Below, piece by piece: positions 1 through 64,000 of a stretch of 64,000 nucleotides of DNA. This stretch comes from Crossiella sp. SN42. Its GTDB lineage: Bacteria; Actinomycetota; Actinomycetes; Mycobacteriales; Pseudonocardiaceae. How positions within the stretch are numbered: the stretch's first letter is position 1; each line of letters starts with the position of its first letter. The notes under the pieces were generated by a model. That model saw nothing but the letters and a program-made list of their open reading frames with translations, did not search any database and was not told where the DNA came from. The position numbers and the translations under genes were made by a program. Where the stretch lies: the NCBI RefSeq assembly GCF_023897065.1, contig NZ_JAMHIV010000009.1:124001-188000 (forward strand), in the 5' to 3' direction.

Positions 1-1
1 C

Positions 2-1333
2 GATGGCCGTCGGGTACAGGACGGTGCCATGGTGGCGCCGGAGGAGCGGCTCAACTGGTTCCTGACCATCGGCTTTGGCGTGCAACACGTCATGGTGATG
101 TTCGGCGCGACCATGTTGGTGCCGCTGTTCACCGGTTTCCCGCCAACGACGACGCTGTTCTTCTCCGGGTTCGGCACGCTGCTGTTCCTGCTGATCACCC
201 GTAATCGAGTGCCCAGTTACCTGGGTTCCTCGTTCGCGTTCGTGGCGCCGTTGACGGCGGCGCTGATGCAGAACGTGCCGATGGCCGCGCGCGTGGGCGG
301 CGTGCTGGTCGCCGGCATCCTGATGGTGGTCATCGGTATCGCGGTGAAGGCGCTGGGCGCGCGGCTGCTGGAGTCGCTGATGCCGCCGGTGGTCACCGGC
401 GCGGTGGTGATCGTGATCGGGCTGAACCTGTCCCGGCACGCGACCACCCCGTTCCAGAGCCAGCCGAGCCTGGCCGTGGTCACCTTCCTGACCATCCTGT
501 TCGTCGGCGTGGTGCTGCGCGGCATGCCTTCCCGCGCCGCGGTGCTGGTGGGCCTGCTGGTCGGCTGGGTGCTGGCCGCCTACAACGGCGAGCTGCACCC
601 GGTCCGGCTGGAGCGGGTGGCGATGGAGCCCTGGTTCGGGCTGCCCGACTTCCACACCCCGGAGTTCCGGCCCGAGGTGGTCATCGCGGTGCTGCCCGCG
701 GTGGTGGTGCTGGTCGCGGAGAACGTCGGCCACCTCAAGGCGGTGGCCGCGGTGACCGGCCGGGACCTGGACGGCTCCGCGGGCGACGTGCTCATCGGCA
801 ACGGCCTGGCCACCACGCTGGCCGGGCTCGGCGGCGGCTCGGCGACCACGACCTACGCCGAGAACATCGGCGTGATGACCGCGACCCGGATGTACTCCAC
901 GGCGGCGCACGTGGTGGCCGCGCTGGTGGCCATCCTGCTGTCGTTCTCACCGAAGCTGGGCGCGATGATCAACACCGTGCCCGCGGGCGTGGTCGGCGGC
1001 GCCAGCCTGGTGCTCTACGGCCTGATCGGCCTGGTCGGCGTCCGGATCTGGCTGGACGCCAAGATCGACCTGACCGACCCGGTGAACCTGATGGTCGGCG
1101 GCGCCGCGCTGGTCGCCGGGATCGGCGAGCTGCAGCTCAAGCTCGGTGATGTGGAACTGGGCGGGATCGCCTGGGGCACCATCGTGATCGTGGTGCTGCA
1201 CCCGCTGCTGCGCTGGCTGCGCGGGCTCACCCACCGCAACGAGCGGCCGGCGACGAAGCGGCCGGGGAGCAGGCAGCCCGGCGCCAAGGACAAGGGCGGC
1301 CAGGACACGGCCGAGGGCACGAGCGCCGGTTAG
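2..1333 (+). CDS. NCS2/NAT-family nucleobase (uracil/xanthine) permease, 5' end missing
   Basis: Integral membrane transporter that imports a nucleobase with a cation. About 443 residues are visible. The frame is open from base 2, before the first ATG at 29, and those codons read DGRRVQDGAMVAPEERLNW. This resembles the N-terminus of actinobacterial uracil/xanthine permeases, so the true start lies outside the window and the ATG at 29 is internal. Repeated hydrophobic segments fill the protein. ENIGVMTATR matches the NAT signature (N-x-G-x4-T-[RKG]), preceded by the usual glycine-rich GGGSATTTY. The C-terminus is a hydrophilic, basic, Gly/Lys/Gln-rich tail. The family is clear; the exact substrate cannot be read from the sequence. 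Confidence 0.9.
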   Translation, partial: DGRRVQDGAMVAPEERLNWFLTIGFGVQHVMVMFGATMLVPLFTGFPPTTTLFFSGFGTLLFLLITRNRVPSYLGSSFAFVAPLTAALMQNVPMAARVGGVLVAGILMVVIGIAVKALGARLLESLMPPVVTGAVVIVIGLNLSRHATTPFQSQPSLAVVTFLTILFVGVVLRGMPSRAAVLVGLLVGWVLAAYNGELHPVRLERVAMEPWFGLPDFHTPEFRPEVVIAVLPAVVVLVAENVGHLKAVAAVTGRDLDGSAGDVLIGNGLATTLAGLGGGSATTTYAENIGVMTATRMYSTAAHVVAALVAILLSFSPKLGAMINTVPAGVVGGASLVLYGLIGLVGVRIWLDAKIDLTDPVNLMVGGAALVAGIGELQLKLGDVELGGIAWGTIVIVVLHPLLRWLRGLTHRNERPATKRPGSRQPGAKDKGGQDTAEGTSAG

Positions 1334-1379
1334 GCAGGGGGCCGCGCCGGGTGAACAGCGGCGTTGGTCAGGGCCGCGG

Positions 1380-1961
1380 TCAGCGGCCGCGCAGGACCAG
1401 TTCGGCCGGATCCAGGGTGAGCGGGAACGGGCGCGAGATCGTGGTCTCGGTGCCCGCCAACGCGGTCAGGGTGTGCGTGTACTGGCCGCGGCGCAGTTCC
1501 GAGGTGATCAGGTGCGGCGTGCGCTCCAGCTCCAGCCGCCAGTAGACCGGGATGCCGGCCTCGGCGTAGAGCTGCGGTTTGATGATCCGGTCCTGCGGGT
1601 GCGTGGACGGGCTGACGATCTCGACCACCGCGCGGACCTCGGTCGCGGGGTAGCGGGCCGGGTCGGTGTCGGCGTAGTCGCCGTTGACCACCACGATGTC
1701 CGGCACGGCCAGCCGCCCGCCGGGGATGACCACGTTGACCGCTTCCAGGATCTCCACATCCGCGCCCGCCCGCTTGGCGGCCCGCTCCAACAGGTTCGCC
1801 AAGGCGCGGGAGGCGCGCTGGTGGCGGGTGCCCGGGGCTGGGCTCACCGTGAGGACTCCAGGGGTGAGCAGCTCGTAGCGAGTGTGGTTGCCGCTGTCGG
1901 GCAGGGCCTCGATGTCCTCGATGGTCCACGGACCGACATGCCGGACGAACGCGACACTCAC
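1380..1961 (-). CDS. Uma2-family (DUF820) putative restriction-endonuclease-like protein
   Basis: 193 residues. The pattern is typical of the Uma2/DUF820 family, which has a PD-(D/E)XK nuclease fold: YELLTPGVLTVSPAPGTRHQ near residue 30, VPDIVVV near 90, AVVEIVSPST near 110 (the acidic core and E-I-V-S-P-S), then a lysine followed by YAEAGIPVYW. The biological role of these abundant proteins is not established. It is the last gene of a minus-strand operon; its ATG overlaps the stop of the Nei2-like gene by 4 bases (ATGA), so the two are probably translationally coupled. Membership is confident, nuclease activity is inferred from fold, and substrate is unknown. Confidence 0.85.
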   Translation of the reverse strand: MSVAFVRHVGPWTIEDIEALPDSGNHTRYELLTPGVLTVSPAPGTRHQRASRALANLLERAAKRAGADVEILEAVNVVIPGGRLAVPDIVVVNGDYADTDPARYPATEVRAVVEIVSPSTHPQDRIIKPQLYAEAGIPVYWRLELERTPHLITSELRRGQYTHTLTALAGTETTISRPFPLTLDPAELVLRGR

Positions 1962-2788
1962 GGGCTCCCTCCCTCCAGCTCGGGGTCGACTGTCTCCAGT
2001 GTGGCATCAGGCTGGCAGCGGGGACAGTGGTACGTGAGCCTGGGCATTCCGTAACTCTCCTGCTCACCGACCCGCACCGGCCCGCCGCAGCGCAGGCAGC
2101 CGGCCCGGCCCCGTTCGAACACCCAGTGGCTGGCCGCGCCGAGCCTGCCGGTGGTGGACTGCTCGGGGCGCAGCCGGTTGCGGAAGAGCAGGCGGCGGCA
2201 CAGCCGGACCGCGGCCCGCGCGTCGACCGCGCCCACCGGCGACCAGGGGGAGACGCCGAGCAGGAAGCAGACCTCGGCCTTGTAGAGGTTGCCGACCCCG
2301 GCCAGCACCCGCTGGTCCAGCAGCGCCGTGCCCAGCTCGCGGGCCGGGTCGGCGGCGAGACGGCGCACCGCCTCGTCCTCCATCGCCTGGTCCCAGTCGG
2401 GGGACAGCAGGTCCGGGCCCAGGTGGCCGATGAGGGTGTGCTCCTCGGCGGTGGGCACCAGGGCCAGGTCGTGCAGGCGGAAGCCGACGGCGACCCGGTC
2501 CGCGGTGGTCAGCAGCGCGCGGACCTGGTGCGCCGGACCGCGCCAGCGCTCGCCGGGACGGTAGAGGTGCCAGCTGCCGTCCATCCGGAAGTGGGTGTGC
2601 AGCGTGGTCTTGTCATCAAAGCGGAACAGCAGGTGCTTGCCTGCCGAACGCACCGAGAGCACTGTGCGGCCGCCCAGGTCGGCCGCGGCGAAGTCCGGGT
2701 GCCGCAGCTCGCCGCGGGTGAGCACCTGGCCGCGCAGGGCCTCGTCGAGGCGCTGGGCGGCCAGGAAGACCGTGTCGCCCTCGGGCAC
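1958..2788 (-). CDS. Endonuclease VIII/Fpg-family DNA glycosylase (Nei2-like)
   Basis: 276-residue base-excision repair enzyme of the Fpg/Nei family, which removes oxidised bases and nicks the abasic site. The start is GTG, giving (M)PEGDTV after processing. Pro2 and Glu3 are the catalytic N-terminus of this family; MPEGD is typical of Nei rather than Fpg (MPELPE). LLDQRVLAGVGNLYKAE around residue 160 is the H2TH region. The C-terminus carries a zinc finger, CLRCG followed about 20 residues later by CPRC. The GTG abuts the TAG of lysE with no spacer, and the stop overlaps Uma2, so the gene sits inside a coupled four-gene operon. In mycobacteria the Nei2 branch is the closest relative I can name. 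Confidence 0.9.
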   Translation of the reverse strand: MPEGDTVFLAAQRLDEALRGQVLTRGELRHPDFAAADLGGRTVLSVRSAGKHLLFRFDDKTTLHTHFRMDGSWHLYRPGERWRGPAHQVRALLTTADRVAVGFRLHDLALVPTAEEHTLIGHLGPDLLSPDWDQAMEDEAVRRLAADPARELGTALLDQRVLAGVGNLYKAEVCFLLGVSPWSPVGAVDARAAVRLCRRLLFRNRLRPEQSTTGRLGAASHWVFERGRAGCLRCGGPVRVGEQESYGMPRLTYHCPRCQPDATLETVDPELEGGSP

Positions 2789-3430
2789 CTACGGTCCCTG
2801 CAACGCCAGCCGCAGGCCGAGGCCGAGCAGGATGGTCGCGGTCAGCCGGTCCAGCCAGGTGCGCACCCGGCGTTTGGTCAGCCAGCGGCGGGCGCTGCCC
2901 GCGACGCCGACCAGCACGAACTGCCAGAGGAAACCCAGGCCGACGTGGATGAGCACGAGCAGCGCGGCCCAGCCGGTGTTCGGCCCGGTCGCGGGCAGGA
3001 ACTGGGGCAGCAGGCTCAGGTAGAAGACGCCGACCTTGGGGTTGAGCAGGTTTGTCAGCAGACCGGAGCGCAGCGCCCGCCAGCCACCCGCCGCGGGCGC
3101 CGGGGGCGGTTCGACCTCGGTGTCCTGGCCCAGGTGGCGGTCCCGCCAGGAGCGCCACAGCGCGGACCCGCCGAGCCACACCAGATAGACCGCGCCGGCC
3201 AGCCGCAGCAGGTTGTAGCCGAGTTCCGAGGCGCGCAGCAACGCGGTGATGCCCGCGATGCTCGCCGCGCCCCAGACCAGGCAGCCGAGGGTGATGCCCA
3301 GGCCGGTGGCCAGGCCGGTGCGGCGGCCGCCGACGAGCACCGAGCGCAGGATCAGCATGGTGTCCAGGCCGGGGGTGACCACCAGGACCAGCGCGGCCAC
3401 GCAGTAGGCCAGCAGGATCTCGCCGCTCAT
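2789..3430 (-). CDS. LysE/RhtB-family amino-acid exporter
   Basis: 213 residues with about six hydrophobic segments. The N-terminus MSGEILLAYCVAALVLVVTP followed by GLDTMLILR is the LysE/RhtB signature region (V-x-P-G-P/L-D). LLNPKVGVFYLSLLPQF near residue 130 is the second conserved block. The family exports amino acids or related amines across the plasma membrane; the cargo here is not inferable. The hydrophilic stretch between them is short and proline-rich (EVEPPPAPAAGG). Overlaps the upstream parA-like stop by 4 bases and abuts the downstream glycosylase start, so expression is presumably coupled to both. No functional link between exporter and DNA repair is evident. Confidence 0.88.
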   Translation of the reverse strand: MSGEILLAYCVAALVLVVTPGLDTMLILRSVLVGGRRTGLATGLGITLGCLVWGAASIAGITALLRASELGYNLLRLAGAVYLVWLGGSALWRSWRDRHLGQDTEVEPPPAPAAGGWRALRSGLLTNLLNPKVGVFYLSLLPQFLPATGPNTGWAALLVLIHVGLGFLWQFVLVGVAGSARRWLTKRRVRTWLDRLTATILLGLGLRLALQGP

Positions 3431-4311
3431 TCGACGTCCTGTTCCACCAGCTCACGACCGGCGGCCAGCTCCTCGCCCTCGGCGATCTCGGCGTCCAGCT
3501 CGCGGCGGGCGCGGGCGTTCGCGCTGCGCGCCGAGCGCAGCACCCTGGCCAGCAGCAGGTTGAAGGCCAGCGCGACCTCGCGGGCGCCGGGCGTGCCCCA
3601 CTGGTGGATCGGCATGCACGCGCCCTGCGCCTGCTGCACGGCCAGCCGGTCCGGCAGCGACACCGGCATGACCAGCGGGCCGAAGATCTCACGCAGCTCC
3701 TCGATGCGGAACTGGTGCTCGTGCGAACGGGGCCGCACCCGGTTGACCACCACACCCAGCGGCTGCAGCTCGGGGTTGTTCTCCTCGCGCTCGTTCTGCA
3801 CCGCCTCGAAGGCGCGCTGCACCCCGGAGACGGCGAAGATGGTCGGCTCGGTGACCAGCATCGCGCGGTCGGCGGCCACCAGCGCGGAGCGGGTCAGCTG
3901 ACCAAGCGAGGGCGGGCAGTCCAGCAGCACCAGCTGGTAGGGCAGCTCGTCCTCGGCCATCAGCTCCTGCACCCGGTCCAGCACCGCGCCCAGCCGGTTC
4001 AGCTGGGCCAGGCTCGGGTTGGGCTGGTTGATCAGCTCCGCTTCCTCGGCGCCGACCAGGACGTCGACCTCCTCGCCCCAGGCGCTGGGGGCGATCGCGG
4101 ACCGCACGGCCGACTTGGTGGGATTCTTCAGGACGTCGACGAGGGAGGACTCGGTCTCCTCCGGCTCCAGCGCCGAGGTGGCGTTGCACTGGGGATCAAG
4201 GTCGATCACCAGGGTGCGCACCCCGCGCCGCATCGCTGCTGAGGCGAGCCCCAGCACCACCGTCGTCTTGCCGACCCCACCCTTGAGGCTCAACACCGCG
4301 ACCGTATGCAC
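3427..4311 (-). CDS. ParA/Soj-family ATPase without a ParB partner
   Basis: 294 residues, GTG start. KGGVGKTT at residues 10-17 is the deviant Walker A motif of ParA/MinD ATPases, VIDLDPQCNATSAL is Walker A', and LVLLDCPPSLG near residue 130 is Walker B. The C-terminus is charged (ARARRELDAEIAEGEELAAG). ParA proteins position DNA or protein cargo by ATP-dependent nucleoid binding. No ParB gene and no parS-like site is visible next to it, so it is more likely an orphan ParA than the chromosomal parAB pair. It is the first gene of the operon running to Uma2; a methyltransferase diverges from it 81 bases away. Confidence 0.88.
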   Translation of the reverse strand: MHTVAVLSLKGGVGKTTVVLGLASAAMRRGVRTLVIDLDPQCNATSALEPEETESSLVDVLKNPTKSAVRSAIAPSAWGEEVDVLVGAEEAELINQPNPSLAQLNRLGAVLDRVQELMAEDELPYQLVLLDCPPSLGQLTRSALVAADRAMLVTEPTIFAVSGVQRAFEAVQNEREENNPELQPLGVVVNRVRPRSHEHQFRIEELREIFGPLVMPVSLPDRLAVQQAQGACMPIHQWGTPGAREVALAFNLLLARVLRSARSANARARRELDAEIAEGEELAAGRELVEQDVE

Positions 4312-4392
4312 GGGTGCAGCCTACGGGTTTGTCGAATCAAGGTCTTGTAGCCCGTTTCGGGACTCCTGTGCCAGGCCGATTAGGGTGCGGCT

Positions 4393-5112
4393 ATGCGATC
4401 CGACGCCGTGCACCGTGTGCTGGAGGCCGAGCTGGCCGCGGTCCGGGACCGAGGGGTCAGCGCGCCCCGTGTGCTGGATGTCGGCGGTGGCAGCGGGGTG
4501 TGGGCGGTGCCGCTGGCCGCGGCCGGGTGCCGGGTCACGGTGGTCGAGCCCAGCCCCAACGCGCTGGCCACCCTGCAGCGCCGCGCGCAGGAGGCCGGGG
4601 TGGCCGACCGGGTCGCCTCGGTGCAGGGCGATGTGGACTTCCTGGGCGATGTGGTCGAGCCCGGTGGGGCGGACCTGGTGCTCGGGCACGGACTACTGGA
4701 GCACGTGGACGACGTGACCGCGGCGATGGCCGCACTGGCCGCGGCGGCGGTGCCGGGCGGAGTGGTCTCGGTGCTGGTGGCCAACCGGTACGCGGCGCTG
4801 GTCGGACGGGCGCTGGCCGGGCGGTTGACCGAGGCGCGGCGGCTGCTGGACGACCCGGACGGCCGGGTCGGGCCCGCGGACCAGCTGCAGCGCCGCTTCG
4901 ACGCGGACAGCCTCGGCGAGCTGCTCGCCGGTGCCGGGCTCGCGGTCGAGGTGCTGCAGGGCGACGGGGTGCTCGCCGACTTGGTGCCGGGGGCCGTGCT
5001 GGACGCGACGCCGGGTGCGGCGGAGGCGCTGGCCGAGCTGGAACTGGCGGCCGCGGGACGCCCGCCGCTGCGGGACCTGGCGACCCGGCTGCACGCGGTC
5101 GGGCGGCGTTGA
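4393..5112 (+). CDS. Class I SAM-dependent methyltransferase
   Basis: 239 residues. Motif I is RVLDVGGGSGVWAVPLAAAG at residues 26-45 (the glycine-rich SAM loop), followed by VTVVEPSPNAL with the acidic ribose-binding position, and a Leu/Gly-rich ADLVLGHGLLEHVDD in the position of motif IV. The rest is alanine/leucine-rich with no recognisable substrate domain. The start ATG lies 81 bases from the divergent parA-like gene, implying a shared promoter region. Substrate unknown. Confidence 0.85.
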   Translation: MRSDAVHRVLEAELAAVRDRGVSAPRVLDVGGGSGVWAVPLAAAGCRVTVVEPSPNALATLQRRAQEAGVADRVASVQGDVDFLGDVVEPGGADLVLGHGLLEHVDDVTAAMAALAAAAVPGGVVSVLVANRYAALVGRALAGRLTEARRLLDDPDGRVGPADQLQRRFDADSLGELLAGAGLAVEVLQGDGVLADLVPGAVLDATPGAAEALAELELAAAGRPPLRDLATRLHAVGRR

Positions 5113-5160
5113 GTTCGGTCGGGCGGCGCTGAGCGCGGTGTGCGCGGAAAACACGGTTGC

Positions 5161-5448
5161 CTAGAGAACCGCGTTTCGCGGAGCCGGCGGGACTGCGCGA
5201 TCACGGCTGTCGCGATCCTCTAGGTCGCGATCGCCGGGGTTCCGGTCGCGACCGTTCCGGTCGTTGGAGCCGCGATCGTCGGCGCGGCTATCGCCAGGGT
5301 AACGATCGTGGGGGTCACGATCGTTGATGTCGCGAGCGTCGGGGCTGCGATCGCGAGTGTTGCGATCGTCGACGCTGCGATCGTTGGCGTCGTGATCGCG
5401 AATGCCGGCGGCGCTGGGCGCGGGCGCAAGCATCGTGAACCGGTTCAT
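5161..5448 (-). CDS. Putative low-complexity protein with X-X-X-Asp-Arg pentapeptide repeats
   Basis: 95 codons beginning ATG 27 bases after the stop of the LytS-like kinase on the same strand; an AAGAAGA stretch precedes the ATG. Residues 15-84 are 14 imperfect five-residue units ending mostly in Asp-Arg (DANDR, SVDDR, NTRDR, DPHDR, SNDRNG), encoded by a 15-bp DNA repeat. In this frame most third positions are C, as expected for coding DNA here. The predicted product would be soluble, highly charged and disordered, with no signal peptide or membrane segment. It could equally be a non-coding minisatellite whose unit length happens to be a multiple of three. Function unknown. Confidence 0.35.
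   Translation of the reverse strand: MNRFTMLAPAPSAAGIRDHDANDRSVDDRNTRDRSPDARDINDRDPHDRYPGDSRADDRGSNDRNGRDRNPGDRDLEDRDSRDRAVPPAPRNAVL
5197..5406. repeat. 15-bp degenerate tandem array, 14 units
   Basis: Fourteen consecutive 15-base units on the plus strand, consensus near GCGATCGTCGGNGTC, with GATCG retained in most units (for example 5347-5361, 5362-5376, 5377-5391). The array begins 63 bases past the kinase stop on the minus strand and occupies most of the gap between the kinase and the convergently placed methyltransferase. No unit is longer than 15 bases and there are no spacers, which rules out CRISPR. Confidence 0.85.
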
Positions 5449-5474
5449 GATCTTCTTCGTGAATCGCGCCCGGT

Positions 5475-6683
5475 TCAGTAGGGCGTGTGCACCGCGGGTG
5501 GGGTCACGTGCACGCCCGCCCGGTACTTCGGCACCCGCACCCTGACCTTGGTGCCCGCGCCGACCGCGGTCTCCACCACCAGCCCGTAGTCGTCGCCGTA
5601 GACCTGCCGGAGCCGCTCGTCCACGTTGGCCATGCCGATGCCCTCCGACGGCGCGCCCTCACCGGCCAGGATGCCGCGCAGGGTCTCCGGGTCCATGCCC
5701 GCGCCGTCGTCCTCGATCAGGATCTCCGCCTCGGCCCCGGCGTCCCTGGCCAGGATGGTGACCCGGCCGCTCATGTCCCGGCCGGAGAGCCCGTGCTGCA
5801 CCGCGTTCTCCACCAGCGGTTGCAGGCACAGGAACGGCACCGCCACCGGCAGCACCTCGGGCGCGACCTGGAAGGTCACCGCGAGCTTGTCCCCGCTGCG
5901 CGCGATCGCCAGCGTCAGGTACTGGTGGATGGCGCGCAGCTCATCGGCCAGGGTGGTGAACTCGCCGTGCTTGCGGAAGGAGTGCCGGGTGAAGTCGGCG
6001 AAGTCCAGCAGCAGCTCGCGGGCGCGTTCCGGGTCGGTGCGCACGAACGCGGCGATGGTGGCCAGCGAGTTGTAGATGAAGTGCGGCGAGATCTGCGCGC
6101 GCAGCGCCTGCATCTCCGCCTCCACCAGCCTGGTCCGTGAGCGGTCCAGCTCGGCCAGCTCCAGCTGCGCGGACACCCAGTTCGCCACCTCCTTGGTGGC
6201 CCGCACCAGGATCGGCGGGCTGGCGTCGCTGTAGGCGATCAGCGTGCCCAGCACGTGCTCGTCCACCACCAGCGGCGCGATGACCGCGTGCCGCAACGGG
6301 CAGCGCGAGTCGGCGCAGCGGGCCGAGCTGACCTGCACCCGCCCGGAGCGCAGCGTCTCCGCGGCCTGGGTGAGCGCGCTGGCCACGTGCGTCTCGCACT
6401 CCCCTGACCAGGCCAGCACCGACTCCTGGTCGGTCAGGCAGAGCGCGGGTGTGCCGAGCAGGTCGCGCAGCCGCCGGATCGCCTTGCGCGCGGCCTCGGC
6501 GGTCAGCCCGGCGCGCAGCGGCGGCGCGGCCAGTGAGGCGGCGTGCAGGGTCTCGAAGGTGGCCCGGTCGGTGGGTGTGCCGAAGTCCCGGTTGGCGCGC
6601 GAGCGCCGCACGATCACCAGTAACGCCACGGTGAGCACGGTGAGCAGCAGCAGGAGCACGAACAGCGCGGAGGTGCGGGTCAT
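5475..6683 (-). CDS. LytS-type sensor histidine kinase
   Basis: 402 residues. One N-terminal membrane segment (SALFVLLLLLTVLTVALLVI), then a GAF-like sensory region near residues 60-195 containing a Cys pair (ARCADSRCPL), then the LytS-type His-kinase block ALRAQISPHFIYNSLATIAA with the phosphoacceptor His, and an ATP-binding domain (QPLVENAVQHGL, DDGAGMD). The ATG at 6683 overlaps the symporter stop by 4 bases. The open frame upstream of 6683 reads through the symporter gene in another phase and is not part of the kinase. Kinases of this class pair with LytTR regulators, and one lies upstream in the same locus. In E. coli, related LytS/LytTR pairs control pyruvate/carboxylate transport, which fits the neighbouring symporter. 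Confidence 0.92.
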   Translation of the reverse strand: MTRTSALFVLLLLLTVLTVALLVIVRRSRANRDFGTPTDRATFETLHAASLAAPPLRAGLTAEAARKAIRRLRDLLGTPALCLTDQESVLAWSGECETHVASALTQAAETLRSGRVQVSSARCADSRCPLRHAVIAPLVVDEHVLGTLIAYSDASPPILVRATKEVANWVSAQLELAELDRSRTRLVEAEMQALRAQISPHFIYNSLATIAAFVRTDPERARELLLDFADFTRHSFRKHGEFTTLADELRAIHQYLTLAIARSGDKLAVTFQVAPEVLPVAVPFLCLQPLVENAVQHGLSGRDMSGRVTILARDAGAEAEILIEDDGAGMDPETLRGILAGEGAPSEGIGMANVDERLRQVYGDDYGLVVETAVGAGTKVRVRVPKYRAGVHVTPPAVHTPY

Positions 6684-8392
6684 CGGCCGGTGGTTCCTTC
6701 CGGGGCGTGCAGCCGGGCCATGGTCGCGTTCACCGAACGCGGCACCCGGTCCTTCGTCAGTAGCGAGACCACGATCATCACCGCGAAGGCCAGCGGCACC
6801 GACCAGGCCGCGGGCCAGCTCAGCAACGTGGTGAACCAGCCCGCGCGCAGCTCCCCGGAGATGGTGACCAGCACCGCCAGCAAGGTCAGCCCGCCGCCGG
6901 TGACCAGCCCCGCGACCGCGCCCGCCGAGGTGAGCCCGCGCCACCAGATGCCCAGCACCAGCAGCGGGCAGAACGAGGAGGCGGCCACCGCGAAGGCCAG
7001 GCCCACCGAGCTGGCGATCGGCAGGTCGGTGCCGATCAGCGCGAGCCCCACCGGCACCACGGTGGCCAGCACCGCGGACAACCGGAACCCGCGCAGTCCA
7101 CGCTTGCGGAAGACGTCCTGGGAGAGCACCCCGGCCACCGACATGGCCAGTCCGGAGGAGGTGGACAGGAACGCCGCGAACGCGCCCCCGGCCACCAGCG
7201 CGCCCAGCAGCTCCCCGGCGAACCCGGGGATGAGCCGCTTCGGCAGCACCAGCACCAGCGCGTCGGTGGCGCCGGTCATCAGCAGCTCCGGCGCGTACAG
7301 CCGGCCGAGCGTGCCGAAGACCAGCGGGAACAGGTAGAACACGCCGAGCAGTCCGAGCACCACCAGGGTTGTTCGCCTGGCGGCCCGGCCGGTGGGGTTG
7401 GTGTAGAACCGGACCAGCACGTGCGGCAGGCCCATGGTGCCCAGGAAGGTGGCCACGATCAGCGAATAGGTGACGTAGAGCGGGTACTCCTCGCGCCCGC
7501 CGGAGAGCGGGCTGGCCCACTGGTCGCCGGTGAGCACCCGCGCGGAGTCCAGGTGCGGCACCGCGGCGCCGGCAGGGAACACCACCCTGGTGTCCTGGCC
7601 GAGTTCGTGCGCGCCCACGGTCAGCTCCACCTCGGCGCCCTCGTGGGTGATGCCGTCCAGCCGCCCGTGCACGGTGACCCGCACCGGCTCGGCGTTCTGC
7701 ACCCGCACCGGCGTGCGGATGGTGACCGTGGTCTGCTCGCTGAAGGTGGCCGGCCGGTCCGCGTCCAGCAGCGGCGCGCCGTCACGCTGCCACACCATGA
7801 TCAGCAGGATCGCCGGGACCGCGATCGCGGTGAGCTTGAGCCAGTAGTGGAAGGCTTGCACGAAGGTGATGCTGCGCATCCCGCCGGAGGCCAGGTTCAG
7901 CGTGACCACCACCGCCACCACCACGCCACCCACCCACACGGGCGCATTGGTCAGCGTGTTCAGCGTCAGGCCCGCGCCCTGCAGCTGCGGCAGCAGGTAC
8001 AGCCAGCCGATGCCCACCACCAGCAGGCTGGCCACCCGGCGCACCGCCACCGACTCCAGCCGGTTCTCCGCGAAGTCGGGCAGCGTGTACGCGCCGGAGC
8101 GGCGCAGCGGCGCGGCCACCAGCGCGAGCATGATCAGGTAGCCGGCGGTGTAGCCGACCGGGAACCACAGCATGTCCACGCCGAAGCTGAGGATCAGCCC
8201 GGCCACGCCGAGGAAGCTGGCCGCGGACAGGTACTCGCCGCTGATCGCCGAGGCGTTCCACCACGGGCCGACGGTGCGCGAGGCGACGTAGTAGTCGGAG
8301 GTGGTGCGCGAGACGCGCAGTCCGTAGGCGCCGATGAGGATGGTCGCCACGGTCACCACGCCGACCGCGATCAGGCCGGAGAGCGCGTTCAC
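6680..8392 (-). CDS. Sodium:solute symporter, cation/acetate (ActP/MctC-like)
   Basis: 570 residues with about 13 hydrophobic segments of the SSS family. The motifs DYYVASRTVGPWWNASAISG near residue 30 and YLSAASFLGVAG are typical of the ActP/MctC branch that takes up acetate and other monocarboxylates. A long hydrophilic insertion (residues about 240-310, RVTVHGRLDGITHEGAEVEL) is characteristic of actinobacterial members. The start is a GTG overlapping the stop of the small upstream membrane protein (GTGA), giving VNALSGLIAV; in-frame codons further upstream lie inside that other gene. Cotranscribed with the small subunit and the LytS-like kinase. Substrate range is inferred from family only. 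Confidence 0.9.
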   Translation of the reverse strand: MNALSGLIAVGVVTVATILIGAYGLRVSRTTSDYYVASRTVGPWWNASAISGEYLSAASFLGVAGLILSFGVDMLWFPVGYTAGYLIMLALVAAPLRRSGAYTLPDFAENRLESVAVRRVASLLVVGIGWLYLLPQLQGAGLTLNTLTNAPVWVGGVVVAVVVTLNLASGGMRSITFVQAFHYWLKLTAIAVPAILLIMVWQRDGAPLLDADRPATFSEQTTVTIRTPVRVQNAEPVRVTVHGRLDGITHEGAEVELTVGAHELGQDTRVVFPAGAAVPHLDSARVLTGDQWASPLSGGREEYPLYVTYSLIVATFLGTMGLPHVLVRFYTNPTGRAARRTTLVVLGLLGVFYLFPLVFGTLGRLYAPELLMTGATDALVLVLPKRLIPGFAGELLGALVAGGAFAAFLSTSSGLAMSVAGVLSQDVFRKRGLRGFRLSAVLATVVPVGLALIGTDLPIASSVGLAFAVAASSFCPLLVLGIWWRGLTSAGAVAGLVTGGGLTLLAVLVTISGELRAGWFTTLLSWPAAWSVPLAFAVMIVVSLLTKDRVPRSVNATMARLHAPEGTTGR

Positions 8393-8772
8393 GTCGAGGG
8401 GTCCTCCACGAATTCCTGGTAGTCGCGCTCGATGCGCTCCGCGCCGCGCACGTACAGCCAGCCGATGAGCAGCAGCACCGGGTAGACCCCGCCGCCCAGG
8501 ATCAGCCATGGCACCCGCACGCCGAACAGCTCGGCCGCGCGGCTGGCCGGGACCAGCTCGAACAGCACCGGCAGCAGGCCGAGCGGCAGGCCGACGGCCA
8601 GGCAGACCGCGATCCCGGCGCGCAGCTGGCTGCGGATGAGCGCGCGCAGCGACACCTCGTCCAGGGTGGCCTTGTCCTCCCGCCCGATCCGGGCGGCCCG
8701 GCGCGGCCGGGCCGACCTGGTGCGCGGGCCGGTGACCACCACCCGCCGGGGTGGCTGGCGCGGCTCGGTCAC
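8389..8772 (-). CDS. DUF485-like small membrane partner of the symporter
   Basis: 127 residues. The N-terminus is basic and proline/arginine-rich; two hydrophobic segments follow (AGIAVCLAVGLPLGLLPVL and LILGGGVYPVLLLIGWLYV), then a charged end ERIERDYQEFVED. Small two-helix proteins of this kind regularly precede ActP/MctC-type symporter genes, and the GTGA overlap with the symporter implies coupled translation and a fixed ratio. It has no catalytic motif. Its start lies downstream of a CRP/GlxR-like palindrome. Confidence 0.8.
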   Translation of the reverse strand: MTEPRQPPRRVVVTGPRTRSARPRRAARIGREDKATLDEVSLRALIRSQLRAGIAVCLAVGLPLGLLPVLFELVPASRAAELFGVRVPWLILGGGVYPVLLLIGWLYVRGAERIERDYQEFVEDPST

Positions 8773-8838
8773 GTCGAGGTTCTCCCCGTGGTCGCGGAGC
8801 GTGGTCAGGCGGTCACGGCGCTGACCCGGGTGGATGAT

Positions 8839-8857
8839 GCCGGGCCGGAAGCCCGGC
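8839..8857 (-). terminator. Hairpin after the LytTR regulator gene
   Basis: Perfect 7-bp stem GCCGGGC/GCCCGGC with a 5-base loop, 86 bases past the stop of the LytTR regulator and upstream of the symporter operon. There is no U-tract, which is usual for GC-rich actinomycetes. Termination is an inference. Confidence 0.4.
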
Positions 8858-8860
8858 GAA

Positions 8861-8876
8861 CGTGACCCAGGTCACG
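8861..8876. promoter_or_regulatory. CRP/GlxR-type operator upstream of the symporter operon
   Basis: CGTGACCCAGGTCACG is a perfect inverted repeat matching the actinobacterial CRP/GlxR consensus (C/T)GTGA-N6-TCAC(G/A). It lies 88 bases upstream of the DUF485-like start codon. The position suits regulation of an acetate transporter by cAMP-CRP. Confidence 0.65.
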
Positions 8877-8942
8877 GCCGAGTCTAAGGTTCGCCGATAT
8901 CAAGGCCAAACGGATCGAGGGAGCCCTCCGATCGGCGGCCGT

Positions 8943-9749
8943 TCATCTCGGCGGCTGCCGATCGGGCCGGGCCTGCCGCACCAGCAGGTCGCGCAGCTCG
9001 CGGGCGTGCCGCCGGCTCACCGGCAGCACCTGGGCACCGACCCGCACGCTGAGCTGCCCGGTGTCCAGCCGCAGCTCGTCGACGAACCGCAGCGACACCA
9101 GGTGGCTGCGGTGCACCCGGACGAACCCGGCGGCCCGCCAGCGCTCCTCCAGCTGGCCGAGCGAGGCGCGGATCAGGTGCGTCTCCTGCCCGGTGTGCAG
9201 CCGCGCGTAGTCCCCGCAGGCCTGCGCGTAGTGCACGTCGGCCAGCCGGACGAACCGGGTCAGCCCGCCCAGCTCGACCGGGATGACCTCATCCGGCGGC
9301 TCCTGCGCGACCGGGTGCGCGGCGCCGGTCGCGGCCGGCGGCCCGACCACGACGGGCTCGGCGCGTTCGGCCCGGACCCGCTCGGCGACCCGGCGCACCG
9401 CCTCGGCCAGCCGGGCGGCGCGGATCGGCTTGAGCACGTAGTCCACGGCCTTGAGCTCGAAGGCCTCGACCGCGAAGTCCTCGTAGGCGGTGACGAAGAC
9501 GACCAGCGGCGGGGTGCTGAACCGGGTCAGCAGCCTGGCCAGCTCCAGGCCGTCCAGGCCGGGCATGTGGATGTCCAGGAACACCGCGTCGAGGGTCTCG
9601 CCCTCCTTGGCCACCTGGTCGATCCGGCGCAACGCCTCCATCGCGCCCTCGGCGCCGTCGGCCTGCTCGATGCGGGCGTCGGCGCGCAGCATGTGCAGCA
9701 GCTCCTCCAGCAGCGGAGCCTCATCGTCGACCGCCAGCACACGTAGCAT
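8943..9749 (-). CDS. LytTR-family response regulator
   Basis: 268 residues. The receiver domain occupies residues 1-120: acidic pocket VDDE, phosphoacceptor in AVFLDIHMPGLDG, Thr in FVTAYED and Lys in YVLKPI. A Pro/Ala-rich linker follows, then a LytTR DNA-binding domain at residues about 155-255 (FVRLADVHYAQACGDYARLH, FVRVHRSHLVSL). It is the natural partner of the LytS-like kinase two genes downstream. It is transcribed toward the symporter operon but separated from it by a hairpin and a promoter region, so it may have its own transcript. Targets probably include the symporter operon. Confidence 0.92.
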   Translation of the reverse strand: MLRVLAVDDEAPLLEELLHMLRADARIEQADGAEGAMEALRRIDQVAKEGETLDAVFLDIHMPGLDGLELARLLTRFSTPPLVVFVTAYEDFAVEAFELKAVDYVLKPIRAARLAEAVRRVAERVRAERAEPVVVGPPAATGAAHPVAQEPPDEVIPVELGGLTRFVRLADVHYAQACGDYARLHTGQETHLIRASLGQLEERWRAAGFVRVHRSHLVSLRFVDELRLDTGQLSVRVGAQVLPVSRRHARELRDLLVRQARPDRQPPR

Positions 9750-9779
9750 CTTCGGTACTGTATCGACCTGATCAAACGA

Positions 9780-11060
9780 TCAGTAGCGGGTGGCCAGGAG
9801 TTTGTGACCGCTGTTGGCGAAATGCCGCCGGATCAGGTCCTGGGCGTAACCGAGCACGCATTCGACCAGCTCGAAGGCGGGTAGCCCGCCCAGGTGGTAG
9901 GTGCGCCGCTGACCTTGCAGGGCCTCCAGCCGGTCCAGCGCGCCCGCGGCCAGGTCGGCGGAGCCGAAGTGCGGCATGAACCGCCAGCGGCGCTGCAAGT
10001 GCAGCCGGTGCAGGTGTCCGCCCCAGGCGCTGACATCGGTGCGCAGCAGGTCGGCCACCGCCGGTCCGTCCAGGTCGGCGCGGCCGTAGGCGTGGCAGGC
10101 CAGCACGTCCTGGTCCGGGTGGCGGCGGTGGAAGGACACGCAGCGGCCGATGCCGGCCGAGCTGTCCAGGTGCGGCCGGACGAGGGTGTGCGCGCCCTCG
10201 GGCAGACCGGTGATGGTGCCCAGGGTGGTGTAGAGGTCGAGGTGGCGGATCCGCGCGGCCAGTGCGCGTTCCTCCTCGGTGGCGTCCAGCACCGGCAGCA
10301 CCTCCGGCAGCGGCACGGTGAGCACCAGGTCGTCGACCAGCAGCGGCGCCCCGTCCACGATGATCCGCACGCCGTCCGGGCCGCGGGTGATGCGCTCGAC
10401 CCGGACGCCACGGCGGACCTCCGGCAGCTCCGCGGCCACCCGCTGCCACAGCGCGCCGAAGCCGCCGTCGATGGTGCGCACCGGCTCCGCGCCGGCCGCC
10501 ATACCGGTGAGCTCGGCGTACTTGACGAGGTAGAGCGCGGGCAGGTCCAGGTCAAGATGGCCGTAGCCCGCCGCGGTGTAGCCGGGGCCGAAGACCTCGG
10601 CGAGCGCGGTGAGCCGGTACTCGGCCAGCCAGCGCCGGGCGGGCACGGCCAGCGCGCGGGCGGAGTGCGCGAGCCCGGGTTCGGCGATGCGCGGGAACTG
10701 CTCGGCGCGGATCCGCCGGTAGCGGGCCAGGGTCTCGCGGCACAGCGGATCGGGCCGGTGGGGGCGGCTCCGGCCGGTCGCGGGGTCGAACACCAGCGGC
10801 GGGCCGGTGTCGGTGCTGCTCAGGCCCAGTTCCTCGACCAGTGCGGCCAGCCGGTGGTGGCCGGGGGAGTAGCCGTGCCCGCCGAGGTCGTGCGCCCGGC
10901 CGTCTATCTCTGCCGCGGCGCACTGCCCGGCCACCGAATGCCTGGCCTCCAGCACGGTCACCCGGTGCCCGGCCCTGGTCAGCTCACGTGCGGCGGCCAG
11001 CCCGCTGGCGCCGGCGCCGAGCACGGCGACCGAACGCGCGTGCTCGAAGTCTGCGGGCAT
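9780..11060 (-). CDS. FAD-dependent oxidoreductase (flavin amine-oxidase-like)
   Basis: 426 residues from the ATG at 11060. A dinucleotide-binding Rossmann motif VLGAGASGLAAARELTRAG followed by VTVLEA is at the N-terminus, then a GGHGYSPGHH stretch typical of NAD(P)/FAD amine-oxidase-like enzymes. The C-terminal region contains GGLPAFELVECVLGYAQDLI. I chose 11060 because GAGGGA lies five bases upstream; the ATG at 11117 adds 19 residues but has no visible ribosome-binding site. No partner gene gives away the substrate. The stop is 30 bases from the LytTR regulator start on the same strand, so cotranscription is possible. Confidence 0.85.
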   Translation of the reverse strand: MPADFEHARSVAVLGAGASGLAAARELTRAGHRVTVLEARHSVAGQCAAAEIDGRAHDLGGHGYSPGHHRLAALVEELGLSSTDTGPPLVFDPATGRSRPHRPDPLCRETLARYRRIRAEQFPRIAEPGLAHSARALAVPARRWLAEYRLTALAEVFGPGYTAAGYGHLDLDLPALYLVKYAELTGMAAGAEPVRTIDGGFGALWQRVAAELPEVRRGVRVERITRGPDGVRIIVDGAPLLVDDLVLTVPLPEVLPVLDATEEERALAARIRHLDLYTTLGTITGLPEGAHTLVRPHLDSSAGIGRCVSFHRRHPDQDVLACHAYGRADLDGPAVADLLRTDVSAWGGHLHRLHLQRRWRFMPHFGSADLAAGALDRLEALQGQRRTYHLGGLPAFELVECVLGYAQDLIRRHFANSGHKLLATRY

Positions 11061-11660
11061 GAGATCCCTCGGTGTGTTCACGCGGTGGCCGGAGAAGAAT
11101 GACTCCGCGGTCAGCATGACGGAAGCGTCTGCTCGCTTTCCAGTTCCGCACCCGATCGGGTGAGTCGGATGGGAATTGCGGTTCCGCCGCGATCCGCAAA
11201 CCGTGGGTAATCCCGGTGTTAGCCGAGCGTTGCCGCAGGTGGCTCCAGGTGGAGTAAGGTCAACTCCGGCGAAGGTCGATTCACTTTCAACTATCTGTGG
11301 ATGAGACCGATGAACGGTGAAAATGACCGTTCATCGGCAAATCTGGGCCATTCATCGGCGCTATGGTTCATTGACGGCGCGCTGGCGGGAACATGTCATT
11401 CCACCAGCCGCTATCGTGCGAAATCCGTTCCCCGCCCCGCTGGCGCCGCCGGTGACTCCCACCGATCCGGCCGAGCCGCCGCGGACCCGTGGCCCGTACG
11501 GGAGGGGAGCGGACCGCATGCCGCCGCCCGCTTCCTGCCCCAGTGCCGGAAGCGGGCGGTGGCTTCCGGCGGGCAACGATGTTTCCCGGTCACTCACCAC
11601 AGTGGACCGCACGTGGCAGGATCGGCTCAGCTGAAACCGGTGCGGGTGAGGAGGCGTGAC
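11061..11660. other. Gene-free stretch between divergent oxidoreductase and diguanylate cyclase
   Basis: About 600 bases. Apart from the perfect inverted repeat at 11307-11337 and the ribosome-binding site GGAGG at about 11650, I see nothing I can name. Open frames cross it but lack codon bias and start signals. Confidence 0.5.
11307..11337. repeat. Perfect 12-bp inverted repeat with 7-base loop
   Basis: Arms CCGATGAACGGT and ACCGTTCATCGG flank GAAAATG. A further TTCATCGG half-copy lies just downstream at about 11350. It sits in the divergent promoter region and could be an operator or a transcript hairpin. Confidence 0.7.
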
Positions 11661-13160
11661 ATGTCGGCAGACGCGGTCACCTCGTCCGACGCGGCCGCGC
11701 CGGACCGGATGCGGGAGCTGATCAGGGAAGGCGCGCTGAGCGAGGCCATCGCGCTGGCCGACGCGGTGATCGCCCGCGCCGAGGAGCCCGCGATCGTCGG
11801 CCGCTCGCTGCTGATGAAGCTGGGCTGCCTGATGATGGACGGCCACCGGCTGGAGGCCGTCTCCGTGGCCGACCAGGCCTTCGACGTGGTGCTGGCCAGC
11901 GGCGACCCGGCGCTGATGGGCGAGTTGTACGCGCTGGCCGCCTACGTCGCGCTGACCGAGGGCTCGGTGGACCGCTGTGTCCGGCACCTGGTCCGCGGCT
12001 CGCGCACGATGGAGCTGGTGACCAGGGCGGACACCATCGCCGCCGACGCGTGGGCGGACCTGGCGATCACCTATTCCATCGCGGGTTTCCACAACCAGGC
12101 GATGCTGGCCTCGGTGCGCGCCCGCAACACCGCGGCCGCGGCCGGGCTGCCGCCGGAGGAGTACCTGATCCCGGAGATCCCGCTGCGCTGCGCGGTGTCG
12201 CTGGACCACCGCGGCGACGAGCAGGGCGCGCGGGACATGCTGCGCACCGCGGTGTCGCTGGCCAGGCAGTGCCAGCCGGGCAGTGAGCTGCGCCCGGCCG
12301 ACTACCCCTTCTACCGCTACGCCAGCGCCCGGCTGACCGCGCTCGGCGAACCGGTCCAGCTGACCATGGCCGAGGTGTTGCTGGAGGGCCACGAGGCCGC
12401 TGACCTGGGCGCGCTGGCCCAGGTGTGCGACGCGATCGCGGCAGGCCGCCCGCTGGACGCGCTGGCCAGGCTGGACTCGATGACCCTGGTCGCCAACACC
12501 CTCGGCCCGGCCGAGCTGTTCCGGCTGCGCGCGCTGGCCTACGCCGCCGCCGGGGACCACCGCGCCGCGCACACCGCCGACCGGCAGGCGTTCAAGCTGG
12601 CCGGTGAGCACCCGTCCCGGCTGGTCGACCGGTTCATCGAGGGCGTCGGCGCCCGGCTGGACCACGAGGACCTGCGCCGCGCGGTCGGCCGCTACGCCGC
12701 CGAGGCGCTCACCGACCCGCTCACCGGCCTGCCCAACCGGCGGCACCTGGAGCAGCGGCTGGCGATGATCGCCGAGCAGCGCGGCGCCGCGGCCATCGGC
12801 GTGATCGACCTGGACGGCTTCAAGACGGTCAACACCGTGCACGGCCACCTCTCCGGCGACCTGGTGCTGGAACGGGTCGCGGCGATCCTGTCCCGCACGG
12901 TGCGCCGCGGCGACTTCGTGGCCCGCTACGGTGGGGACGAGTTCGTCGCGCTGCTGCCGGAGACCAGCGTGACCGAGGCGGTGGAGATCGGCGGCAGGCT
13001 GGCCGCCGCGGTCGACGAGGAGGACTGGGAGGCGCTGGTCGCGGGCACCCCGATCTCGGTGACCATCGGCTGGGCGGACCTGGCGCATCCCGCCGAGCTG
13101 CCCACCGCGCTGGCCGAGGCCGACCGCGCCATGCTGGAGCTCAAGGGCGCCCGTCGCTGA
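11661..13160 (+). CDS. Diguanylate cyclase with TPR-like N-terminal region
   Basis: 499 residues. The C-terminal GGDEF domain begins near residue 345 (LTDPLTGLPNRRHLEQRL) and has an intact active site RYGGDEF at 423-428, so it should make c-di-GMP from two GTP. An allosteric I-site RxxD (RRGD) lies exactly five residues before GGDEF, predicting product inhibition. Residues about 15-330 are alanine-rich helices resembling a TPR/solenoid, a possible protein-interaction sensor; there are no membrane segments, so the enzyme is cytoplasmic. The start ATG at 11661 follows GAGGAGG by six bases; the open frame further upstream has no such signal. No EAL domain is present. Confidence 0.92.
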   Translation: MSADAVTSSDAAAPDRMRELIREGALSEAIALADAVIARAEEPAIVGRSLLMKLGCLMMDGHRLEAVSVADQAFDVVLASGDPALMGELYALAAYVALTEGSVDRCVRHLVRGSRTMELVTRADTIAADAWADLAITYSIAGFHNQAMLASVRARNTAAAAGLPPEEYLIPEIPLRCAVSLDHRGDEQGARDMLRTAVSLARQCQPGSELRPADYPFYRYASARLTALGEPVQLTMAEVLLEGHEAADLGALAQVCDAIAAGRPLDALARLDSMTLVANTLGPAELFRLRALAYAAAGDHRAAHTADRQAFKLAGEHPSRLVDRFIEGVGARLDHEDLRRAVGRYAAEALTDPLTGLPNRRHLEQRLAMIAEQRGAAAIGVIDLDGFKTVNTVHGHLSGDLVLERVAAILSRTVRRGDFVARYGGDEFVALLPETSVTEAVEIGGRLAAAVDEEDWEALVAGTPISVTIGWADLAHPAELPTALAEADRAMLELKGARR

Positions 13161-13193
13161 CACCGGCGCCCCGCCGACGCCAGGGAGTCCGCC

Positions 13194-14330
13194 GTGCCGG
13201 GACCGACCAGCCACGCCGAGCACATCGCCGAGATCCGCGCGGTCTGCCGGGCCGGGGAGGCCGTGCTGGGCGCCTTCGCGCGGGTGGACCGGGGCTGGTT
13301 CATCCCGCGCCGGATGTGGTGCTCCCCGCGCGGCAGGCAGCCGCGGCCGGTGGACCTGCTGACCGACCCGGAGCTGTGGCGGGAGTGCGTGTACGGCGAC
13401 ACCGTGGTGGTGACCCAGTTCGACGACGGCGCGACCCGCTGGCCGAAGGTCGGCCGGGTGGCCACCAGCAGCGCCTCCCAGCCTCGCCTGGTGGTGGACA
13501 TGCTGGACCGGCTGCGGCTGATCCGCGGCCAGCGGGTGCTGGAGATCGGCGCGGGCACCGGCTACAACGCGGCCCTGCTGGCCGAACTGGTCGGCCCGCA
13601 CCAGGTGACCACGGTCGAACTGGACCCCACCCTCGCCGAGATCGCCGCCGCCAACCTGACCCGCACCGGCCATCCGGTGCACGTGACCTGCGCCGACGGC
13701 ACCCTGGGCTGCCCGGAGCGGGCCCCGTTCGACCGGGTGGTCGCCACGGTCGCCGCGGTCGGCGACGGCCTGCCGTACCCCTGGGTCGAGCAGACCCGCC
13801 CCGGCGGCATGATCCTCACCCCGTGGGGCAACGCCTTCGACAACGGCGTGCTGCTGGAACTGACCGTGCGCCCCGACGGCACCGCCGCGGGCCCGGTGGT
13901 CGGCGGCGTGGCCTTCATGCAGCTGCGCGGCCAGCGCCTGTTCACCGGCGACGCGGCCGGTCACGCCGAGCTCGCCGACACCGGCGCCCCGCGCACCAGC
14001 GCGGTGCCCCCCGGCGAGGTGGCCTTCGGCGAAGGCGTCTTCGGCATCGGCCTGCGCCTGCCGGAGGTCGGCTGCGAGATCAGCTACACCGGCGAACACG
14101 ACTACGAGATCCTGCTCCACCACGCCGCCAGCGGCTCCGCGGCCATCGCCGAGGTCCGGGACGGCACGGTCGAGGTGCGCGAGGCCGGCCCCCGCCCGCT
14201 GTGGACCGAGGTCGAGGCGGCACACCGCTGGTGGGTGGAACGGGGCCGGCCGGGACCACGCCGCTTCGGCGTCACCGTCACTCCCGAGGGGCAGACGGTG
14301 TGGCTGGACCGCGAGTCGAACCCGATCTGA
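13194..14330 (+). CDS. PCMT-like SAM-dependent methyltransferase
   Basis: 378 residues, GTG start behind AGGGAG. The SAM-binding motif VLEIGAGTGYNAALLAELVG is at about residues 112-131, followed by VTTVELDPTLAEIA, the pattern of protein-L-isoaspartate O-methyltransferase. TSSASQPRLVVDMLDRL just before it is also typical of that family. The extra 150-residue C-terminal region is longer than in classic repair PCMTs. Related actinobacterial proteins include lanthipeptide-associated methyltransferases, but no precursor or cyclase gene is here. Follows the cyclase by 33 bases and is probably cotranscribed. Confidence 0.85.
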   Translation: MPGPTSHAEHIAEIRAVCRAGEAVLGAFARVDRGWFIPRRMWCSPRGRQPRPVDLLTDPELWRECVYGDTVVVTQFDDGATRWPKVGRVATSSASQPRLVVDMLDRLRLIRGQRVLEIGAGTGYNAALLAELVGPHQVTTVELDPTLAEIAAANLTRTGHPVHVTCADGTLGCPERAPFDRVVATVAAVGDGLPYPWVEQTRPGGMILTPWGNAFDNGVLLELTVRPDGTAAGPVVGGVAFMQLRGQRLFTGDAAGHAELADTGAPRTSAVPPGEVAFGEGVFGIGLRLPEVGCEISYTGEHDYEILLHHAASGSAAIAEVRDGTVEVREAGPRPLWTEVEAAHRWWVERGRPGPRRFGVTVTPEGQTVWLDRESNPI

Positions 14331-14442
14331 CAACCGGCTGCGGTGCTGCCCTCAGCCACTGGTCTAACCGATCATCCGGGTTTCCAAGAGGGACAATAAT
14401 GTCAATATGGGGCATAGACACCATGATCCGGCCGTGGCGAAG

Positions 14443-14976
14443 ATGCACGGGTCCGTTGAGACAACGATAGGAATATCGCACGGATTGTTCGAGATCTGGT
14501 CACGGGGGCTCGTCGAGCCTCCGTGCTTCTCGTTCGCCGAGCCTGGTCTGCTGCTGCACTGCGTTGACGACGCGATCGCGCTGACCAGCAAGTTGGCCAG
14601 CGGTCAAAGATCAGCAGTTCGGTTGGAAGCGTGGGACGCCGAGCCGCCACATCCGCACGGCACGTGGGATGAACAGGCCGAAGCGGAGATGGTGCTGACC
14701 TTGGCAACGGTGGAGTTGTTCGGGGTGACCGCGGGGCATCCCACCGGTGATCCACTCGAACTCGGCTTGCCTGGCCGTTATCAGGTTCGCGCATTCCGGA
14801 GCAGGTCTGAGGGGCTCGTATCCGGCGATGGATCAACTCAGGATACGGAGCGCTTTCTCGTGCAGTTCTGGCCCGGCCGTCGACTCACCGCCGATATTGG
14901 GCAAAGGCTGGCCGAGGCTACTGATGTGCATGATCAGATCAGGCAGTGGGCCAGGCAACGCGAGTCCCGGTCCTGA
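14443..14976 (+). CDS. Hypothetical protein of lower GC content
   Basis: I do not recognise this gene. About 177 residues from the ATG at 14443 (an in-frame ATG at 14407 would add 12). The protein is soluble, with no signal peptide or membrane helix; distinctive segments are LFEIWSRGLVEPPCFSFAEP, EAEMVLTLATVELFGVTAG and FLVQFWPGRRLTADIGQRL. Base composition and codon use look less GC-biased than the flanking genes, suggesting acquisition. A well-placed AGAGGGA points at an ATG at 14399 in a different frame that stops after 23 codons at 14470, so translation initiation here is uncertain. An immunity-type role is possible but unsupported. Confidence 0.5.
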   Translation: MHGSVETTIGISHGLFEIWSRGLVEPPCFSFAEPGLLLHCVDDAIALTSKLASGQRSAVRLEAWDAEPPHPHGTWDEQAEAEMVLTLATVELFGVTAGHPTGDPLELGLPGRYQVRAFRSRSEGLVSGDGSTQDTERFLVQFWPGRRLTADIGQRLAEATDVHDQIRQWARQRESRS

Positions 14977-15090
14977 ATTTCAGCTGGGCAGGCCAGGCCG
15001 AGCGGCGATGTCGGACCGGCTGTCTAGACTTCGAGCCACGCCTCGAACGCCCGTTCGAGACCCGGATCGGTGCAGGTGGGGAGGTGCCGG

Positions 15091-16374
15091 ATGGGCCGGA
15101 GCGGGGACCTGCCGCGCGGTCTGGTCGACAAGTACAAGGCGCGTGATGGCGCCTGGCCGGAGGACGCCGGCTGTCCGATCCTGCACGTGGACATGGACGC
15201 CTTCTACGCCTCGGCCGAGATCAGGGAGCGGCCCGAGCTCAAGGACGTGCCGGTCGTGGTCGGTGGCACCGGCAACCGTGGTGTGGTGTCCTCGGCCAAC
15301 TACCTGGCCCGCACCTTCGGCGTCCGTTCGGCGATGCCGACCAGCCGGGCCAGGGCGCTGTGTCCGAAGGCGGTGTTCATCCCGCCGAACTTCACCCTGT
15401 ACACGGCGGTTTCGGCCGGGGTGATGGCGATCTTCCGCGACTTCACCCCGCTGGTGGAGCCGCTGAGCCTGGACGAGGCGTTCCTCGACGTGCGCGGCGC
15501 GCTGCGCAGGCTGCGGATGACTCCCGGCCGCATTGGCGAGGAGATCCGGGCCAGGGTGGAGGCTGAGCACGGCATCACCTGCTCGGTCGGGGTCGGCTCG
15601 ACCAAGTTCGTCGCCAAGCTCGCCTCCGGGCTGTGCAAGCCCGACGGCATGCTGGTGGTGCCCAAGACGGACGTGCTGGCGTTCTTGCGGCCGCTGCCGG
15701 TCTCCGCGCTGTGGGGCGTCGGCAAGCGCACCGAGGAACGCCTGGTCGACCGTGGTCTGCACACCGTGGCCGACCTCGCGGAGACCCCGCTGGCCCGGCT
15801 GCGCCGCATCGTCGGCAACGCCCAGGCTGAGCACCTGCACAGTCTGGCCAACGGGCATGACACGCGGGCCGTGGTGCCCGAGTCGCCGGAGAAGTCGATC
15901 GGCGCCGAGGAGACCTTCGAGGTCGACCACCACGACCGCGCGGTGTTGCGCCGGGAGCTGCTCCGGCTCTCCGAGCGGACGGCGGCCTCGCTGCGGAGCC
16001 GGGGACTGCGCGGGCGGACCGTGTCGATCAAGGTGCGGTTCGCCGACTTCAGCACGATCACCCGCGCCCGCACGCTGCCGCTGCCCACCGACGTCACCCA
16101 GGAGATCTACCGTCTGGCCTGCCAGCTGCTGGAGGAGCAGACCCCGCCGGGGCCGGTCCGGTTGATCGGGGTGCGGGTGGAGCAGCTGGACGACCACGGC
16201 GGCGCGGGCGACCAGCTGACCTTCGACGAACCCGAACGCGGCTGGCGTGAGGCTGACCAAGCCGCCGACGCCGCCCGCGCCAAGTTCGGCGGGGCGGCGA
16301 TCAAGCCGGCTTCCCTGCTCGGCGCCGCGCCGCAGCGGGCCGATGTGACCAGACCCCGGATGGCCAGGGACTAG
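15091..16374 (+). CDS. dinB: DNA polymerase IV (Y-family)
   Basis: 427 residues. Translesion polymerase: HVDMDAFYASAE near residue 32 holds the first catalytic Asp and the FY steric gate, LSLDEAFLDV near 130 the second acidic pair, TCSVGVGSTKFVAKLAS the palm loop, then the helix-hairpin-helix thumb (LWGVGKRTEERL) and the little-finger domain. The start ATG at 15091 has GGGGAGG seven bases upstream; an earlier in-frame GTG lacks it. No clamp-binding QLSLF motif is obvious except DQLTFDEP near residue 380, which fits the QL[TS]F type. The stop codon lies inside the first bases of the palindromic element downstream. Confidence 0.95.
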   Translation: MGRSGDLPRGLVDKYKARDGAWPEDAGCPILHVDMDAFYASAEIRERPELKDVPVVVGGTGNRGVVSSANYLARTFGVRSAMPTSRARALCPKAVFIPPNFTLYTAVSAGVMAIFRDFTPLVEPLSLDEAFLDVRGALRRLRMTPGRIGEEIRARVEAEHGITCSVGVGSTKFVAKLASGLCKPDGMLVVPKTDVLAFLRPLPVSALWGVGKRTEERLVDRGLHTVADLAETPLARLRRIVGNAQAEHLHSLANGHDTRAVVPESPEKSIGAEETFEVDHHDRAVLRRELLRLSERTAASLRSRGLRGRTVSIKVRFADFSTITRARTLPLPTDVTQEIYRLACQLLEEQTPPGPVRLIGVRVEQLDDHGGAGDQLTFDEPERGWREADQAADAARAKFGGAAIKPASLLGAAPQRADVTRPRMARD

Positions 16375-16534
16375 GGCGTGTCGTCACAGCCCCGCCAGCG
16401 GTAGCCGCGCCGGTTTGGTCGCTGGCGGCACGGCCGGAACGCCCGGATACACCCGGTATGGGGGCATGCCGGCCGTACCGCCAGCGACCAAACCGATCAC
16501 GACTCCCGCAGACGGGGCTGTGACGACACGCCCT
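16373..16534. mobile_element. 162-bp palindromic MITE-like element
   Basis: Outer arms of 22 bp are perfect inverted repeats (16373-16394 and 16513-16534, beginning AGGGCGTGTCGTCACAG). Inner arms of 27 bp (16411-16437 and 16469-16495, beginning CGGTTTGGTCGCTGG) match with one mismatch. There is no coding capacity. The left end overlaps the dinB stop codon; the right end is 5 bases from the convergent universal stress gene. CTAG (left) and CTCG (right) flank the GGCGTG ends, an imperfect candidate target duplication. It could instead be an unusually elaborate bidirectional terminator. Confidence 0.6.
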
Positions 16535-16539
16535 CGAGC

Positions 16540-17436
16540 TCAGGACTTCGGGGCGCGGACCACGGCGACCGGTCCGTGCGCGTAGTGCACGACCGCGTGA
16601 CTGACCGAGCCCAGCAGTAGCCGTCGGAACGCGCCCCTGCCGTGGCTGCCGACCACGATCAGCGCCGCGTCCTTGCCGCGTTCCAGTAGCGCGTCCGCGG
16701 GCTTCTCGGTGGTCACGACCTCCTCGACCGGGATGTCCGGCCGCTCCCGCCGCAGCGGCAGGAGCCATTGCGCGAGCAGTTCCTGGCCTTCCTGGTGCAT
16801 GATCTTCGGGTCGAAGTCCCAGGCGCGGACCGGGCCGAAGGCGTCCAGCGGCAGGTCGCTCCAGGTGTGCACGGCGACGATCCGGCGGTGGTGCCGGGCG
16901 GCGAAGTCGAAGGCGAAGTCCAGGGCGGCCGCGCTGGTCTCCGAGCCGTCCACGCCGACCACCACCGGGCCCTGTTCGGGATCGGCGGGGGCGCGCAGCA
17001 CGACCACCGGGCAGGCCACGCCGCGGACCACGCTGGAGGCGATCGACCCCAGCCGGATGCCGGTGGCGGCCGATCTGCCCGCGGCGCCGAGGACCAGCAG
17101 GTCGGCGCCCTTGCTGTGCTCGACCAACACGTCGAGCGGGTCGCCGGGGACGAAGTCGCCGTGCACGTCCAGCTCGGGGTGGGCGGCGCGGCACTGCCGC
17201 ACCAGTTCGGCGAGGGACTGCTCGACCCACTCCCGCACCGAGTCCTGTTCCACCGCGCCCTCCGGCAGCGCGCCGACGCCGTAGCCGGGGGCGGTGACCT
17301 CGTGTGCCCACACCAGCCGGAGCGGCAGGTTCCGCAGCCGGGCCTCGGTGGCCGCCCACTCGGCCGCGGCCGCCGCCGAAGGCGAGCCGTCGACCCCTGC
17401 GACCACCCGTGCGTCAGGTTCCAGGTCAGCCGTCAT
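16540..17436 (-). CDS. Tandem-domain universal stress protein
   Basis: 298 residues with two UspA domains. Domain 1 starts VVAGVDGSPSAAAAAEWAA and ends with LLVLGAAGRSAATGIRLGSI; domain 2 starts VVVGVDGSETSAAALDFA and ends LIVVGSHGRGAFRRLLLGSV, followed by VVHYAHGPVAVV. Both carry the G-x2-G-x9-G-S/T ATP-binding pattern. Such two-domain proteins are common in actinobacteria, often under dormancy or stress control. The ATG at 17436 has AGGA just upstream; an upstream extension reaches into the divergent aguA region and is unlikely. Divergent from the agmatine deiminase with about 100 bases between the starts. Confidence 0.92.
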   Translation of the reverse strand: MTADLEPDARVVAGVDGSPSAAAAAEWAATEARLRNLPLRLVWAHEVTAPGYGVGALPEGAVEQDSVREWVEQSLAELVRQCRAAHPELDVHGDFVPGDPLDVLVEHSKGADLLVLGAAGRSAATGIRLGSIASSVVRGVACPVVVLRAPADPEQGPVVVGVDGSETSAAALDFAFDFAARHHRRIVAVHTWSDLPLDAFGPVRAWDFDPKIMHQEGQELLAQWLLPLRRERPDIPVEEVVTTEKPADALLERGKDAALIVVGSHGRGAFRRLLLGSVSHAVVHYAHGPVAVVRAPKS

Positions 17437-17504
17437 ATTCCTGACTACCCCTCTCGACAACCGGCAAACAGGACGCCTGCTCGCGTCGGCTCCCGGCCAG
17501 TTTG

Positions 17505-17518
17505 ACTGAATTTTCAGT
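17505..17518. promoter_or_regulatory. Candidate TetR operator between usp and aguA
   Basis: ACTGAATTTTCAGT has perfect 6-bp arms (ACTGAA/TTCAGT) around TT. It is AT-rich in a GC-rich background and lies 20 bases upstream of the aguA start, in front of the aguA-tetR pair. Confidence 0.55.
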
Positions 17519-17537
17519 AGATGGCAAGGTGGTCCAC

Positions 17538-18581
17538 ATGTCGCCGAACAGCGAGAACAGTCCACCCATCGCGGGGTGGCGCATGCCGGCCGAGTGGGTT
17601 CCGCATGCCCGCACGTACCTCTCCTGGCCCGCGCACACCTCGCTGTACCGAGCCGACCTGCCCGCCGTCCGCGACACGGTGGCTCGGCTGGCCAGGGCCG
17701 TCGCCGACCACGAACCGGTGGCCCTGCTCGCCCGCCCGGAGCACCGGGACGCCGCCCAGCGGGCGGTCGGTGGCGCGGTCGAGGTGCTGCCCATCCCGGT
17801 GGACGACCTGTGGACGCGCGACCACGGGCCGACCTTCGTCAGCAGGCCCGGTGCGGTGGCCGGGGTCGACTTCGGGTTCAACGGCTGGGGCGACAAGCAG
17901 CACCCGCATGAGGACGACCACCGCGTGGCCCGGCGATTACTCGACCACCTCGGCCTGCCCCGGCTCGCGGCCGGGATCGTGGCCGAGGGTGGCTCCCTCG
18001 AGGTCGACGGCGAGGGAACCCTGCTGGCCACCGAGAGTTCGCTGCTCAACGACAACCGCAACCCGGGTCGCGACAAGGAACACGTGGAGGCCGTGCTCGG
18101 CGAGCTGCTGGGCATCGACAAGGTCATCTGGCTGGCCGGTGTCCGGGGTGCGGACATCACCGACTGCCACGTCGACGCGCTGGCCCGGTTCGCGGCCCCC
18201 GGCGTCGTGCTGCTCGACCGTCCGGCCGCGGGTTCCGCACCGGATGAGTGGACGGCCGTCAGCGACCAGGCGCTGAAGGCGCTCCAGCACGCCACCGACG
18301 CGCGGGGGCGCCCGCTGGAGGTGGTCGAACTCCCGGCGCCGGACCGGTCCCGGATCCGTGGCTCCGGCGACTTCCTGGCCAGCTACCTCAACTACTACGT
18401 GGCCAACGGTGCGGTGTTCGTCCCCAGTTTTGGTGACGGACGGGCCGACGACCACGCCCGTGGCCTGCTGGCCGAGCTGCACCCTGGTCGTGCGGTCGTC
18501 CAGCTCGACATCGACCCCATCGCCCGATACGGCGGTGGCATCCACTGCGCGACCCAACAGGAGCCGGCCATGACAATGTGA
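17538..18581 (+). CDS. aguA: Agmatine deiminase (peptidyl-arginine deiminase family)
   Basis: 347 residues from the ATG at 17538, which has AAGGTGG six bases upstream (an in-frame TTG at 17502 would lie on the operator). Converts agmatine to N-carbamoylputrescine and ammonia. Visible family features: WPAHTSLYRADL near the N-terminus, LWTRDHGPTFV, AEGGSLEVDGEGTLL, NDNRNPGRDK, ADITDCHVDALARF with the active-site His, and the C-terminal catalytic Cys in GGGIHCATQQEP. No putrescine-producing hydrolase (aguB) is adjacent. Followed four bases later by a TetR regulator, so the pair is probably bicistronic and self-regulated. Confidence 0.92.
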   Translation: MSPNSENSPPIAGWRMPAEWVPHARTYLSWPAHTSLYRADLPAVRDTVARLARAVADHEPVALLARPEHRDAAQRAVGGAVEVLPIPVDDLWTRDHGPTFVSRPGAVAGVDFGFNGWGDKQHPHEDDHRVARRLLDHLGLPRLAAGIVAEGGSLEVDGEGTLLATESSLLNDNRNPGRDKEHVEAVLGELLGIDKVIWLAGVRGADITDCHVDALARFAAPGVVLLDRPAAGSAPDEWTAVSDQALKALQHATDARGRPLEVVELPAPDRSRIRGSGDFLASYLNYYVANGAVFVPSFGDGRADDHARGLLAELHPGRAVVQLDIDPIARYGGGIHCATQQEPAMTM

Positions 18582-18585
18582 TCCC

Positions 18586-19203
18586 GTGAGCGAAGCGCCC
18601 GACCGACGGCAGGCCCTGCTGGAAGCGACCTGCCGGATGATCGCCCGCACCGGCGTCCGCGGCCTCCGCGTGGAGGAGGTGGCGCAGCAGGCCGGGGCCT
18701 CCACCGCGTTGATCTACTACTACTTCAAGAGCCGGAGTGGCTTGCTGGCGGCGACCATGCGGTTCGTCGACGAGCGTGCCGCGGAGTACACCCAGTCCAG
18801 CCAGGGCGACGGGTACGAACGGCTGCTCGACAACCTCCAGCGCGAGTTCCAGGACAAGCGCCGGGTCCGGGAGAACTCCGCGGTCTGGGGTGAGCTCCGG
18901 GCGGCGGCCGTGTTCGACAAGGCGTTGCGGGAGATCGTGGGCAACGCCGGGCTCCGGTGGGGCAAGTACATCGCCGAGCTGATCGAGCAGGGACAGGAGG
19001 ACGGCAGCATCTCGACCACGGTCGATCCGGCGGCCGCGGCGGTCCGGTTCACCGCGCTCGTGGAGGGGCTCAGCTCACGCTGGCTGGCCAAGCTGCTCAG
19101 CACCGAGCAGGCGCACGCGGCGGTCCGGGCGGCGGTGTCGGCCGAATGTCTGCCGGGGCGGCGACCGAGCGTCGCGCCGGAGCGGACTGCTCCGACCGTG
19201 TGA
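18586..19203 (+). CDS. TetR/AcrR-family regulator
   Basis: 205 residues, GTG start. The N-terminal helix-turn-helix is at residues about 10-55 (ALLEATCRMIARTGVRGLRV then EEVAQQAGASTALIYYYF and KSRSGLLAATM). The ligand-binding domain is helical and ends in a proline/arginine-rich tail. It starts 4 bases after aguA and probably represses the aguA-tetR pair through the AT-rich palindrome at 17505, with agmatine or a polyamine as a reasonable guess for the ligand. Confidence 0.9.
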   Translation: MSEAPDRRQALLEATCRMIARTGVRGLRVEEVAQQAGASTALIYYYFKSRSGLLAATMRFVDERAAEYTQSSQGDGYERLLDNLQREFQDKRRVRENSAVWGELRAAAVFDKALREIVGNAGLRWGKYIAELIEQGQEDGSISTTVDPAAAAVRFTALVEGLSSRWLAKLLSTEQAHAAVRAAVSAECLPGRRPSVAPERTAPTV

Positions 19204-19544
19204 CGTACGGATCACCTGGCTGGCAGTGATGACCAGGGCGTTCCGCGGGCCGTTGTGGCGGTGGTGGCGATCCGTGGCCCGACCAGGGCGGCGTGATCAA
19301 ACTGCTCGTCCGTCGGGGTGGGGTTAACGCACTGGAACATCGTCCTGAACGGCGTTCAGTCACCCTTGGCTACTACCCCGAGCGGATGACGTCTGAGACA
19401 CCACCGTCTCGACTCCGGGGACCGGGTAGTCTAGGCGTCGCACGGATCGTATTCTCAAGGTGACGCCCCACGCGGGGCGCCCGCCGGGTCCGGCGGAACC
19501 GCTGAAGCCCGGCGCCCGCTACAAGCTGTGCCGGAGGAGGAGCC
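19204..19544. other. Intergenic region before DUF3040
   Basis: 341 bases. Contains a GCCCCACGCGGGGC hairpin near 19463-19480, a possible -10 TAGTCT at 19427-19432, and a strong ribosome-binding site (GGAGGAGGAG) just before 19545. No gene seen. Confidence 0.45.
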
Positions 19545-19952
19545 ATGCCACTCTCCGAGCACGAGCAGCGACTGCTCGACCAGATCGAGCGCGCGCTCTA
19601 CGCCGAGGACCCCAAGTTCGCCTCCACCGTGCGCGGCGCTCGGTTGCGAAGGCCATCTCGACGGCGACGCCTACAGGGGCTTGCGGTGTTCGTGGTGGGC
19701 CTGTTGCTGCTCGTTGTCGGTGTGATCTTGCCCGTATTGCGACCGGCCGAAATCCCGGTGCTGAGCGTCGTCGGCTTCCTGCTGATGTTCGTCGGCGCCG
19801 TGTGGGGTCTGTCCGCCACGAACAAGACAGACCCAGCCGCCGAGGAAGGTGGATCGCCACAACAGCGGTCGGCCACGCCGCGGCGGAGTTCGTTCTCTCA
19901 GCGGATGGAAGAGCGTTTCCGCCGCCGTTTCGACGACGGTGATCAACACTGA
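19545..19952 (+). CDS. DUF3040 membrane protein
   Basis: 135 residues. The N-terminal PLSEHEQRLLDQIERALYAE followed by DPKFAS is the DUF3040 hallmark; two membrane segments follow (LAVFVVGLLLLVVGVILPVL and VLSVVGFLLMFVGAVWGLS), then a basic C-terminal tail. Small proteins of this type are widespread in actinobacteria and usually lie close to dinB and the mraZ end of the division cluster; function unknown. Here dinB is on one side, but the wall-related genes are 14 kb away. Confidence 0.88.
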   Translation: MPLSEHEQRLLDQIERALYAEDPKFASTVRGARLRRPSRRRRLQGLAVFVVGLLLLVVGVILPVLRPAEIPVLSVVGFLLMFVGAVWGLSATNKTDPAAEEGGSPQQRSATPRRSSFSQRMEERFRRRFDDGDQH

Positions 19953-19994
19953 TCGCAGCCACCACCATCACCACCACCAGCTAGCCAGACCACC

Positions 19995-20040
19995 CAGCGG
20001 GGCGTCACCTCCCAGCAGCCAGGGAGCGGACGCCCCGCTG
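19995..20040 (+). terminator. Terminator after DUF3040
   Basis: 12-bp perfect stem CAGCGGGGCGTC/GACGCCCCGCTG with a nested CTCCC/GGGAG hairpin in the loop, 42 bases past the stop. Confidence 0.7.
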
Positions 20041-20383
20041 AGTCATGTCCAGCCCCGCTAGCCCCGTCACCGGTGCCATGAGTTGCCGGGCGAACACGAG
20101 TGCTCCGCCGAGCCCGGCTGTGAGCGGGAGCCACGGCGAATCGAGAACGCCGCGATCCGGCCAGCTGACCAAGATTCGCGGCGAACGGCAACGGCGGTGC
20201 GGCCCAGGTTTGGCGTTGCTGCTCGACCGACCGGCCAACCTAACCAGTGCCCAGATCGCTGGTTCTGGCGGCCTGCGGGACGCGTCCGGTTGGCGTCCTT
20301 GGACCGTTCGGGTGTGTCGATTGACCTTGATGGGGTAGTCGGCCACAGTGGGCGCCTCACAGGGGACTTGTGGAGGTGCGGCC
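20041..20383. other. Intergenic region before the secreted-protein gene
   Basis: 343 bases after the terminator. I find no convincing gene; it should hold the promoter of the two-gene unit that follows. The only clear signal is TGGAGG seven bases before the GTG at 20384. Confidence 0.5.
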
Positions 20384-20917
20384 GTGGTTCGGTGGTCTTG
20401 GACGCGTGGGCTGATGGGTGTCACGGCGGTGGCGCTGGCGGGTGTGCTCGGCGTCCTGGCGGCGGCTCCCGCTGAGGCCCTGCCGCGGCTTGGCGTGTCG
20501 CAGTGTCTGGGGACGCAGACACTCACCTTCGATCCGCCGCTGACGCTGACCTCGCGGCCGACCACGATCAGGTTCGTCGAGGAGTTCGGCACCTGCCTGC
20601 TCGGTGGCGTCTCCTCGGCGCGCGGCTCCGGTGAGTCGACCGAGACGACCAGCGCGGTCGCGGTGACCATCCCGACCGCGGAGGCCACCTACCACTGGAA
20701 CACCGGGCGCGGCAGCACCGTGCACTGGGCGAGGAACGTGGTCGCCAAGGTGAACGGCAGCATCGTGGTCACGGCTTTTGGCACCGTCACCGACGGTCTG
20801 TTCCGGGGGGCCTTGGCACAGAGCGTGGTCGTGCTGCCCGAGCTGGACCTCACCGCGGCGCTGGGCGAGGGAGTGTCCAGGGTGAGCGGGCTGGACACGC
20901 TGACCATCCTCCGGTGA
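20384..20917 (+). CDS. Small secreted protein, unknown function
   Basis: 177 residues from a GTG with GGAGG correctly spaced. A Sec signal peptide is evident: Arg-rich start VVRWSWTRG, hydrophobic LMGVTAVALAGVLGVLAAAP and a cleavage site at AEA. The mature part of about 145 residues is Thr/Ser/Val-rich and has two Cys (SQCLGTQ, GTCLLGG) that may form a disulfide. The pattern suggests a beta-sandwich, but I do not recognise the family. The stop codon overlaps the GTG of the next gene (GTGA), so its translation is coupled to the fused ATP-grasp/decarboxylase enzyme; the association is unusual because the partner looks cytoplasmic. Confidence 0.75.
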   Translation: MVRWSWTRGLMGVTAVALAGVLGVLAAAPAEALPRLGVSQCLGTQTLTFDPPLTLTSRPTTIRFVEEFGTCLLGGVSSARGSGESTETTSAVAVTIPTAEATYHWNTGRGSTVHWARNVVAKVNGSIVVTAFGTVTDGLFRGALAQSVVVLPELDLTAALGEGVSRVSGLDTLTILR

Positions 20918-23676
20918 CCGGCGCGCCCCTTGGCGACATCGAGGGGGTTGAGGCCGGGGCCGGGCTGCGCCTGCTGGGCCAGCTGGTCGACGAGGCCGTG
21001 TGGCTGGACCACTGTCCGTTCGTCTACGCCTCGTGCCAGCCGTCGCCCGGCTGGCTCCGGCACGAGCAGGTCTCGGCGTTCCAGCCGCTGCCCACGCCGC
21101 CGCCCGGCCACCTGCCTCCTGCGGTGGCTGACCAGCGCCGCGTCTGCGTGTCCTTCGCGCCCGAACACGGCGACAACGCCCGCACCTGGGCGGGCACCCA
21201 CGGCTACCGCCTGCTCGCGCCCGCGCCCGAGCTGACCGCCTGGGCCGCGGACAAGATCGCCGCCGTCGGGTTGTTCGCCAGGGCGGGGGTGGCCAGCCCG
21301 GAGTCGGTCGTCGTGCCGGCGCGCGACCGCATGGCCGCCTCGGCGTACTGGCACCCGGAGTGGCCGAGGACGGTCGCCCAGCGCCGGGAGAACAACCTCA
21401 TCGGCCACGGCACCCGCGTCCTCGACTCGGTCGCGGACCTGCGGGACTGCCTGGCCGAGTGGCCGGACCAGCCGATCAAGCTGAGCCGGTTCCACCCGGG
21501 GATCTCGCTGACCGTCACGGCCTGCGCCGGCGGTGACCGCACCGTCGTCTCGGCGGTCTCGCACCAGCTGGTCGGCCTGCCGGAACTGGCCGCGGCCTGG
21601 GGTTCACACTGCGGCAACCAGTTGGTCGCGCCCGACGAACTGCCCGGCGATCTCTACCGGCAGGCCAGGCTCGCCGCCTGGCGGGTCGGTGAACTGTTGC
21701 GGGCCAGGGGTTTCCGCGGCATGTTCGGGCTGGACCTGGTGGCCGACTCCGGCCGGCTGCTGGCCATCGAGGTCAACCCGCGGTTCCAGACCGTGGTCTC
21801 ACTCGTCCAGGCCGTGGAGAGCGACTGCGGGCTGCTCCCGGCGCTGGGCCTGCACATGCTCGCCTTCCTCGCCCCGGCGCTGCCGCCCACCTCGGGCCGG
21901 ACCTACCCGGCCGGATCGCGGTACAGCCAGCTCGTTGTGCACGCCCCCGCCGACCTCACCCTGTCCGAGGTCCCGCCCTCGGGGCACTACCGAGCCGACG
22001 GCCGCGACCCTCTTCCCGGTCCGGACCGGCTCACCGACGTCACGGCGGGGGAGGCCGTGTGGTGGGCCATCGCGGGGCCGGGGCCGATCTGGGCTGGTGA
22101 GGAGATCGGTCTGCTCCAGTTCAGCCGGCCGGTCGCCGCCAGGGAACCCCGGCCGCGCCCCAGTGCCGAGGCGCTGAGCTGGATCAGGTCCTTCCAGCTA
22201 CGGTGTCGTGGGGCCACCAGCTCGCTCCCGCCGCTGCGCATGGGCGAGGCGGACATGCGTCGGGCGGGCAGGCATGCGATCGAGCTGATCATCAAGCGGG
22301 TCTCCACCACCGGGGACCGCCCGGCCTGGCACGTCCCGGCCCCTGAAGTCCTGCGCGCGGTCTTGGACGAGCCGCTGCCCGAACACGGCGTCGACGACCT
22401 GCCCGCCCTGCTCGACCAGGTCACCGAGCAGGCGCTGGCCGAGGCCACCCGGCTGGACCACCCGCGCAGCTTCGCCTTCGTGCCGGCCACCGGGAACTTC
22501 CCCGCGGTGCTGGCCGACGCGCTCGCCGCCGCCTACCTCTCCGTCCCCGGCGCTTGGTTTGTCGGCGCGGGCCCCACCCAGCTCGAACTGACCACGCTGA
22601 ACTGGCTCAAGGCACTGCTCGGTCTCCCCGCGGGCCACGGCGGACTCTTTGTCAGCGGCGGGTCCGTGGCCACCCTGACCGCCCTGGCCGTGGCCAGGGA
22701 CCAGCATCTCGACGGCCACCGCGAGCGGGGACGCCTGTATTGCTCCACTCAGGCCCATCCCTCGGTGGCCCGCGCAGCGCACCTGATCGGCCTGACCCGC
22801 GACCAGTTGCACGTCCTGCCCGCTGACGAACAGCTGCGGCTCGACCCCGCCGCGCTCGCCGAGCAGATCAGCCGCGACCGGGACCGGGGGCACCGGCCCT
22901 TCGCCGTCATCGCCACCCTCGGCACCACCGGCACGGGCGCCATCGACCCGCTCGCCGAGCTCGCGGACCTGTGCGAGCGCGAGGGCCTGTGGCTGCACGT
23001 CGACGGCGCGTTCGGCGCCGCCGTGGCCGCCACCAGCCGCGGCCGGCACCTGCGCGCCGCGCTGGGCCGGGCCGACTCGCTCACCGTCGACCCGCACAAG
23101 TGGCTCTTCCAGCCGTACGAGATCGGCTGTGTCCTGCTGCGCAGGCCCGAACTGCTGCCCGCCACCTTCAGCCTGGCGCGCCACGCCCTCGACAACGCCT
23201 ACCTCGACCCCGCCCACGCGCCCGGCACCGAGACCAACCTCTCCGACCACGGTCCCCAGCAGAGCCGGGGGCTGCGGGCGCTGAAACTGTGGCTGTCGTT
23301 GAAGACCTTCGGCGCGGCGGCCTTCCGGGACACCATCGAGCGCGGCATCGACCTCGCCGAACACGCGGGCACCCTGATCCGGGCCCATCCCGAGCTGCGT
23401 CTGGTCACCCCGCCCAGCCTTTGCGTGCTCACCTTCGCCTACCGCCCGCGCCGGGTCCCCGCCGACTGGGACGGCGACCGCGCGCAGCAGCGGATCAGCC
23501 GCGCCGTCTGCGCGGGTGGGGACGGCCTGGTGCTGACCACCCGCGTGCGCGGCGCGGTGGTGCTCCGCCTGTGCACGATCAATCCGGCCAGCACTCGTGA
23601 GGACGTGGAAGCCGTCCTCGACCTCGTGGTCAGCCACGGCCGCGAGCTCCAGACGTCCGAGGCCGTGCGGCACTAG
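20914..23676 (+). CDS. Fusion: ATP-grasp ligase plus PLP-dependent group II decarboxylase
   Basis: 920 residues in one uninterrupted frame. Residues about 90-330 are ATP-grasp: Lys114 in ADKIAAVGLFARAGVASPES, PIKLSRFHPGISLTV, and the Mg-binding LLAIEVNPRF with Glu286. From about residue 443 it is a full-length aromatic-amino-acid-decarboxylase-like domain: LFVSGGSVATLTAL, STQAHPSVARAAHLIG with the cofactor-stacking His, VIATLGTTGTGAIDPL, LHVDGAFGAA with the pyridine-binding Asp, and TVDPHKWLFQP with the Schiff-base Lys729. Both active sites look intact. ATP-grasp enzymes join carboxylates to amines; the decarboxylase would yield an amine, so a coupled amide/amine-forming activity is plausible. 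Substrates unknown. GTG start overlaps the upstream gene; ends one base from the convergent NACHT gene. Confidence 0.88.
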   Translation: MTGAPLGDIEGVEAGAGLRLLGQLVDEAVWLDHCPFVYASCQPSPGWLRHEQVSAFQPLPTPPPGHLPPAVADQRRVCVSFAPEHGDNARTWAGTHGYRLLAPAPELTAWAADKIAAVGLFARAGVASPESVVVPARDRMAASAYWHPEWPRTVAQRRENNLIGHGTRVLDSVADLRDCLAEWPDQPIKLSRFHPGISLTVTACAGGDRTVVSAVSHQLVGLPELAAAWGSHCGNQLVAPDELPGDLYRQARLAAWRVGELLRARGFRGMFGLDLVADSGRLLAIEVNPRFQTVVSLVQAVESDCGLLPALGLHMLAFLAPALPPTSGRTYPAGSRYSQLVVHAPADLTLSEVPPSGHYRADGRDPLPGPDRLTDVTAGEAVWWAIAGPGPIWAGEEIGLLQFSRPVAAREPRPRPSAEALSWIRSFQLRCRGATSSLPPLRMGEADMRRAGRHAIELIIKRVSTTGDRPAWHVPAPEVLRAVLDEPLPEHGVDDLPALLDQVTEQALAEATRLDHPRSFAFVPATGNFPAVLADALAAAYLSVPGAWFVGAGPTQLELTTLNWLKALLGLPAGHGGLFVSGGSVATLTALAVARDQHLDGHRERGRLYCSTQAHPSVARAAHLIGLTRDQLHVLPADEQLRLDPAALAEQISRDRDRGHRPFAVIATLGTTGTGAIDPLAELADLCEREGLWLHVDGAFGAAVAATSRGRHLRAALGRADSLTVDPHKWLFQPYEIGCVLLRRPELLPATFSLARHALDNAYLDPAHAPGTETNLSDHGPQQSRGLRALKLWLSLKTFGAAAFRDTIERGIDLAEHAGTLIRAHPELRLVTPPSLCVLTFAYRPRRVPADWDGDRAQQRISRAVCAGGDGLVLTTRVRGAVVLRLCTINPASTREDVEAVLDLVVSHGRELQTSEAVRH

Positions 23677-23677
23677 C

Positions 23678-26600
23678 TCATGGGGTGGCGTGCGGCCAGG
23701 GGACGTCACCGCCGAGGAGGCGGAGCCAGACGTTGTGCGCGCGGTGGCCGAGGTCCGGGCGGACCGTGGTCAGCTCGGTCCAGGTCTCGGGGTCCAGGTC
23801 AGCCAGCGGGTACGGGTTGGTGGCTGGTTCGCGTTCGAGCAGCGTGACCAGGGCTTCCAGCGCCAGGGGAGTGGGGTCGTTCGTCAGGGCGTCGGCGATC
23901 AGGCTGGTCAGGGCGGCGATCAGCTCCGGGGTGGGCGGTTCGGGGCGGGTGAGCAGGGTGAGGGCGTGGCGCAGGGCTCGGCGTTCCAGAGTGGTGGCGC
24001 GGTGCGGGAGGCGGGACAGGTGAGTGGTCAGCTCGGCGAGTAGCTGGGCGGCCAGGGGGAGTGGGGAGCCAGGGTCGGCGGCCATCAGGGTCAGCACGAG
24101 GTCGAGGCTGGCCAGGCGGTCCGGAGAGTCCGGTTCGCCGGGCAGGGCGGTGATCGAGCGGAGGCAGCGCTGGTACTGGGCGGCGCGGTCCTCGGCGGTG
24201 TGCCGGTAGGGCAGGGTCAGCAGGTCGAGCACGGCGCGGGGGCGGGTGGGCAGGAGCTTGCCGTCCGCGACGGGGTACAGGGCGTAGAACGGCTCCAGGT
24301 GGTCGAACAGCGGTTCCAGCACGTGCAGGTTGATGTCCTCGTTGCCGCACAGGAAGTGCAGCGTGCGGCGCTGCGCCCGCGGGGTCTGGTTGACGAACTG
24401 GACGCCGGTGGAAAGGGGGTGGATCCCCTGCGGGCGATGGGTCGACCAGGTGAGGTCGAGAGCGGGCGGGGTGAAGCCGCCGTCGTCCAAGCGCAACTCC
24501 AGGTCGCGGCGAGGGCCGCGCCAGGTGCGGGTGAGGGCGAGGCTTTCCACCAGGCCGGTCCAGTCCTCGCTGCTGAGCTGGGAGCGCCACAGCAGGGTGT
24601 CACTCTGCCAGTGCCGCACCACCCCCGGCTCCTCCTCCGCCTCGCCGTAGAGCTCGCTGGCGCGCAGCGTGCCCTTGGTGATCACCGTGAGCAGCAACAG
24701 GTTTGCGCGGTAGGCTGCGTGCTGGGCGGGGACGGTCATCGGGCGGGGCTGGTAGTCGCCGTGGCTGCGGGTCGGGTGCGTGCCGGGGGCGTCGCGGTAC
24801 AGCCGGATGAGCAGGATGACCAGCTGGCTGCGGAGGTCGGGTGCGGTGGCCTCGGCGAGCTCGGTGAGGAAGGTCAGCACGGGGCGGCGGCTGCTCAGCG
24901 GGGTGTGCGCGAGCAGGGCGTGCGGGAAACCGTCGTTGAGCGGGACCACCGCCAGCGGGTTGGCCGCCGCGGCCTGGGCCATCGCGTTGAGGCCGTGCAG
25001 GGCCTGCCAGGTGAGGCGGGCGACCAGGTACTCGCCGAAGGTGGCGTGCAGGAACTCGTAGGTGCGCAGCCGCCGGTCGTCGCGCTGGGCCTCGGCCCGG
25101 TGGATGAAGAAGAACCGGCCCAGCGTGGACTCCGCGGGACCGAGCGGGGTGCGCGCGCCGGTCAGCGGGCCGCTCCTGACGCCGAGCAGGGCGGCCAGGT
25201 CCGCGTCCAGGTCGGGTTCGGTGATCCACTGCTGGCCGCGGTTGAACATGCCGAAGGCCACCACGGACAGCCGTCGCAGCTCCTGCTCCACCGCGGCCCG
25301 CAGCTCCGGCTCGGGCAGTCCGGCGCGGGTCTTGCGCACCTCGCGCAGCGCGAACCGGTGCAGCAGCCGGTCATACAGGTCGCTCTCGCGCAGTTGGGCC
25401 TCGCGCAGGTCGCCGCCGTCGGCGTCGTAGATGGCGAGCATCAGCAGCAGCAGCGGCTGGGTGGCCAGCGCGGGATAGCGCATCGCGGTCTGGGTGGTGA
25501 GGCGGAACCGGGAGCCGGAGTTGCTGGCCTGCCAGTGCGCCAGCCAGCGGGACACCCTCGGCTCGTCGAAGGGTTCCAGCCGCAGCGCCACGCATCCATG
25601 CGGTATACGAGCGCGGTCGGCGACCGTGGTGCGGGTGGTCACCACCACCGCGACCGGGCGGCCCTGCGCCGCCTCGCGCTGCTGGAACGCGCGGACCCGC
25701 TCCAGGTAGTCGCTCTGGCTGACGCCGGTGGTCTGCAGCAGCTCGTCGAACCCGTCCAGCAGCACCACCGGCAGCGCGTCCCCCGCCGAGCCCGCCAGCT
25801 CCGGCCAGTCCAGCCGGTACCCGGTGCCGAGCCGGACGGCCTGCTCGATCTGGGTCTGCACGTCGACCTCGGTGGCCACCTCGCGCAGCGGCACCCGCAC
25901 CGGCAGGAAGTCCGTGGCGGGCAGCCGGGCCGCGAGCACCTTGGTCAGCACCGACTTGCCGGACCCCGGCTGCCCGAGCACCAGCAGTGGCAGCTCGGCC
26001 GCCTGCGGGGAGGTGAGGTGACCGGCCAGGAAGGCCTGGATGTCGTGCCGCAGCGGCACTTCCTCCCACCACGGCTCCTGGCTCGGGGTGTCGCCCGCGG
26101 CGATTTCCCTTACCCGGCACAGCGGATCGACGTAGGCCTGGCCGAGGACGGGGATGCGGAAGTCGGCGGGCAGCTCGTCGGGCTCGACCACCGGCCGGTT
26201 CAGCTGGGCCTGGTAGCCGCGGGCCAGTTCGGCACGCCGGGCGTCCGGGTCCCGGCCGGTGGCGATCGCGGCCAGCTGCGTCTGGAGCTGGACCAGGCCG
26301 GTGCGGATGAGCTCCTGGGTGCCCTGGTGCTCGGTGAGGTTGGCCCAGAACGCCAGTTCCGGGCACTCGACGGCGAGCTGCCGGAACAGCTCCTGGTACC
26401 GCGCGAGCGCCTGGGTGACCAGCCGGTCCTCGGTCTGCGCGGTGAACCGGTCGCGTTCGGTCTGGTTCCACCGGTCCCACACCGCGAGCCCCATCACGAA
26501 CAGGATCAGCGCGTTGGCCTGCGCGTGGTAGTACAGGGTGAGCGCGCGCAGGTGCTCGCGGTACGGGCTCTGCGGAGTCGGCAGGGGAGCGGCGCTGAGC

Positions 26601-26974
26601 AGCAGCTCGCGGACCAGTTCCGTTGTGCTGACCCGGCTGTCCAGCAGCTCCTTGGGATCCGGCCGGTGCGGCAGCGCCTGGAACGCCTCGACGAAGGCCA
26701 GGGTCACGATGATCGCGTGCGCCGCTTCCAGTCGCTGGGAGCGGTCGAACCGGTGCAGCCCGCGGATCCGGCCGGAGAGGCCGTTGACCAGATCATGGCC
26801 GTGCTTCACCAGCTCCGCCTTGGCGTCGAACCAGCCGAGCACCTCCGCCACCCCGGGCGCGGCGCCGAGCATGGCGGCGCCGGTGATCCGGTCCAGCCAG
26901 GTGACGGCCTTGCTTTCCTTGCCGCCCAGCAGTCGCACCGCGTCGGCGTAGCTCAGGGTCCGCAGCACGGTCAC
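23678..26974 (-). CDS. NACHT-type STAND NTPase (second of a tandem pair)
   Basis: 1098 residues. The N-terminal helical region of about 300 residues (RTLSYADAVRLLGGKESKAV onward) resembles NACHT N-terminal helical (NNH-type) domains. The NTPase core has Walker A LGQPGSGKS near residue 335, Walker B VVLLDGFDELL near 407 and the sensor-like VVVTTRT. LHRFALREVRKT and RTYEFLHATFGEYLVARLTW close the NACHT module. The remaining C-terminal half is helical, with Leu-rich repeats-like segments such as LPLAAQLLAELTTHLSRLP. No membrane segment. GTG start overlapping the upstream paralogue (GTGA). Bacterial NACHT proteins include anti-phage effectors; a defence role here is inferred. Confidence 0.88.
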   Translation of the reverse strand: MTVLRTLSYADAVRLLGGKESKAVTWLDRITGAAMLGAAPGVAEVLGWFDAKAELVKHGHDLVNGLSGRIRGLHRFDRSQRLEAAHAIIVTLAFVEAFQALPHRPDPKELLDSRVSTTELVRELLLSAAPLPTPQSPYREHLRALTLYYHAQANALILFVMGLAVWDRWNQTERDRFTAQTEDRLVTQALARYQELFRQLAVECPELAFWANLTEHQGTQELIRTGLVQLQTQLAAIATGRDPDARRAELARGYQAQLNRPVVEPDELPADFRIPVLGQAYVDPLCRVREIAAGDTPSQEPWWEEVPLRHDIQAFLAGHLTSPQAAELPLLVLGQPGSGKSVLTKVLAARLPATDFLPVRVPLREVATEVDVQTQIEQAVRLGTGYRLDWPELAGSAGDALPVVLLDGFDELLQTTGVSQSDYLERVRAFQQREAAQGRPVAVVVTTRTTVADRARIPHGCVALRLEPFDEPRVSRWLAHWQASNSGSRFRLTTQTAMRYPALATQPLLLLMLAIYDADGGDLREAQLRESDLYDRLLHRFALREVRKTRAGLPEPELRAAVEQELRRLSVVAFGMFNRGQQWITEPDLDADLAALLGVRSGPLTGARTPLGPAESTLGRFFFIHRAEAQRDDRRLRTYEFLHATFGEYLVARLTWQALHGLNAMAQAAAANPLAVVPLNDGFPHALLAHTPLSSRRPVLTFLTELAEATAPDLRSQLVILLIRLYRDAPGTHPTRSHGDYQPRPMTVPAQHAAYRANLLLLTVITKGTLRASELYGEAEEEPGVVRHWQSDTLLWRSQLSSEDWTGLVESLALTRTWRGPRRDLELRLDDGGFTPPALDLTWSTHRPQGIHPLSTGVQFVNQTPRAQRRTLHFLCGNEDINLHVLEPLFDHLEPFYALYPVADGKLLPTRPRAVLDLLTLPYRHTAEDRAAQYQRCLRSITALPGEPDSPDRLASLDLVLTLMAADPGSPLPLAAQLLAELTTHLSRLPHRATTLERRALRHALTLLTRPEPPTPELIAALTSLIADALTNDPTPLALEALVTLLEREPATNPYPLADLDPETWTELTTVRPDLGHRAHNVWLRLLGGDVPWPHATP

Positions 26975-29940
26975 GCTCCCGGTCGGAGGCTGTTGATGAC
27001 GAGGTGGCAGCGGTCAAAGCTCGGCAGGCTGGCGCGGAGGCGTTTCTGCGCGCGTTCCCGCAGTGCCACAAGTTCGTCGACGCCCAGGACGGTGTCCGCG
27101 GCGAGCCGCTCCAGGATGAGCGTTAGGTACAGGTCATACTCCTCGCCGGTGAGGTCGTCTTGGTTGGCCGCCAGGTAGTCGAACGCCCGGTGGTAGAGCG
27201 CGAACCGGTCCTGGGGTCTGACCGGACGGGCGGAGAGCAGCCACAGGTCCATGATCCGGCGCGCGGGAGAGGGCTCGATGACGCCGTTGACACAGGGCAA
27301 CTTGTTGATCGCCGAACCGAGGTGTCGCAATAGCGGCTCCACCGCGTGCAGCAGGAAGACCTCCATGCCGAGCAGGTGGTTCCGGCGCTGGATCTGCTGC
27401 GGGTCCTGATCGATGTGGCCATAGGTTCCCCCGCTGGCGGGACGGTCACCGAACAGGCCAGGCAGTTCGACTGTCGGCGGCGGGTCGTTCGCCTTACGCA
27501 ACCGCACCCAGGCCTGGCGTCCCTGGCCAGAGGAACGGTAGGTGACGGTGAGGGTTTCCAGGATGCTGAGCCAGCCCGGACCGCCGAGCTGGGAGTGCCA
27601 GAAACGGGCCTCCTGGTGCCAGCGGGCGGGCGCGCTGACCGGCACCTCGTCGTCGACGATCACGTTGAGCAGCAACAGGTTCACGCTATAGGCCGCGTGC
27701 CGGGCCGGAACCTCGCGCGGGCTCGGCCGGTAGGTGGCGTGGCGGCGCTGGGCGCGTTCCTGGTGCGCCGTGCGGAACAGGCGGTTGAGCAGGTCGGCGG
27801 TCGCCTGCCGGGTTGGCTCGTCGAGGCGGCCGGCCAGTTCGGCCAGGAAGGTGAGCACCGGGCGGCGAGTGCTGAGCGGCTGGAAGGAGATCAGCGCGTG
27901 CAGGAGGTCGTCGTTGACCTCGGTGGTCGCGTAAGGGTCATCGGCGATGGCTTTTTCCTGTGCCACCAGGCCTTGCAGGACCTTCCAGGTGAAGCGGGCC
28001 ACCAGGTATTCGCCGAAGGTGGCGTGCAGGAACTCGTAGGTGCGCAGGCGGCGGTTGTCGCGGCTGGCTTCGGCGCGGTGGATGAAGAAGAAGCGGCCCA
28101 GGGTCTGTTCGGCCTCGGTCAGGCGGGCTTGCAGGCTTTGTGCGGCAACGGGTTCGCGGGGTGGGCCGGGGAGGGCGGCCAGGTCGGTGTCCAGGTCGGA
28201 CTCGGCGATCCACTGAGTGCCGCGGTTGAACATGCCGAAGGCGACCACGGACAGGCGGCGCAGCTCCTCCTCCACCGAGCGGCGGATCTCCTTGTCGGGC
28301 AAGGCGTCCTGGGTCTTCACCACCTCGCGGCGGGCGAAGCGGAACAGCAGGCGTTCGTAGAGCTCGCTCTCGCTCAGGCCTTCCTCGGCGGTCAGCGCGC
28401 CGCCCTCGGAGTGGTACAGGGCGAGCATCAGCAGCAGGAGGGGCTGGGTGGACAGGGCGGGGTGGCGGAGGGCGACTTCGGCGGGCAGGGGAGTGAAGCC
28501 GGGGCCGGTGTTGGCGGTGTTCCAGCGGTCGAGCCAGGTGGTGACCCTGGGCTCGTCGAAGGGTTGCAGGCGCAGGGCGATGCTGCCGTCGGGGATGCGG
28601 GCGCGGTCGGCGACCGAGGTGCGGGTGGTCACCACGACCGCGACCGGGCGGCCGGTGTCGGACTCGCGTTCCTGGAACTCGCGCACCTTCTCCAGGTAGT
28701 TGCTCTGGCTGACGCCGGTGGCCTGCAACAGCTCGTCGAAGCCGTCGAGCAGGACCACCGGCAGCGCGTCGCCTGCCGAGCGCGAGAGTGCGGGCCAGGA
28801 CAGGGATTCGCCGGTGTCGGCGCGGATGGCCTGTTCGATCTGGGACTGGATGTCGTTCTCCGCGGCCACATCGCGCAGCGGGACCCGCACCGGCAGGAAG
28901 TCGGTGGCGGGCAGGCGGGCGGCCAGCACCGAGGTGAGCATGGACTTGCCCGAACCCGGTTGGCCCAGCACCAACAGCGGGAGCTGCGCCGCGATCGGGT
29001 TGGTCAGGTAACCGGTCAGGAAGTCGTGGATGTCGGTGCGGTCGGGCAGGTCGAGCCACTCGTGCTCGTGCGCGGGTGTGCGGCCCTCGGCGGCCAGCAC
29101 CCGGAAAACCGGGTCCACGTAAGCCTTTTCCAGCGCTGGGATGCGCAGGTGGGCGGGCAGGTCGCCGCCGAGGACCGGGCGGGTCAGCTTGGCCTGGTAG
29201 CGGCGGGCCAGCTCGGCGCGGCGGGCATCCGGCAGGCGGCCGGTGGCGATCTCGTCCAGGCGGGCGGCGAGGGCGGACAGGCCGGTGCTGACGGTGGCGC
29301 GGGTGGCCTGGTGGTCGGTCAGGTTGGCCCAGCAGGCCAGTTCCGGGCACTCGGCGGCCAGTTGGCGGAACTGGTCCTCGTACTGGCGGACCGCGTTGTC
29401 CGGCACCGACTTCAGCAACGTGGTGCGGACCCGGTCGCGCTGGGTTTCGTGCCAGCTGTCCCAGATCGCCAGCGCGGGCAGTTCCGCGGCCAGCGCTTCG
29501 GCACGGGTGCGGTAGTGGGCGCGCAGGGCGGCCAGGTTGTGCTCGTACGGGTGTTCCGGGCTGGGCAGCGGGAGCGGGGTGCTGAGCAAGTCGCGGACAG
29601 CCTGGTCGAAGCCGCGGGACTGGCCCTTGGCGGCGGGTAGCGGCAGGTCGGCGCAGGCGGTGAGGAAGGCGGTGGTGACGATGATCGCGTGCGCGGCTTC
29701 CAGGCGCTGGGTGCGGTCGAAGCGGTGCAGGCCGCGCAGCCGCCCGGACAGGCCGGTGACCAGGTCGTGGCCGTGCCTGACCAGGTCGGACTTGGCGTCG
29801 AACCAGCTCAGCACCTCCTCGGCGCCGGGGGCGGCGGCCAGCATCGCGCCGCTGGCGAGGCGGTCCAGCCAGGTGACGGCAGGACTCTGGCCGCCGTCGA
29901 GCAGCCGGACCGCGTCGCGGTAGCTCAGGATTCTCCGCAC
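26971..29940 (-). CDS. NACHT-type STAND NTPase (first of a tandem pair)
   Basis: 989 residues, GTG start. The architecture and much of the sequence match the downstream paralogue. The N-terminus RRILSYRDAVRLLDGGQSPA aligns without gaps with its RTLSYADAVRLLGG counterpart; Walker A is again LGQPGSGKS (about residue 327), Walker B VVLLDGFDELL (about 398), then VVVTTRT and RTYEFLHATFGEYLVARFTW. Past about residue 700 the two diverge strongly in sequence and length. That pattern suits a shared oligomerisation/NTPase engine with different recognition domains. Its start is 29 bases after the ABC permease stop on the same strand, so it could be part of a transporter operon. Confidence 0.88.
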   Translation of the reverse strand: MRRILSYRDAVRLLDGGQSPAVTWLDRLASGAMLAAAPGAEEVLSWFDAKSDLVRHGHDLVTGLSGRLRGLHRFDRTQRLEAAHAIIVTTAFLTACADLPLPAAKGQSRGFDQAVRDLLSTPLPLPSPEHPYEHNLAALRAHYRTRAEALAAELPALAIWDSWHETQRDRVRTTLLKSVPDNAVRQYEDQFRQLAAECPELACWANLTDHQATRATVSTGLSALAARLDEIATGRLPDARRAELARRYQAKLTRPVLGGDLPAHLRIPALEKAYVDPVFRVLAAEGRTPAHEHEWLDLPDRTDIHDFLTGYLTNPIAAQLPLLVLGQPGSGKSMLTSVLAARLPATDFLPVRVPLRDVAAENDIQSQIEQAIRADTGESLSWPALSRSAGDALPVVLLDGFDELLQATGVSQSNYLEKVREFQERESDTGRPVAVVVTTRTSVADRARIPDGSIALRLQPFDEPRVTTWLDRWNTANTGPGFTPLPAEVALRHPALSTQPLLLLMLALYHSEGGALTAEEGLSESELYERLLFRFARREVVKTQDALPDKEIRRSVEEELRRLSVVAFGMFNRGTQWIAESDLDTDLAALPGPPREPVAAQSLQARLTEAEQTLGRFFFIHRAEASRDNRRLRTYEFLHATFGEYLVARFTWKVLQGLVAQEKAIADDPYATTEVNDDLLHALISFQPLSTRRPVLTFLAELAGRLDEPTRQATADLLNRLFRTAHQERAQRRHATYRPSPREVPARHAAYSVNLLLLNVIVDDEVPVSAPARWHQEARFWHSQLGGPGWLSILETLTVTYRSSGQGRQAWVRLRKANDPPPTVELPGLFGDRPASGGTYGHIDQDPQQIQRRNHLLGMEVFLLHAVEPLLRHLGSAINKLPCVNGVIEPSPARRIMDLWLLSARPVRPQDRFALYHRAFDYLAANQDDLTGEEYDLYLTLILERLAADTVLGVDELVALRERAQKRLRASLPSFDRCHLVINSLRPGA

Positions 29941-29969
29941 GCCTCACGGTATCCAGAGTGAGCGGCCGG

Positions 29970-30710
29970 TCACTGCCAGCGGAACAATTTTGCCGCACCG
30001 AAGAGGGCCGCGGCGGCGAAGGCGGCCGTCACCGCCAGGTGCAACGGGTTGGGCCAGTTGCCGGACCAGGCCGCCTGCATCGCCTGGGTGCCCGCGCCGA
30101 GCGGGCTGAACTCGCCGATCCGGCGGACCAGCTCCGGCATCAGCGGGCCCGGCGTCCACAGCCCGGCCAGGAACATCAGCGGGAAGAGGACGACGGTGCC
30201 GATGCCCTGGGCGGCCTTGGTGGTGGGCGCGACCGCGGCGATCAGCAGGCCGAGGCCGAAGATCGCGAGCGTGGTGAGCAGGAAGGCCAGCAGCGCCCCG
30301 ACGAGGTTGCCGGGCAACGGGACGCCGGCCACGATCCCGCCGAGCGCCATCAGCAGGACGGTGGCGACGGTGACCATCAGCAGCTGTACCAGCAGCTGCG
30401 CGATCAGCAGCCGGATCGGCGGCACCGGGGTGGTGGCCAGGCGGCGCAGCACACCCAGCTCGCGGTAGCCGGCCAGGCTGCCGGAGAGCGTGCTCAGGCC
30501 CAGCATGCCCACCGACATCGTGATCAGGGTGGGCAGGTAGAAGTCCACGATCCGCGCGCCGCCGTAGGCCGCCTGCGGCTCGCGGAAGAACGGGGTCAAG
30601 CCGAAGACCAGCAGCAGGATCGGGCCGAGCCCGAGGCTGAGCAGCACGGCGGCCGGATCGCGCAGGAACAGGCGCGCTTCGGTGACGGTCAGGCGGGTCA
30701 GGGCGGTCAT
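29970..30710 (-). CDS. ABC-2 type transporter permease
   Basis: 246 residues with six hydrophobic segments in the ABC-2 arrangement: the N-terminal EARLFLRDPAAVLLSLGLGP, a central YRELGVLRRLATTPVPP loop, and LFPLMFLAGLWTPGPLMPEL near residue 180. The domain exports drugs, lipids or polymers when paired with an ATPase. The ATG overlaps the stop of the ATPase by 4 bases, so the two form one exporter. Cargo unknown. Confidence 0.9.
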   Translation of the reverse strand: MTALTRLTVTEARLFLRDPAAVLLSLGLGPILLLVFGLTPFFREPQAAYGGARIVDFYLPTLITMSVGMLGLSTLSGSLAGYRELGVLRRLATTPVPPIRLLIAQLLVQLLMVTVATVLLMALGGIVAGVPLPGNLVGALLAFLLTTLAIFGLGLLIAAVAPTTKAAQGIGTVVLFPLMFLAGLWTPGPLMPELVRRIGEFSPLGAGTQAMQAAWSGNWPNPLHLAVTAAFAAAALFGAAKLFRWQ

Positions 30711-31636
30711 CGGTCGGTTCCGTTCTCGTCGTCGGTGAGCGGGGCCCCGGTGAGGGCCAGGAAAGCGTCGTCCAAAGTGGACTGTTCGACGCGCAGGTCC
30801 AGCGGGGTGAGCCGGTGCGCGGCCAGCGTGGTGACCACGGCGTTGAGCAGGTTTCCCTTGCCGGAGACGGTGATCGCGCGGTGCTGGCGGGTCAGGCCGG
30901 TCACCTCGGGCAGCTCGCGCAGCAGGTGCTCGGGGAGTTCCCCGTCGAGGCGGAAGGTCAGCCGCTGCTCACCGTCCACTGTGGACACGAGTCCGGCCGG
31001 AGTGTCCACCGCGACCACCCGGCCCGCCTCGATCACCGCGAGCCGGTCGCACAGGTGCTCCGCCTCGGCCATGAAATGGGTGACCAGCAGGATGGTCACC
31101 CCGCGCTCGCGGACCTGCTCGATCAGCCGCCAGGTGTCCCGGCGGGCCTGCGGGTCCAAGCCGGTGGTCAGCTCGTCCAGCACCGCGATCTCCGGGTTGC
31201 CGATCAGCGCCAGCGCGATGGACAGCCGCTGCTTCTGGCCGCCGGAGAGCTTCTTGAACGGGGTGCGCCGGTGCTCGGCCAGGCCGAGGGTGTCCAGCAG
31301 CGCGACCGGATCGGCCGGGTCCGGGTAGAAGGAGGCGTACAGCTCGACCGCCTCGCCGACCCGCAGCTTGTCCGGCAGCGCCGCCTCCTGGAGCTGCACG
31401 CCGACCCGGCGGCGCAGCCGGTCGCCGTCGGTGGCCGGGTCCAGGCCCAGCACGGACAGGCGGCCGCCGTCCGGGACGCGCAGCCCGGTCAGGCACTCCA
31501 CTGTGGTGGTCTTGCCCGCGCCGTTGCGGCCCAGGATCCCGAAGATCTCCCCGCGCTCGACCCGGAAGGACACGTCCGCGACCGCGACCCGGTCGCCGTA
31601 CCTCTTGTGCAGGTTCGCGACCTCGATGACCGGCAT
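30707..31636 (-). CDS. ABC transporter ATP-binding protein (DrrA-like)
   Basis: 309 residues. Walker A GRNGAGKTT near residue 38, signature LSGGQKQRLSIALAL near 138, Walker B EIAVLDELTTGLDPQARRDT (Glu replaced by Asp-Glu order typical of DrrA-like members) and H-loop LLVTHFMAEAE. The C-terminal extension of about 90 residues resembles the DUF4162-type tail of DrrA-like exporters. ATG at 31636 chosen because GGGAG lies upstream; the longer frame runs into the promoter palindrome. Two copies of the iterated 13-bp motif (one exact, one with a mismatch) fall inside this gene. Divergent from a two-component system that may sense the exported compound. Confidence 0.92.
   Translation of the reverse strand: MPVIEVANLHKRYGDRVAVADVSFRVERGEIFGILGRNGAGKTTTVECLTGLRVPDGGRLSVLGLDPATDGDRLRRRVGVQLQEAALPDKLRVGEAVELYASFYPDPADPVALLDTLGLAEHRRTPFKKLSGGQKQRLSIALALIGNPEIAVLDELTTGLDPQARRDTWRLIEQVRERGVTILLVTHFMAEAEHLCDRLAVIEAGRVVAVDTPAGLVSTVDGEQRLTFRLDGELPEHLLRELPEVTGLTRQHRAITVSGKGNLLNAVVTTLAAHRLTPLDLRVEQSTLDDAFLALTGAPLTDDENGTDR
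30974..30986. repeat. Iterated near-palindrome, reverse orientation
   Basis: GTCCACTGTGGAC inside the ABC ATPase gene; a 12/13 copy (GTCCAAAGTGGAC) is at 30770-30782. Confidence 0.8.
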
Positions 31637-31722
31637 CTCCGCCAGCTCCCTTCTCGTTCCGCTGTTGACACCGCGAAACGCTAGGAACTCGCTGACCTGC
31701 GCGGAATGCGTCTGGGACCCGA

Positions 31723-31750
31723 CTGGGGGTTGGGCTAGCCCCACCCCCAG
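31723..31750. promoter_or_regulatory. 28-bp palindrome in the ABC/two-component divergent promoter
   Basis: CTGGGGGTTGGGCTAGCCCC followed by ACCCCCAG is palindromic around GGGCTAGCCC with a single mismatched pair. It is centred about 100 bases from the ABC ATPase start and 88 bases from the kinase start, so it may be an operator for the adjacent NarL-type regulator. Confidence 0.55.
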
Positions 31751-31824
31751 CACGGTGCCTGGACGCATCGCCCGCGCCGGGGCGGGTCGGTCAGACTGGG
31801 CCGGCTGGGAACGGAGGTGCGCGG

Positions 31825-33696
31825 ATGGTCCGCCGGTATGGCACGGCCCTCGGCCGCGCGCTTTGGGTGCTCGCGCTCGCGGTACCCGCGCTGGGCGTGC
31901 TGGTGGTGGCGCTGCTGAGCTTCCTGCCCTCGATGTTCGGGCTGGTGTTCTGCTACGGGTGGGGGCTGCGCCACGGCCGCCCGTTCCTCAACCGGGTGCG
32001 CGCCACGGTGAGCCGGTGGTCCGGGACCACCGTCGCCCCGCCCTACCGCTCCCGGCCGCCGCTGCCCGAACCGGAACCGGATGGGCTCTCCCGGTGGCGG
32101 GACCAGCTGTACCGGTCGCGGCGCTGGCTGCGGGTCAACCACCACCTGGACTGGGTCTCCGAGGATCCGGCGAGCTGGCGGGACCTGCGCTGGCTGCTGG
32201 TCAACCCGGTGCTCGCGCCGCTGACCGTGCTCGGCACGGTGCTCGCCGGGCCGCGTGCACTTCAGGTATACAACCGGTGGACCGCACATATGCTCGGTCC
32301 GCGCGAGCCCTCGGCCGCGAACCGGTTCCTGCACCGGCTCTTCCACTGCTGGGAGGCGTCCTGGCGCGGGTTCCTGCTCGGCCTGCTCGCGCTGGCCGGG
32401 CTGCCGATCCTGGTGGTCAACCTGGCCGGGTTCGTCCTCCACCACGTGTTCGGCACCTGGCAGTTCTGGTGGCCGCCGCTGGTGGAGTACACCCGGCAGT
32501 TCACCGACCTGCACCGCCGCCTGCTGCGCGAGTGGGCGGGCATCGAGATCCCGGACCCGTACCTGCCCGCGCCGCTGCCGCCCCGGCCGGAGCCCGGCGG
32601 CAAGTACCGCTTCGGCAACCAGCTGTTCAGCACCGACGCGCCGGTGCGGCGGATGCGCCGCTACAGCTGGGTGATGACCGACCGGGCCGTCTGGCGGGAC
32701 CTGCTGTGGCTGCTGGCCAACACCATCGTGGCCCCGGTGCTGGTGCTGCTGCCGCCGCTGGCGGCCACCGGCGGGTTCCTGCTCGGGGTGTGGCTGCCGG
32801 TGGTGGTCTCGCCGGTGCTGTCGCTGTTCTTCGGCCGGGACATGCTGCCCACGATGTACCAGTGGCTGCCGTGGGACCCGGTGCCGACCACCCTTTTCCG
32901 CACCCTCGGCCCGCTGATCGGGCTGCCGGTGGCGGTACTCGCTGTGTACACCGCGCCCACACTGCTGCTGGCCTACGGCCGCTGGTGCGCCTGGCTGCTC
33001 GCGCCGACCAAGGCCGCGCTGCTCGCCCGGCGGGTACGCGGGCTGACCGAGAGCCGCAGCGAGGCGGTGGACAGCCAGGCCGCCGAGCTGCGCCGGATCG
33101 AACGCGACCTGCACGACGGCGCGCAGGCCCGGCTGGTCGCGCTGGGCCTGAACCTCGGCGCGGCCAGGGCGCTGGTGGACACCGATCCGGTGCGCGCCAA
33201 GGAAATCCTGGACCAGGCGCTGGCCTCCTCCTCGGCCGCGCTGACCGAGCTGCGCGAGCTGGTGGCCGGCATCCACCCGCCGGTGCTGGCCGAACGCGGC
33301 CTGGCCGAGGCGATCCGCTCGGTCGCGCTGGACGCCGCGCTGCCGGTGCGGGTGGAGGGCGCGCTGCCCGGCCGGTTCGAGCCGCCGGTGGAGTCCGCGG
33401 CCTACTTCGCGGTGTGCGAGGCGATGACCAACGCGGTCCGGCACGCGGAGGCGACCGAGGTCGTCGTACAGCTCGTATACAACGCGGATACCTTGCGCAT
33501 CACCGTGGTGGACAACGGGTGTGGCGGCGCGGACCCGGCCAAGGGCAGCGGGTTGCGGGGCATCCGGCGCAGGCTGGCACCATTCGACGGTCAGCTCACC
33601 CTGGACAGCCCGCCGGGCGGTCCCACGACGGTCCGCCTGGAGATCCCGTGCGCGTTGTCCTCGCCGAGGACCTCTACCTCCTCCGAGACGGCCTGA
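31825..33696 (+). CDS. NarL-type sensor histidine kinase with duplicated Sensor domain
   Basis: 623 residues, ATG behind GGAGG. Two membrane-rich sensory modules each open with a similar motif, ASWRDLRWLLVNPVLAPL near residue 112 and AVWRDLLWLLANTIVAPV near 290, so the PF13796-like Sensor domain appears duplicated. The catalytic part has the HisKA_3 helix IERDLHDGAQARLVALGLNL with its phosphoacceptor His, then an HATPase (CEAMTNAVRHAEA, DNGCGGAD, GLRGIRRRLA). This kinase type usually pairs with LuxR-family regulators controlling a neighbouring ABC exporter. Its last 49 bases overlap the regulator gene in another frame. Confidence 0.92.
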   Translation: MVRRYGTALGRALWVLALAVPALGVLVVALLSFLPSMFGLVFCYGWGLRHGRPFLNRVRATVSRWSGTTVAPPYRSRPPLPEPEPDGLSRWRDQLYRSRRWLRVNHHLDWVSEDPASWRDLRWLLVNPVLAPLTVLGTVLAGPRALQVYNRWTAHMLGPREPSAANRFLHRLFHCWEASWRGFLLGLLALAGLPILVVNLAGFVLHHVFGTWQFWWPPLVEYTRQFTDLHRRLLREWAGIEIPDPYLPAPLPPRPEPGGKYRFGNQLFSTDAPVRRMRRYSWVMTDRAVWRDLLWLLANTIVAPVLVLLPPLAATGGFLLGVWLPVVVSPVLSLFFGRDMLPTMYQWLPWDPVPTTLFRTLGPLIGLPVAVLAVYTAPTLLLAYGRWCAWLLAPTKAALLARRVRGLTESRSEAVDSQAAELRRIERDLHDGAQARLVALGLNLGAARALVDTDPVRAKEILDQALASSSAALTELRELVAGIHPPVLAERGLAEAIRSVALDAALPVRVEGALPGRFEPPVESAAYFAVCEAMTNAVRHAEATEVVVQLVYNADTLRITVVDNGCGGADPAKGSGLRGIRRRLAPFDGQLTLDSPPGGPTTVRLEIPCALSSPRTSTSSETA

Positions 33697-34304
33697 CCCA
33701 CCTGCTCACCGCGCACGGCTTCGAGGTGGTCGCCGCGGTGGAGACCGGCCCCGAGCTGCGCGCCGCGCTCACCGAGCACCGCCCGGACGTGGCCGTGGTC
33801 GACGTCCGGCTGCCCCCGACCCAGACCGACGAGGGCCTGCAGGTCGCCCTAACCGCCCGCGCCGAGACCCCGGGACTGCCGATCCTGGTGCTCTCCCAGC
33901 ACGTGCAGCAGCTCTACGCCAGGGAGCTGCTGGCCGACGGCACCGGCGCGATCGGCTACCTGCTCAAGGACCGGGTGTTCAACGCCGAGCAGTTCGTCGA
34001 CGCGGTCCGCAGGGTCGCCGCCGGGGGCACCGTGATGGACCCGGAGGTCATCGCCAAGCTGCTGGACAGCTCCCCGCGCCGCTCCGGCGTGGACCGGCTG
34101 ACCCCGCGCGAGCGCGAGGTGCTGGAGCTGATGGCGCAGGGCCGCTCCAACGCCGCCATCGCGGCCCGGCTGTTCGTCAGCGAGGGCGCGGTGGGCAAGC
34201 ACACCGCGAGCATCTTCGGCAAGCTCGGCCTGGCGCCCTCCGACGATGACAACCGCAGGGTGCTGGCCGTGCTCGCCTACCTGCAGGGTGTGGCCGGAGC
34301 CTGA
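33648..34304 (+). CDS. NarL/LuxR-family response regulator
   Basis: 218 residues from a GTG inside the kinase 3' end (VRVVLAEDLYLLRDGLTHLL). Receiver domain with acidic AED, phosphoacceptor in VAVVDVRLPP, switch Ser in LVLSQHVQ and Lys in YLLKDRV; C-terminal LuxR-type HTH LTPREREVLELMAQGRSNAA then FVSEGAVGKHTASIFGKLGL. The DR-L-P-P-T-x-T receiver is the usual partner of this kinase class. Its likely target is the divergent ABC operon through the 28-bp palindrome. Confidence 0.92.
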   Translation: MRVVLAEDLYLLRDGLTHLLTAHGFEVVAAVETGPELRAALTEHRPDVAVVDVRLPPTQTDEGLQVALTARAETPGLPILVLSQHVQQLYARELLADGTGAIGYLLKDRVFNAEQFVDAVRRVAAGGTVMDPEVIAKLLDSSPRRSGVDRLTPREREVLELMAQGRSNAAIAARLFVSEGAVGKHTASIFGKLGLAPSDDDNRRVLAVLAYLQGVAGA

Positions 34305-34323
34305 CCGCGACGCGCGGGCGGGG

Positions 34324-36798
34324 TCAGCGGGCGGGGCGCAGGACCGAAGGCGGGAACAGGCGCGAGCGCCAGCCCAGCGGGGAGTTCGCGGTGAGGCTGT
34401 CCAGGACCTGGCGCACCGCGGCGAACAGCTCCGGCTCCGGCCGTTCCGCGCCGCCGTACCAGGACCGCTCCACCGCGCCGATGATCGTGCGCAGGCCGTT
34501 CTGGCCCCGCTCGTCCAGCTTGTGCTCGCGCACCAGCTTCCTGGCCGCCGCGCGCACCGTCTCCGTGCCGGCCACCGCCGCGCCCCGGTCCACCGAGGCC
34601 GCCATCAGCTCCTGCCAGGCCGCGCCCGCCGCGTCCGGCCCGCCGACCGCGACCGCGTGCAGGCGGCGGTCCCGCAGGTAGCGGCGCAGCCAGGACGGCA
34701 CCGCCAGTGCGACCCCGGCCAGGCCCAGCGTGAACAGGGTCCACCACAGCGCGGGATGCACCAGGTGCCACAGCGGTATCAGCACCGCGGCGCCACCGGC
34801 CAGCGCGGCCAGGCCCCACCACAGCTCCGGCGGCTCCTTGCCGTTGGAGAGCACCCCGGCCTGGCGTTCCCGCCTGCGGGCCTGGGTGACCGCGGCGCCG
34901 CGGGCGGCGGCGGCCAGCGCGAGCAGCAGCAGCGGGCCGGAGGTGAACCACACCCACAGCGGCAGGATGGTGTCGTCCCGGTCGTTGTTCTGCTGGGTGT
35001 CGTTGTTCGGGTTCTGGCCGGGGTTCACGGTGGTGGTCGGCGCGACCGTGGTGGGCCGGGCGGCCGTGCTGGGCAGCGCCGAGTTGCCCTCGTCGCCGGG
35101 GTTGGGCTGCTCGTAGGGGGCGGTGCTGCCGCGGCTGTCCGGCAGCGGGGTCGGGTCGAACGGGATCCAGCCGAGGCCGTTGAAGAACACCTCGACCCAG
35201 GCGTGCGCGTCGTTGGTGGTGATCGTCCGGTAGTTGCCGCTGGCGAAGCCGGGGGTGAACCCGACCGCGACCCTGGCGGGCACCTGCACCGAGCGCAGCA
35301 TGGCCACCATCGAGGAGGCGAACTGCTCGCAGTAGCCGGTCTTGCCGTTGAACAGGAAGTCCACCAGCGGGTCGCCCTGGCCGGTGCCCTCGGTGCGCAG
35401 CTGGTACTTGAACCCGCCGTCCTTGGCCAGGAAGTTGCGCAGCGCCAGCGCCTTGTCGTAGTCGGTGCCCGCGTTCCTGGTGACCTGCCTGGCCAGCGAC
35501 TCCACCTGCGGGTCCACGCTGTGGTCGTAGTAGCGCTCGCCGATCAGCGCGGCGTTGCGGGACCGCCCGCCCGGTGCGGCGCGCATGGCCTCCGCCGTCG
35601 GGTCGGGCAGGATCGAGGCCTGCAGGTACCGGCCAGGGCTCTGCCGGTTGGGCGCGTGCACGATGCCCGCGGTCGGGTCGTAGCTCCAGTTGTCCGCGAT
35701 GTTGGAGAACATCAGCGGCACGCCGTAGACCGGCAGCCACGGGTCGAGGAAGCCGACGGTCTCGATGTCGACCTCGATCTGCTTGCCCTCGGCGAGCAGC
35801 CGCCGCCGGTCCGTCCCCGGCGGCAGCGCCAGCTCACCCCTGGTCGGCTGCCCGTCCAGCTGCGGGTCGACCTCGAAGCCGCGCTGCGCGTCGTACTTGC
35901 TCAGCGTCATCACCCGCAGGTACGGGGGCCGGTCCGGCAGCCCGCGCACCCGGAACATCTCGATGTTGCGGTCCCGCTCCAGGTGCCCGCGCAGCGAGGT
36001 GAACGCGTTGAGCCCGATCGAGGCGGTCGCGTCGGCCGCGCCCCCGCCGGGCAGCCTGCCCGCGGTGCCGACCATGGTCAGCACCGCGCCGGCGAACAGC
36101 GCGATCACCACCGCGGCCGAGGCCACCCCGACCGCGGCGTGCGCCGAGCCGTCCCCCGAGCGCAGCGCGGGCAGGCCGAGCCTGCCCCGCCACAGCCGGT
36201 GCCGCTGACGTTCGTCGATGACCAGCAGCAGCGCGAACCCGGCCGCGCCGGCGGCAAAGGACCACCAGGGCAGCAGCTCGTCGGCCAGTGAGGCGGGCAC
36301 CGCGTACACGCACAACAGCACCAGTCCGGAGGCCGCGGGCGCGGCGGCGGCCACCGCGAGGGTGTCCACCACGATCGCGACCAGGCCGATCGCCACGCAC
36401 ACCAGGCACAGCATCGCCGCGGTCGCGGTCACCGGCGGCACCCCGGTCTGCACCTGGGCCATCGCCTGCCGCAGCACCCCGATCAGGTCGCTGAGCGCGG
36501 CCGGGCCGGGCAGCACCACCAGCAGGCCGCTGCGGGTGAACACCGCGGTCAGGAAGCACAGCAGGCCGACGAACTGGCCGAGCGCGACCAGCGGCGTCGG
36601 CGTGCGGACCGAGCGCAGCGCGATCCCGGTGCCCGCGATCACCGCCACGGTGACCGCGACGAACACCAGCCAGCGCACCCCGTCGATGACCCCGGACAGC
36701 GAGGTGGCCGCGGTCAGCACGGCCAGTCCCGCGGCACTGGGCACCACCGGCCCGGTCCAGCCGACCGGAGCGGCCACCGCCCTCCGCCTGTTCACCAT
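34324..36798 (-). CDS. TgpA-like membrane transglutaminase (DUF3488/DUF4129)
   Basis: 824 residues. Six to seven N-terminal membrane segments, an extracytoplasmic transglutaminase-like domain, then another membrane segment and a cytoplasmic DUF4129-like tail. The catalytic triad can be read: Cys in KTGYCEQFASSM near residue 510, His in NDAHAWVEVF near 550, Asp in WIPFDPTP near 565. A Ser/Thr/Asn-rich low-complexity linker (TTVAPTTTVNPGQNPNNDTQ) follows. Third gene of the MoxR-DUF58-TgpA operon, which in many bacteria sits near wall-synthesis genes; substrate unproven. Confidence 0.9.
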   Translation of the reverse strand: MVNRRRAVAAPVGWTGPVVPSAAGLAVLTAATSLSGVIDGVRWLVFVAVTVAVIAGTGIALRSVRTPTPLVALGQFVGLLCFLTAVFTRSGLLVVLPGPAALSDLIGVLRQAMAQVQTGVPPVTATAAMLCLVCVAIGLVAIVVDTLAVAAAAPAASGLVLLCVYAVPASLADELLPWWSFAAGAAGFALLLVIDERQRHRLWRGRLGLPALRSGDGSAHAAVGVASAAVVIALFAGAVLTMVGTAGRLPGGGAADATASIGLNAFTSLRGHLERDRNIEMFRVRGLPDRPPYLRVMTLSKYDAQRGFEVDPQLDGQPTRGELALPPGTDRRRLLAEGKQIEVDIETVGFLDPWLPVYGVPLMFSNIADNWSYDPTAGIVHAPNRQSPGRYLQASILPDPTAEAMRAAPGGRSRNAALIGERYYDHSVDPQVESLARQVTRNAGTDYDKALALRNFLAKDGGFKYQLRTEGTGQGDPLVDFLFNGKTGYCEQFASSMVAMLRSVQVPARVAVGFTPGFASGNYRTITTNDAHAWVEVFFNGLGWIPFDPTPLPDSRGSTAPYEQPNPGDEGNSALPSTAARPTTVAPTTTVNPGQNPNNDTQQNNDRDDTILPLWVWFTSGPLLLLALAAAARGAAVTQARRRERQAGVLSNGKEPPELWWGLAALAGGAAVLIPLWHLVHPALWWTLFTLGLAGVALAVPSWLRRYLRDRRLHAVAVGGPDAAGAAWQELMAASVDRGAAVAGTETVRAAARKLVREHKLDERGQNGLRTIIGAVERSWYGGAERPEPELFAAVRQVLDSLTANSPLGWRSRLFPPSVLRPAR

Positions 36799-36808
36799 CA
36801 GCCCTCGC

Positions 36809-38080
36809 TCACCACGGCCCAGCGCCGGCCACGTGGCCGCTGGACATCCGTTCCGGCACGGTGTTGCACAGCAGCGACCACACCGCGGCCATGCCCTGCT
36901 CCGGCCGGGCCACCACCGCGCCCCAGCCGGCCGAGGTGAGCAGCCGCAGCGCGTCCTGCGGGTCGGCGCCCCGCTCCTCGCGCGCGCTGGCCCACCCGTT
37001 GACGTCCAGCAGCACCGCGAGGCTGCGCACCCCGCGCGGCCGGAAGCGCACCAGCTCGGCCACCGCGGCCGGGGTCACATCGCCCAGCACCGCGATCATC
37101 TCCCGGCCCGCGCCGGGGTCGCCGGTGACCGCCAGCTGCGCGCGGTGCGCCGGGTGCAGCGCGGCCAGCGCGTCCAGCACCGGCACGTCGCTGAGCCCGG
37201 CCGAGGCGGAGCCGCCGGCCAGCAGCACGCCCTCCTCGGTGCACAGCCGCACGTGCTGGCCGTGTTTGTGCAGGTGCAGGCAGATGCTCGCGGCCAGCGA
37301 GATGGCCCACTCCAGGCTGGAGGTGGGGCCGTTGCCGCGGTGCGCGTCGGCCCTGGTGTCCAGCAGCACCGAGACGCCGCCGTGCCACGGGCTCTCCTCC
37401 ACCCGCACCATCAGCTCGTCCCGCCGCGCGGTCGACTTCCAGTGCACCTTGCGCAGGTCGTCGCCGTGCCGGTACTGCCGGATGATCGCGTCGTCCTCGC
37501 CCTGCCCGGCCCGCAGCCGCACCGCGCCGTCATCGCCGGCGCCCATGCCGGAGCCGTGCGGCAGCCCGGTCAGCGCGACCACCTTGGGCACTACCACCAG
37601 CCTGCTGCGCCCGCCGAGCTCGCGCTCGAACTCGGCCAGCCCGAACGGGTCGGTGACCCTGGCCCGCAGCGGGCCCAGCTGGTGCACGCCGCGCATCACC
37701 GGCTGCAGCGGGTAGCGCAGCACCGCGGCGCTGCGCCGGGGCAGCCGCTCCACCACGAACCTCGGCTTGTTGCCCAGGGCGTAGGGCACGCCGTCCTCCA
37801 GCATCAGCCCGCCCGCGGGCAGCCGTCCCGAGCTGCGCACCTCCAGGCGCACCTCGGAACTGGTGCCCACCGGCACCCGCTCCGGCACCAGGTGGCGCAG
37901 CGCGGCCAGGCCGATCCGGGCGTTGGCCGCCATCACCGCGGCGATGATCGGCAGCGCGACCACGAACACCGCGATCCGCAGCAGGTCACGTTCGTCGAGC
38001 AGCAGCGCGCACAGGGCGGCGGCGAGTCCGGCGGCGAGCAGGCATCGGCCCCTGGTGGTCAGTCCCGCCAACACGCCCAT
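36809..38080 (-). CDS. DUF58 (von Willebrand-like) protein of the MoxR operon
   Basis: 423 residues. Two N-terminal membrane helices (LLAAGLAAALCALLLD, IAVFVVALPIIAAVMAANAR), a beta-rich region, then the DUF58 core RQYRHGDDLRKVHWKSTARR near residue 205 followed by DELMVRVEES. The VWA-like domain follows with VSVLLDTRAD. DUF58 proteins are regular partners of MoxR ATPases and TgpA. Gap to TgpA is 10 bases and to MoxR 3 bases. Confidence 0.92.
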   Translation of the reverse strand: MGVLAGLTTRGRCLLAAGLAAALCALLLDERDLLRIAVFVVALPIIAAVMAANARIGLAALRHLVPERVPVGTSSEVRLEVRSSGRLPAGGLMLEDGVPYALGNKPRFVVERLPRRSAAVLRYPLQPVMRGVHQLGPLRARVTDPFGLAEFERELGGRSRLVVVPKVVALTGLPHGSGMGAGDDGAVRLRAGQGEDDAIIRQYRHGDDLRKVHWKSTARRDELMVRVEESPWHGGVSVLLDTRADAHRGNGPTSSLEWAISLAASICLHLHKHGQHVRLCTEEGVLLAGGSASAGLSDVPVLDALAALHPAHRAQLAVTGDPGAGREMIAVLGDVTPAAVAELVRFRPRGVRSLAVLLDVNGWASAREERGADPQDALRLLTSAGWGAVVARPEQGMAAVWSLLCNTVPERMSSGHVAGAGPW

Positions 38081-38083
38081 GGA

Positions 38084-39166
38084 TCACCTGGCTCCGCGCA
38101 GGCCGGCGTGCCACTGCTGGCTCTGGCCCTGGCTGTTGCCGGGACCCTGCGGCACCGGCACCCGCTGCACCAGCCCGCGGACCAGGTCGGCGGGGGAGCG
38201 GCGGGCGGCCTGCGCCTCGGCGGTGAGCACCAGGCGGTGCGCCAGCACCGGCACGGCCACCGCGTGCACGTCGTCGGGCACCACGAACTCGCGCCCGGAC
38301 AGCGCCGCCTGCGCCCGCGCGGCCCGCACCAGGTGCAGGGTCGAGCGCGGCGAGGCGCCCAGCCGCAGCTCGGGCAGGCGGCGGGTGGCCGAGACCAGCT
38401 CCACGGTGTAACGCCGGATCTCCGGCGAGAGATGAACCTCGCGAACGGTGGCCACGAGCTGGCGCACCCGTTCGGCGTCGGAGACCGGCTTGAGGTCGGC
38501 CATCGGGTCGTGCCCGGCGTGCTCGTCGACCATGGCCAGCTCGGCCTGCGGGTCGGGGTAGCCGATGGAGACCCTGGCGGTGAACCGGTCGCGCTGGGCC
38601 TCGGGCAGGGCGTAGGTGCCCTCCATCTCCACCGGGTTCTGGGTGGCGATGACCATGAACGGCGAGTCCAGGGTGTAGCTGCGGCCGTCCACCGTGACCT
38701 GGTGTTCCTCCATGCACTCCAGCAGGGCGGACTGGGTCTTCGGGGAGGCGCGGTTGATCTCGTCGCCGACCACGATGTTGGCGAAGACCGGCCCGGGCCG
38801 GAACTCGAACTCGCTGTTCTGGCGGTTGAAGATGGACACGCCGGTGATGTCGCTGGGCAGCAGGTCCGGGGTGAACTGGATCCGGCTGACCGAGCAGTCG
38901 ATGGACCGGGCCAGCGCCTTGGCCAGCGAGGTCTTGCCGACTCCCGGCACGTCCTCGACCAGCAGGTGGCCCTCGGCGAGCAGGGTGACCAGCGCGATCC
39001 GCACCACTTCCGGCTTGCCGACCAGCACCCGTTCGACGTTGGCCGCGATCCGCGAGGCGGTGGCGTGTAGCTCCGGCAACCCGCCGACCTCGCGCGGACT
39101 GACCGTGGTCCCGTCCTCGCCGTACTGATGGCCGGATAGTGCGGCGGGCTGGGTACTGGGCGTCAC
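38084..39166 (-). CDS. MoxR-family AAA+ ATPase
   Basis: 360 residues. Walker A LVEDVPGVGKTSLAKALAR near residue 70, Walker B ANIVVGDEINRASPKTQSAL, sensor ATQNPVEMEGTYALPEAQRD with the MoxR-specific RFTARVSIGYPD. The Gln/Ser/Arg-rich tail is short. Chaperone-like ATPase that matures or remodels envelope proteins in partnership with DUF58. First gene of the operon; divergent from mraZ, whose promoter lies about 320 bases away. Confidence 0.93.
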   Translation of the reverse strand: MTPSTQPAALSGHQYGEDGTTVSPREVGGLPELHATASRIAANVERVLVGKPEVVRIALVTLLAEGHLLVEDVPGVGKTSLAKALARSIDCSVSRIQFTPDLLPSDITGVSIFNRQNSEFEFRPGPVFANIVVGDEINRASPKTQSALLECMEEHQVTVDGRSYTLDSPFMVIATQNPVEMEGTYALPEAQRDRFTARVSIGYPDPQAELAMVDEHAGHDPMADLKPVSDAERVRQLVATVREVHLSPEIRRYTVELVSATRRLPELRLGASPRSTLHLVRAARAQAALSGREFVVPDDVHAVAVPVLAHRLVLTAEAQAARRSPADLVRGLVQRVPVPQGPGNSQGQSQQWHAGLRGAR

Positions 39167-39489
39167 ACGTCCTCCTGCTGAGACCTTATGCGGCAGCCTG
39201 CCACGCAGTCTGTCAAAACCGGGCTAAGGGACCTACCGGTCGGGGTCAGTCATACCGCACACCTGGTGCCCCACATCGTCCCCCACTTCTCACCACCGTG
39301 GACGGCCGATAGGCCAACTGGTTGCTCTTCCGGCCTGGATTCGTGGGCGGAGGGTGATCGGATGGCTGTGGTTTCCACCCGCTCCGGCTGCCTCTCCGGG
39401 CAGGTCCCCCCACGGGGCCCCACGCGGCACCACCGCCTCCTTCCTGCGAAAACGCCGACACACCCGGGGGACAACGGGCCCGTTTCGCG
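39167..39489. other. Divergent moxR/mraZ intergenic region, upstream part
   Basis: 323 bases before the mraZ promoter. CCCCA clusters near 39270-39290 are TGGGG on the other strand, but their spacing is 12, not 10, so they do not make a MraZ site. No gene seen. Confidence 0.45.
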
Positions 39490-39517
39490 TTGACTGTGGA
39501 GCAAAGTGGGGTACTGT
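39490..39517 (+). promoter_or_regulatory. mraZ promoter
   Basis: -35 TTGACT at 39490-39495 and -10 TACTGT at 39512-39517 with a 16-base spacer. The -10 overlaps the first two MraZ boxes. Confidence 0.7.
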
Positions 39518-39531
39518 GGCGGCCGGTGGGG
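39507..39531 (+). promoter_or_regulatory. MraZ operator: three TGGSG repeats with 5-base spacers
   Basis: TGGGG-TACTG-TGGCG-GCCGG-TGGGG: three boxes at 39507, 39517 and 39527, exactly 10 bases apart. This is the layout reported for MraZ binding sites, and it lies over the -10 element, so MraZ should repress its own operon. Confidence 0.8.
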
Positions 39532-39585
39532 CAAACGGGGGCCCCGCTGCCGGTCCCGTCGGGTCGGTTGGGAGGTGCGTTGCCG

Positions 39586-40017
39586 ATGTTCCTCGGTACC
39601 CACAGCCCAAAGCTCGACGACAAGGGGCGGCTCACCCTGCCGGCGAAGTTCCGGGACGCACTCGCGGGGGGTCTGATGCTCACCAAGGGCCAGGACCACT
39701 GCCTGTTCGTCTTCCCGCGAGCGGAGTTCGAGCAGATGGCGCGGAAGGTGGCCGAGGCGCCGTTCACCAACGAGGCGGTCCGCGCGTACCAGCGCTACTT
39801 GTTCGCAGGCACGGACGAGCAGCGTCCTGACTCGCAGGGCCGGATCTCGATCACGCCGGAACTGCGGCGCTATGCCTCGCTGACCAAGGAGTGCGTGGTC
39901 ATCGGGGCGATCAACCGGCTGGAGATCTGGGACGCCACCGCCTGGGAGCGCTACCTCGAAGAACACGAGGACAGCTACGCGCAGGCACGCGAGGAGGTGC
40001 TCCCCGGAGTCTTCTAG
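39586..40017 (+). CDS. mraZ: Transcriptional regulator MraZ
   Basis: 143 residues, the usual length. Two AbrB-like half-domains: [20 protein letters not shown] with FRD at residues 2-24 and [19 protein letters not shown] near residue 85, each with the conserved DxxGR. Autorepressor of the division/wall operon. The ATG at 39586 gives the conserved MFLGT start; GGGAGG is 12 bases upstream, so an in-frame TTG at 39580 is a weaker alternative. First gene of mraZ-rsmH-ftsL-ftsI; the 170-base gap to rsmH is larger than the other junctions in the operon, which overlap. Confidence 0.97.
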
Positions 40018-40186
40018 AAGACGTGCGTGAGGCATTCATTCGGATGCGGCTTGGCCTCGGTCCGCTCGGCTTTCGACCCTGGTGCACCTTCCCCGGCACC
40101 AGGTGCGACGGGCGGGCGGGGACCTGGCGGCATCCGGGAGACGTTCCAGGCACCTGCTTGTCGCGCATGGGCGGGTAAGAGAGGTA

Positions 40187-41152
40187 GTGACCGCCATGAC
40201 CGGGCAGCCGCAACACGTGTCGGTGCTGTTGGACCGCACGCTTGAGCTGCTCGCGCCCGCGCTGAGCGCACCGGGAGCCGTGGCCGTCGACGCCACCCTC
40301 GGCCTCGGCGGGCACTCGGAGGCACTGCTCGCCGCGCACCCCGGGCTGACGCTGATCGGCCTGGACCGGGACACCCAGGCCCTCAAGCTCGCCGGCGAAA
40401 GACTCGCTGCATACAACGCGCGTACCCATCTTGTGCACGCGGTGTACGACGAGCTGCCCGAGGTGCTGCTCGACCTCGGTATACCGCGAGTACACGGAGT
40501 GCTCTTCGACTGCGGCGTGTCCTCGCTGCAACTGGACGCGGTCGAACGCGGCTTCGCCTACTCCAAGGACTCGCCGCTGGACATGCGGATGGACCCGAGC
40601 GGGCCGATCACCGCGGCGGACATCCTCAACACCTACGGCCACGGTGACCTGGCCCGGATCCTGCGCGACTACGGCGAGGAGCGGTTCGCGGGCAAGATCG
40701 CCTCGGCCATCGTGCGGGAACGGGAGAAGGAGCCGTTCACCACGAGTGGACGCCTGGTGGACCTGCTGTACGCAACGGTCCCCGCGGCCACCCGGCGCAC
40801 CGGCGGCCACCCGGCCAAGCGGACCTTCCAGGCGCTGCGCATCGAGGTCAACGCCGAGCTGGACGTGCTGCGCCGGGCCATCCCGGCCGCGATCGACGCG
40901 CTGGTGCTCGGCGGCCGGATCGCGGTGATGTCGTTCCAGTCGCTGGAAGACAAGATCGTCAAGCGGGTGCTGGTCGAACGCGCCACCTCGACCACCCCGC
41001 AGGGCCTGCCGGTGGAGCTGCCCGGCCACGGACCCGAGCTGCGGCTGCTCACCCGCGGCTCCGAACAGGCCAGTGAGCAGGAGGTGGCGGTCAACCCGAG
41101 GGCCGCCTCGGTGCGGCTGCGCGCCGCGGAGCGGATCAGGGAGGCGACATGA
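40187..41152 (+). CDS. rsmH: 16S rRNA m4C1402 methyltransferase
   Basis: 321 residues from a GTG with AGAGAGG upstream (ATG at 40196 gives 318). [16 protein letters not shown] at the N-terminus, SAM motif [23 protein letters not shown], then [20 protein letters not shown] and the long [20 protein letters not shown] block are diagnostic of RsmH/MraW. It methylates N4 of C1402 in 16S rRNA. Stop overlaps the ftsL ATG by 4 bases. Confidence 0.96.
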
Positions 41153-41787
41153 CCGCACCAGCTCGGCAGACCCCGCCCGAACTCCCGGAGCACCAGACTC
41201 CGGTCACCCCCGGCGATCGCGGTCGCTCCTCCGCGGCCGAACGCGCCTACGCCCGCCGCGAGCAGCGCAAGGACCGCTGGCTGCGCCCGGTGCAGGAACG
41301 CGCGGCCGCCACCGGTTTCCGCGCGCCGTTCGTGCTCATGGTGATGTCCCTGCTGGGCATCGGCCTGGTCACCTCGCTGTGGCTGACCACGGCCGCGGCC
41401 GCCGACTCGGTGAAGCTGGAGCAGATCAAGAAGGACGCCCGCGCCCAGGCCGAGCTGGTCGAGCTGCTGCGCCGGGAGGTGGCGACCAAGGAGTCCCCGG
41501 CCGAGCTGGACCGCAAGGCGCGCGAGATGGGCCTGGTGCCCGCGATCGACCCGGCGATGCTGGTGCAGAAGCCGGATGGCAGCTGGGGCGTGGTCGGCGA
41601 GCCGAAGGCGGTCAAGCCCCAGTCCCGGCAGCAGCCGAACTCCTCGGCGCAGAGCCCGCCGCCGGAGCAGGACCCGCAGGGCCGGCCCGCCGACGGCGCG
41701 CAGGGTGGTCAGCACCAGGGCGGTGAGCCGCCAGCGGACCACCAGCCCGGCGCGGAGCAGGGCGAGCAGCCAGGAGGAACGGGCTGA
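41149..41787 (+). CDS. ftsL: FtsL-like cell-division protein
   Basis: 212 residues. A basic cytoplasmic N-terminus, one membrane segment ([20 protein letters not shown]), and an extracytoplasmic coiled coil ([20 protein letters not shown]) ending in the AREMGLVPA motif of the FtsL/DivIC group. The last 70 residues are a Pro/Gln/Gly-rich disordered tail ([20 protein letters not shown]), longer than in Gram-negative FtsL and typical of actinobacteria. FtsL links FtsQ/FtsB to FtsI/FtsW at the septum. Assigned by position between rsmH and ftsI as much as by sequence. Confidence 0.9.
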
Positions 41788-43697
41788 TGCAGCGTTCGCG
41801 CACGAGCCGCCCGGTCCGGTCGCGGTCCGTCCGCGGCGCCCGGTCCAGCCGCCCGCCCGGCGGCATGGGCAACCACCGCACCAGGACCGTGGTCGGCAGG
41901 CTCATGCTGGTCGTCATGCTGGTGGCGGCCGCGGTCAAGCTGGTCGAGGTGCAGATCGTGAACGCGGCCGAGTTCTCCGCCGCCTCCTCCCGGCAGCGCA
42001 GCACCCCGCAGGAGCTGCCCGGCCCGCGCGGCTCGATCACCGACCGCAACAGCGCGCTGCTCGCCTTCTCCAGCCAGGTCCGCGCGCTGTACGCGCTGCC
42101 GCAGCGGATCAACCAGGAGTGGGACAAGCTCGCCGAGGAGGGCAAGGCCAAGGGGGCCAAGGAGCCCGTGCCCAACGGCGAGGAGCGCAAGCGCCTCATC
42201 GCGGCCAAGATGAAGCAGGTGCTCGGCGACCAGGTCGACGAGAAGGACCTGCTGGACAAGCTGCGCAGGGAAGTCAAGTACGTGGTGCTGGTGCCCAGCG
42301 TCGAGCCGGGCAAGGCCAGGGAGATCACCAAGGCCTTCCCGGAGATCGGCGCGGAGTCCCGCGAGGAGCGGCAGTACCCCGGCGGCACGCTGGCCGCCGA
42401 CGTCATCGGCTACGCGAACTGGCGGACGGAGGACAAGCCGGGCCGCCTGGCCGGGCTGGAAGGCCTGGAGTCCTACCGCAACCAGCTGCTGACCGGCAAG
42501 AACGGCAAGCGGATCGTGGACACCGTGGCCAACAACGAGGACGCGGTCATCCCGGGCAGCGAGCGCGAGCAGATCCCGCCGACCCCCGGCTCCGACCTGG
42601 AGCTGACCGTGGACGCGGACCTGCAGTACCGGGTGCAGCAGCTGCTCAGCGACTACGTCCGCCGGGCAGGCGCGCGCAACGGCACGGCCGTGGTGATGGA
42701 CGTCAAGACCGCCGAGGTCTACGCGCTGGCCGATGACAAGCCCTACGACCTGAAGAACTTCACCAGCGCGACCAAGGAACAGATGAACCCGTTCGCGGTG
42801 ACCTCGCCGTTCGAACCGGGTTCGGTGAACAAGATCGTCACCGCCGCGGCGGGCATCGAGTACGGGCTGGTCACCCCGACCACCGTGCTCAACGTGCCCG
42901 GCAGCCTCAACTACCCCGGCTACACCGTCTCCGACGCCTGGGACCACGGCCTGGAGAAGATGACCTTCACCGGGGTGCTGGCCAAGTCCTCCAACGTGGG
43001 CACCCTGCTCACCGCCAAGGAGATCGGCGAGGACCGCTACGCCGACATGCTGGCCAAGTTCGGCCTCGGCAAGAAGACCGGCATCGGCCTGCCCGGCGAG
43101 TCGGCGGGCACGGTGCCGCCGCGCTCGCAGTGGTCGCAGTCCACCTTCGGCAACCTGCCGATCGGCCAGGGCCTGAACATGACCGTGCTGCAGATGGCCG
43201 GGATGTACCAGGCCATCGCCAACGACGGGGTGCGCATCCCGCCGCGGATCGTGCGCGCGGAGATCGGCCCGGACAAGCAGCGCCGGGAGGAGAAGCGCCC
43301 GGACGGCGTGCGGGTGGTCTCGCCGGAGACGGCCAAGACGGTGCGCGACATGATGCGTGCGGTGGTGCAGCAGGTGCCCGGCAAGCCGGACCTGCGGGGC
43401 ACCGGCCCGGCGGCCGCGCTGGAGGGGTACCAGATCTCCGGCAAGACCGGCACCGCGCAGCAGGTGGAGAACGGCCGGTACAGCAACACCAAGCACTGGA
43501 TCACCTTCGCCGGCATGGTGCCCGCGGACAACCCGCGGTTCGTGGTCGGGCTGATGCTGGACGCGCCCACCGAGGGCGGGCCGGACGGCAAGTCGGCGGC
43601 CCCGCTGTTCCACGAGATCGCCTCGTACCTGGTGCAGCGCTACCGCATCCCGGTCTCGCCGGAGCCCAGCCCGATCCAGAACCTGATCGTGCGCTGA
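41787..43697 (+). CDS. ftsI: Class B penicillin-binding protein, septal transpeptidase
   Basis: 636 residues. A basic N-terminus and one membrane anchor (LMLVVMLVAAAVKLVEVQIV), a dimerisation region beginning LPGPRGSITDRNSALLAFS, then the transpeptidase: SVNK tetrad in FEPGSVNKIVTAA near residue 345, SSN in LAKSSNVG near 400, and KTGT in ISGKTGTAQQV near 555. Shares one base (TGATG) with ftsL. No PASTA domain at the C-terminus. It is the last gene of the division cluster in this window: a terminator and lexA follow instead of murE. Confidence 0.96.
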   Translation: MQRSRTSRPVRSRSVRGARSSRPPGGMGNHRTRTVVGRLMLVVMLVAAAVKLVEVQIVNAAEFSAASSRQRSTPQELPGPRGSITDRNSALLAFSSQVRALYALPQRINQEWDKLAEEGKAKGAKEPVPNGEERKRLIAAKMKQVLGDQVDEKDLLDKLRREVKYVVLVPSVEPGKAREITKAFPEIGAESREERQYPGGTLAADVIGYANWRTEDKPGRLAGLEGLESYRNQLLTGKNGKRIVDTVANNEDAVIPGSEREQIPPTPGSDLELTVDADLQYRVQQLLSDYVRRAGARNGTAVVMDVKTAEVYALADDKPYDLKNFTSATKEQMNPFAVTSPFEPGSVNKIVTAAAGIEYGLVTPTTVLNVPGSLNYPGYTVSDAWDHGLEKMTFTGVLAKSSNVGTLLTAKEIGEDRYADMLAKFGLGKKTGIGLPGESAGTVPPRSQWSQSTFGNLPIGQGLNMTVLQMAGMYQAIANDGVRIPPRIVRAEIGPDKQRREEKRPDGVRVVSPETAKTVRDMMRAVVQQVPGKPDLRGTGPAAALEGYQISGKTGTAQQVENGRYSNTKHWITFAGMVPADNPRFVVGLMLDAPTEGGPDGKSAAPLFHEIASYLVQRYRIPVSPEPSPIQNLIVR

Positions 43698-43729
43698 ACC
43701 CCCGCCCCCAGCAGCGGGGACGGGGGTTC
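43696..43729. terminator. Bidirectional terminator between ftsI and lexA
   Basis: GAACCCCCG/CGGGGGTTC 9-bp stem extended by CCCC/GGGG across one mismatch, starting within the ftsI stop codon. Confidence 0.75.
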
Positions 43730-43749
43730 AGGCACAGCTGTCCGGGCGG

Positions 43750-44493
43750 TCAGAGGCGGCGCAGGACCGCGACCACCTTGCCCAGGATCTTCGCCTCATC
43801 GCCCAGGATCGGCTCGTAGGCCGGGTTGTGCGGCATCAGCCAGACGTGGCCGTCGCGGCGCTTGAAGGTCTTCACCGTGGCCTCGCCGTCGATCATCGCG
43901 GCCACCACGTCACCGTTGTCCGCGTCGGGCTGCTGGCGCACCGCGACCCAGTCGCCGTCGGTGATGGCCGCGTCCACCATCGAGTCGCCGACCACCTTGA
44001 GCAGGAACAGCGAACCCTCGCCGACCAGCTCCTTCGGCAGTGGGAAGACCTCCTCCACCGACTCCTCCGCCAGGATCGGGCCACCGGCGGCGATGCGGCC
44101 GACGACCGGCACGTAGGTCGGGCTCGGGCGGTCGAAGCGCTCCGGCTCCTCCTCGCCCTCCGGCGTGCGCACCCCGTAGGCGCGCGGGCGGTTGGCGTCG
44201 CGCCGCAGGTAGCCCTTGCGCTCCAGCGCGCGCAGCTGGTGGGCCACCGAGGAGGTGGAGTTCAGGCCGACCGCCTCGCCGATCTCCCGGATGCTGGGCG
44301 GGTAGCCGTAGCGCTCCAGCCAGTCCTTGATGACCTCGAGCACCTTGCTCTGCCTCGGGGTCAGGCCGACTAGCTCGACGCCTTCGGACACCGGTTCCGG
44401 TAGCACGTGCACTTCCGCGCGCCGCGCCGCCTCGCCCGCCGTGGCGGGCTCGGCGCCGGTAAGAACAGGCTCCTTGGTCGTCTCGCGTGCCAC
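43750..44493 (-). CDS. lexA: SOS repressor LexA
   Basis: 247 residues, GTG start behind GGAGGG. The winged HTH spans residues about 43-108 ([40 protein letters not shown]). The cleavage site Ala-Gly is in [11 protein letters not shown] near residue 133; catalytic Ser is in [11 protein letters not shown] near 170 and Lys in ATVKTFKRR near 207. A 40-residue N-terminal extension precedes the HTH, common in actinobacteria. Divergent from the LysM gene, with an SOS box in its own upstream region. Confidence 0.97.
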
Positions 44494-44555
44494 GGGGTTG
44501 CCCTCCAGTCCCAGGTGAACTCAGGTTCGAACGGTAGTCGCACAGCGTGTTGAGA

Positions 44556-44571
44556 TCAAACGCGTGTTCGA
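44556..44571. promoter_or_regulatory. LexA box (lexA side)
   Basis: TCAAACGCGTGTTCGA matches the actinobacterial SOS box TCGAAC-N4-GTTCGA at 11 of 12 positions, 63 bases upstream of lexA. Confidence 0.75.
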
Positions 44572-44635
44572 ACGACACGCCGGAAATGCTTCAAATCGGT
44601 CCGCGGTGGTGGTAGACATTCGCACGGACGTTCGA

Positions 44636-44651
44636 TCGAACACCCGTTCGA
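44636..44651. promoter_or_regulatory. LexA box (LysM side)
   Basis: TCGAACACCCGTTCGA is a perfect SOS box, 44 bases upstream of the LysM gene start. Confidence 0.85.
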
Positions 44652-44694
44652 TCGGGGTCCGGGCCAGGGACCGCTCGCGTTGGATGGAGACGTC

Positions 44695-45201
44695 ATGTCG
44701 GCGCTCGCACACACCGAAACCGCGGACCAGCAGCAGGCCGGGTCGGGCCACGTGCCCGCCCACGTGGCCTGGCAGCGGCGCAGTCCGCGGGTGCGCCGCG
44801 CCGGGGACGGGGCCCGCCCGCAGGGTCGTCCGGACGGCGAGCAGTTCGCCGAGGACGCCACCGGCCGGGTCATCGCCTCCTGCGGACCGGCCCGCCGCCG
44901 CGCCACCTGGGTGGACCTGGTGCTGGTCGCCCTGGTCACCGCGCTGGCCGTGCTCGGCCTGGGCCTGCTCGCCGAGATCCGGATGGGCGGGGAGTCCGAG
45001 CCGCTGCCCGCCAAGACCATGCTCACCCAGCTCGGCGCCGGGGAGACCCTGACCGACCTGGCCCGCCGGGTCGCGCCCGGCCGCGCGCCCGCCGAGGTCA
45101 TCGCGCGCATCCACGAGCTCAACGCCTCGCTGTCCAACGGCCCGCACGCCGGCCAGCCGCTGTGGGTGCCCGACCTGGACGCCGACCCGGCCCGCCCCTG
45201 A
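44695..45201 (+). CDS. SOS-controlled LysM membrane protein (ChiZ/YneA-like)
   Basis: 168 residues from the ATG at 44695, preceded by GGAGA (a TTG at 44680 lacks one). A hydrophilic, Arg/Gln-rich N-terminus of about 75 residues, a single membrane segment (DLVLVALVTALAVLGLGLLA), and a C-terminal LysM-like domain with LGAGETLTDLARRVAPGR and AGQPLWVPDLD. The position divergent from lexA with an SOS box matches mycobacterial Rv2719c (ChiZ) and B. subtilis yneA, which block division during DNA damage. An inducible division inhibitor is therefore the most likely role. Confidence 0.85.
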   Translation: MSALAHTETADQQQAGSGHVPAHVAWQRRSPRVRRAGDGARPQGRPDGEQFAEDATGRVIASCGPARRRATWVDLVLVALVTALAVLGLGLLAEIRMGGESEPLPAKTMLTQLGAGETLTDLARRVAPGRAPAEVIARIHELNASLSNGPHAGQPLWVPDLDADPARP

Positions 45202-45330
45202 GCCGCAGGAGTCCCCTCGGCTAGGTTGGCTGTCACCTGTTGGCGTGATCCCGCTCGCACGTCCTCGGAACACGTGGTGGCATGCGCCTGTCAACTTGCT
45301 TCCGTCACCCGCTCGGCCTAGGTTCTACCC

Positions 45331-45343
45331 CTACATCTAGTAG
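45331..45343 (+). promoter_or_regulatory. Possible NrdR box
   Basis: CTACATCTAGTAG is an imperfect palindrome sharing an ATCTAGT core with some actinobacterial NrdR boxes, 67 bases upstream of nrdR. A second box at the usual 31-32 base spacing is not visible, so the call is tentative. Confidence 0.4.
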
Positions 45344-45409
45344 TTACACCGCTGTGGTTGTCCCACTGATTGGGTCGCGGCGGGCTGGTGCGGGGAAGGG
45401 GCGAGGACC

Positions 45410-45898
45410 GTGCGGTGTCCGTTCTGTCGGCACTCCGACTCCCGGGTGGTGGACTCCCGCGAGGTCGACGAGGGTCAGGTCATCCGCCGTCGCCGGTCCT
45501 GCCCGCAGTGCAGCCGCCGGTTCACCACGGTCGAGGAGGCCGTGCTGGCCGTGGTGAAGCGCTCCGGTGTCACCGAACCCTTCAGCAGGGAGAAGGTGGC
45601 GCGCGGGGTCAGCCGCGCCTGCCAGGGCCGTCCGGTCGATGAGGACAAGCTGCAGCTGCTGGCGCAGCAGGTGGAGGAGGCGATCCGCGCCACCGGCGTC
45701 GCGGAGGTGCCCAGCCACGAGGTGGGGCTGGCCATCCTCGGCCCGCTGCGCGACCTGGACGAGGTCGCCTACCTGCGCTTCGCCAGCGTCTACCGGTCCT
45801 TCTCCTCGGTGGAGGACTTCGAGAAGGAGATCCTCGACCTCCGCGAGGCCAAGCAGCCGGAAGCGGCGGACGAGCAGGAAGCGGCGAAGAGCGAATGA
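45410..45898 (+). CDS. nrdR: Ribonucleotide reductase repressor NrdR
   Basis: 162 residues, GTG start. N-terminal zinc ribbon CPFC...CPQC (residues 3-34) with [15 protein letters not shown], then the ATP-cone domain [20 protein letters not shown]. Senses dATP/ATP through the cone and represses nrd genes. The stop overlaps nrdJ by 4 bases, so repressor and target are coupled. C-terminal tail is Glu/Ala-rich. Confidence 0.96.
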
Positions 45899-48800
45899 CC
45901 AGCCAGGAGAGCCCCCGCAGGCGACCCAAGGCCGGCGCGGCCAAGACCCGTGGTGGGACGGGCAAGGGTGGCGCGGCGGGCAAGAGCGCGGCGGGGAAGA
46001 ACACCAAGAGTCTTGCCGGACCGAATCGGACGGGGACACCGGACGGGGCCGGGCACGCAGCAGCGAGCGAGGGAGAGCACAAGGTCATGACGGAGACCGT
46101 CGGGACCCCGGCCGCCGGGGATCAGGCCACTGGCCTACGCATGGAGCGCGTCTACACCACCCCCGGTGTGCACCCGTACGACGAGGTGACCTGGGAGCAC
46201 CGCGACGTCGTGATGACCAACTGGCGCGACGGCACGGTGAACTTCGAGCAGCGTGGCGCCGAGTTCCCCGACTTCTGGTCGGTGAACGCGGTCAACATCG
46301 TGACCAGCAAGTACTTCCGCGGCGCTGTCGGCACCGAGCAGCGGGAGAACAGCCTGCGCCAGCTCATCGACCGCGTGGTGCTGACCTACACCAAGGCCGG
46401 GGTGGACAACGGCTACTTCGCCACCCCGCAGGACGCGGAGATCTTCGAGCACGAGCTGACCTGGATGCTGCTGCACCAGGTGTTCAGCTTCAACTCCCCG
46501 GTCTGGTTCAACGTCGGCACCGCCTCCCCGCAGCAGGTCTCCGCCTGCTTCATCCTCGCCGTCGACGACACCATGGAGTCGATCCTCAACTGGTACAAGG
46601 AAGAGGGTCTGATCTTCAAGGGCGGCTCCGGCGCCGGGGTCAACCTCTCCCGCATCCGCTCCTCCCGTGAGCTGCTCTCCTCCGGCGGCAGCGCCTCCGG
46701 CCCGGTCTCGTTCATGCGCGGCGCGGACGCCTCCGCTGGCACCATCAAGTCCGGCGGGGCCACCCGGCGCGCGGCGAAGATGGTCATCCTCGACGTCGAC
46801 CACCCGGACGTGGAGGAGTTCATCGAGACCAAGGCCCGCGAGGAGGAGAAGATCCGCATCCTCCGGGACGGCGGCTTCGACATGGACCTCGGTGGCAAGG
46901 ACATCACCAGCGTCCAGTACCAGAACGCGAACAACTCGATCCGGGTCTCGGATGAGTTCATGCGTGCGGTGGAGAGCGGTGGCAGCTACCACCTGCGCTC
47001 CCGCACCACCGGCGAGGCGATCGACTCCAGGGACGCCAAGGAGATCTTCCACAAGCTGGCCCAGGCCGCGTGGGAGTGCGCCGACCCCGGCATCCAGTAC
47101 GACGGCACCATCAACGACTGGCACACCTGCCCGGAGTCGGGCCGGATCAGCGCGTCCAACCCGTGCTCGGAGTACATGCACCTGGACAACTCCAGCTGCA
47201 ACCTGGCCTCGCTGAACCTGATGAAGTTCCTCAACGATGACGGGACCTTCGCCGGTGAGCGCTTCGCCAAGGCGGTGGAGTTCGTCATCACCGCGATGGA
47301 CATCTCCATCTGCTTCGCCGACTTCCCGACCGAGCCGATCGGCGAGACCACCCGCAAGTTCCGCCAGCTGGGCATCGGCTACGCCAACCTGGGCGCGCTG
47401 CTGATGGCCACCGGGCACGCCTACGACTCCGACGGCGGCCGCGCGCTGGCCGCCGCGATCACCTCGCTGATGACCGGCACCGCGTACAAGCGCTCCGCCG
47501 AGCTGGCCGGGGTGGTCGGGCCCTACGAGGGCTACGCGCGCAACGCCGACGGGCACCAGCGGGTGATGCGCAAGCACGCCGCGGCCAACGACCTGGTGCG
47601 CACCATGCACCGCAATGACAAGGCCGTGCACAAGCTGGCCACCATCGCCTGGCAGGACTGCCTCGAGGTGGGCAACCGCAACGGCTGGCGCAACGCGCAG
47701 GCCAGCGTGCTCGCGCCCACCGGCACCATCGGCCTGATGATGGACTGCGACACCACCGGCATCGAGCCGGACCTGGCGCTGGTCAAGTTCAAGAAGCTGG
47801 TCGGCGGCGGCTCCATGCAGATCGTCAACCAGACCGTGCCGCGCGCGCTGACCGCGCTGGGCTATCAGCCCGAGCAGGTCGAGGCGATCGTGGAGTACAT
47901 CAGCGAGCACGGCCACGTGGTGGACGCGCCCGGCCTGCGGCTGGAGCACTACGAGGTCTTCGACTGCGCGATGGGCGAGCGCTCCATCGCCGCGATGGGC
48001 CACGTCCGGATGATGGCCGCGGTGCAGCCGTTCATCTCCGGCGCCATCTCCAAGACGGTGAACATGCCGGAGACGGCCACCGTGGAGGAGGTCGAGAAGA
48101 TCTACTACGAGGGCTGGAAGCTCGGCCTCAAGGCGCTGGCGATCTACCGGGACAACTGCAAGGTCGGCCAGCCGCTGTCGGCGGGCAAGAGCGCGAGCAA
48201 GGCCGCTGACAAGCAGCCGGAGACGGTGATCGAGTACCGCCCGGTCCGCAAGCGCCTGCCGAAGAAGCGCCCCAGCCAGACCGTGTCGTTCACCGTCGGC
48301 GGCGCCGAGGGCTACCTGACCGCGGGCTCCTTCCCCGACGACGGCCTCGGCGAGATCTTCGTCAAGCTGGGCAAGCAGGGCTCGACCCTGGCCGGCGTGA
48401 TGGACGCCTTCTCGATGTCGATCTCGGTGGGCCTGCAGTACGGCATCCCGCTGGAGTTCTACGTCTCGAAGTTCATGAACCAGCGCTTCGAGCCCGCGGG
48501 CATGACCGACGACCCGGACGTCCGCATCGCCACCAGCGTGCTGGACTACCTGTTCCGCCGCCTGGCCCTGGACCACCTCCCGGCGGCCAAGCGCGCCGAA
48601 CTGGGCATCTTCACCGCGGACGAGCGTTCGGCGCAGGTGGAGGCCGAGTACGGCGGCGGCGAGGTCGACCTGACCGCGCTGCAGACCACGGTCGAGGCCA
48701 AGCCGAAGCCGGCCGGCGGCAAGGGCGAGGTCGCGGCCAAGCCCGCGGACGTGACGGTGGGCAGCTCGACCGAGCTGATCGAGCTCCAACTGGGCATGGC

Positions 48801-48900
48801 CGCGGACGCGCCGCTGTGCTTCACCTGCGGCACGAAGATGCGCCGCGCGGGCTCCTGCTACGTGTGCGAGGGCTGCGGCTCCACCTCCGGGTGCAGCTGA
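45895..48900 (+). CDS. nrdJ: Vitamin B12-dependent (class II) ribonucleoside-diphosphate reductase
   Basis: 1001 residues from the ATG overlapping nrdR. The first 64 residues are a basic Gly/Ala/Lys extension; an ATG at 46087 (MTETVGTP) matches the usual start of homologues and is a real alternative. Core features: [60 protein letters not shown], and [20 protein letters not shown]. The C-terminus ends with a zinc-ribbon-like [20 protein letters not shown] and CS, the redox-active shuttle. Uses adenosylcobalamin rather than the oxygen-dependent radical, so dNTP synthesis works at low oxygen. No cobalamin riboswitch seen upstream. Confidence 0.96.
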
Positions 48901-48916
48901 CCCGATAGCCGACTGA

Positions 48917-48954
48917 GCACTGGGGGAGCCGACCGACGTCGGCTCCCCCAGTGC
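48917..48954 (+). terminator. Strong terminator after nrdJ
   Basis: Perfect 17-bp stem (GCACTGGGGGAGCCGAC with its complement) and a 4-base loop, 16 bases past the stop. Confidence 0.9.
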
Positions 48955-48991
48955 GCTGTCCAGCCCCGCTCCCGGCCCACCCGCCGCCAAC

Positions 48992-49009
48992 ATCGGATCC
49001 CGGTCCGAT
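48992..49009. promoter_or_regulatory. 18-bp operator, copy 1
   Basis: ATCGGATCCCGGTCCGAT, ending 34 bases before the serine-hydrolase GTG. It matches the copy upstream of the kinase gene at 16 of 18 bases. Confidence 0.7.
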
Positions 49010-49043
49010 GCGCCCAACCTCCGCCACCGCGGACACTCCACCC

Positions 49044-50726
49044 GTGACCGCCCGACTTCTCCTCCTGGCCACCACGGCCGCCCTGATCAGCGCCCTGCTG
49101 CCGATCCCAGCCGCGTCCGCCGCCGCCGATCCCGCCCGGATCGACACCGTCGTCCGCGACTACCTCGCCACGACCGGCCTGCCCGGCGCCGCGGTGACCA
49201 TCACCCACCGCGACCGGGTCCTGCACGCGGCCGGCTACGGCCACACCGCGACCGGTGCGCCGGTCACCGCGCACACCCCGATGCCGGTGGCCTCGGTGAG
49301 CAAGTCCTTCACCGCCCTCGCCGTGGCCCAGCTGGCCGAGACGGGCCGGGTCGACCTGGACCGTCCGGTGCGCGCCTACCTGCCCGAGTTCACCATGGCC
49401 GACCCCAGGGTCGAGTCGATCACCGTGCGCCAGCTGCTCGACCAGACCTCCGGCCTGTCCGACCGCACCTTCCCGTCCTTCACCCGCCCCCAGCCGAACA
49501 CCCTGGCCGAGTCCGTGGCCTCGATGCGCTCAGCCCGCCTGGCCGCCGACCCCGGCACCCACTGGGAGTACCACAACCCGAACTTCCAGGTCGCCGCCCG
49601 CCTGGTCGAGGTGGTCAGCGGCCAGGACTTCAACAGCTACCTGCGCAGCCACATCCTCACCCCACTCGGCATGACCACCACCCGCACCCTCAACACCGCC
49701 AAGGACCTGCCGAGCCCCTCCGGCCACCTGCTGGTCCTCGGCCTGCCCATCGCCCTGCCCGAACCTCCTGCTTTCGGCAACGGCTCCGGCGGCATGCTCA
49801 GCACCGCCCACGACCTGTCCGCCTGGCTGATCGCCCAGAACAACAACGGCCGCGGCCCCACCGGTGCCCAGATCGCCACCCCGGCCACCATCAAGGCTAC
49901 CCACACCCCGTCCCCTGCCTCCGGCGACTACGCCCTGGGCTGGTCGCTGGGCCGCACCGACGCCGGCGCCCCGCTCATCGCGCACAGCGGCGACCTGTTC
50001 ACCGCCACCGCCTACCAGGCCCTGCTCCCCGGCACCGGCCACGGCATCGCGGTCCTCGCCAACACCGGCATGGCCCACGCGGACGCCCCAGCCCTGGCCC
50101 GCCGCCTCATCACCCTGCTGGAAAACCGCCCCATCCCCGCCCCGGCAACCCCACTGCTGCTCACCGACGCGATCCTGCTCGCCCTCACCCTCGCGACCGC
50201 CCTGCTCACCATCCATGGCCTCCGCCGAGCCCGCCGCTGGACCCAAGCCCGCACGACTCCCCGCCCCACCCGCCGACGTCCCCGGACCCACGGACACGCC
50301 AGCGAACCCACCGCCAACGGCCAGACTTCGTCCGACAGCAATCCATCCACCGCTCATCGCGAGGCCCTGGCCGTCAGCGATTCGCCGCTCGCTCACCCGG
50401 AGGCGCCGGTCGTCAGCAATCCGCTCACCGCTCGCCGCGAGACACCGGCCGACACCAGTCCACCGTCCGCTCGCCGCGAAGCTTCAGCCCGCGCCATTGG
50501 CACACGCATCGTCCTCCGCCTGCTCCCGTACCTGCTGCCGCTGGCGCTGCTGCTGACCGTCCACCGGATCGTCGGCGTGCTCTTCCGCGGCCGCGACGTG
50601 GCCTGGCTCCAGGTCGCCTACCTGTACCCCACGTTCATGCTGTTCCTGGCCACGGCCACCCTCGGCTGCCTGCTGGTCGTGCTGGCCAGGGTCACGGCGC
50701 TAGCCCGGCTTCGTAGCCCGCGATGA
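49044..50726 (+). CDS. Secreted/membrane serine hydrolase of the class C beta-lactamase family
   Basis: 560 residues from the GTG at 49044, which gives a clean signal peptide (TARLLLLATTAALISALLPI then PAASAAA). The catalytic SxxK is VASVSKSFTAL near residue 82 and the Tyr motif is WEYHNPNFQV near 177, as in penicillin-binding-protein-like esterases/peptidases. The third motif is HSGD near 320. The C-terminal 190 residues are unusual: one membrane segment, a Pro/Ser/Thr/Arg linker with repeated ARRE/AHRE patterns, and three further hydrophobic segments. It carries the same upstream operator as the adjacent two-component system. An ATG at 49008 would lie inside that operator and is rejected. 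Its 3' end overlaps the regulator gene by 35 bases. Confidence 0.85.
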   Translation: MTARLLLLATTAALISALLPIPAASAAADPARIDTVVRDYLATTGLPGAAVTITHRDRVLHAAGYGHTATGAPVTAHTPMPVASVSKSFTALAVAQLAETGRVDLDRPVRAYLPEFTMADPRVESITVRQLLDQTSGLSDRTFPSFTRPQPNTLAESVASMRSARLAADPGTHWEYHNPNFQVAARLVEVVSGQDFNSYLRSHILTPLGMTTTRTLNTAKDLPSPSGHLLVLGLPIALPEPPAFGNGSGGMLSTAHDLSAWLIAQNNNGRGPTGAQIATPATIKATHTPSPASGDYALGWSLGRTDAGAPLIAHSGDLFTATAYQALLPGTGHGIAVLANTGMAHADAPALARRLITLLENRPIPAPATPLLLTDAILLALTLATALLTIHGLRRARRWTQARTTPRPTRRRPRTHGHASEPTANGQTSSDSNPSTAHREALAVSDSPLAHPEAPVVSNPLTARRETPADTSPPSARREASARAIGTRIVLRLLPYLLPLALLLTVHRIVGVLFRGRDVAWLQVAYLYPTFMLFLATATLGCLLVVLARVTALARLRSPR

Positions 50727-51345
50727 CCAACTGGGCCCGGTCCCGTGCGCCGAGCTTGGTCAGCAGCCGTCCGATGTGGGTCTTCACCGTGCCCCGGCTG
50801 AGGAACAGCTTCTCCTGGATCTCGGTGTTGGACAGGCCCTGGGTGATCAGCTCCAGCACCTCTCGCTCGCGGTCGGTCACCCCGGTGAGCCGCCGCAGCG
50901 GCCGCCGCCGGGGCGTGCCGCTGGTGTACTCGGCGATGAGCTTGCGGGTGATGCTCGGCGCCAGCAGCGCGTCCCCGGCCGCGACCACCCGGATCCCGGC
51001 CAGCAGGTCCCGCGGCGCGGTGTCCTTGAGCAGGAACCCGCTCGCGCCCGCGTGCAACGCCCGGAACACGTAGTCGTCGAGGTTGAAGGTGGTCAGCACC
51101 AGCACCCGGGGCGCATCGGGACGGGCGGTGATCCGCGCGGTCGCCTCGATCCCGTCCAGCACCGGCATCCGGACGTCCATCAGCACCACATCGGCACCGC
51201 GTTGGTCGAGCAGGTCGATCGCGACCTGCCCGTTCTCCGCCGCTCCCACCACATCCAGGTCCGGCTCGGAGGCGAGCAACTGTGCCAGGGTGTCCCGCAG
51301 CATCGGCTCGTCGTCGGCCAGCAGCACCCGGATCGGCTCACTCAT
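50692..51345 (-). CDS. NarL-family response regulator
   Basis: 217 residues from the ATG at 51345. Receiver: LLADDEPMLRDTLAQLL, phosphoacceptor in VVLMDVRMPVLDG, Thr in LVLTTFN, Lys in FLLKDTAPRDLL. LuxR-type HTH: VTDREREVLELITQGLSNTE and LSRGTVKTHIGRLLTKLG. Its start lies within the last codons of the kinase gene, so they are coupled. The likely DNA target is the 18-bp palindrome found at both its own operon and the serine hydrolase. Confidence 0.93.
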   Translation of the reverse strand: MSEPIRVLLADDEPMLRDTLAQLLASEPDLDVVGAAENGQVAIDLLDQRGADVVLMDVRMPVLDGIEATARITARPDAPRVLVLTTFNLDDYVFRALHAGASGFLLKDTAPRDLLAGIRVVAAGDALLAPSITRKLIAEYTSGTPRRRPLRRLTGVTDREREVLELITQGLSNTEIQEKLFLSRGTVKTHIGRLLTKLGARDRAQLVIAGYEAGLAP

Positions 51346-52687
51346 CACCGTCTCCTGGACGCAGTGGCAACCGGGCCCGCACCGCGAACCCGCCCTCGGG
51401 CCGCGGCCCGGCCACCACGCTGCCCTGATGCAGCGCGGCCCGTTCTCGCATGCCGACCAGTCCCTGCCCCGGCGGCCCCATCGGGCCCCGAGCCGGACCG
51501 TCATCCGTGATCTCGACCAGCACAACCTCCTTCTCCACGGCCAGTCGCACCCGGCACCGCTTGGTCCGAGCGTGCCGCACCACGTTGGTCAGCGCCTCCT
51601 GCACGATCCGGTAGGCCGACACCCGTACCGCCTCGGGTGCCACGGTCAGGTTGACCGCCGAGAACTCGACCTCCAGCCCGGCCGCCCTGCTGTCCGCGAT
51701 CAGCTGGTCCAGCGTCGCCGCACCCGGCTCCGGATCATCCGGATCGCGCACCGCGCCCAGCACCGACCGCACGTCGGCCAGCGCCCGCCGGCTGATCGCC
51801 TCGATCTCGGTGAGCGCGGTCCGCCCGTCGTCCGCGAGGTGGTTCGCGACCGCGGCCCGCAACGCGATCAGGCTCAGGTTGTGCCCCACCACGTCATGGA
51901 TGTCCCTGGCGATCCGCAACCGCTCGGCCACCACCGCCCGCCGCGCCACCAGCTCCGCGACCTGTGCGGCGTGATCCCGTCGGACCCGGACCGCTCGCGC
52001 CAGCGCCCAGCTCGAGCCCAGCACCACCCAGGAGTAGAGCGACGCGCTCACCGGCGTCTGACTGAACGACTCCACTCCCGGCACGCTGACCACCGGCCCG
52101 ACCGCGCTGACGAGGCCAGCACCGGTGACCACGCCGAGCGCGACGGCCAGCACCACAGCCGCTCGCCGAGCCGAGCCGGTCGGCGCTGTCGCCGGCTGCG
52201 GTTGTGACCGCGGCTGGGACTGCGGCTCCGAGTCCGGCGGCCGTCGCAGCGCGACGTGACTCGAGTCCGTCGTCCGCTGTCCGGCCGGGACGCCTGACAA
52301 CGCCGTCCGTTGCCGTGCCGGGTCAGCGGCCACCCGCCACCCGGCGTCAGCCTTCTCCCCGACTCCCTGCCGAGCCGGGCAACCCAGCGCCACCGGATAC
52401 AGCGCGTACGCCACCGCCAGCACCACGACTTCTCCGGCGACCCCGATCGCGATCGCCACTCCAGCAGCGCCGAGCACCAGCCCGAACACCACCGTCGGCC
52501 GCCACCACCGCAACGCCAACGGTGTGCCCACGGCCACGGCCAGCACCCAGCCCGTGACCGCACCACCGAACGGCATGGCGCTGGAGCTCGTCCGCAGCCC
52601 GGTCACGACCACCACGACAACCGCCACCAGGCCGTCGACGACCAACAGAGCTCGCGACCCGAAGCGCGGGATCCAGGACACCGACAC
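51338..52687 (-). CDS. NarL-type sensor histidine kinase
   Basis: 449 residues. Four hydrophobic segments at the N-terminus, interrupted by a hydrophilic Gln/Ser/Pro/Arg-rich insertion at about residues 105-170 (PDSEPQSQPRSQPQPATAPT), then two more. HisKA_3 helix RIARDIHDVVGHNLSLIALR with phosphoacceptor His, followed by HATPase motifs VQEALTNVVRHAR and DDGPARG, GLVGMRERAA. Its extracytoplasmic loops are short, so the signal is probably a membrane-associated or lipid ligand. Upstream operator copy 2 ends 33 bases from the start, implying autoregulation. Confidence 0.93.
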   Translation of the reverse strand: MSVSWIPRFGSRALLVVDGLVAVVVVVVTGLRTSSSAMPFGGAVTGWVLAVAVGTPLALRWWRPTVVFGLVLGAAGVAIAIGVAGEVVVLAVAYALYPVALGCPARQGVGEKADAGWRVAADPARQRTALSGVPAGQRTTDSSHVALRRPPDSEPQSQPRSQPQPATAPTGSARRAAVVLAVALGVVTGAGLVSAVGPVVSVPGVESFSQTPVSASLYSWVVLGSSWALARAVRVRRDHAAQVAELVARRAVVAERLRIARDIHDVVGHNLSLIALRAAVANHLADDGRTALTEIEAISRRALADVRSVLGAVRDPDDPEPGAATLDQLIADSRAAGLEVEFSAVNLTVAPEAVRVSAYRIVQEALTNVVRHARTKRCRVRLAVEKEVVLVEITDDGPARGPMGPPGQGLVGMRERAALHQGSVVAGPRPEGGFAVRARLPLRPGDGDE

Positions 52688-52720
52688 CTCAGGACCGTAA
52701 CCGGAGTTCGGCTCGCCGAC

Positions 52721-52738
52721 ATCGGACCACGGTCCGAT
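52721..52738. promoter_or_regulatory. 18-bp operator, copy 2
   Basis: ATCGGACCACGGTCCGAT has perfect 8-bp arms around AC and lies 33 bases upstream of the kinase start. Confidence 0.75.
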
Positions 52739-53079
52739 CCTTGACGCTGTTCTTGGCGGCAGGGTTCGAGCATGCCCGCACGGAACCGTGAGCTGTCACC
52801 GGCGCGGACACCGGCGTCGGTCGCGCCACCGCCCGGCCAGTTCGCCACTGATGGCGAACGCGTGCCGGCGGCTGGCTGCCCGGAATCGATGGCCGAGACC
52901 GCCGCCGGTGACGAACCTGCCCGTCCGTCGCAGGACACCCTGGCGGAGGTCGTGCGCGCCGAGGTCGAACCGCGCTCGCCAGGAGGCGCGCGGACCGCGG
53001 CCAACCACCTCGCCGCCGCACTCCGGGGCCTGTGGACAACTCGCCCCACCGGCCCCGCCCATCGATTAGCGTCGTCCCC
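52739..53079. other. Gene-poor region upstream of a short leader ORF
   Basis: About 340 bases. Open frames on both strands but none with start signals or recognisable content. A TAGCGT element at 53067-53072 lies seven bases before the ATG at 53080 and fits a -10 of a leaderless transcript. Confidence 0.45.
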
Positions 53080-53121
53080 ATGAACGCGATGCGGAAGTCC
53101 GGCCCCTTCGGCTTCAGGTAG
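53080..53121 (+). CDS. Putative 13-residue leader peptide (leaderless)
   Basis: ATG followed by MNAMRKSGPFGFR and a TAG stop. The ATG follows TAGCGT by seven bases, the spacing of a leaderless start, and the stop is directly followed by a stable hairpin. This arrangement suggests a regulatory leader for the gene at 53164. No database comparison was possible. Confidence 0.35.
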   Translation: MNAMRKSGPFGFR

Positions 53122-53123
53122 CT

Positions 53124-53144
53124 CCGCCAGGAGATACCTGGCGG
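53124..53144 (+). promoter_or_regulatory. Hairpin between leader ORF and downstream gene
   Basis: Perfect 8-bp stem CCGCCAGG/CCTGGCGG with a 5-base loop AGATA, 2 bases after the leader stop codon and 19 bases before the next start. Confidence 0.6.
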
Positions 53145-53163
53145 TGTGCACCTGGGAGTCCCC

Positions 53164-53544
53164 ATGTCCCGCACCGCTGCCCACATCACGTCCGCACGCG
53201 CCCAGACCGAGCACCGCACGGCTTGGCGCGCGGTCGTCCTCACCGACCTGCGCTACCGCGCGGCGATCCTCGCCGAGGCCCGGAACCAGGGCCGTCGGCC
53301 CCGGCCCGCCGCGCATCGACGGGCCGTCGTCATCCACTCGTTTCCCCGTGCCTACAACGGAAATCGGGAGATCGCCAGGCTGGCCCGCAGCTCGGAGCGA
53401 CGCTCCCGCCAGGCCTTGCGCCGTGCCCTCGGCACGGTGCTGCGCGAGGTGAACGCGGGCGGACGGCTGCACGCCGATGCATCGTCCACAGTGGACGTTT
53501 CAGTTGCCCGGCACCGGCACGGCGCGCGCTGGCACGCTTGGTGA
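53164..53544 (+). CDS. Hypothetical basic protein
   Basis: 126 residues from an ATG behind GGGAG. Rich in Arg, His and Ala; a helical, possibly HTH-like segment (NGNREIARLARSSERRSRQA) lies in the middle. No signal peptide or membrane helix. I do not recognise the family, and the frame could be spurious given the GC content; the leader ORF and hairpin before it favour a real gene. The iterated motif GTCCACAGTGGAC lies at 53484-53496 within it. Confidence 0.4.
   Translation: MSRTAAHITSARAQTEHRTAWRAVVLTDLRYRAAILAEARNQGRRPRPAAHRRAVVIHSFPRAYNGNREIARLARSSERRSRQALRRALGTVLREVNAGGRLHADASSTVDVSVARHRHGARWHAW
53484..53496. repeat. Iterated near-palindrome GTCCACAGTGGAC
   Basis: Exact copy inside the hypothetical gene at 53164. 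Confidence 0.8.
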
Positions 53545-53692
53545 TCCGATTCCGGCCGGGGCGAGCCCCGCGCGCCGCTGGCCCACTGCGGGGCCCGGCG
53601 CGACGCGCTGTCGGCTGGATCACTCACGCGACTGTCACAGCAGAGCCGGCTGGCTCGTCCACTGGGTGTACCCGACAACAGGAGGCCCAGCG

Positions 53693-54469
53693 ATGAGTGT
53701 GGTTCTGGTGACCGGTGGCAGCGGAACCCTCGGACGCGCCGTGGTGCGCGGCCTGCTGCGCGAGGGGCACCAGGTGCGGCTGACCAGCCGCCGCCCCCGC
53801 CCTGCCACCGCCGATCCCGCCGTCGAATGGCACGCCGTCGACTACGCCACGGGGGAAGGGCTGGACGCCGCCTTCGCCGGGGCGGACTCGGTCGTGCACA
53901 CCGCCACCAGCGTCAGCGGGAAGCGGGACCTGGCGCTGGCCAACACCATTGTCAGCGCCGCCGCCCGCGTGGGCGCGCCGCACCTGGTCTACATCTCCAT
54001 TGTCGGCGTGGACCGGATCCCGTTGCCCTACTACCGGGGCAAGTTCGCGGCCGAAGCCGTTTTCCGCGAGTCCGGGCTGCCGTGGACGGTGCTGCGCACC
54101 ACCCAGTTCCACGACCTGGTGCTGCGCGTGCTCGGCGTGCTGGCGAAGTCGCCGCTGATGCCGGTGCCCGCCGGGGTGCCGGTGCAGCCGGTGGAGGTCA
54201 CCGAGGTCGCCGAACGGCTGGTCGAGCTCGCCACCGGCGCACCCGTCGGCGCGGCTCCTGACCTGGGTGGCCCGGAAACCCATCTGCTGACCGACCTGGC
54301 CCGGCTGTACCTGCGGGCACAGGGCAGGCGTCGCTGGGTGCTGCCGGTGCGGCTCCCGGGCGAGGTGTTCACCGGGTATCGAAACGGTGCGCACCTCGCG
54401 CCGGAATACGCGCACGGGAAGGTCGCCTTCGCCGAGTTCCTCGCCGAAGAGACCGGTAAAAAACGGTGA
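53693..54469 (+). CDS. NAD(P)-binding reductase, atypical SDR/NmrA-like
   Basis: 258 residues, ATG behind GGAGG. Rossmann motif VTGGSGTLGRAVVRGLLREG at residues 5-24, VVHTATSVSG, and PYYRGKFAAEAVFRESGLPW, in which the Tyr-x-x-x-Lys is replaced by YYRGK, typical of NmrA/NAD(P)H-binding regulators and atypical SDRs rather than classical SDRs. No obvious substrate domain. Stands alone: convergent with the DUF4239 gene, only 27 bases between the stops. Confidence 0.88.
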   Translation: MSVVLVTGGSGTLGRAVVRGLLREGHQVRLTSRRPRPATADPAVEWHAVDYATGEGLDAAFAGADSVVHTATSVSGKRDLALANTIVSAAARVGAPHLVYISIVGVDRIPLPYYRGKFAAEAVFRESGLPWTVLRTTQFHDLVLRVLGVLAKSPLMPVPAGVPVQPVEVTEVAERLVELATGAPVGAAPDLGGPETHLLTDLARLYLRAQGRRRWVLPVRLPGEVFTGYRNGAHLAPEYAHGKVAFAEFLAEETGKKR

Positions 54470-54496
54470 AACCGGACCTGGGATAGTCCGAAGAGG

Positions 54497-55255
54497 TTAA
54501 CGCAACCGATCCAGGGCCGAGCTGAATGCGTCCGGATCAACCTTGACGCCGCCACTGAACGGATTTTCCAACTGATAGATGGCAAAGAGTAGCAGAGTCA
54601 GCGTGGCGGTCAGGACCACCACGATAACGATATGTGGAATTATCTTCGGGCCGCCGAACAGGAACGGGAACAGTGCGGACATCACCGCGCCAAGAATGAG
54701 CGCGAACCACATCACGGTGCTGACCCCGCCGCTGGCCGCGTCCAGTCTGGACTGCCGCGCCTGGTAGGCCTCCCACAGCTGGGCGGCCGCCTCGGTCTTG
54801 CGGTTCTCCAGCCAGTGGCCCTCGGCCGGGACGTCCGCGATGACCTTGCGCAGCTCGTCCAGCTTCTGCCAGCCCGCGTCGTCGACGTCCTCTTCCACGC
54901 GGAGCTTCGGCCACTCCTCGTTGAGCACGATCCCGATATAGGACCTGGTCAGTTCCTGTACCTGGCCGCGCACCGGTTCCGGGAACGAGGTCGCGGCCCA
55001 GTTCACCGCGACCATGCTGTTGGCCTCCTTGGTCGAGTCGTCCCCGACCGCCTTGGCCGTGTCCAGCAGGGAGATCAGCACGAACGCGGTGACCACCGCG
55101 TGGAGCCCGCCGACAATGGTGAATACCAACCCGGCCGACTCGTTGTTGCTCAGTCGTTCCTCGTCGGAGCCGAATCTGCGGAACAGGATGGCCAAGGCTG
55201 CGACCACCACGGCGACGCCGGAGACCCAGAGCAAGCCCGACAGGTAGAGGTTCAA
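54497..55255 (-). CDS. DUF4239 (bestrophin-like) membrane protein
   Basis: 252 residues from a TTG at 55255 with AAAGGAG five bases upstream; the open frame reaches further but without a ribosome-binding site. Four membrane segments: two at the N-terminus (LLWVSGVAVVVAALAILF, AGLVFTIVGGLHAVVTAFVL), a long charged periplasmic/cytoplasmic helix region, and two at the C-terminus (VMWFALILGAVMSALFPFLF, IVVVLTATLTLLLFAIYQL). The arrangement and length match DUF4239. Function unknown. Divergent from the secreted propeller gene with 130 bases between starts. Confidence 0.85.
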   Translation of the reverse strand: MNLYLSGLLWVSGVAVVVAALAILFRRFGSDEERLSNNESAGLVFTIVGGLHAVVTAFVLISLLDTAKAVGDDSTKEANSMVAVNWAATSFPEPVRGQVQELTRSYIGIVLNEEWPKLRVEEDVDDAGWQKLDELRKVIADVPAEGHWLENRKTEAAAQLWEAYQARQSRLDAASGGVSTVMWFALILGAVMSALFPFLFGGPKIIPHIVIVVVLTATLTLLLFAIYQLENPFSGGVKVDPDAFSSALDRLR

Positions 55256-55386
55256 TTCAGCTCCTTTCTGGTCCGGGATTACATCACGGTCTACTGTGGG
55301 GAGTACAGTCCGGTCAGGTCGCGATGCGATGACGGCACGGGACTGTATGCAGAGCGAATCAGCGCGATCCCGAGAGGAGTACCCGA

Positions 55387-56592
55387 TTGTCGTATTCAGT
55401 TGCTCCAATACGGTGGTCGCGCCATTTGATTGCGCTGTGCAGTACCTCGTTCCTGCTCTTCGTCAGCAGTGGCGGTCTTATCCCGAGCCCGGCGCAGGCG
55501 GCCAGCGTCTGCACTGCATACCAGGTACGGGCGACCGGACACGGCGGCCTGTCCACCCTGTTGCGGGTCACCTTGCCGACCGGCCTGCCGAACCGGCCAC
55601 CGCAGCCGCTGGGGCTCGCCGTTAACTCGATCGGGTACGCCCAGGCGCAGGGCCTGGTCTACGGAATCGCCAACCGTGACCGATCCGGAAAGTTCCGTGA
55701 CGGCGGTCACGTAGTGCGCATCGACCTCAACGGAACGATCAACGACCTCGGTCCCATCCGGCGCACCGGCGCGGTGCCGGTGCCGTGGAGCGGGTTGATC
55801 GACAGCTACGCGGGCACGGTCGTCGGCAACCGGTTGTACGTGCGTGAGTGGGACAAGCTGTACGCGATCGACATCGACCCGCGCAGTCCCAGCTTCCTGG
55901 GCCTGGTGCACGCGGTCCGTCTGGACTGGCACTGGCTCTCCGACGACCTGGACGACTTCGCGCACAACCCGGCCGACGGCAAGCTCTACGGCATCTCCAA
56001 CACCGGCCACGGCCACGGCACCCTGGTCAAGGTCGACCCCGGCAACGGCAAGGTCACCAAGGTCAAGGTGCTCAAGGGCCTGCCCGGTTCCAGCACCTAC
56101 GGCGCCGTCGTGCTCGACCCGGCCGACAACGGCCTCTGGGTGCTGAACAACGACTACCGCCGCGCCAGCCGCCTCTACCGCATTCAGTTGGGCGACAACA
56201 CGATCACCGAGGTCAACACCGGTCCCGCACTCACCAGCACGGATGGCGCCGGCTGCCTGAAGTCCACGCCGCCGCCCGCCACCACCACCCCACTCCCGGT
56301 TACCACCACGCCAGTCCCGCCCCCGGCCGTGATCCCCCCGCCACCGCCGCCAAGGACCACCACCCCGACCACCCGGCCGGCCCCGGTCATCCCGCCACCG
56401 CCGCCGAGCCGCGTCACGCCGCCGCCACCTCCGGTCAAGCCGGTCGTCGCCCGCACGCCCCCACGTCCCACCCCGAAGGCCCAGGCGTCGTCCTCGCTGG
56501 TCCGTGACCAGCGACGGTGGACCGTGGTGACCGTGGTGATGCTCATTTTCGGCTCCGGTGCCGCAGTGCGCATCGTCCGCTCCCACCGCTGA
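55387..56592 (+). CDS. Secreted propeller-like protein with C-terminal membrane anchor
   Basis: 401 residues, TTG start behind GGAG. N-terminal signal peptide (SRHLIALCSTSFLLFVSSGG, cleavage near AQAAS). Residues about 45-290 contain repeated blades (LVYGIANRDRSGKFRDGGHV, GTVVGNRLYVREWDKLYAID, DPADNGLWVLNNDYRRASRL) like DUF6923-type propellers. A Pro/Thr-rich linker of about 80 residues follows (TTTPLPVTTTPVPPPAVIPP), then a membrane segment (VVTVVMLIFGSGAAVRIV) and a basic tail, so the propeller is displayed on the cell surface. Ligand unknown. Confidence 0.8.
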   Translation: MSYSVAPIRWSRHLIALCSTSFLLFVSSGGLIPSPAQAASVCTAYQVRATGHGGLSTLLRVTLPTGLPNRPPQPLGLAVNSIGYAQAQGLVYGIANRDRSGKFRDGGHVVRIDLNGTINDLGPIRRTGAVPVPWSGLIDSYAGTVVGNRLYVREWDKLYAIDIDPRSPSFLGLVHAVRLDWHWLSDDLDDFAHNPADGKLYGISNTGHGHGTLVKVDPGNGKVTKVKVLKGLPGSSTYGAVVLDPADNGLWVLNNDYRRASRLYRIQLGDNTITEVNTGPALTSTDGAGCLKSTPPPATTTPLPVTTTPVPPPAVIPPPPPPRTTTPTTRPAPVIPPPPPSRVTPPPPPVKPVVARTPPRPTPKAQASSSLVRDQRRWTVVTVVMLIFGSGAAVRIVRSHR

Positions 56593-56663
56593 CCCGGTTT
56601 TCGCCGGTACACCCGCGCCCGGCGCATCCGGAACAATCCCGGCGGCCGGGCGTGGTCATGCCT

Positions 56664-56669
56664 TAGACT
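56664..56669 (+). promoter_or_regulatory. Possible -10 element before GNAT leader
   Basis: TAGACT, about 7 bases from a plausible start near 56676, upstream of the leader ORF. No convincing -35. Confidence 0.3.
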
Positions 56670-56694
56670 GTGCCCGCCGCACCGCGCGGCCGCC

Positions 56695-56754
56695 ATGGAC
56701 GGAAGGGAGGCCCCAGTGCACACATTCCTGCCGGCGCCTCCGCGGATCGCCTGA
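56695..56754 (+). CDS. Putative leader peptide upstream of the GNAT gene
   Basis: ATG at 56695 or GTG at 56716 in the same frame, the latter with GGGAGG six bases upstream. The longer form reads MDGREAPVHTFLPAPPRIA. It ends 48 bases before the GNAT start. GGAGGC (56706-56711), GCCTCC (56736-56741 and 56769-56774) and GGAGGC (56789-56794) allow competing pairings. Confidence 0.35.
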   Translation: MDGREAPVHTFLPAPPRIA

Positions 56755-56768
56755 CCGATCCCGCCCGC

Positions 56769-56794
56769 GCCTCCTGATCCTCGCCTTCGGAGGC
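56769..56794 (+). promoter_or_regulatory. Hairpin sequestering the GNAT ribosome-binding site
   Basis: GCCTCC (56769-56774) pairs with GGAGGC (56789-56794) across a 14-base loop; the right arm is the SD of the gene starting at 56803. Confidence 0.5.
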
Positions 56795-56802
56795 AGTACC
56801 CC

Positions 56803-57741
56803 ATGAAGTTCCGTTCCATTACCGCGGCCGAGCTCGACCGCACCCCGCACATCCCCGCCCCGTTCGACTGGATCACCGCGGCCCAGTACGACGAGCGCCG
56901 CGCCGCCGCCCAGTACCGTCCACAGTGGACTTGGATGGCCGAGGACGGCGACCGGACACTGGCCCGCGCCATGTGGTGGGGCTTCGGCAACGGCAGGCAC
57001 CCGCTCTCCTTGGACTACCTGCACGTGCACCACTCCGTCACCGACCCGGCAGTCCTGGTCGGCGACCTGCTCAACACCGCACACGCGGCATTCCTGGCCG
57101 ACGGCGCGCCCGCGCTACAGGCCTACCACCTCAAGCTGCCGCTGAACTGGCGTGCCGACCCAGCCTGCGTGGCCGCAGTCGACTGGCGCCGTGCCGCGGC
57201 CGCCCGTGCCGGACTGACCGAGGACAACGAGCGCTTGCGCTACGAGTGGACTCCGGCCGACCGTCTGCCCGAACCACCGGCGCGCCTGCACTTCCGCCCG
57301 GAACCGGACGACGAGGTGGTGCTGTCGGTGTTCCGCCGGCTGATCGAGGGCAGCCTCGACACGGAGACCCGGCGTGGCGTCGCCGCGGTCGGTGTGGCCA
57401 CACACGCTAGCGACGACTTCGAGTTCTACCGCGACGAGATGCCCGGCCCCCGCGACTGGTGGCGGCTGGCCTACACCGCCGACGGCGACCTGGTCGGCCT
57501 CGCCCTGCCCTCGCGCAACGCGACCAACGCCGTGGTCGGCTACCTCGGTGTCCTGCCCGAACACCGCGGCCACGGCTACATCCACGAGCTGCTCGCGCAC
57601 ATCACCCGGCACCACGCGGAGCTGGGCATGCCCAGGGTGGTCGCGGACACCGACCTGGTGAACCAGCCGATGGCCGCGGCTTTCACCCGAGGCGGCTACC
57701 GCAACATCGAGATGCGCCTGGTACTCAGCGCACTCCGCTGA
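56803..57741 (+). CDS. GNAT-family N-acetyltransferase
   Basis: 312 residues. The C-terminal half has the acetyl-CoA motif A VGYLGVLPEHRGHGYIHELL near residue 247 and the motif B-like LVNQPMAAAFTRGGYRN near 287. The N-terminal half (about 150 residues, with AMWWGFGNGRHPLSLDYLHV) looks like a second, degenerate GNAT fold; two-fold GNATs of about 310 residues are common in actinobacteria and some acetylate aminoglycosides or mycothiol intermediates. Substrate unknown. Translation is probably controlled by the leader hairpin. Its 3' end overlaps the convergent DUF2293 gene by 17 bases; it contains a copy of the iterated motif at 56918. Confidence 0.85.
   Translation: MKFRSITAAELDRTPHIPAPFDWITAAQYDERRAAAQYRPQWTWMAEDGDRTLARAMWWGFGNGRHPLSLDYLHVHHSVTDPAVLVGDLLNTAHAAFLADGAPALQAYHLKLPLNWRADPACVAAVDWRRAAAARAGLTEDNERLRYEWTPADRLPEPPARLHFRPEPDDEVVLSVFRRLIEGSLDTETRRGVAAVGVATHASDDFEFYRDEMPGPRDWWRLAYTADGDLVGLALPSRNATNAVVGYLGVLPEHRGHGYIHELLAHITRHHAELGMPRVVADTDLVNQPMAAAFTRGGYRNIEMRLVLSALR
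56918..56930. repeat. Iterated near-palindrome GTCCACAGTGGAC
   Basis: Exact copy inside the GNAT gene. Confidence 0.8.
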
Positions 57742-58789
57742 CCCAGCGATCCAGCACCGCGTCGATGGTGTCGCGAATCCGTTCCCTGGCAACGGTTCGC
57801 GGCACCCCGGCCATCAGCATCGCGTCGTAGCCGGTGTCCTCGTGCCGGATCGAGGCGATCACCGCCCGCCGCGTCGCACCCTCGTCAAGGGACTGACCGG
57901 CGGCCGACCGCCCGACCCGCCCGCTGCTGCGCGCCCCGGCGTGCCGTGCGATCGCCTCGGCCCGCGCGGGCGCGCAGCCGGGGAACAGCCGCAGGATCTC
58001 CGCGGCGAGCCGGGCCTGGAAGTCCAGGTCCTGCTCGGCGCGGCGCACCGCGTCCCGATCCCGTCGCCGGGCCCGCAGTTCGGCGTCGGCGAAGCACTGC
58101 TCCTCCGCCGACTCCAGCGCGGCCTCCTCGACGAGCAGTCCGAGCCGGTCGAACCGCTTGCGTGACCGGTTGAACCGCTGCACCACCGCGGACAGCGCGC
58201 TCGCCTTCTTCGCCCGCCGGGTCAGTGCGGCGTCGCCGGCCGGTAGGAACACCAGGTGGTCCAGGTCGGCGCACTCCAGGCAGTACGGCCGGTTCTCCTC
58301 GACGAACTGGTAGGTGTCGGTGTCACCGCAGTCCGTGCACACCCAGCCGCCATCAGCGCGCAACACCACCAGATCGGGTGCCGCGTTCTGCCGCTGCGCG
58401 AGCCGATCCCGTTGTGCCTGCGACAGTCCCGGCGCCAGCCAGTGCGTGGCGAACACCCGTTCGGCGTCAACTGAACCGGATGAGGTGAACCGCAGCGGAC
58501 GCCGATCCCGGGTCGCCGCCACGTAGTCCACCGCCTCAGCGGTCAGACCTTGTCGCCGCGCCCAGTCGCCGAGGTGTCCGAGCGCGGTGTCCACCTTCTC
58601 CGCCGGCGCGGACATCCCTTCGGTGAGCGAACCGAGCCTGCCCTGCTCCCAGTCCTCGATCCGCTTGTCCGTCAGCCAGCCCAGCCGGTTGAACACCAGC
58701 ACGGGGGAGACGAACTTCTTCTTAGCCAGCAACGCCACGGCCGCCTCGGTGACGCGCCGTTCGAGCTTGGACATGACTGCCTGGACCAC
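57725..58789 (-). CDS. DUF2293 protein with zinc-ribbon-like motif
   Basis: 354 residues. A N-terminal basic region, a Cys cluster CTDCGDTDTYQFVEENRPYC with LEC (residues about 150-174) that could bind zinc, a long charged coiled-coil-like helix, and the C-terminal DUF2293 domain EILRLFPGCAPARAEAIARH through AVIASIRHEDTGYDAMLMAG. Function unknown; the domain is predicted to bind nucleic acid in some annotations, but nothing in the context confirms it. An ATG at 58774 is an alternative start. Confidence 0.85.
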   Translation of the reverse strand: MVQAVMSKLERRVTEAAVALLAKKKFVSPVLVFNRLGWLTDKRIEDWEQGRLGSLTEGMSAPAEKVDTALGHLGDWARRQGLTAEAVDYVAATRDRRPLRFTSSGSVDAERVFATHWLAPGLSQAQRDRLAQRQNAAPDLVVLRADGGWVCTDCGDTDTYQFVEENRPYCLECADLDHLVFLPAGDAALTRRAKKASALSAVVQRFNRSRKRFDRLGLLVEEAALESAEEQCFADAELRARRRDRDAVRRAEQDLDFQARLAAEILRLFPGCAPARAEAIARHAGARSSGRVGRSAAGQSLDEGATRRAVIASIRHEDTGYDAMLMAGVPRTVARERIRDTIDAVLDRWVSGVR

Positions 58790-59233
58790 GAGACCAGTCT
58801 GCCAGGTGGAGCGTCGTCCTCCGCGCGGTTATCCACAGCCAGCCGGGGTGGAACCCGATCATCGCGAAGTGCGCTACGATGCGTCCAGGCCGACCGAGAC
58901 TCGGGACTCCTCCGCCGGTAGTGCAAACCTCATTTTCCCGAGCATATACAGCTTTCTCGACGCCGTGTCGTCGTATTCCGGGCGCTGTCCGCGACCCCAT
59001 ATCCCGGTGCGCTGAGCACCAACCACGCCACGCAGGTGCACCTCTGGCTACCCGAACAGCAGAAATCCCTTTACCTGGAGGCAAACACGAGAACTAGTCC
59101 ACAGTGGACGGACAGGCAACGCCGTGCAACCTGACGCTGACCGAACTGCCGACGCGTGTCGCTCAGCTCGCCGGACTGCACCGCACCCATCCTGGCCTGA
59201 CCTGTCCAGCGCTGCCGTAGAGGAGGTGAATCG
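58790..59233. other. Intergenic region with one copy of the iterated motif
   Basis: 444 bases. Holds GTCCACAGTGGAC at 59097-59109 and a strong ribosome-binding site (GAGGAGGTGA) at about 59219-59229 for the small frame that follows. No larger gene seen. Confidence 0.5.
59097..59109. repeat. Iterated near-palindrome GTCCACAGTGGAC
   Basis: Exact copy in the intergenic region before the small frame at 59234. Confidence 0.8.
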
Positions 59234-59422
59234 TTGGCAGCGCTGGACATCCAGGCCCTGGTGCGCGACGGCGAGCAGTGGCAGTGGCTACCCGCCAACG
59301 GTCGATCGCCCCTTCGGCTCGCGCCTGCCCCGCGCGCCGGATTCGTGCGGCAGACCGGAGCGCTCGACAGGCAAGCCAGCTCAGGTACTCCGCACGGTAG
59401 CGATGACGTCCACCTCCAGTAG
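59234..59422 (+). CDS. Small hypothetical protein
   Basis: 62 residues from a TTG preceded at a good distance by GAGGAGGTGA, one of the best ribosome-binding sites in the window. Sequence AALDIQALVRDGEQWQWLPA onward; no signal peptide or membrane segment. Its last 42 bases overlap the convergent ridA-like gene. Function unknown; could be spurious, but the SD argues for expression. Confidence 0.4.
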   Translation: MAALDIQALVRDGEQWQWLPANGRSPLRLAPAPRAGFVRQTGALDRQASSGTPHGSDDVHLQ

Positions 59423-59785
59423 CGCCTCCGGCCGGAACAGCCGGGACACCTGCACGGTCGTGCTTGTGGGCGGCTCGGTTGGGAACAGCCGGCGACGTAC
59501 CGCGCCATAGGCAGGCAGGTCGTCCATGTCCGTTAGGTACGAGCGGATGTTGACGATGTCGGCCAGGGTCGCGCCATGCGCGGCCAGCAGGGCGGTGATG
59601 GTGGCGAAGACGTTCTCCGCCTGAACCCGCATGTCCTGGCTCGGCAGGGGCTGCCCGTCCTCGGTCACCGCGATCTGACCGGACAGCACCAGCAACGCGC
59701 CGCTCCCCAGGTCGACCCGGGCGACCTGGGAATAGTTGGCGAAGGGGCCGGGTGCACCGGCCGGGTTGTCGAACGTGGTCCGCAT
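59381..59785 (-). CDS. RidA/YjgF-family protein
   Basis: 134 residues, the usual length. Family features: YSQVARVDLGSGALLVLSGQ near residue 18, MRVQAENVFATITALLAAHG, and PTSTTVQVSRLFRPEALLEV near 105 with E-x-D near the C-terminus. Members deaminate reactive enamine/imine intermediates from PLP enzymes; the specific activity of this subgroup (Rid1-7) is not readable here. The Arg of the RidA active site appears as VSRLF rather than a conserved R-x-x-L, so activity is uncertain. Confidence 0.85.
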   Translation of the reverse strand: MRTTFDNPAGAPGPFANYSQVARVDLGSGALLVLSGQIAVTEDGQPLPSQDMRVQAENVFATITALLAAHGATLADIVNIRSYLTDMDDLPAYGAVRRRLFPTEPPTSTTVQVSRLFRPEALLEVDVIATVRST

Positions 59786-59811
59786 GGCGGTGACGCTAGG
59801 CGGATACCAGG

Positions 59812-60172
59812 CATGCGACCAGCGAAGGTTGCGCAGGGGTGGCATGCGTGTTCGGCATACCTCCCGGCGCCTGACCCGGTCGGCTTCGAGCCGCTCGCTC
59901 TGCTGCTGCCCGCGGTGTTCGACGAGCCCCGCACGGCCGAGGCCGCCGACCCGCTGACCCGGCTGTGCGAGGCCACCGAGCACGCCCTGGCCACCGGCGA
60001 CAGCGGCTTGCTGCACGCGGTGGTGGCCGCGGACCTGCCGCCCGGCCAGCACCTCGTCGGCTACGTGGACAAGCGGGTGGCCGCGGTGCTGCGCCTGCGC
60101 CCGGCGCTGCGCCAGCTGCCGCCCCAGGTCCCGGTGGCCACCGGGGCGGCCAGCAGGTCGAGGCGGTCTTAA
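59812..60172 (+). CDS. Hypothetical protein or gene fragment
   Basis: About 119 residues from an ATG at 59812, 26 bases from the divergent ridA start. Ala/Leu-rich with segments FEPLALLLPAVFDEPRTAEA and CEATEHALATGDSGLLHAVV. No recognised domain and no clear SD. It may be the remains of a longer gene. Confidence is low. Confidence 0.3.
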
Positions 60173-60226
60173 GCGGGGTGGACGGTGAGGGTGCCCGCGA
60201 TGGTCCAGCCGGTCATGTCCGGCGGG

Positions 60227-60420
60227 CTAGCCGAGGCCGAACTCCTTGAGCGCGGCCTGGTTGAAGGCGGGCAGGTCCTTCGGGGTGCGGCTGGTGATCA
60301 GTCGCCACTCGCGGTGGTCGCAGGCCTGGATCTCCCGGTCGACCCACTCGCCGCCCGCGTCGCGGATGTCGGTGGCCGGACTGGAGTCGCGACTGTGGGC
60401 GAGGCCGTCGCGCCCCGGGC
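60227..60420 (-). pseudogene. PfpI/DJ-1-type gene remnant (C-terminal part only)
   Basis: Reading the minus strand to a TAG at 60227-60229 gives ATDIRDAGGEWVDREIQACD and then LITSRTPKDLPAFNQAALKE. This is the C-terminal signature of PfpI-family proteins (D-I-R-x-A-G-x-x-W-V-D, T-S-R-x-P-x-D-L-P-A-F-N). The N-terminal two thirds, including the catalytic Cys, are missing, and no start is visible. A decayed copy or a fragment left by rearrangement. Confidence 0.65.
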
Positions 60421-60686
60421 GCGGTAAGGCTGTGCGCCTAGAACCCAGTGCCGCATCGAGAAGTGACTATTTTGGAAGGAGGTGTCGGTTGGCGTAGTTG
60501 GTTCGACAGGAAGCGCCTTGCGCGGGTTGCCGTGGTCCTGGGTCCGCCTTGAGACAGGGGCAGTGTCTCTTCGCGCGACGCCGCGACGTCGCGACGTCGG
60601 TTAGGTCGCGACGGCGTCCGGGTCGTGGTGTGGCCGCGGGGCTCGCTTGCGCGGCCGGTGTCCGGGACGCGAGGTAGGTTCCGGCC
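60421..60686. other. Intergenic region before the WYL regulator
   Basis: About 260 bases. Contains a GGAAGGAGG string at 60473 without a usable frame and palindromic GTCGCGAC elements at 60570-60620. Nothing further seen. Confidence 0.4.
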
Positions 60687-61670
60687 ATGCGCGCCAGCCG
60701 GTTGTTGTCCACCCTGTTGCTGCTCCAGACCCGGGGGCGGATGTCGGCGAGTGAGCTGGCCGCCGAGCTGGAGGTCTCGGTGCGGACGGTGTACCGGGAC
60801 ATGGAGGCGTTGTCCGCGGCCGGCGTGCCGGTGTACGGCGATGCCGGGCGGTCCGGCGGGTATCAGCTGCTGGACGGGTACCGGACTCGGCTGACCGGGT
60901 TGACCGCGGATGAGGCGGAGTCGCTGTTCCTGACCGGGATGCCTGGGCCCGCGGCGGAGCTGGGACTCGGTGGCGTGCTGGCCGCGGCGGAGCTGAAGCT
61001 GCTGGCGTCCCTACCTGCGGAGTTGCGGACACGGGCGGAGGCGCTGCGGGAGCGATTCCATCTGGATGCGCCCGGGTGGTTCCGGCCGGCCGATCGGACG
61101 CCGTGGCTCAGTGCGATCGCCGGGGCGGTCTGGGACGGCCGGCGGATCGCGGTGCGGTACCGGCGTTGGCGGGAACCGCAGGAGGTGGACCGGGAACTGG
61201 AGCCGCTTGGCCTGGTGCTGAAGTCGGGGCTCTGGTACCTCGTGGCGCAGGCGGTGGACCGGCCTGGGCAGGTGCGCACCTATCGGGTCGCGCAGGTGCT
61301 GGAGCTGGTGGTGTTGCCGGAGCGGTTCGAGCGGCCGGAAACCTTTGACCTGGCTCGGTACTGGGCGGAGTGGGCACGTCGGTACGAGCGCGACATGCTG
61401 GTGGGCACGGCGGTGGTTCGGCTGTCGCCCAAGGCGGTGTCGCGGTTGCCACACCTCTACGGTGACGTGGTGGCCGAGGCGGTCGCGCGTACCGCGGAGC
61501 CGCCTGACGAGCACGGGTGGGTGCGGGCGGAAATGCCGGTGGAGCAGGCCGCCGTGGCGCACGACGACCTGCTCAAGCTTGGTGCCGAAGTCGAAGTCCT
61601 TGCGCCGCAGGAACTACGGGCCCTGGTGACGGAGTCCGTGCGTGCGCTGGCGGCGACGTACCTCGGGTGA
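60687..61670 (+). CDS. WYL-domain transcriptional regulator (YafY-type)
   Basis: 327 residues. N-terminal HTH_11: MRASRLLSTLLLLQTRGRMS then ASELAAELEVSVRTVYRDME at residues about 21-40. The central WYL domain begins near residue 140 (AIAGAVWDGRRIAVRYRRWR) and contains GLWYLVAQAVDRPGQVRTYR; a C-terminal WCX-like region follows. WYL proteins bind nucleic-acid or nucleotide ligands in several studied cases and regulate defence or DNA-damage genes. Autoregulation or control of the neighbouring remnant is possible; no target is evident. Confidence 0.9.
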   Translation: MRASRLLSTLLLLQTRGRMSASELAAELEVSVRTVYRDMEALSAAGVPVYGDAGRSGGYQLLDGYRTRLTGLTADEAESLFLTGMPGPAAELGLGGVLAAAELKLLASLPAELRTRAEALRERFHLDAPGWFRPADRTPWLSAIAGAVWDGRRIAVRYRRWREPQEVDRELEPLGLVLKSGLWYLVAQAVDRPGQVRTYRVAQVLELVVLPERFERPETFDLARYWAEWARRYERDMLVGTAVVRLSPKAVSRLPHLYGDVVAEAVARTAEPPDEHGWVRAEMPVEQAAVAHDDLLKLGAEVEVLAPQELRALVTESVRALAATYLG

Positions 61671-61688
61671 TCTCAACGTGCGGCGGCT

Positions 61689-62333
61689 GTGTCCCAGCCA
61701 TTGTGCGGCAAGGTGGTCGGGCTCCTTTCTGTGAGTGAGCGGAATTGGGTGCGACTGGGTGAGTTGGGCTCGCGGAGACGATCGCGTGGGACACGAACGC
61801 CAGGCGGGAGAGCACATCGGTCCACAGTGGACAGTTTGCTGGCGGGGCGTGCCGGGACAGCGACGGATGACGCGACCGCGAGCGTTGCCAGGACCCCATG
61901 CGACGCCAAGGTCGCGGGCGATGCCAGCACCGCGTGCGACGCCGAGGCCACAGCCGATGCCAAGACCGCGTGCGACACCGGGACTACCGGCGACGCCCGA
62001 GCTACCAGCGATGTCAGGACCACCGGCGATGCTGGGACCATCGGCGACGCCGGGACTGCCGGCGATGCCAGGGCCGCGTGCGATGGTGGGACTACCGGCG
62101 ATGCTGGCGTGGCAGGCAACCCACGCACGACCGGCAGTCCCGGAGCGGCAAGCAGTCCCGGAGCGGCAAGCAGTCCCGGAGCGGCAAGCAGTCCCGGAGC
62201 GGCAAGCAGTCCCGGAGCGGCAAGCAGTTCCGGGGTGACCGGCAATCCCGGAACGGCAGCCGATTCCGGTGCTGCCAGTGACGCTGTGGCAGCCGGAGAT
62301 GCCGTGGTTGCGGGCGTCACCGGGGTTGCGTGA
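61689..62333 (+). CDS. Putative hexapeptide-repeat protein (collagen-like), unverified
   Basis: 214 codons from a GTG. Residues 59-214 are 26 six-residue units (GDAGTA, GDARAA, GSPGAA, SSPGAA) that end exactly at a TGA, in register with an 18-bp DNA repeat. Many units read G-x-x-G-x-x, a discontinuous collagen-like pattern. No ribosome-binding site is clear; GTG at 61829 inside the iterated 13-bp motif is another possible start. No signal peptide. Both minus-strand frames are also open across the array, so coding is not proven, but exact termination in register favours this frame. Confidence 0.4.
   Translation: MSQPLCGKVVGLLSVSERNWVRLGELGSRRRSRGTRTPGGRAHRSTVDSLLAGRAGTATDDATASVARTPCDAKVAGDASTACDAEATADAKTACDTGTTGDARATSDVRTTGDAGTIGDAGTAGDARAACDGGTTGDAGVAGNPRTTGSPGAASSPGAASSPGAASSPGAASSPGAASSSGVTGNPGTAADSGAASDAVAAGDAVVAGVTGVA
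61820..61832. repeat. Iterated near-palindrome GTCCACAGTGGAC
   Basis: Exact copy just upstream of the 18-bp array. Confidence 0.8.
61863..62330. repeat. 18-bp tandem array, 26 units
   Basis: Twenty-six 18-base units in strict register, from degenerate (consensus GGCGAYGCCRGGACYRCC) to five identical copies (AGTCCCGGAGCGGCAAGC at 62136-62225). No spacers, so not CRISPR. Confidence 0.9.
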
Positions 62334-62699
62334 CGTGCCGGGATAGCCGGGGTTGTCTCGGCTACGAGCCAGGTCACGAGCGCGAGTGAGGCTGTGGCCA
62401 GGGTCGTTGTCGCGACTGCTGGTGGGTCGGTGCCCGGGGGCGACGTTGCCTGCGCGAGCGTGAACGTGACGAGGAGCCACGTTGCGGTCGTGCGGGATGG
62501 CGTTGGCGCTGTGTCCGTTGGGATTGTGCTTGAGGCGGAACCGATGGCGGAGAGCGCTGGAATCGTGGGGACTTCGCCGGTGTGGTGGCCGGGGGCCCAC
62601 GGGGGGCCGGTCAACGGCCTGGGCGGTGACCGCCCTTTCGCTTCAGCTGCATGGGCGGATCATCCCGGATCGCCTGCGCTCTCCGCAAGGGACTTCTGC
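62334..62699. other. Gap between the array and the DJ-1/PfpI gene
   Basis: 366 bases. Open frames on both strands but no codon preference, start signal or domain that I can support. Confidence 0.45.
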
Positions 62700-63398
62700 T
62701 CAGCCGAGCAGGGTGGCGCGGAGGTCTGGGTTGTCCGGGAAGGCCTCGTCGACCATCGACTTGATCCAGGCGGTGCCGGAGTTCAGGTCCACAGTGGACC
62801 AGTCGATGGGGCCGAGTGGGGGCTGGGGGTCGTACTCGATGCCGTTCTGGACGGCGCGGGCGACTTCCGGGCCGGCCAGCTGTTGCACGACGTGCAGGGC
62901 CGCGTCGATTCCGGCGGCCACGCCGGCGGCGGTGGTGAACTTGCCGTCGGTGACCCAGCGTTCGGCCACGGGGGTGGCGCCGAAGCGGGGGAGCACGTGG
63001 CGTGCGGCCCAGTGGGTGGTGGCTTTGCGGCCCTCCAGCAGGCCGGCGGCGCCCAGCAGCAGGGAGCCGGTGCAGACCGAGAGCATCAACTCAGCCTGGG
63101 GGCTGGTGGCGCGGAGGTAGTCGAGCAGCGACTCGTCAGCCATGGCGCGGAAGGTCGGGGCGCCGCCGCCGGGGACCAGGACCGCGAACGGGTTGGGGAT
63201 CTCGGGGTAGGTGTGGGTGGCGGACAGGTGCAGGGGGAGGTCGGTGGGGAGGGGGTCCTTGGTGCCGGCGACGGTGACGGCGCGGTAGGGCAGGCCCAGT
63301 TCGGGGAGGGCGGCGAGCACTTGGAGGGGGCCGACCAGGTCGAGCGGGGTCAGGCCGGGGTAGAGGACGAAGGCGATGGTGCGCACGTCTGCGGTCAT
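62700..63398 (-). CDS. DJ-1/PfpI-family protein (isonitrile-hydratase/GATase1-like)
   Basis: 232 residues. Strand-nucleophile motif MLSVCTGSLLLGAAGLLEGR near residue 107 with the candidate catalytic Cys, preceded by LVPGGGAPTF and followed by ATTHWAARHVLPRFGA. The N-terminus TIAFVLYPGLTPLDLVGPLQ is typical of the DJ-1/PfpI branch fused in AraC-like regulators or standing alone as isonitrile hydratase-like enzymes. No HTH domain here, so it is a stand-alone enzyme or sensor. Divergent from a GlxA-type regulator that it may accompany functionally. Confidence 0.88.
   Translation of the reverse strand: MTADVRTIAFVLYPGLTPLDLVGPLQVLAALPELGLPYRAVTVAGTKDPLPTDLPLHLSATHTYPEIPNPFAVLVPGGGAPTFRAMADESLLDYLRATSPQAELMLSVCTGSLLLGAAGLLEGRKATTHWAARHVLPRFGATPVAERWVTDGKFTTAAGVAAGIDAALHVVQQLAGPEVARAVQNGIEYDPQPPLGPIDWSTVDLNSGTAWIKSMVDEAFPDNPDLRATLLG
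62787..62799. repeat. Iterated near-palindrome GTCCACAGTGGAC
   Basis: Exact copy inside the DJ-1/PfpI gene near its 3' end. Confidence 0.8.
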
Positions 63399-63438
63399 GG
63401 GGCCAGCCTGGCCGGATGATCACGGGGGTGCGCGGGGG

Positions 63439-63474
63439 ATGTCCGAAAACTTGGGGTCCTTGTCTGACGGACAT
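63439..63474. promoter_or_regulatory. Inverted repeats in the DJ-1/GlxA divergent promoter
   Basis: ATGTCCG (63439-63445) and CGGACAT (63468-63474) form an inverted repeat, and TGTC-N5-GACA (63461-63473) is a second, overlapping palindrome, in a 95-base divergent gap. Candidate operator for the adjacent GlxA-type regulator. Confidence 0.5.
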
Positions 63475-63493
63475 GGGGAGCTAGGTTTGCGGC

Positions 63494-64000
63494 ATGGCTG
63501 GTGCGGCTCGGCGGGTGGTGATCATCGGGTATGACGAGGCGGAGCTGCTTGACATCGCCTGTCCCAGCGATGTGCTGGACGCGGCCAACCGGATGGGCCT
63601 GGACCCTGGTTATGAGATCCGGCTGGCGAGCATGGGGGGACGTGCGGTCCGGTGTGCTTCCGGGTTGACGCTGGCGGCGCAGGTACGGCTGGAACGGGTG
63701 GCCGGGCCGGTGGACACGATGATCGTGGCCGGCGGCTGGACCTACCGGGAGCAGGCGCTTGACCAGCGGTTCGTCGACCAGGTTCGGCGGGTGGCGGGGT
63801 TGAGCCGACGGGTGGCCTCGGTGTGTGTCGGGTCGACCCTGCTGGCCGCCGCGGGGTTGCTGGACGGGCGGCGGGCGACCACGCACTGGTTCTACGCCGA
63901 CCGGATGGCCAGGGACTTTCCCGCGGTGACCGTGGACCCCGCGCCGCTGTTCATCAAGGACGGCCCGCTGTACACCTCGGCAGGCGTGACCAGCGGGCTC
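63494..64000 (+). CDS. GlxA-type AraC-family regulator, 3' end missing
   Basis: 169 codons to the window edge. The visible part is the DJ-1/PfpI-like sensory domain: VVIIGYDEAELLDIACPSDV at the N-terminus, IVAGGWTYREQALDQRFVDQ, and RVASVCVGSTLLAAAGLLDG with the nucleophile-position Cys. In this family a C-terminal AraC HTH follows, outside the window. The start ATG at 63494 is 95 bases from the divergent DJ-1 gene. Confidence 0.85.
   Translation, partial: MAGAARRVVIIGYDEAELLDIACPSDVLDAANRMGLDPGYEIRLASMGGRAVRCASGLTLAAQVRLERVAGPVDTMIVAGGWTYREQALDQRFVDQVRRVAGLSRRVASVCVGSTLLAAAGLLDGRRATTHWFYADRMARDFPAVTVDPAPLFIKDGPLYTSAGVTSGL

Follow-up and report, generated by a model that had tools for sequence, protein, structure and literature searches.

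Tandem NNH7-NACHT genes in Crossiella: candidate NLR-like sensors with two variable zones

Results

The window analysed here, a 64,000-nucleotide stretch of a Crossiella genome (G000; 9.7 Mb, 82 contigs), carries two large STAND protein genes head to tail on its minus strand: gene A, the upstream member of the pair (26971..29940, 989 residues), and gene B, the downstream member (23678..26974, 1,098 residues). Both start at GTG codons, at 29940 and 26974 respectively, and the stop of A overlaps the start of B by the four nucleotides GTGA (26971..26974), the tandem arrangement that an earlier note on this DNA had reported. The 4-nt overlap recurs in G004, a genome of the same species, and gives way to a 3-nt gap in G001 and G003; translational coupling of A and B through the overlap appears likely from this spacing.

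Each protein begins with an NNH7 domain, a name that follows Pfam usage (PF22738; A residues 3-209, 29314..29934, 226 bits, E 8.7e-67; B residues 5-215, 26330..26962, 230.8 bits, E 2.9e-68; both minus strand), and these scores, against a curated cut-off of 27 bits, place both in the NNH7 family. The Pfam NACHT model (PF05729) matches the correct region under its cut-off of 26.7 bits (18.9 bits in A, 16.7 in B), so the assignment to the NACHT clade rests on motifs, NNH7 and fold. Walker and winged-helix labels follow common usage, and the three engine motifs quoted in the earlier note are present in both proteins. Walker A, LGQPGSGKS, occupies residues 325-333 of A (28942..28968, minus) and 333-341 of B (25952..25978, minus), its P-loop residues being invariant in a 12-row alignment, and the winged-helix motif RTYEFLHATFGEYLVAR aligns at 27994..28044 in A and 25016..25066 in B, both on the minus strand. 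The same Walker A (LGQPGSGKS), Walker B and winged-helix (TYEFLHATFGEYLVA) sequences occur in every A and B of the four pair genomes and in the single B-type gene of the fifth, and the STAND set of Walker A, a DGxDE Walker B and a winged-helix FLH is intact in A of four and B of five Crossiella genomes.

AlphaFold models of A and B, built on 12-row alignments, have mean pLDDT values of 73 and 72, a moderate confidence, with residues ~13-76 poor and residues 821-889 of A of low confidence. The C-terminal region, a putative sensor that is mostly helical in these models, spans residues 681-989 of A (26971..27900, minus) and 691-1098 of B (23678..24904, minus), and for it Pfam, NCBIfam (over cut-off) and PDB sequences gave no match. 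A Foldseek search with the B model returned NOD2, NLRC4 and NLRP3 as top solved folds (best E 3.3e-8) at low global TM scores (0.22-0.26 by query over the first seven matches), and the motor probably drives this match. A sequence-profile search of solved structures gave weak P-loop-region matches only (best E 0.12), the NCBIfam search gave no match over family cut-offs, and Pfam matched no CARD, PYD or leucine-rich repeat family in either.

Aligned by domain, as the earlier note had proposed, A and B share 63% identity (429/676 aligned) over A residues 1-680 and 34% (106/308) over residues 680-989; the C-terminal ends thus share as little as that note claimed and are not as similar as the NTPase-bearing part, while remaining alignable over their full length, with ~109 additional residues in B. 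By alignment columns, identity is 72% (1-105), 38% (106-200), 67% (201-690) and 33% (the rest), and the two low values mark one variable zone within NNH7 and another at the C-terminal end. The close similarity claimed for the core therefore stands and that of the N-terminal helices does so in part, being interrupted at columns 106-200, and divergence is not confined to the C-terminus as had been supposed. Gene conversion of the engines was considered and rejected: in 50-column windows over columns 1-700 of the four genomes with the pair, the synonymous A/B difference was 0.24-0.51, never near zero; the longest identical A/B DNA run per genome was 38-69 nt, in the winged-helix region; and the A and B clades remain separate in the engine tree.

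Between G000 and G004, C-terminal dN/dS is 0.63 (A) and 0.59 (B), compared with 0.07 and 0.15 in the NTPase, a pattern that matches what a recognition end would show. This supports the earlier note's picture of duplicated tandem NACHT-type receptors in which a conserved engine is joined to fast ends. Over seven comparisons C-terminal dN/dS ranged from 0.34 to 1.0 and never exceeded 1, and relaxed constraint therefore fits as well as diversifying selection. At equal core identity, comparators with C-termini as low as those of A/B numbered 2/38 in G000 and 2/37, 3/38 and 6/41 in the other three pair genomes, these comparators not being mutually independent (25 distinct loci for A0/B0). The analysis used 75 of 84 rows, with nine altered downstream copies (described below) left out and cross-genome A-B pairs dropped. 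The same count for other tandem pairs was 21/57 (L097), 38/38 (L098), 31/34 (L106), 311/445 (L107), 8/21 (L109), 6/34 (L093), 7/36 (L094) and 12/40 (L122), with no common trend in C-terminal divergence relative to core identity. That the A/B C-termini are no more divergent than expected was rejected, the 0.60-0.65 bin (21 pairs) being mostly or entirely A-B pairs and other comparators putting A/B low. A C-terminal domain swap was also set aside: an A+B clade is absent from the C-terminal trees, yet such a clade is not rejected (p-AU 0.177).

These rates bear on an explanation that we regard as unlikely, in which A and B are redundant duplicates under relaxed constraint, the C-terminus being merely tolerant of change and the pair having no joint function. 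It would accommodate the absence of C-terminal dN/dS above 1, the way in which C-terminal divergence tracks engine divergence across the family, a copy number that varies at fixed addresses (A absent in G002; a pair or a single gene at a second locus) and the truncated copies of other genomes. However, the low motor dN/dS (0.07-0.15 in G000/G004) indicates that both copies are kept functional, the C-termini of A and B are less alike than their core identity would lead one to expect, and the search for tandem homologues that the earlier note had called for found tandem NNH7 pairs at four separate addresses.

The second variable zone is a hypervariable block within NNH7, at residues ~102-194 of A (29359..29637, minus; 38% identity to B compared with 72% just before) and ~106-200 of B (26375..26659, minus), recognised in B by an identity dip and by its replaced appearance between G001 and G003. 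Dips at the NNH7 block and the C-terminus occur in most of the 14 orthologue or relative pairs compared, the dip in the block being slight or absent in the closest pairs (for example B of G000 and G004). Between G001 and G003, the B proteins share 95% identity over columns 201-690 and 92% over the C-terminus, but only 62% over columns 106-200. Over codons 102-200 they differ at 76 of 297 nt, compared with 156 of 2994 elsewhere (30/99 and 95/998 at third positions), a clustering reached in 0 of 5000 permutations; dS is 0.39 over columns 101-210 and 0.11 and 0.13 in the flanks, and this raised dS points to recombinational replacement rather than selection alone. When these two close Crossiella species are compared, the block of B thus looks as if it had been replaced as a whole, which hints at recognition or assembly specificity in a part of the protein usually regarded as the effector. 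The B orthologues with the replaced block (codons ~102-200) lie at L058 (15122-18412) and L060 (11380-14670). In four relatives (G108, G585, G437 and G676) the NNH7 model matches the two ends only, up to ~102-108 and again from ~190-200, the middle being shortened and aligning poorly.

Several ideas about NNH7 were tried and not upheld. As an element that distinguishes partners, the block should stand out in tandem pairs, but it is no more divergent in tandem partners than elsewhere: 26 of 38 comparators are equally low for A0/B0, the exception among tandem pairs being L106 (0/34). Coevolution of block and C-terminus was rejected at a partial correlation of just 0.19, B of G001 and G003 being a case of one altered without the other. 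An apolar, potentially membrane-inserting NNH7 segment is strong in the relatives L054, L097 and L098; in A and B the corresponding values are 0.86 and 1.22, compared with 1.58 and 1.52 elsewhere in the protein, and the segment was not retained for them.

The locus occupies one address in all five Crossiella genomes, flanked by a DinB-type polymerase gene and by transglutaminase, DUF58, MoxR-type ATPase and mraZ genes (Pfam names). A B-type gene is present there in 5/5 genomes and orthologues of A in 4/5, G000 included in both counts. In G002 the single B-type gene starts 15 bp past the transglutaminase gene, and A, the ABC pair and the divergent histidine kinase are missing from that place. 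A and B form sister groups (100/99) in the engine tree, with the G002 gene nested in B and A outside; because the G002 gene falls inside B, the A/B duplication is older than the G002 split and A was probably lost in G002. This tree has 38 rows, a second engine tree 55, and the C-terminal trees 37 and 34, the rows omitted being cross-collection duplicates of one gene, fragments below 900 aa and some long-branch rows.

Upstream of A by 29 bp lies an ABC-2 permease gene (29970..30710, minus; Pfam), overlapped by an ABC ATPase gene (30707..31636, minus; Pfam and orthologues) whose ORF start could be 31768; together with a divergent histidine kinase this ABC pair fills positions 29970-33696 of the window. 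The permease-A order is kept in all four genomes with A, and the permease is missing together with A at the G002 locus; permease and A probably form one transcription unit. Tail to tail with B, a 920-aa ATP-grasp/PLP decarboxylase fusion (20914-23676, plus strand; Pfam) is present in G004 and had no match at the locus in G001, G003 or G002. A search for sigma-70-type promoters found none, and terminator-like sites numbered 2 against a shuffle mean of 2.4, no excess, both searches being uninformative in DNA of such high GC content. A second NNH7 locus, with the same flanks throughout, holds a tandem pair in G001 and G003 and a single gene in G000 and G004; the two pairs, NNH7-NACHT like the first, lie at L093 (6981-14304) and L094 (7100-14450). 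At L096 (5775-8048, in G004) a different NACHT protein of 758 aa, with Pfam NACHT over cut-off, is encoded by a gene that overlaps the start of a third NNH7-NACHT gene (8030-11125), another kind of tandem NACHT pair.

Beyond Crossiella, NNH7 occurs in 65 of 249 genomes of the family (62 over cut-off) and 13 of its 46 genera, a patchy distribution, in 37 of 394 genomes of the class (36 over cut-off) and, in a second actinobacterial family (f19), in 60 of 150 genomes, 59 of them over cut-off. The idea that the homologues are strictly core genes of the genus therefore holds in part, for B and largely for A at the shared address, and fails for the domain outside the genus. Four records of a plasmid collection carry relatives of B, three of them Streptomyces plasmids of 0.5-0.7 Mb and the fourth, at 11.9 Mb, looking like a chromosome; no relative of B was found in phage records. 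In G059, G130 and G142, NNH7-NACHT copies are split, truncated or interrupted by stops, which signals gene turnover.

A and B are candidate defence proteins, and the surroundings of their homologues argue neither for nor against a defence island. PADLOC 2023 models matched A and B with 0 families at E up to 0.01. A scan of 120 of the 145 listed neighbours at 12 of 13 homologous loci (E up to 1e-5) matched 30 defence families in all, as a raw count; among the 25 listed most were matched by one protein each, some of them strongly (a DinG-type helicase model at 1.2e-126). The matches assigned to a locus were those of L101, namely LmuA and LmuB together with weaker ones to LmuC and BovA, and here one clear system, a Lamassu-like LmuABC, was resolved. 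The NNH7-NACHT gene of L101 is surrounded by these Lmu genes, by a Schlafen/AlbA_2 gene and by one for a TPR-CHAT protein (1838-5348, 6904-8043 and 14720-18928). Other neighbours, by Pfam, include TruB, glutamine synthetase, Orn/Lys/Arg decarboxylase, uricase, an MFS transporter and a glycosyltransferase, and at L049 an integrase and a transposase-like protein.

Such neighbours raise a further explanation, that A and B are STAND regulators of envelope stress, development or kin recognition tied to the ABC transporter or cell-wall genes, with no part in defence. Several homologues do adjoin ordinary metabolic genes, the locus keeps its address beside the polymerase, transglutaminase, DUF58, MoxR-type and mraZ genes in all five genomes, and A is always accompanied by the ABC pair, both being missing together at the G002 locus. 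We nevertheless consider it improbable: the ABC pair has no blastp match at 10 loci of other genera, G002 retains B without ABC genes at the locus, and a patchy distribution combined with fast sensor ends resembles that of conflict proteins.

Plants and animals use paired NLRs, and the earlier note had offered a sensor/helper arrangement for A and B, in which the two form a mixed oligomer, one detecting and the other executing, after the manner of NAIP/NLRC4 or the NLR pairs of plants. Its clearest counterpart lies in family f19, which we take, as a guess, to be near Micromonosporaceae, and where NNH7 genes come in twos at 13 loci, seven drawn from the class sample and six more from the sample of f19 itself. 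A uracil-DNA-glycosylase-family gene accompanies 10 of the 13 and a Sir2-family gene 11, with both at nine and at least one at 12; neither was seen in the L124 stretch. In eight loci (L104, L105, L108, L110, L123 and L125-L127) the downstream copy is altered, with DGLEE, DGVEE or DGIED replacing DGFDE and FTH, FSH or FTD replacing FLH; its apolar segment is shorter, and it lacks the hypervariable zones. L124 runs into a contig end and has an N-terminus of the altered-downstream type, its motifs not being visible. The remaining four loci have two canonical copies each, at L107 with another gene between them. Mean identities over NNH7 core, block, engine and C-terminus are 0.62, 0.41, 0.68 and 0.52 among the upstream copies of the eight altered pairs and 0.77, 0.76, 0.70 and 0.73 among the downstream copies, and the three altered copies included in the second engine tree form one clade on a long stem. 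From sequence alone, these ung-sir2 pairs look like a variable sensor with a conserved helper.

For A and B themselves, a sensor/helper division is doubtful. The two genes overlap or nearly touch in one orientation, which favours co-expression, and the eight complete ung-sir2 pairs, with variable upstream members (0.41 in the block, 0.52 in the C-terminus) and uniform, motif-altered downstream members (0.76 and 0.73), show a form that such a division could take. In Crossiella, by contrast, both engines are canonical in 4/4 pair genomes, both copies vary in block and C-terminus, and a B-type gene is solitary in G002. Because the Crossiella pair lacks the altered-downstream signature, parallel receptors are the better reading of A and B.

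Discussion

On balance we favour, with somewhat better than even confidence, the view that A and B are two complete NLR-like sensors working in parallel, which arose by a tandem duplication predating the split of the sampled Crossiella species. The locus provides a shared architecture with intact motifs, a duplication, two variable zones and one orientation with coupling-type spacing. A and B would be made together from one operon, each receptor being kept off in an ADP state until a trigger, probably a component of a phage or some disturbance of a host process, is sensed by its C-terminal helical domain, which evolves fast. Nucleotide exchange and oligomerisation by the NACHT motor would follow, and the response, probably an arrest of growth or the death of the cell, would come from the NNH7 helical domains thus brought together. 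The two proteins would act on different triggers in parallel rather than as sensor and helper, with B presumably independent of A in G002, because the B-type gene stands alone there, and the variable NNH7 block may add a copy-specific partner or assembly specificity. Weighing against parallel defence sensors are the genus-stable address beside core genes and the lack of a PADLOC match to A and B.

A broader and speculative proposal, to which we assign a rather small chance, is that NNH7-NACHT proteins form a bacterial paired-NLR family with two independent specificity zones, the Crossiella pair being its symmetrical form and the ung-sir2 pairs true sensor/helper units; the swappable block would then separate co-expressed assemblies or mark kin, comparable to self/non-self recognition by fungal NLRs. 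Because pairs of both forms, symmetrical and asymmetrical, occur in this family at fixed addresses, the evolution of NLR pairing and specificity could become testable in bacteria. Our searches of open-licence papers turned up no account of what NNH7 does, nor of sensor/helper pairs among bacterial NACHT proteins.

Among known systems, bNACHT proteins such as bNACHT25 resemble A and B in having an N-terminal domain, a NACHT motor and a C-terminus taken as the sensor, and for a relative an effector-NACHT-sensor plan and experimental phage defence are described (PMC12169576, from which the terms NCH1 and SNaCT come). The same article reports that the H506L change makes bNACHT25 hyperactive, and the winged-helix His of A and B may correspond to this H506. 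bNACHT25, studied in E. coli, carries a nuclease as its effector and ends in NCH1, whereas A and B have an NNH7 domain without known activity and a C-terminus without a Pfam match, and their genes are paired. The animal NLRs NOD2, NLRC4 and NLRP3, the best Foldseek matches of the B model, differ from A and B, in which no CARD, PYD or leucine-rich repeat family was matched and global TM is low. Duplicated NACHT targets of DGRs are already in print: those of Thiohalocapsa are, like A and B, duplicated and neighbouring with a variable end, but there a reverse transcriptase mutates this end, which is a C-type-lectin domain (PMC10907252), and Pfam finds no C-type-lectin variable domain in A or B. 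Plant and animal sensor/helper pairs likewise consist of adjacent NLR-like genes (PMC9975940, abstract); unlike them, the Crossiella copies are symmetrical, and only the f19 ung-sir2 pairs are asymmetrical. A and B would thus be full-length bacterial relatives of animal and plant immune receptors, with a conserved motor and two fast-changing regions, that look like parallel danger sensors.
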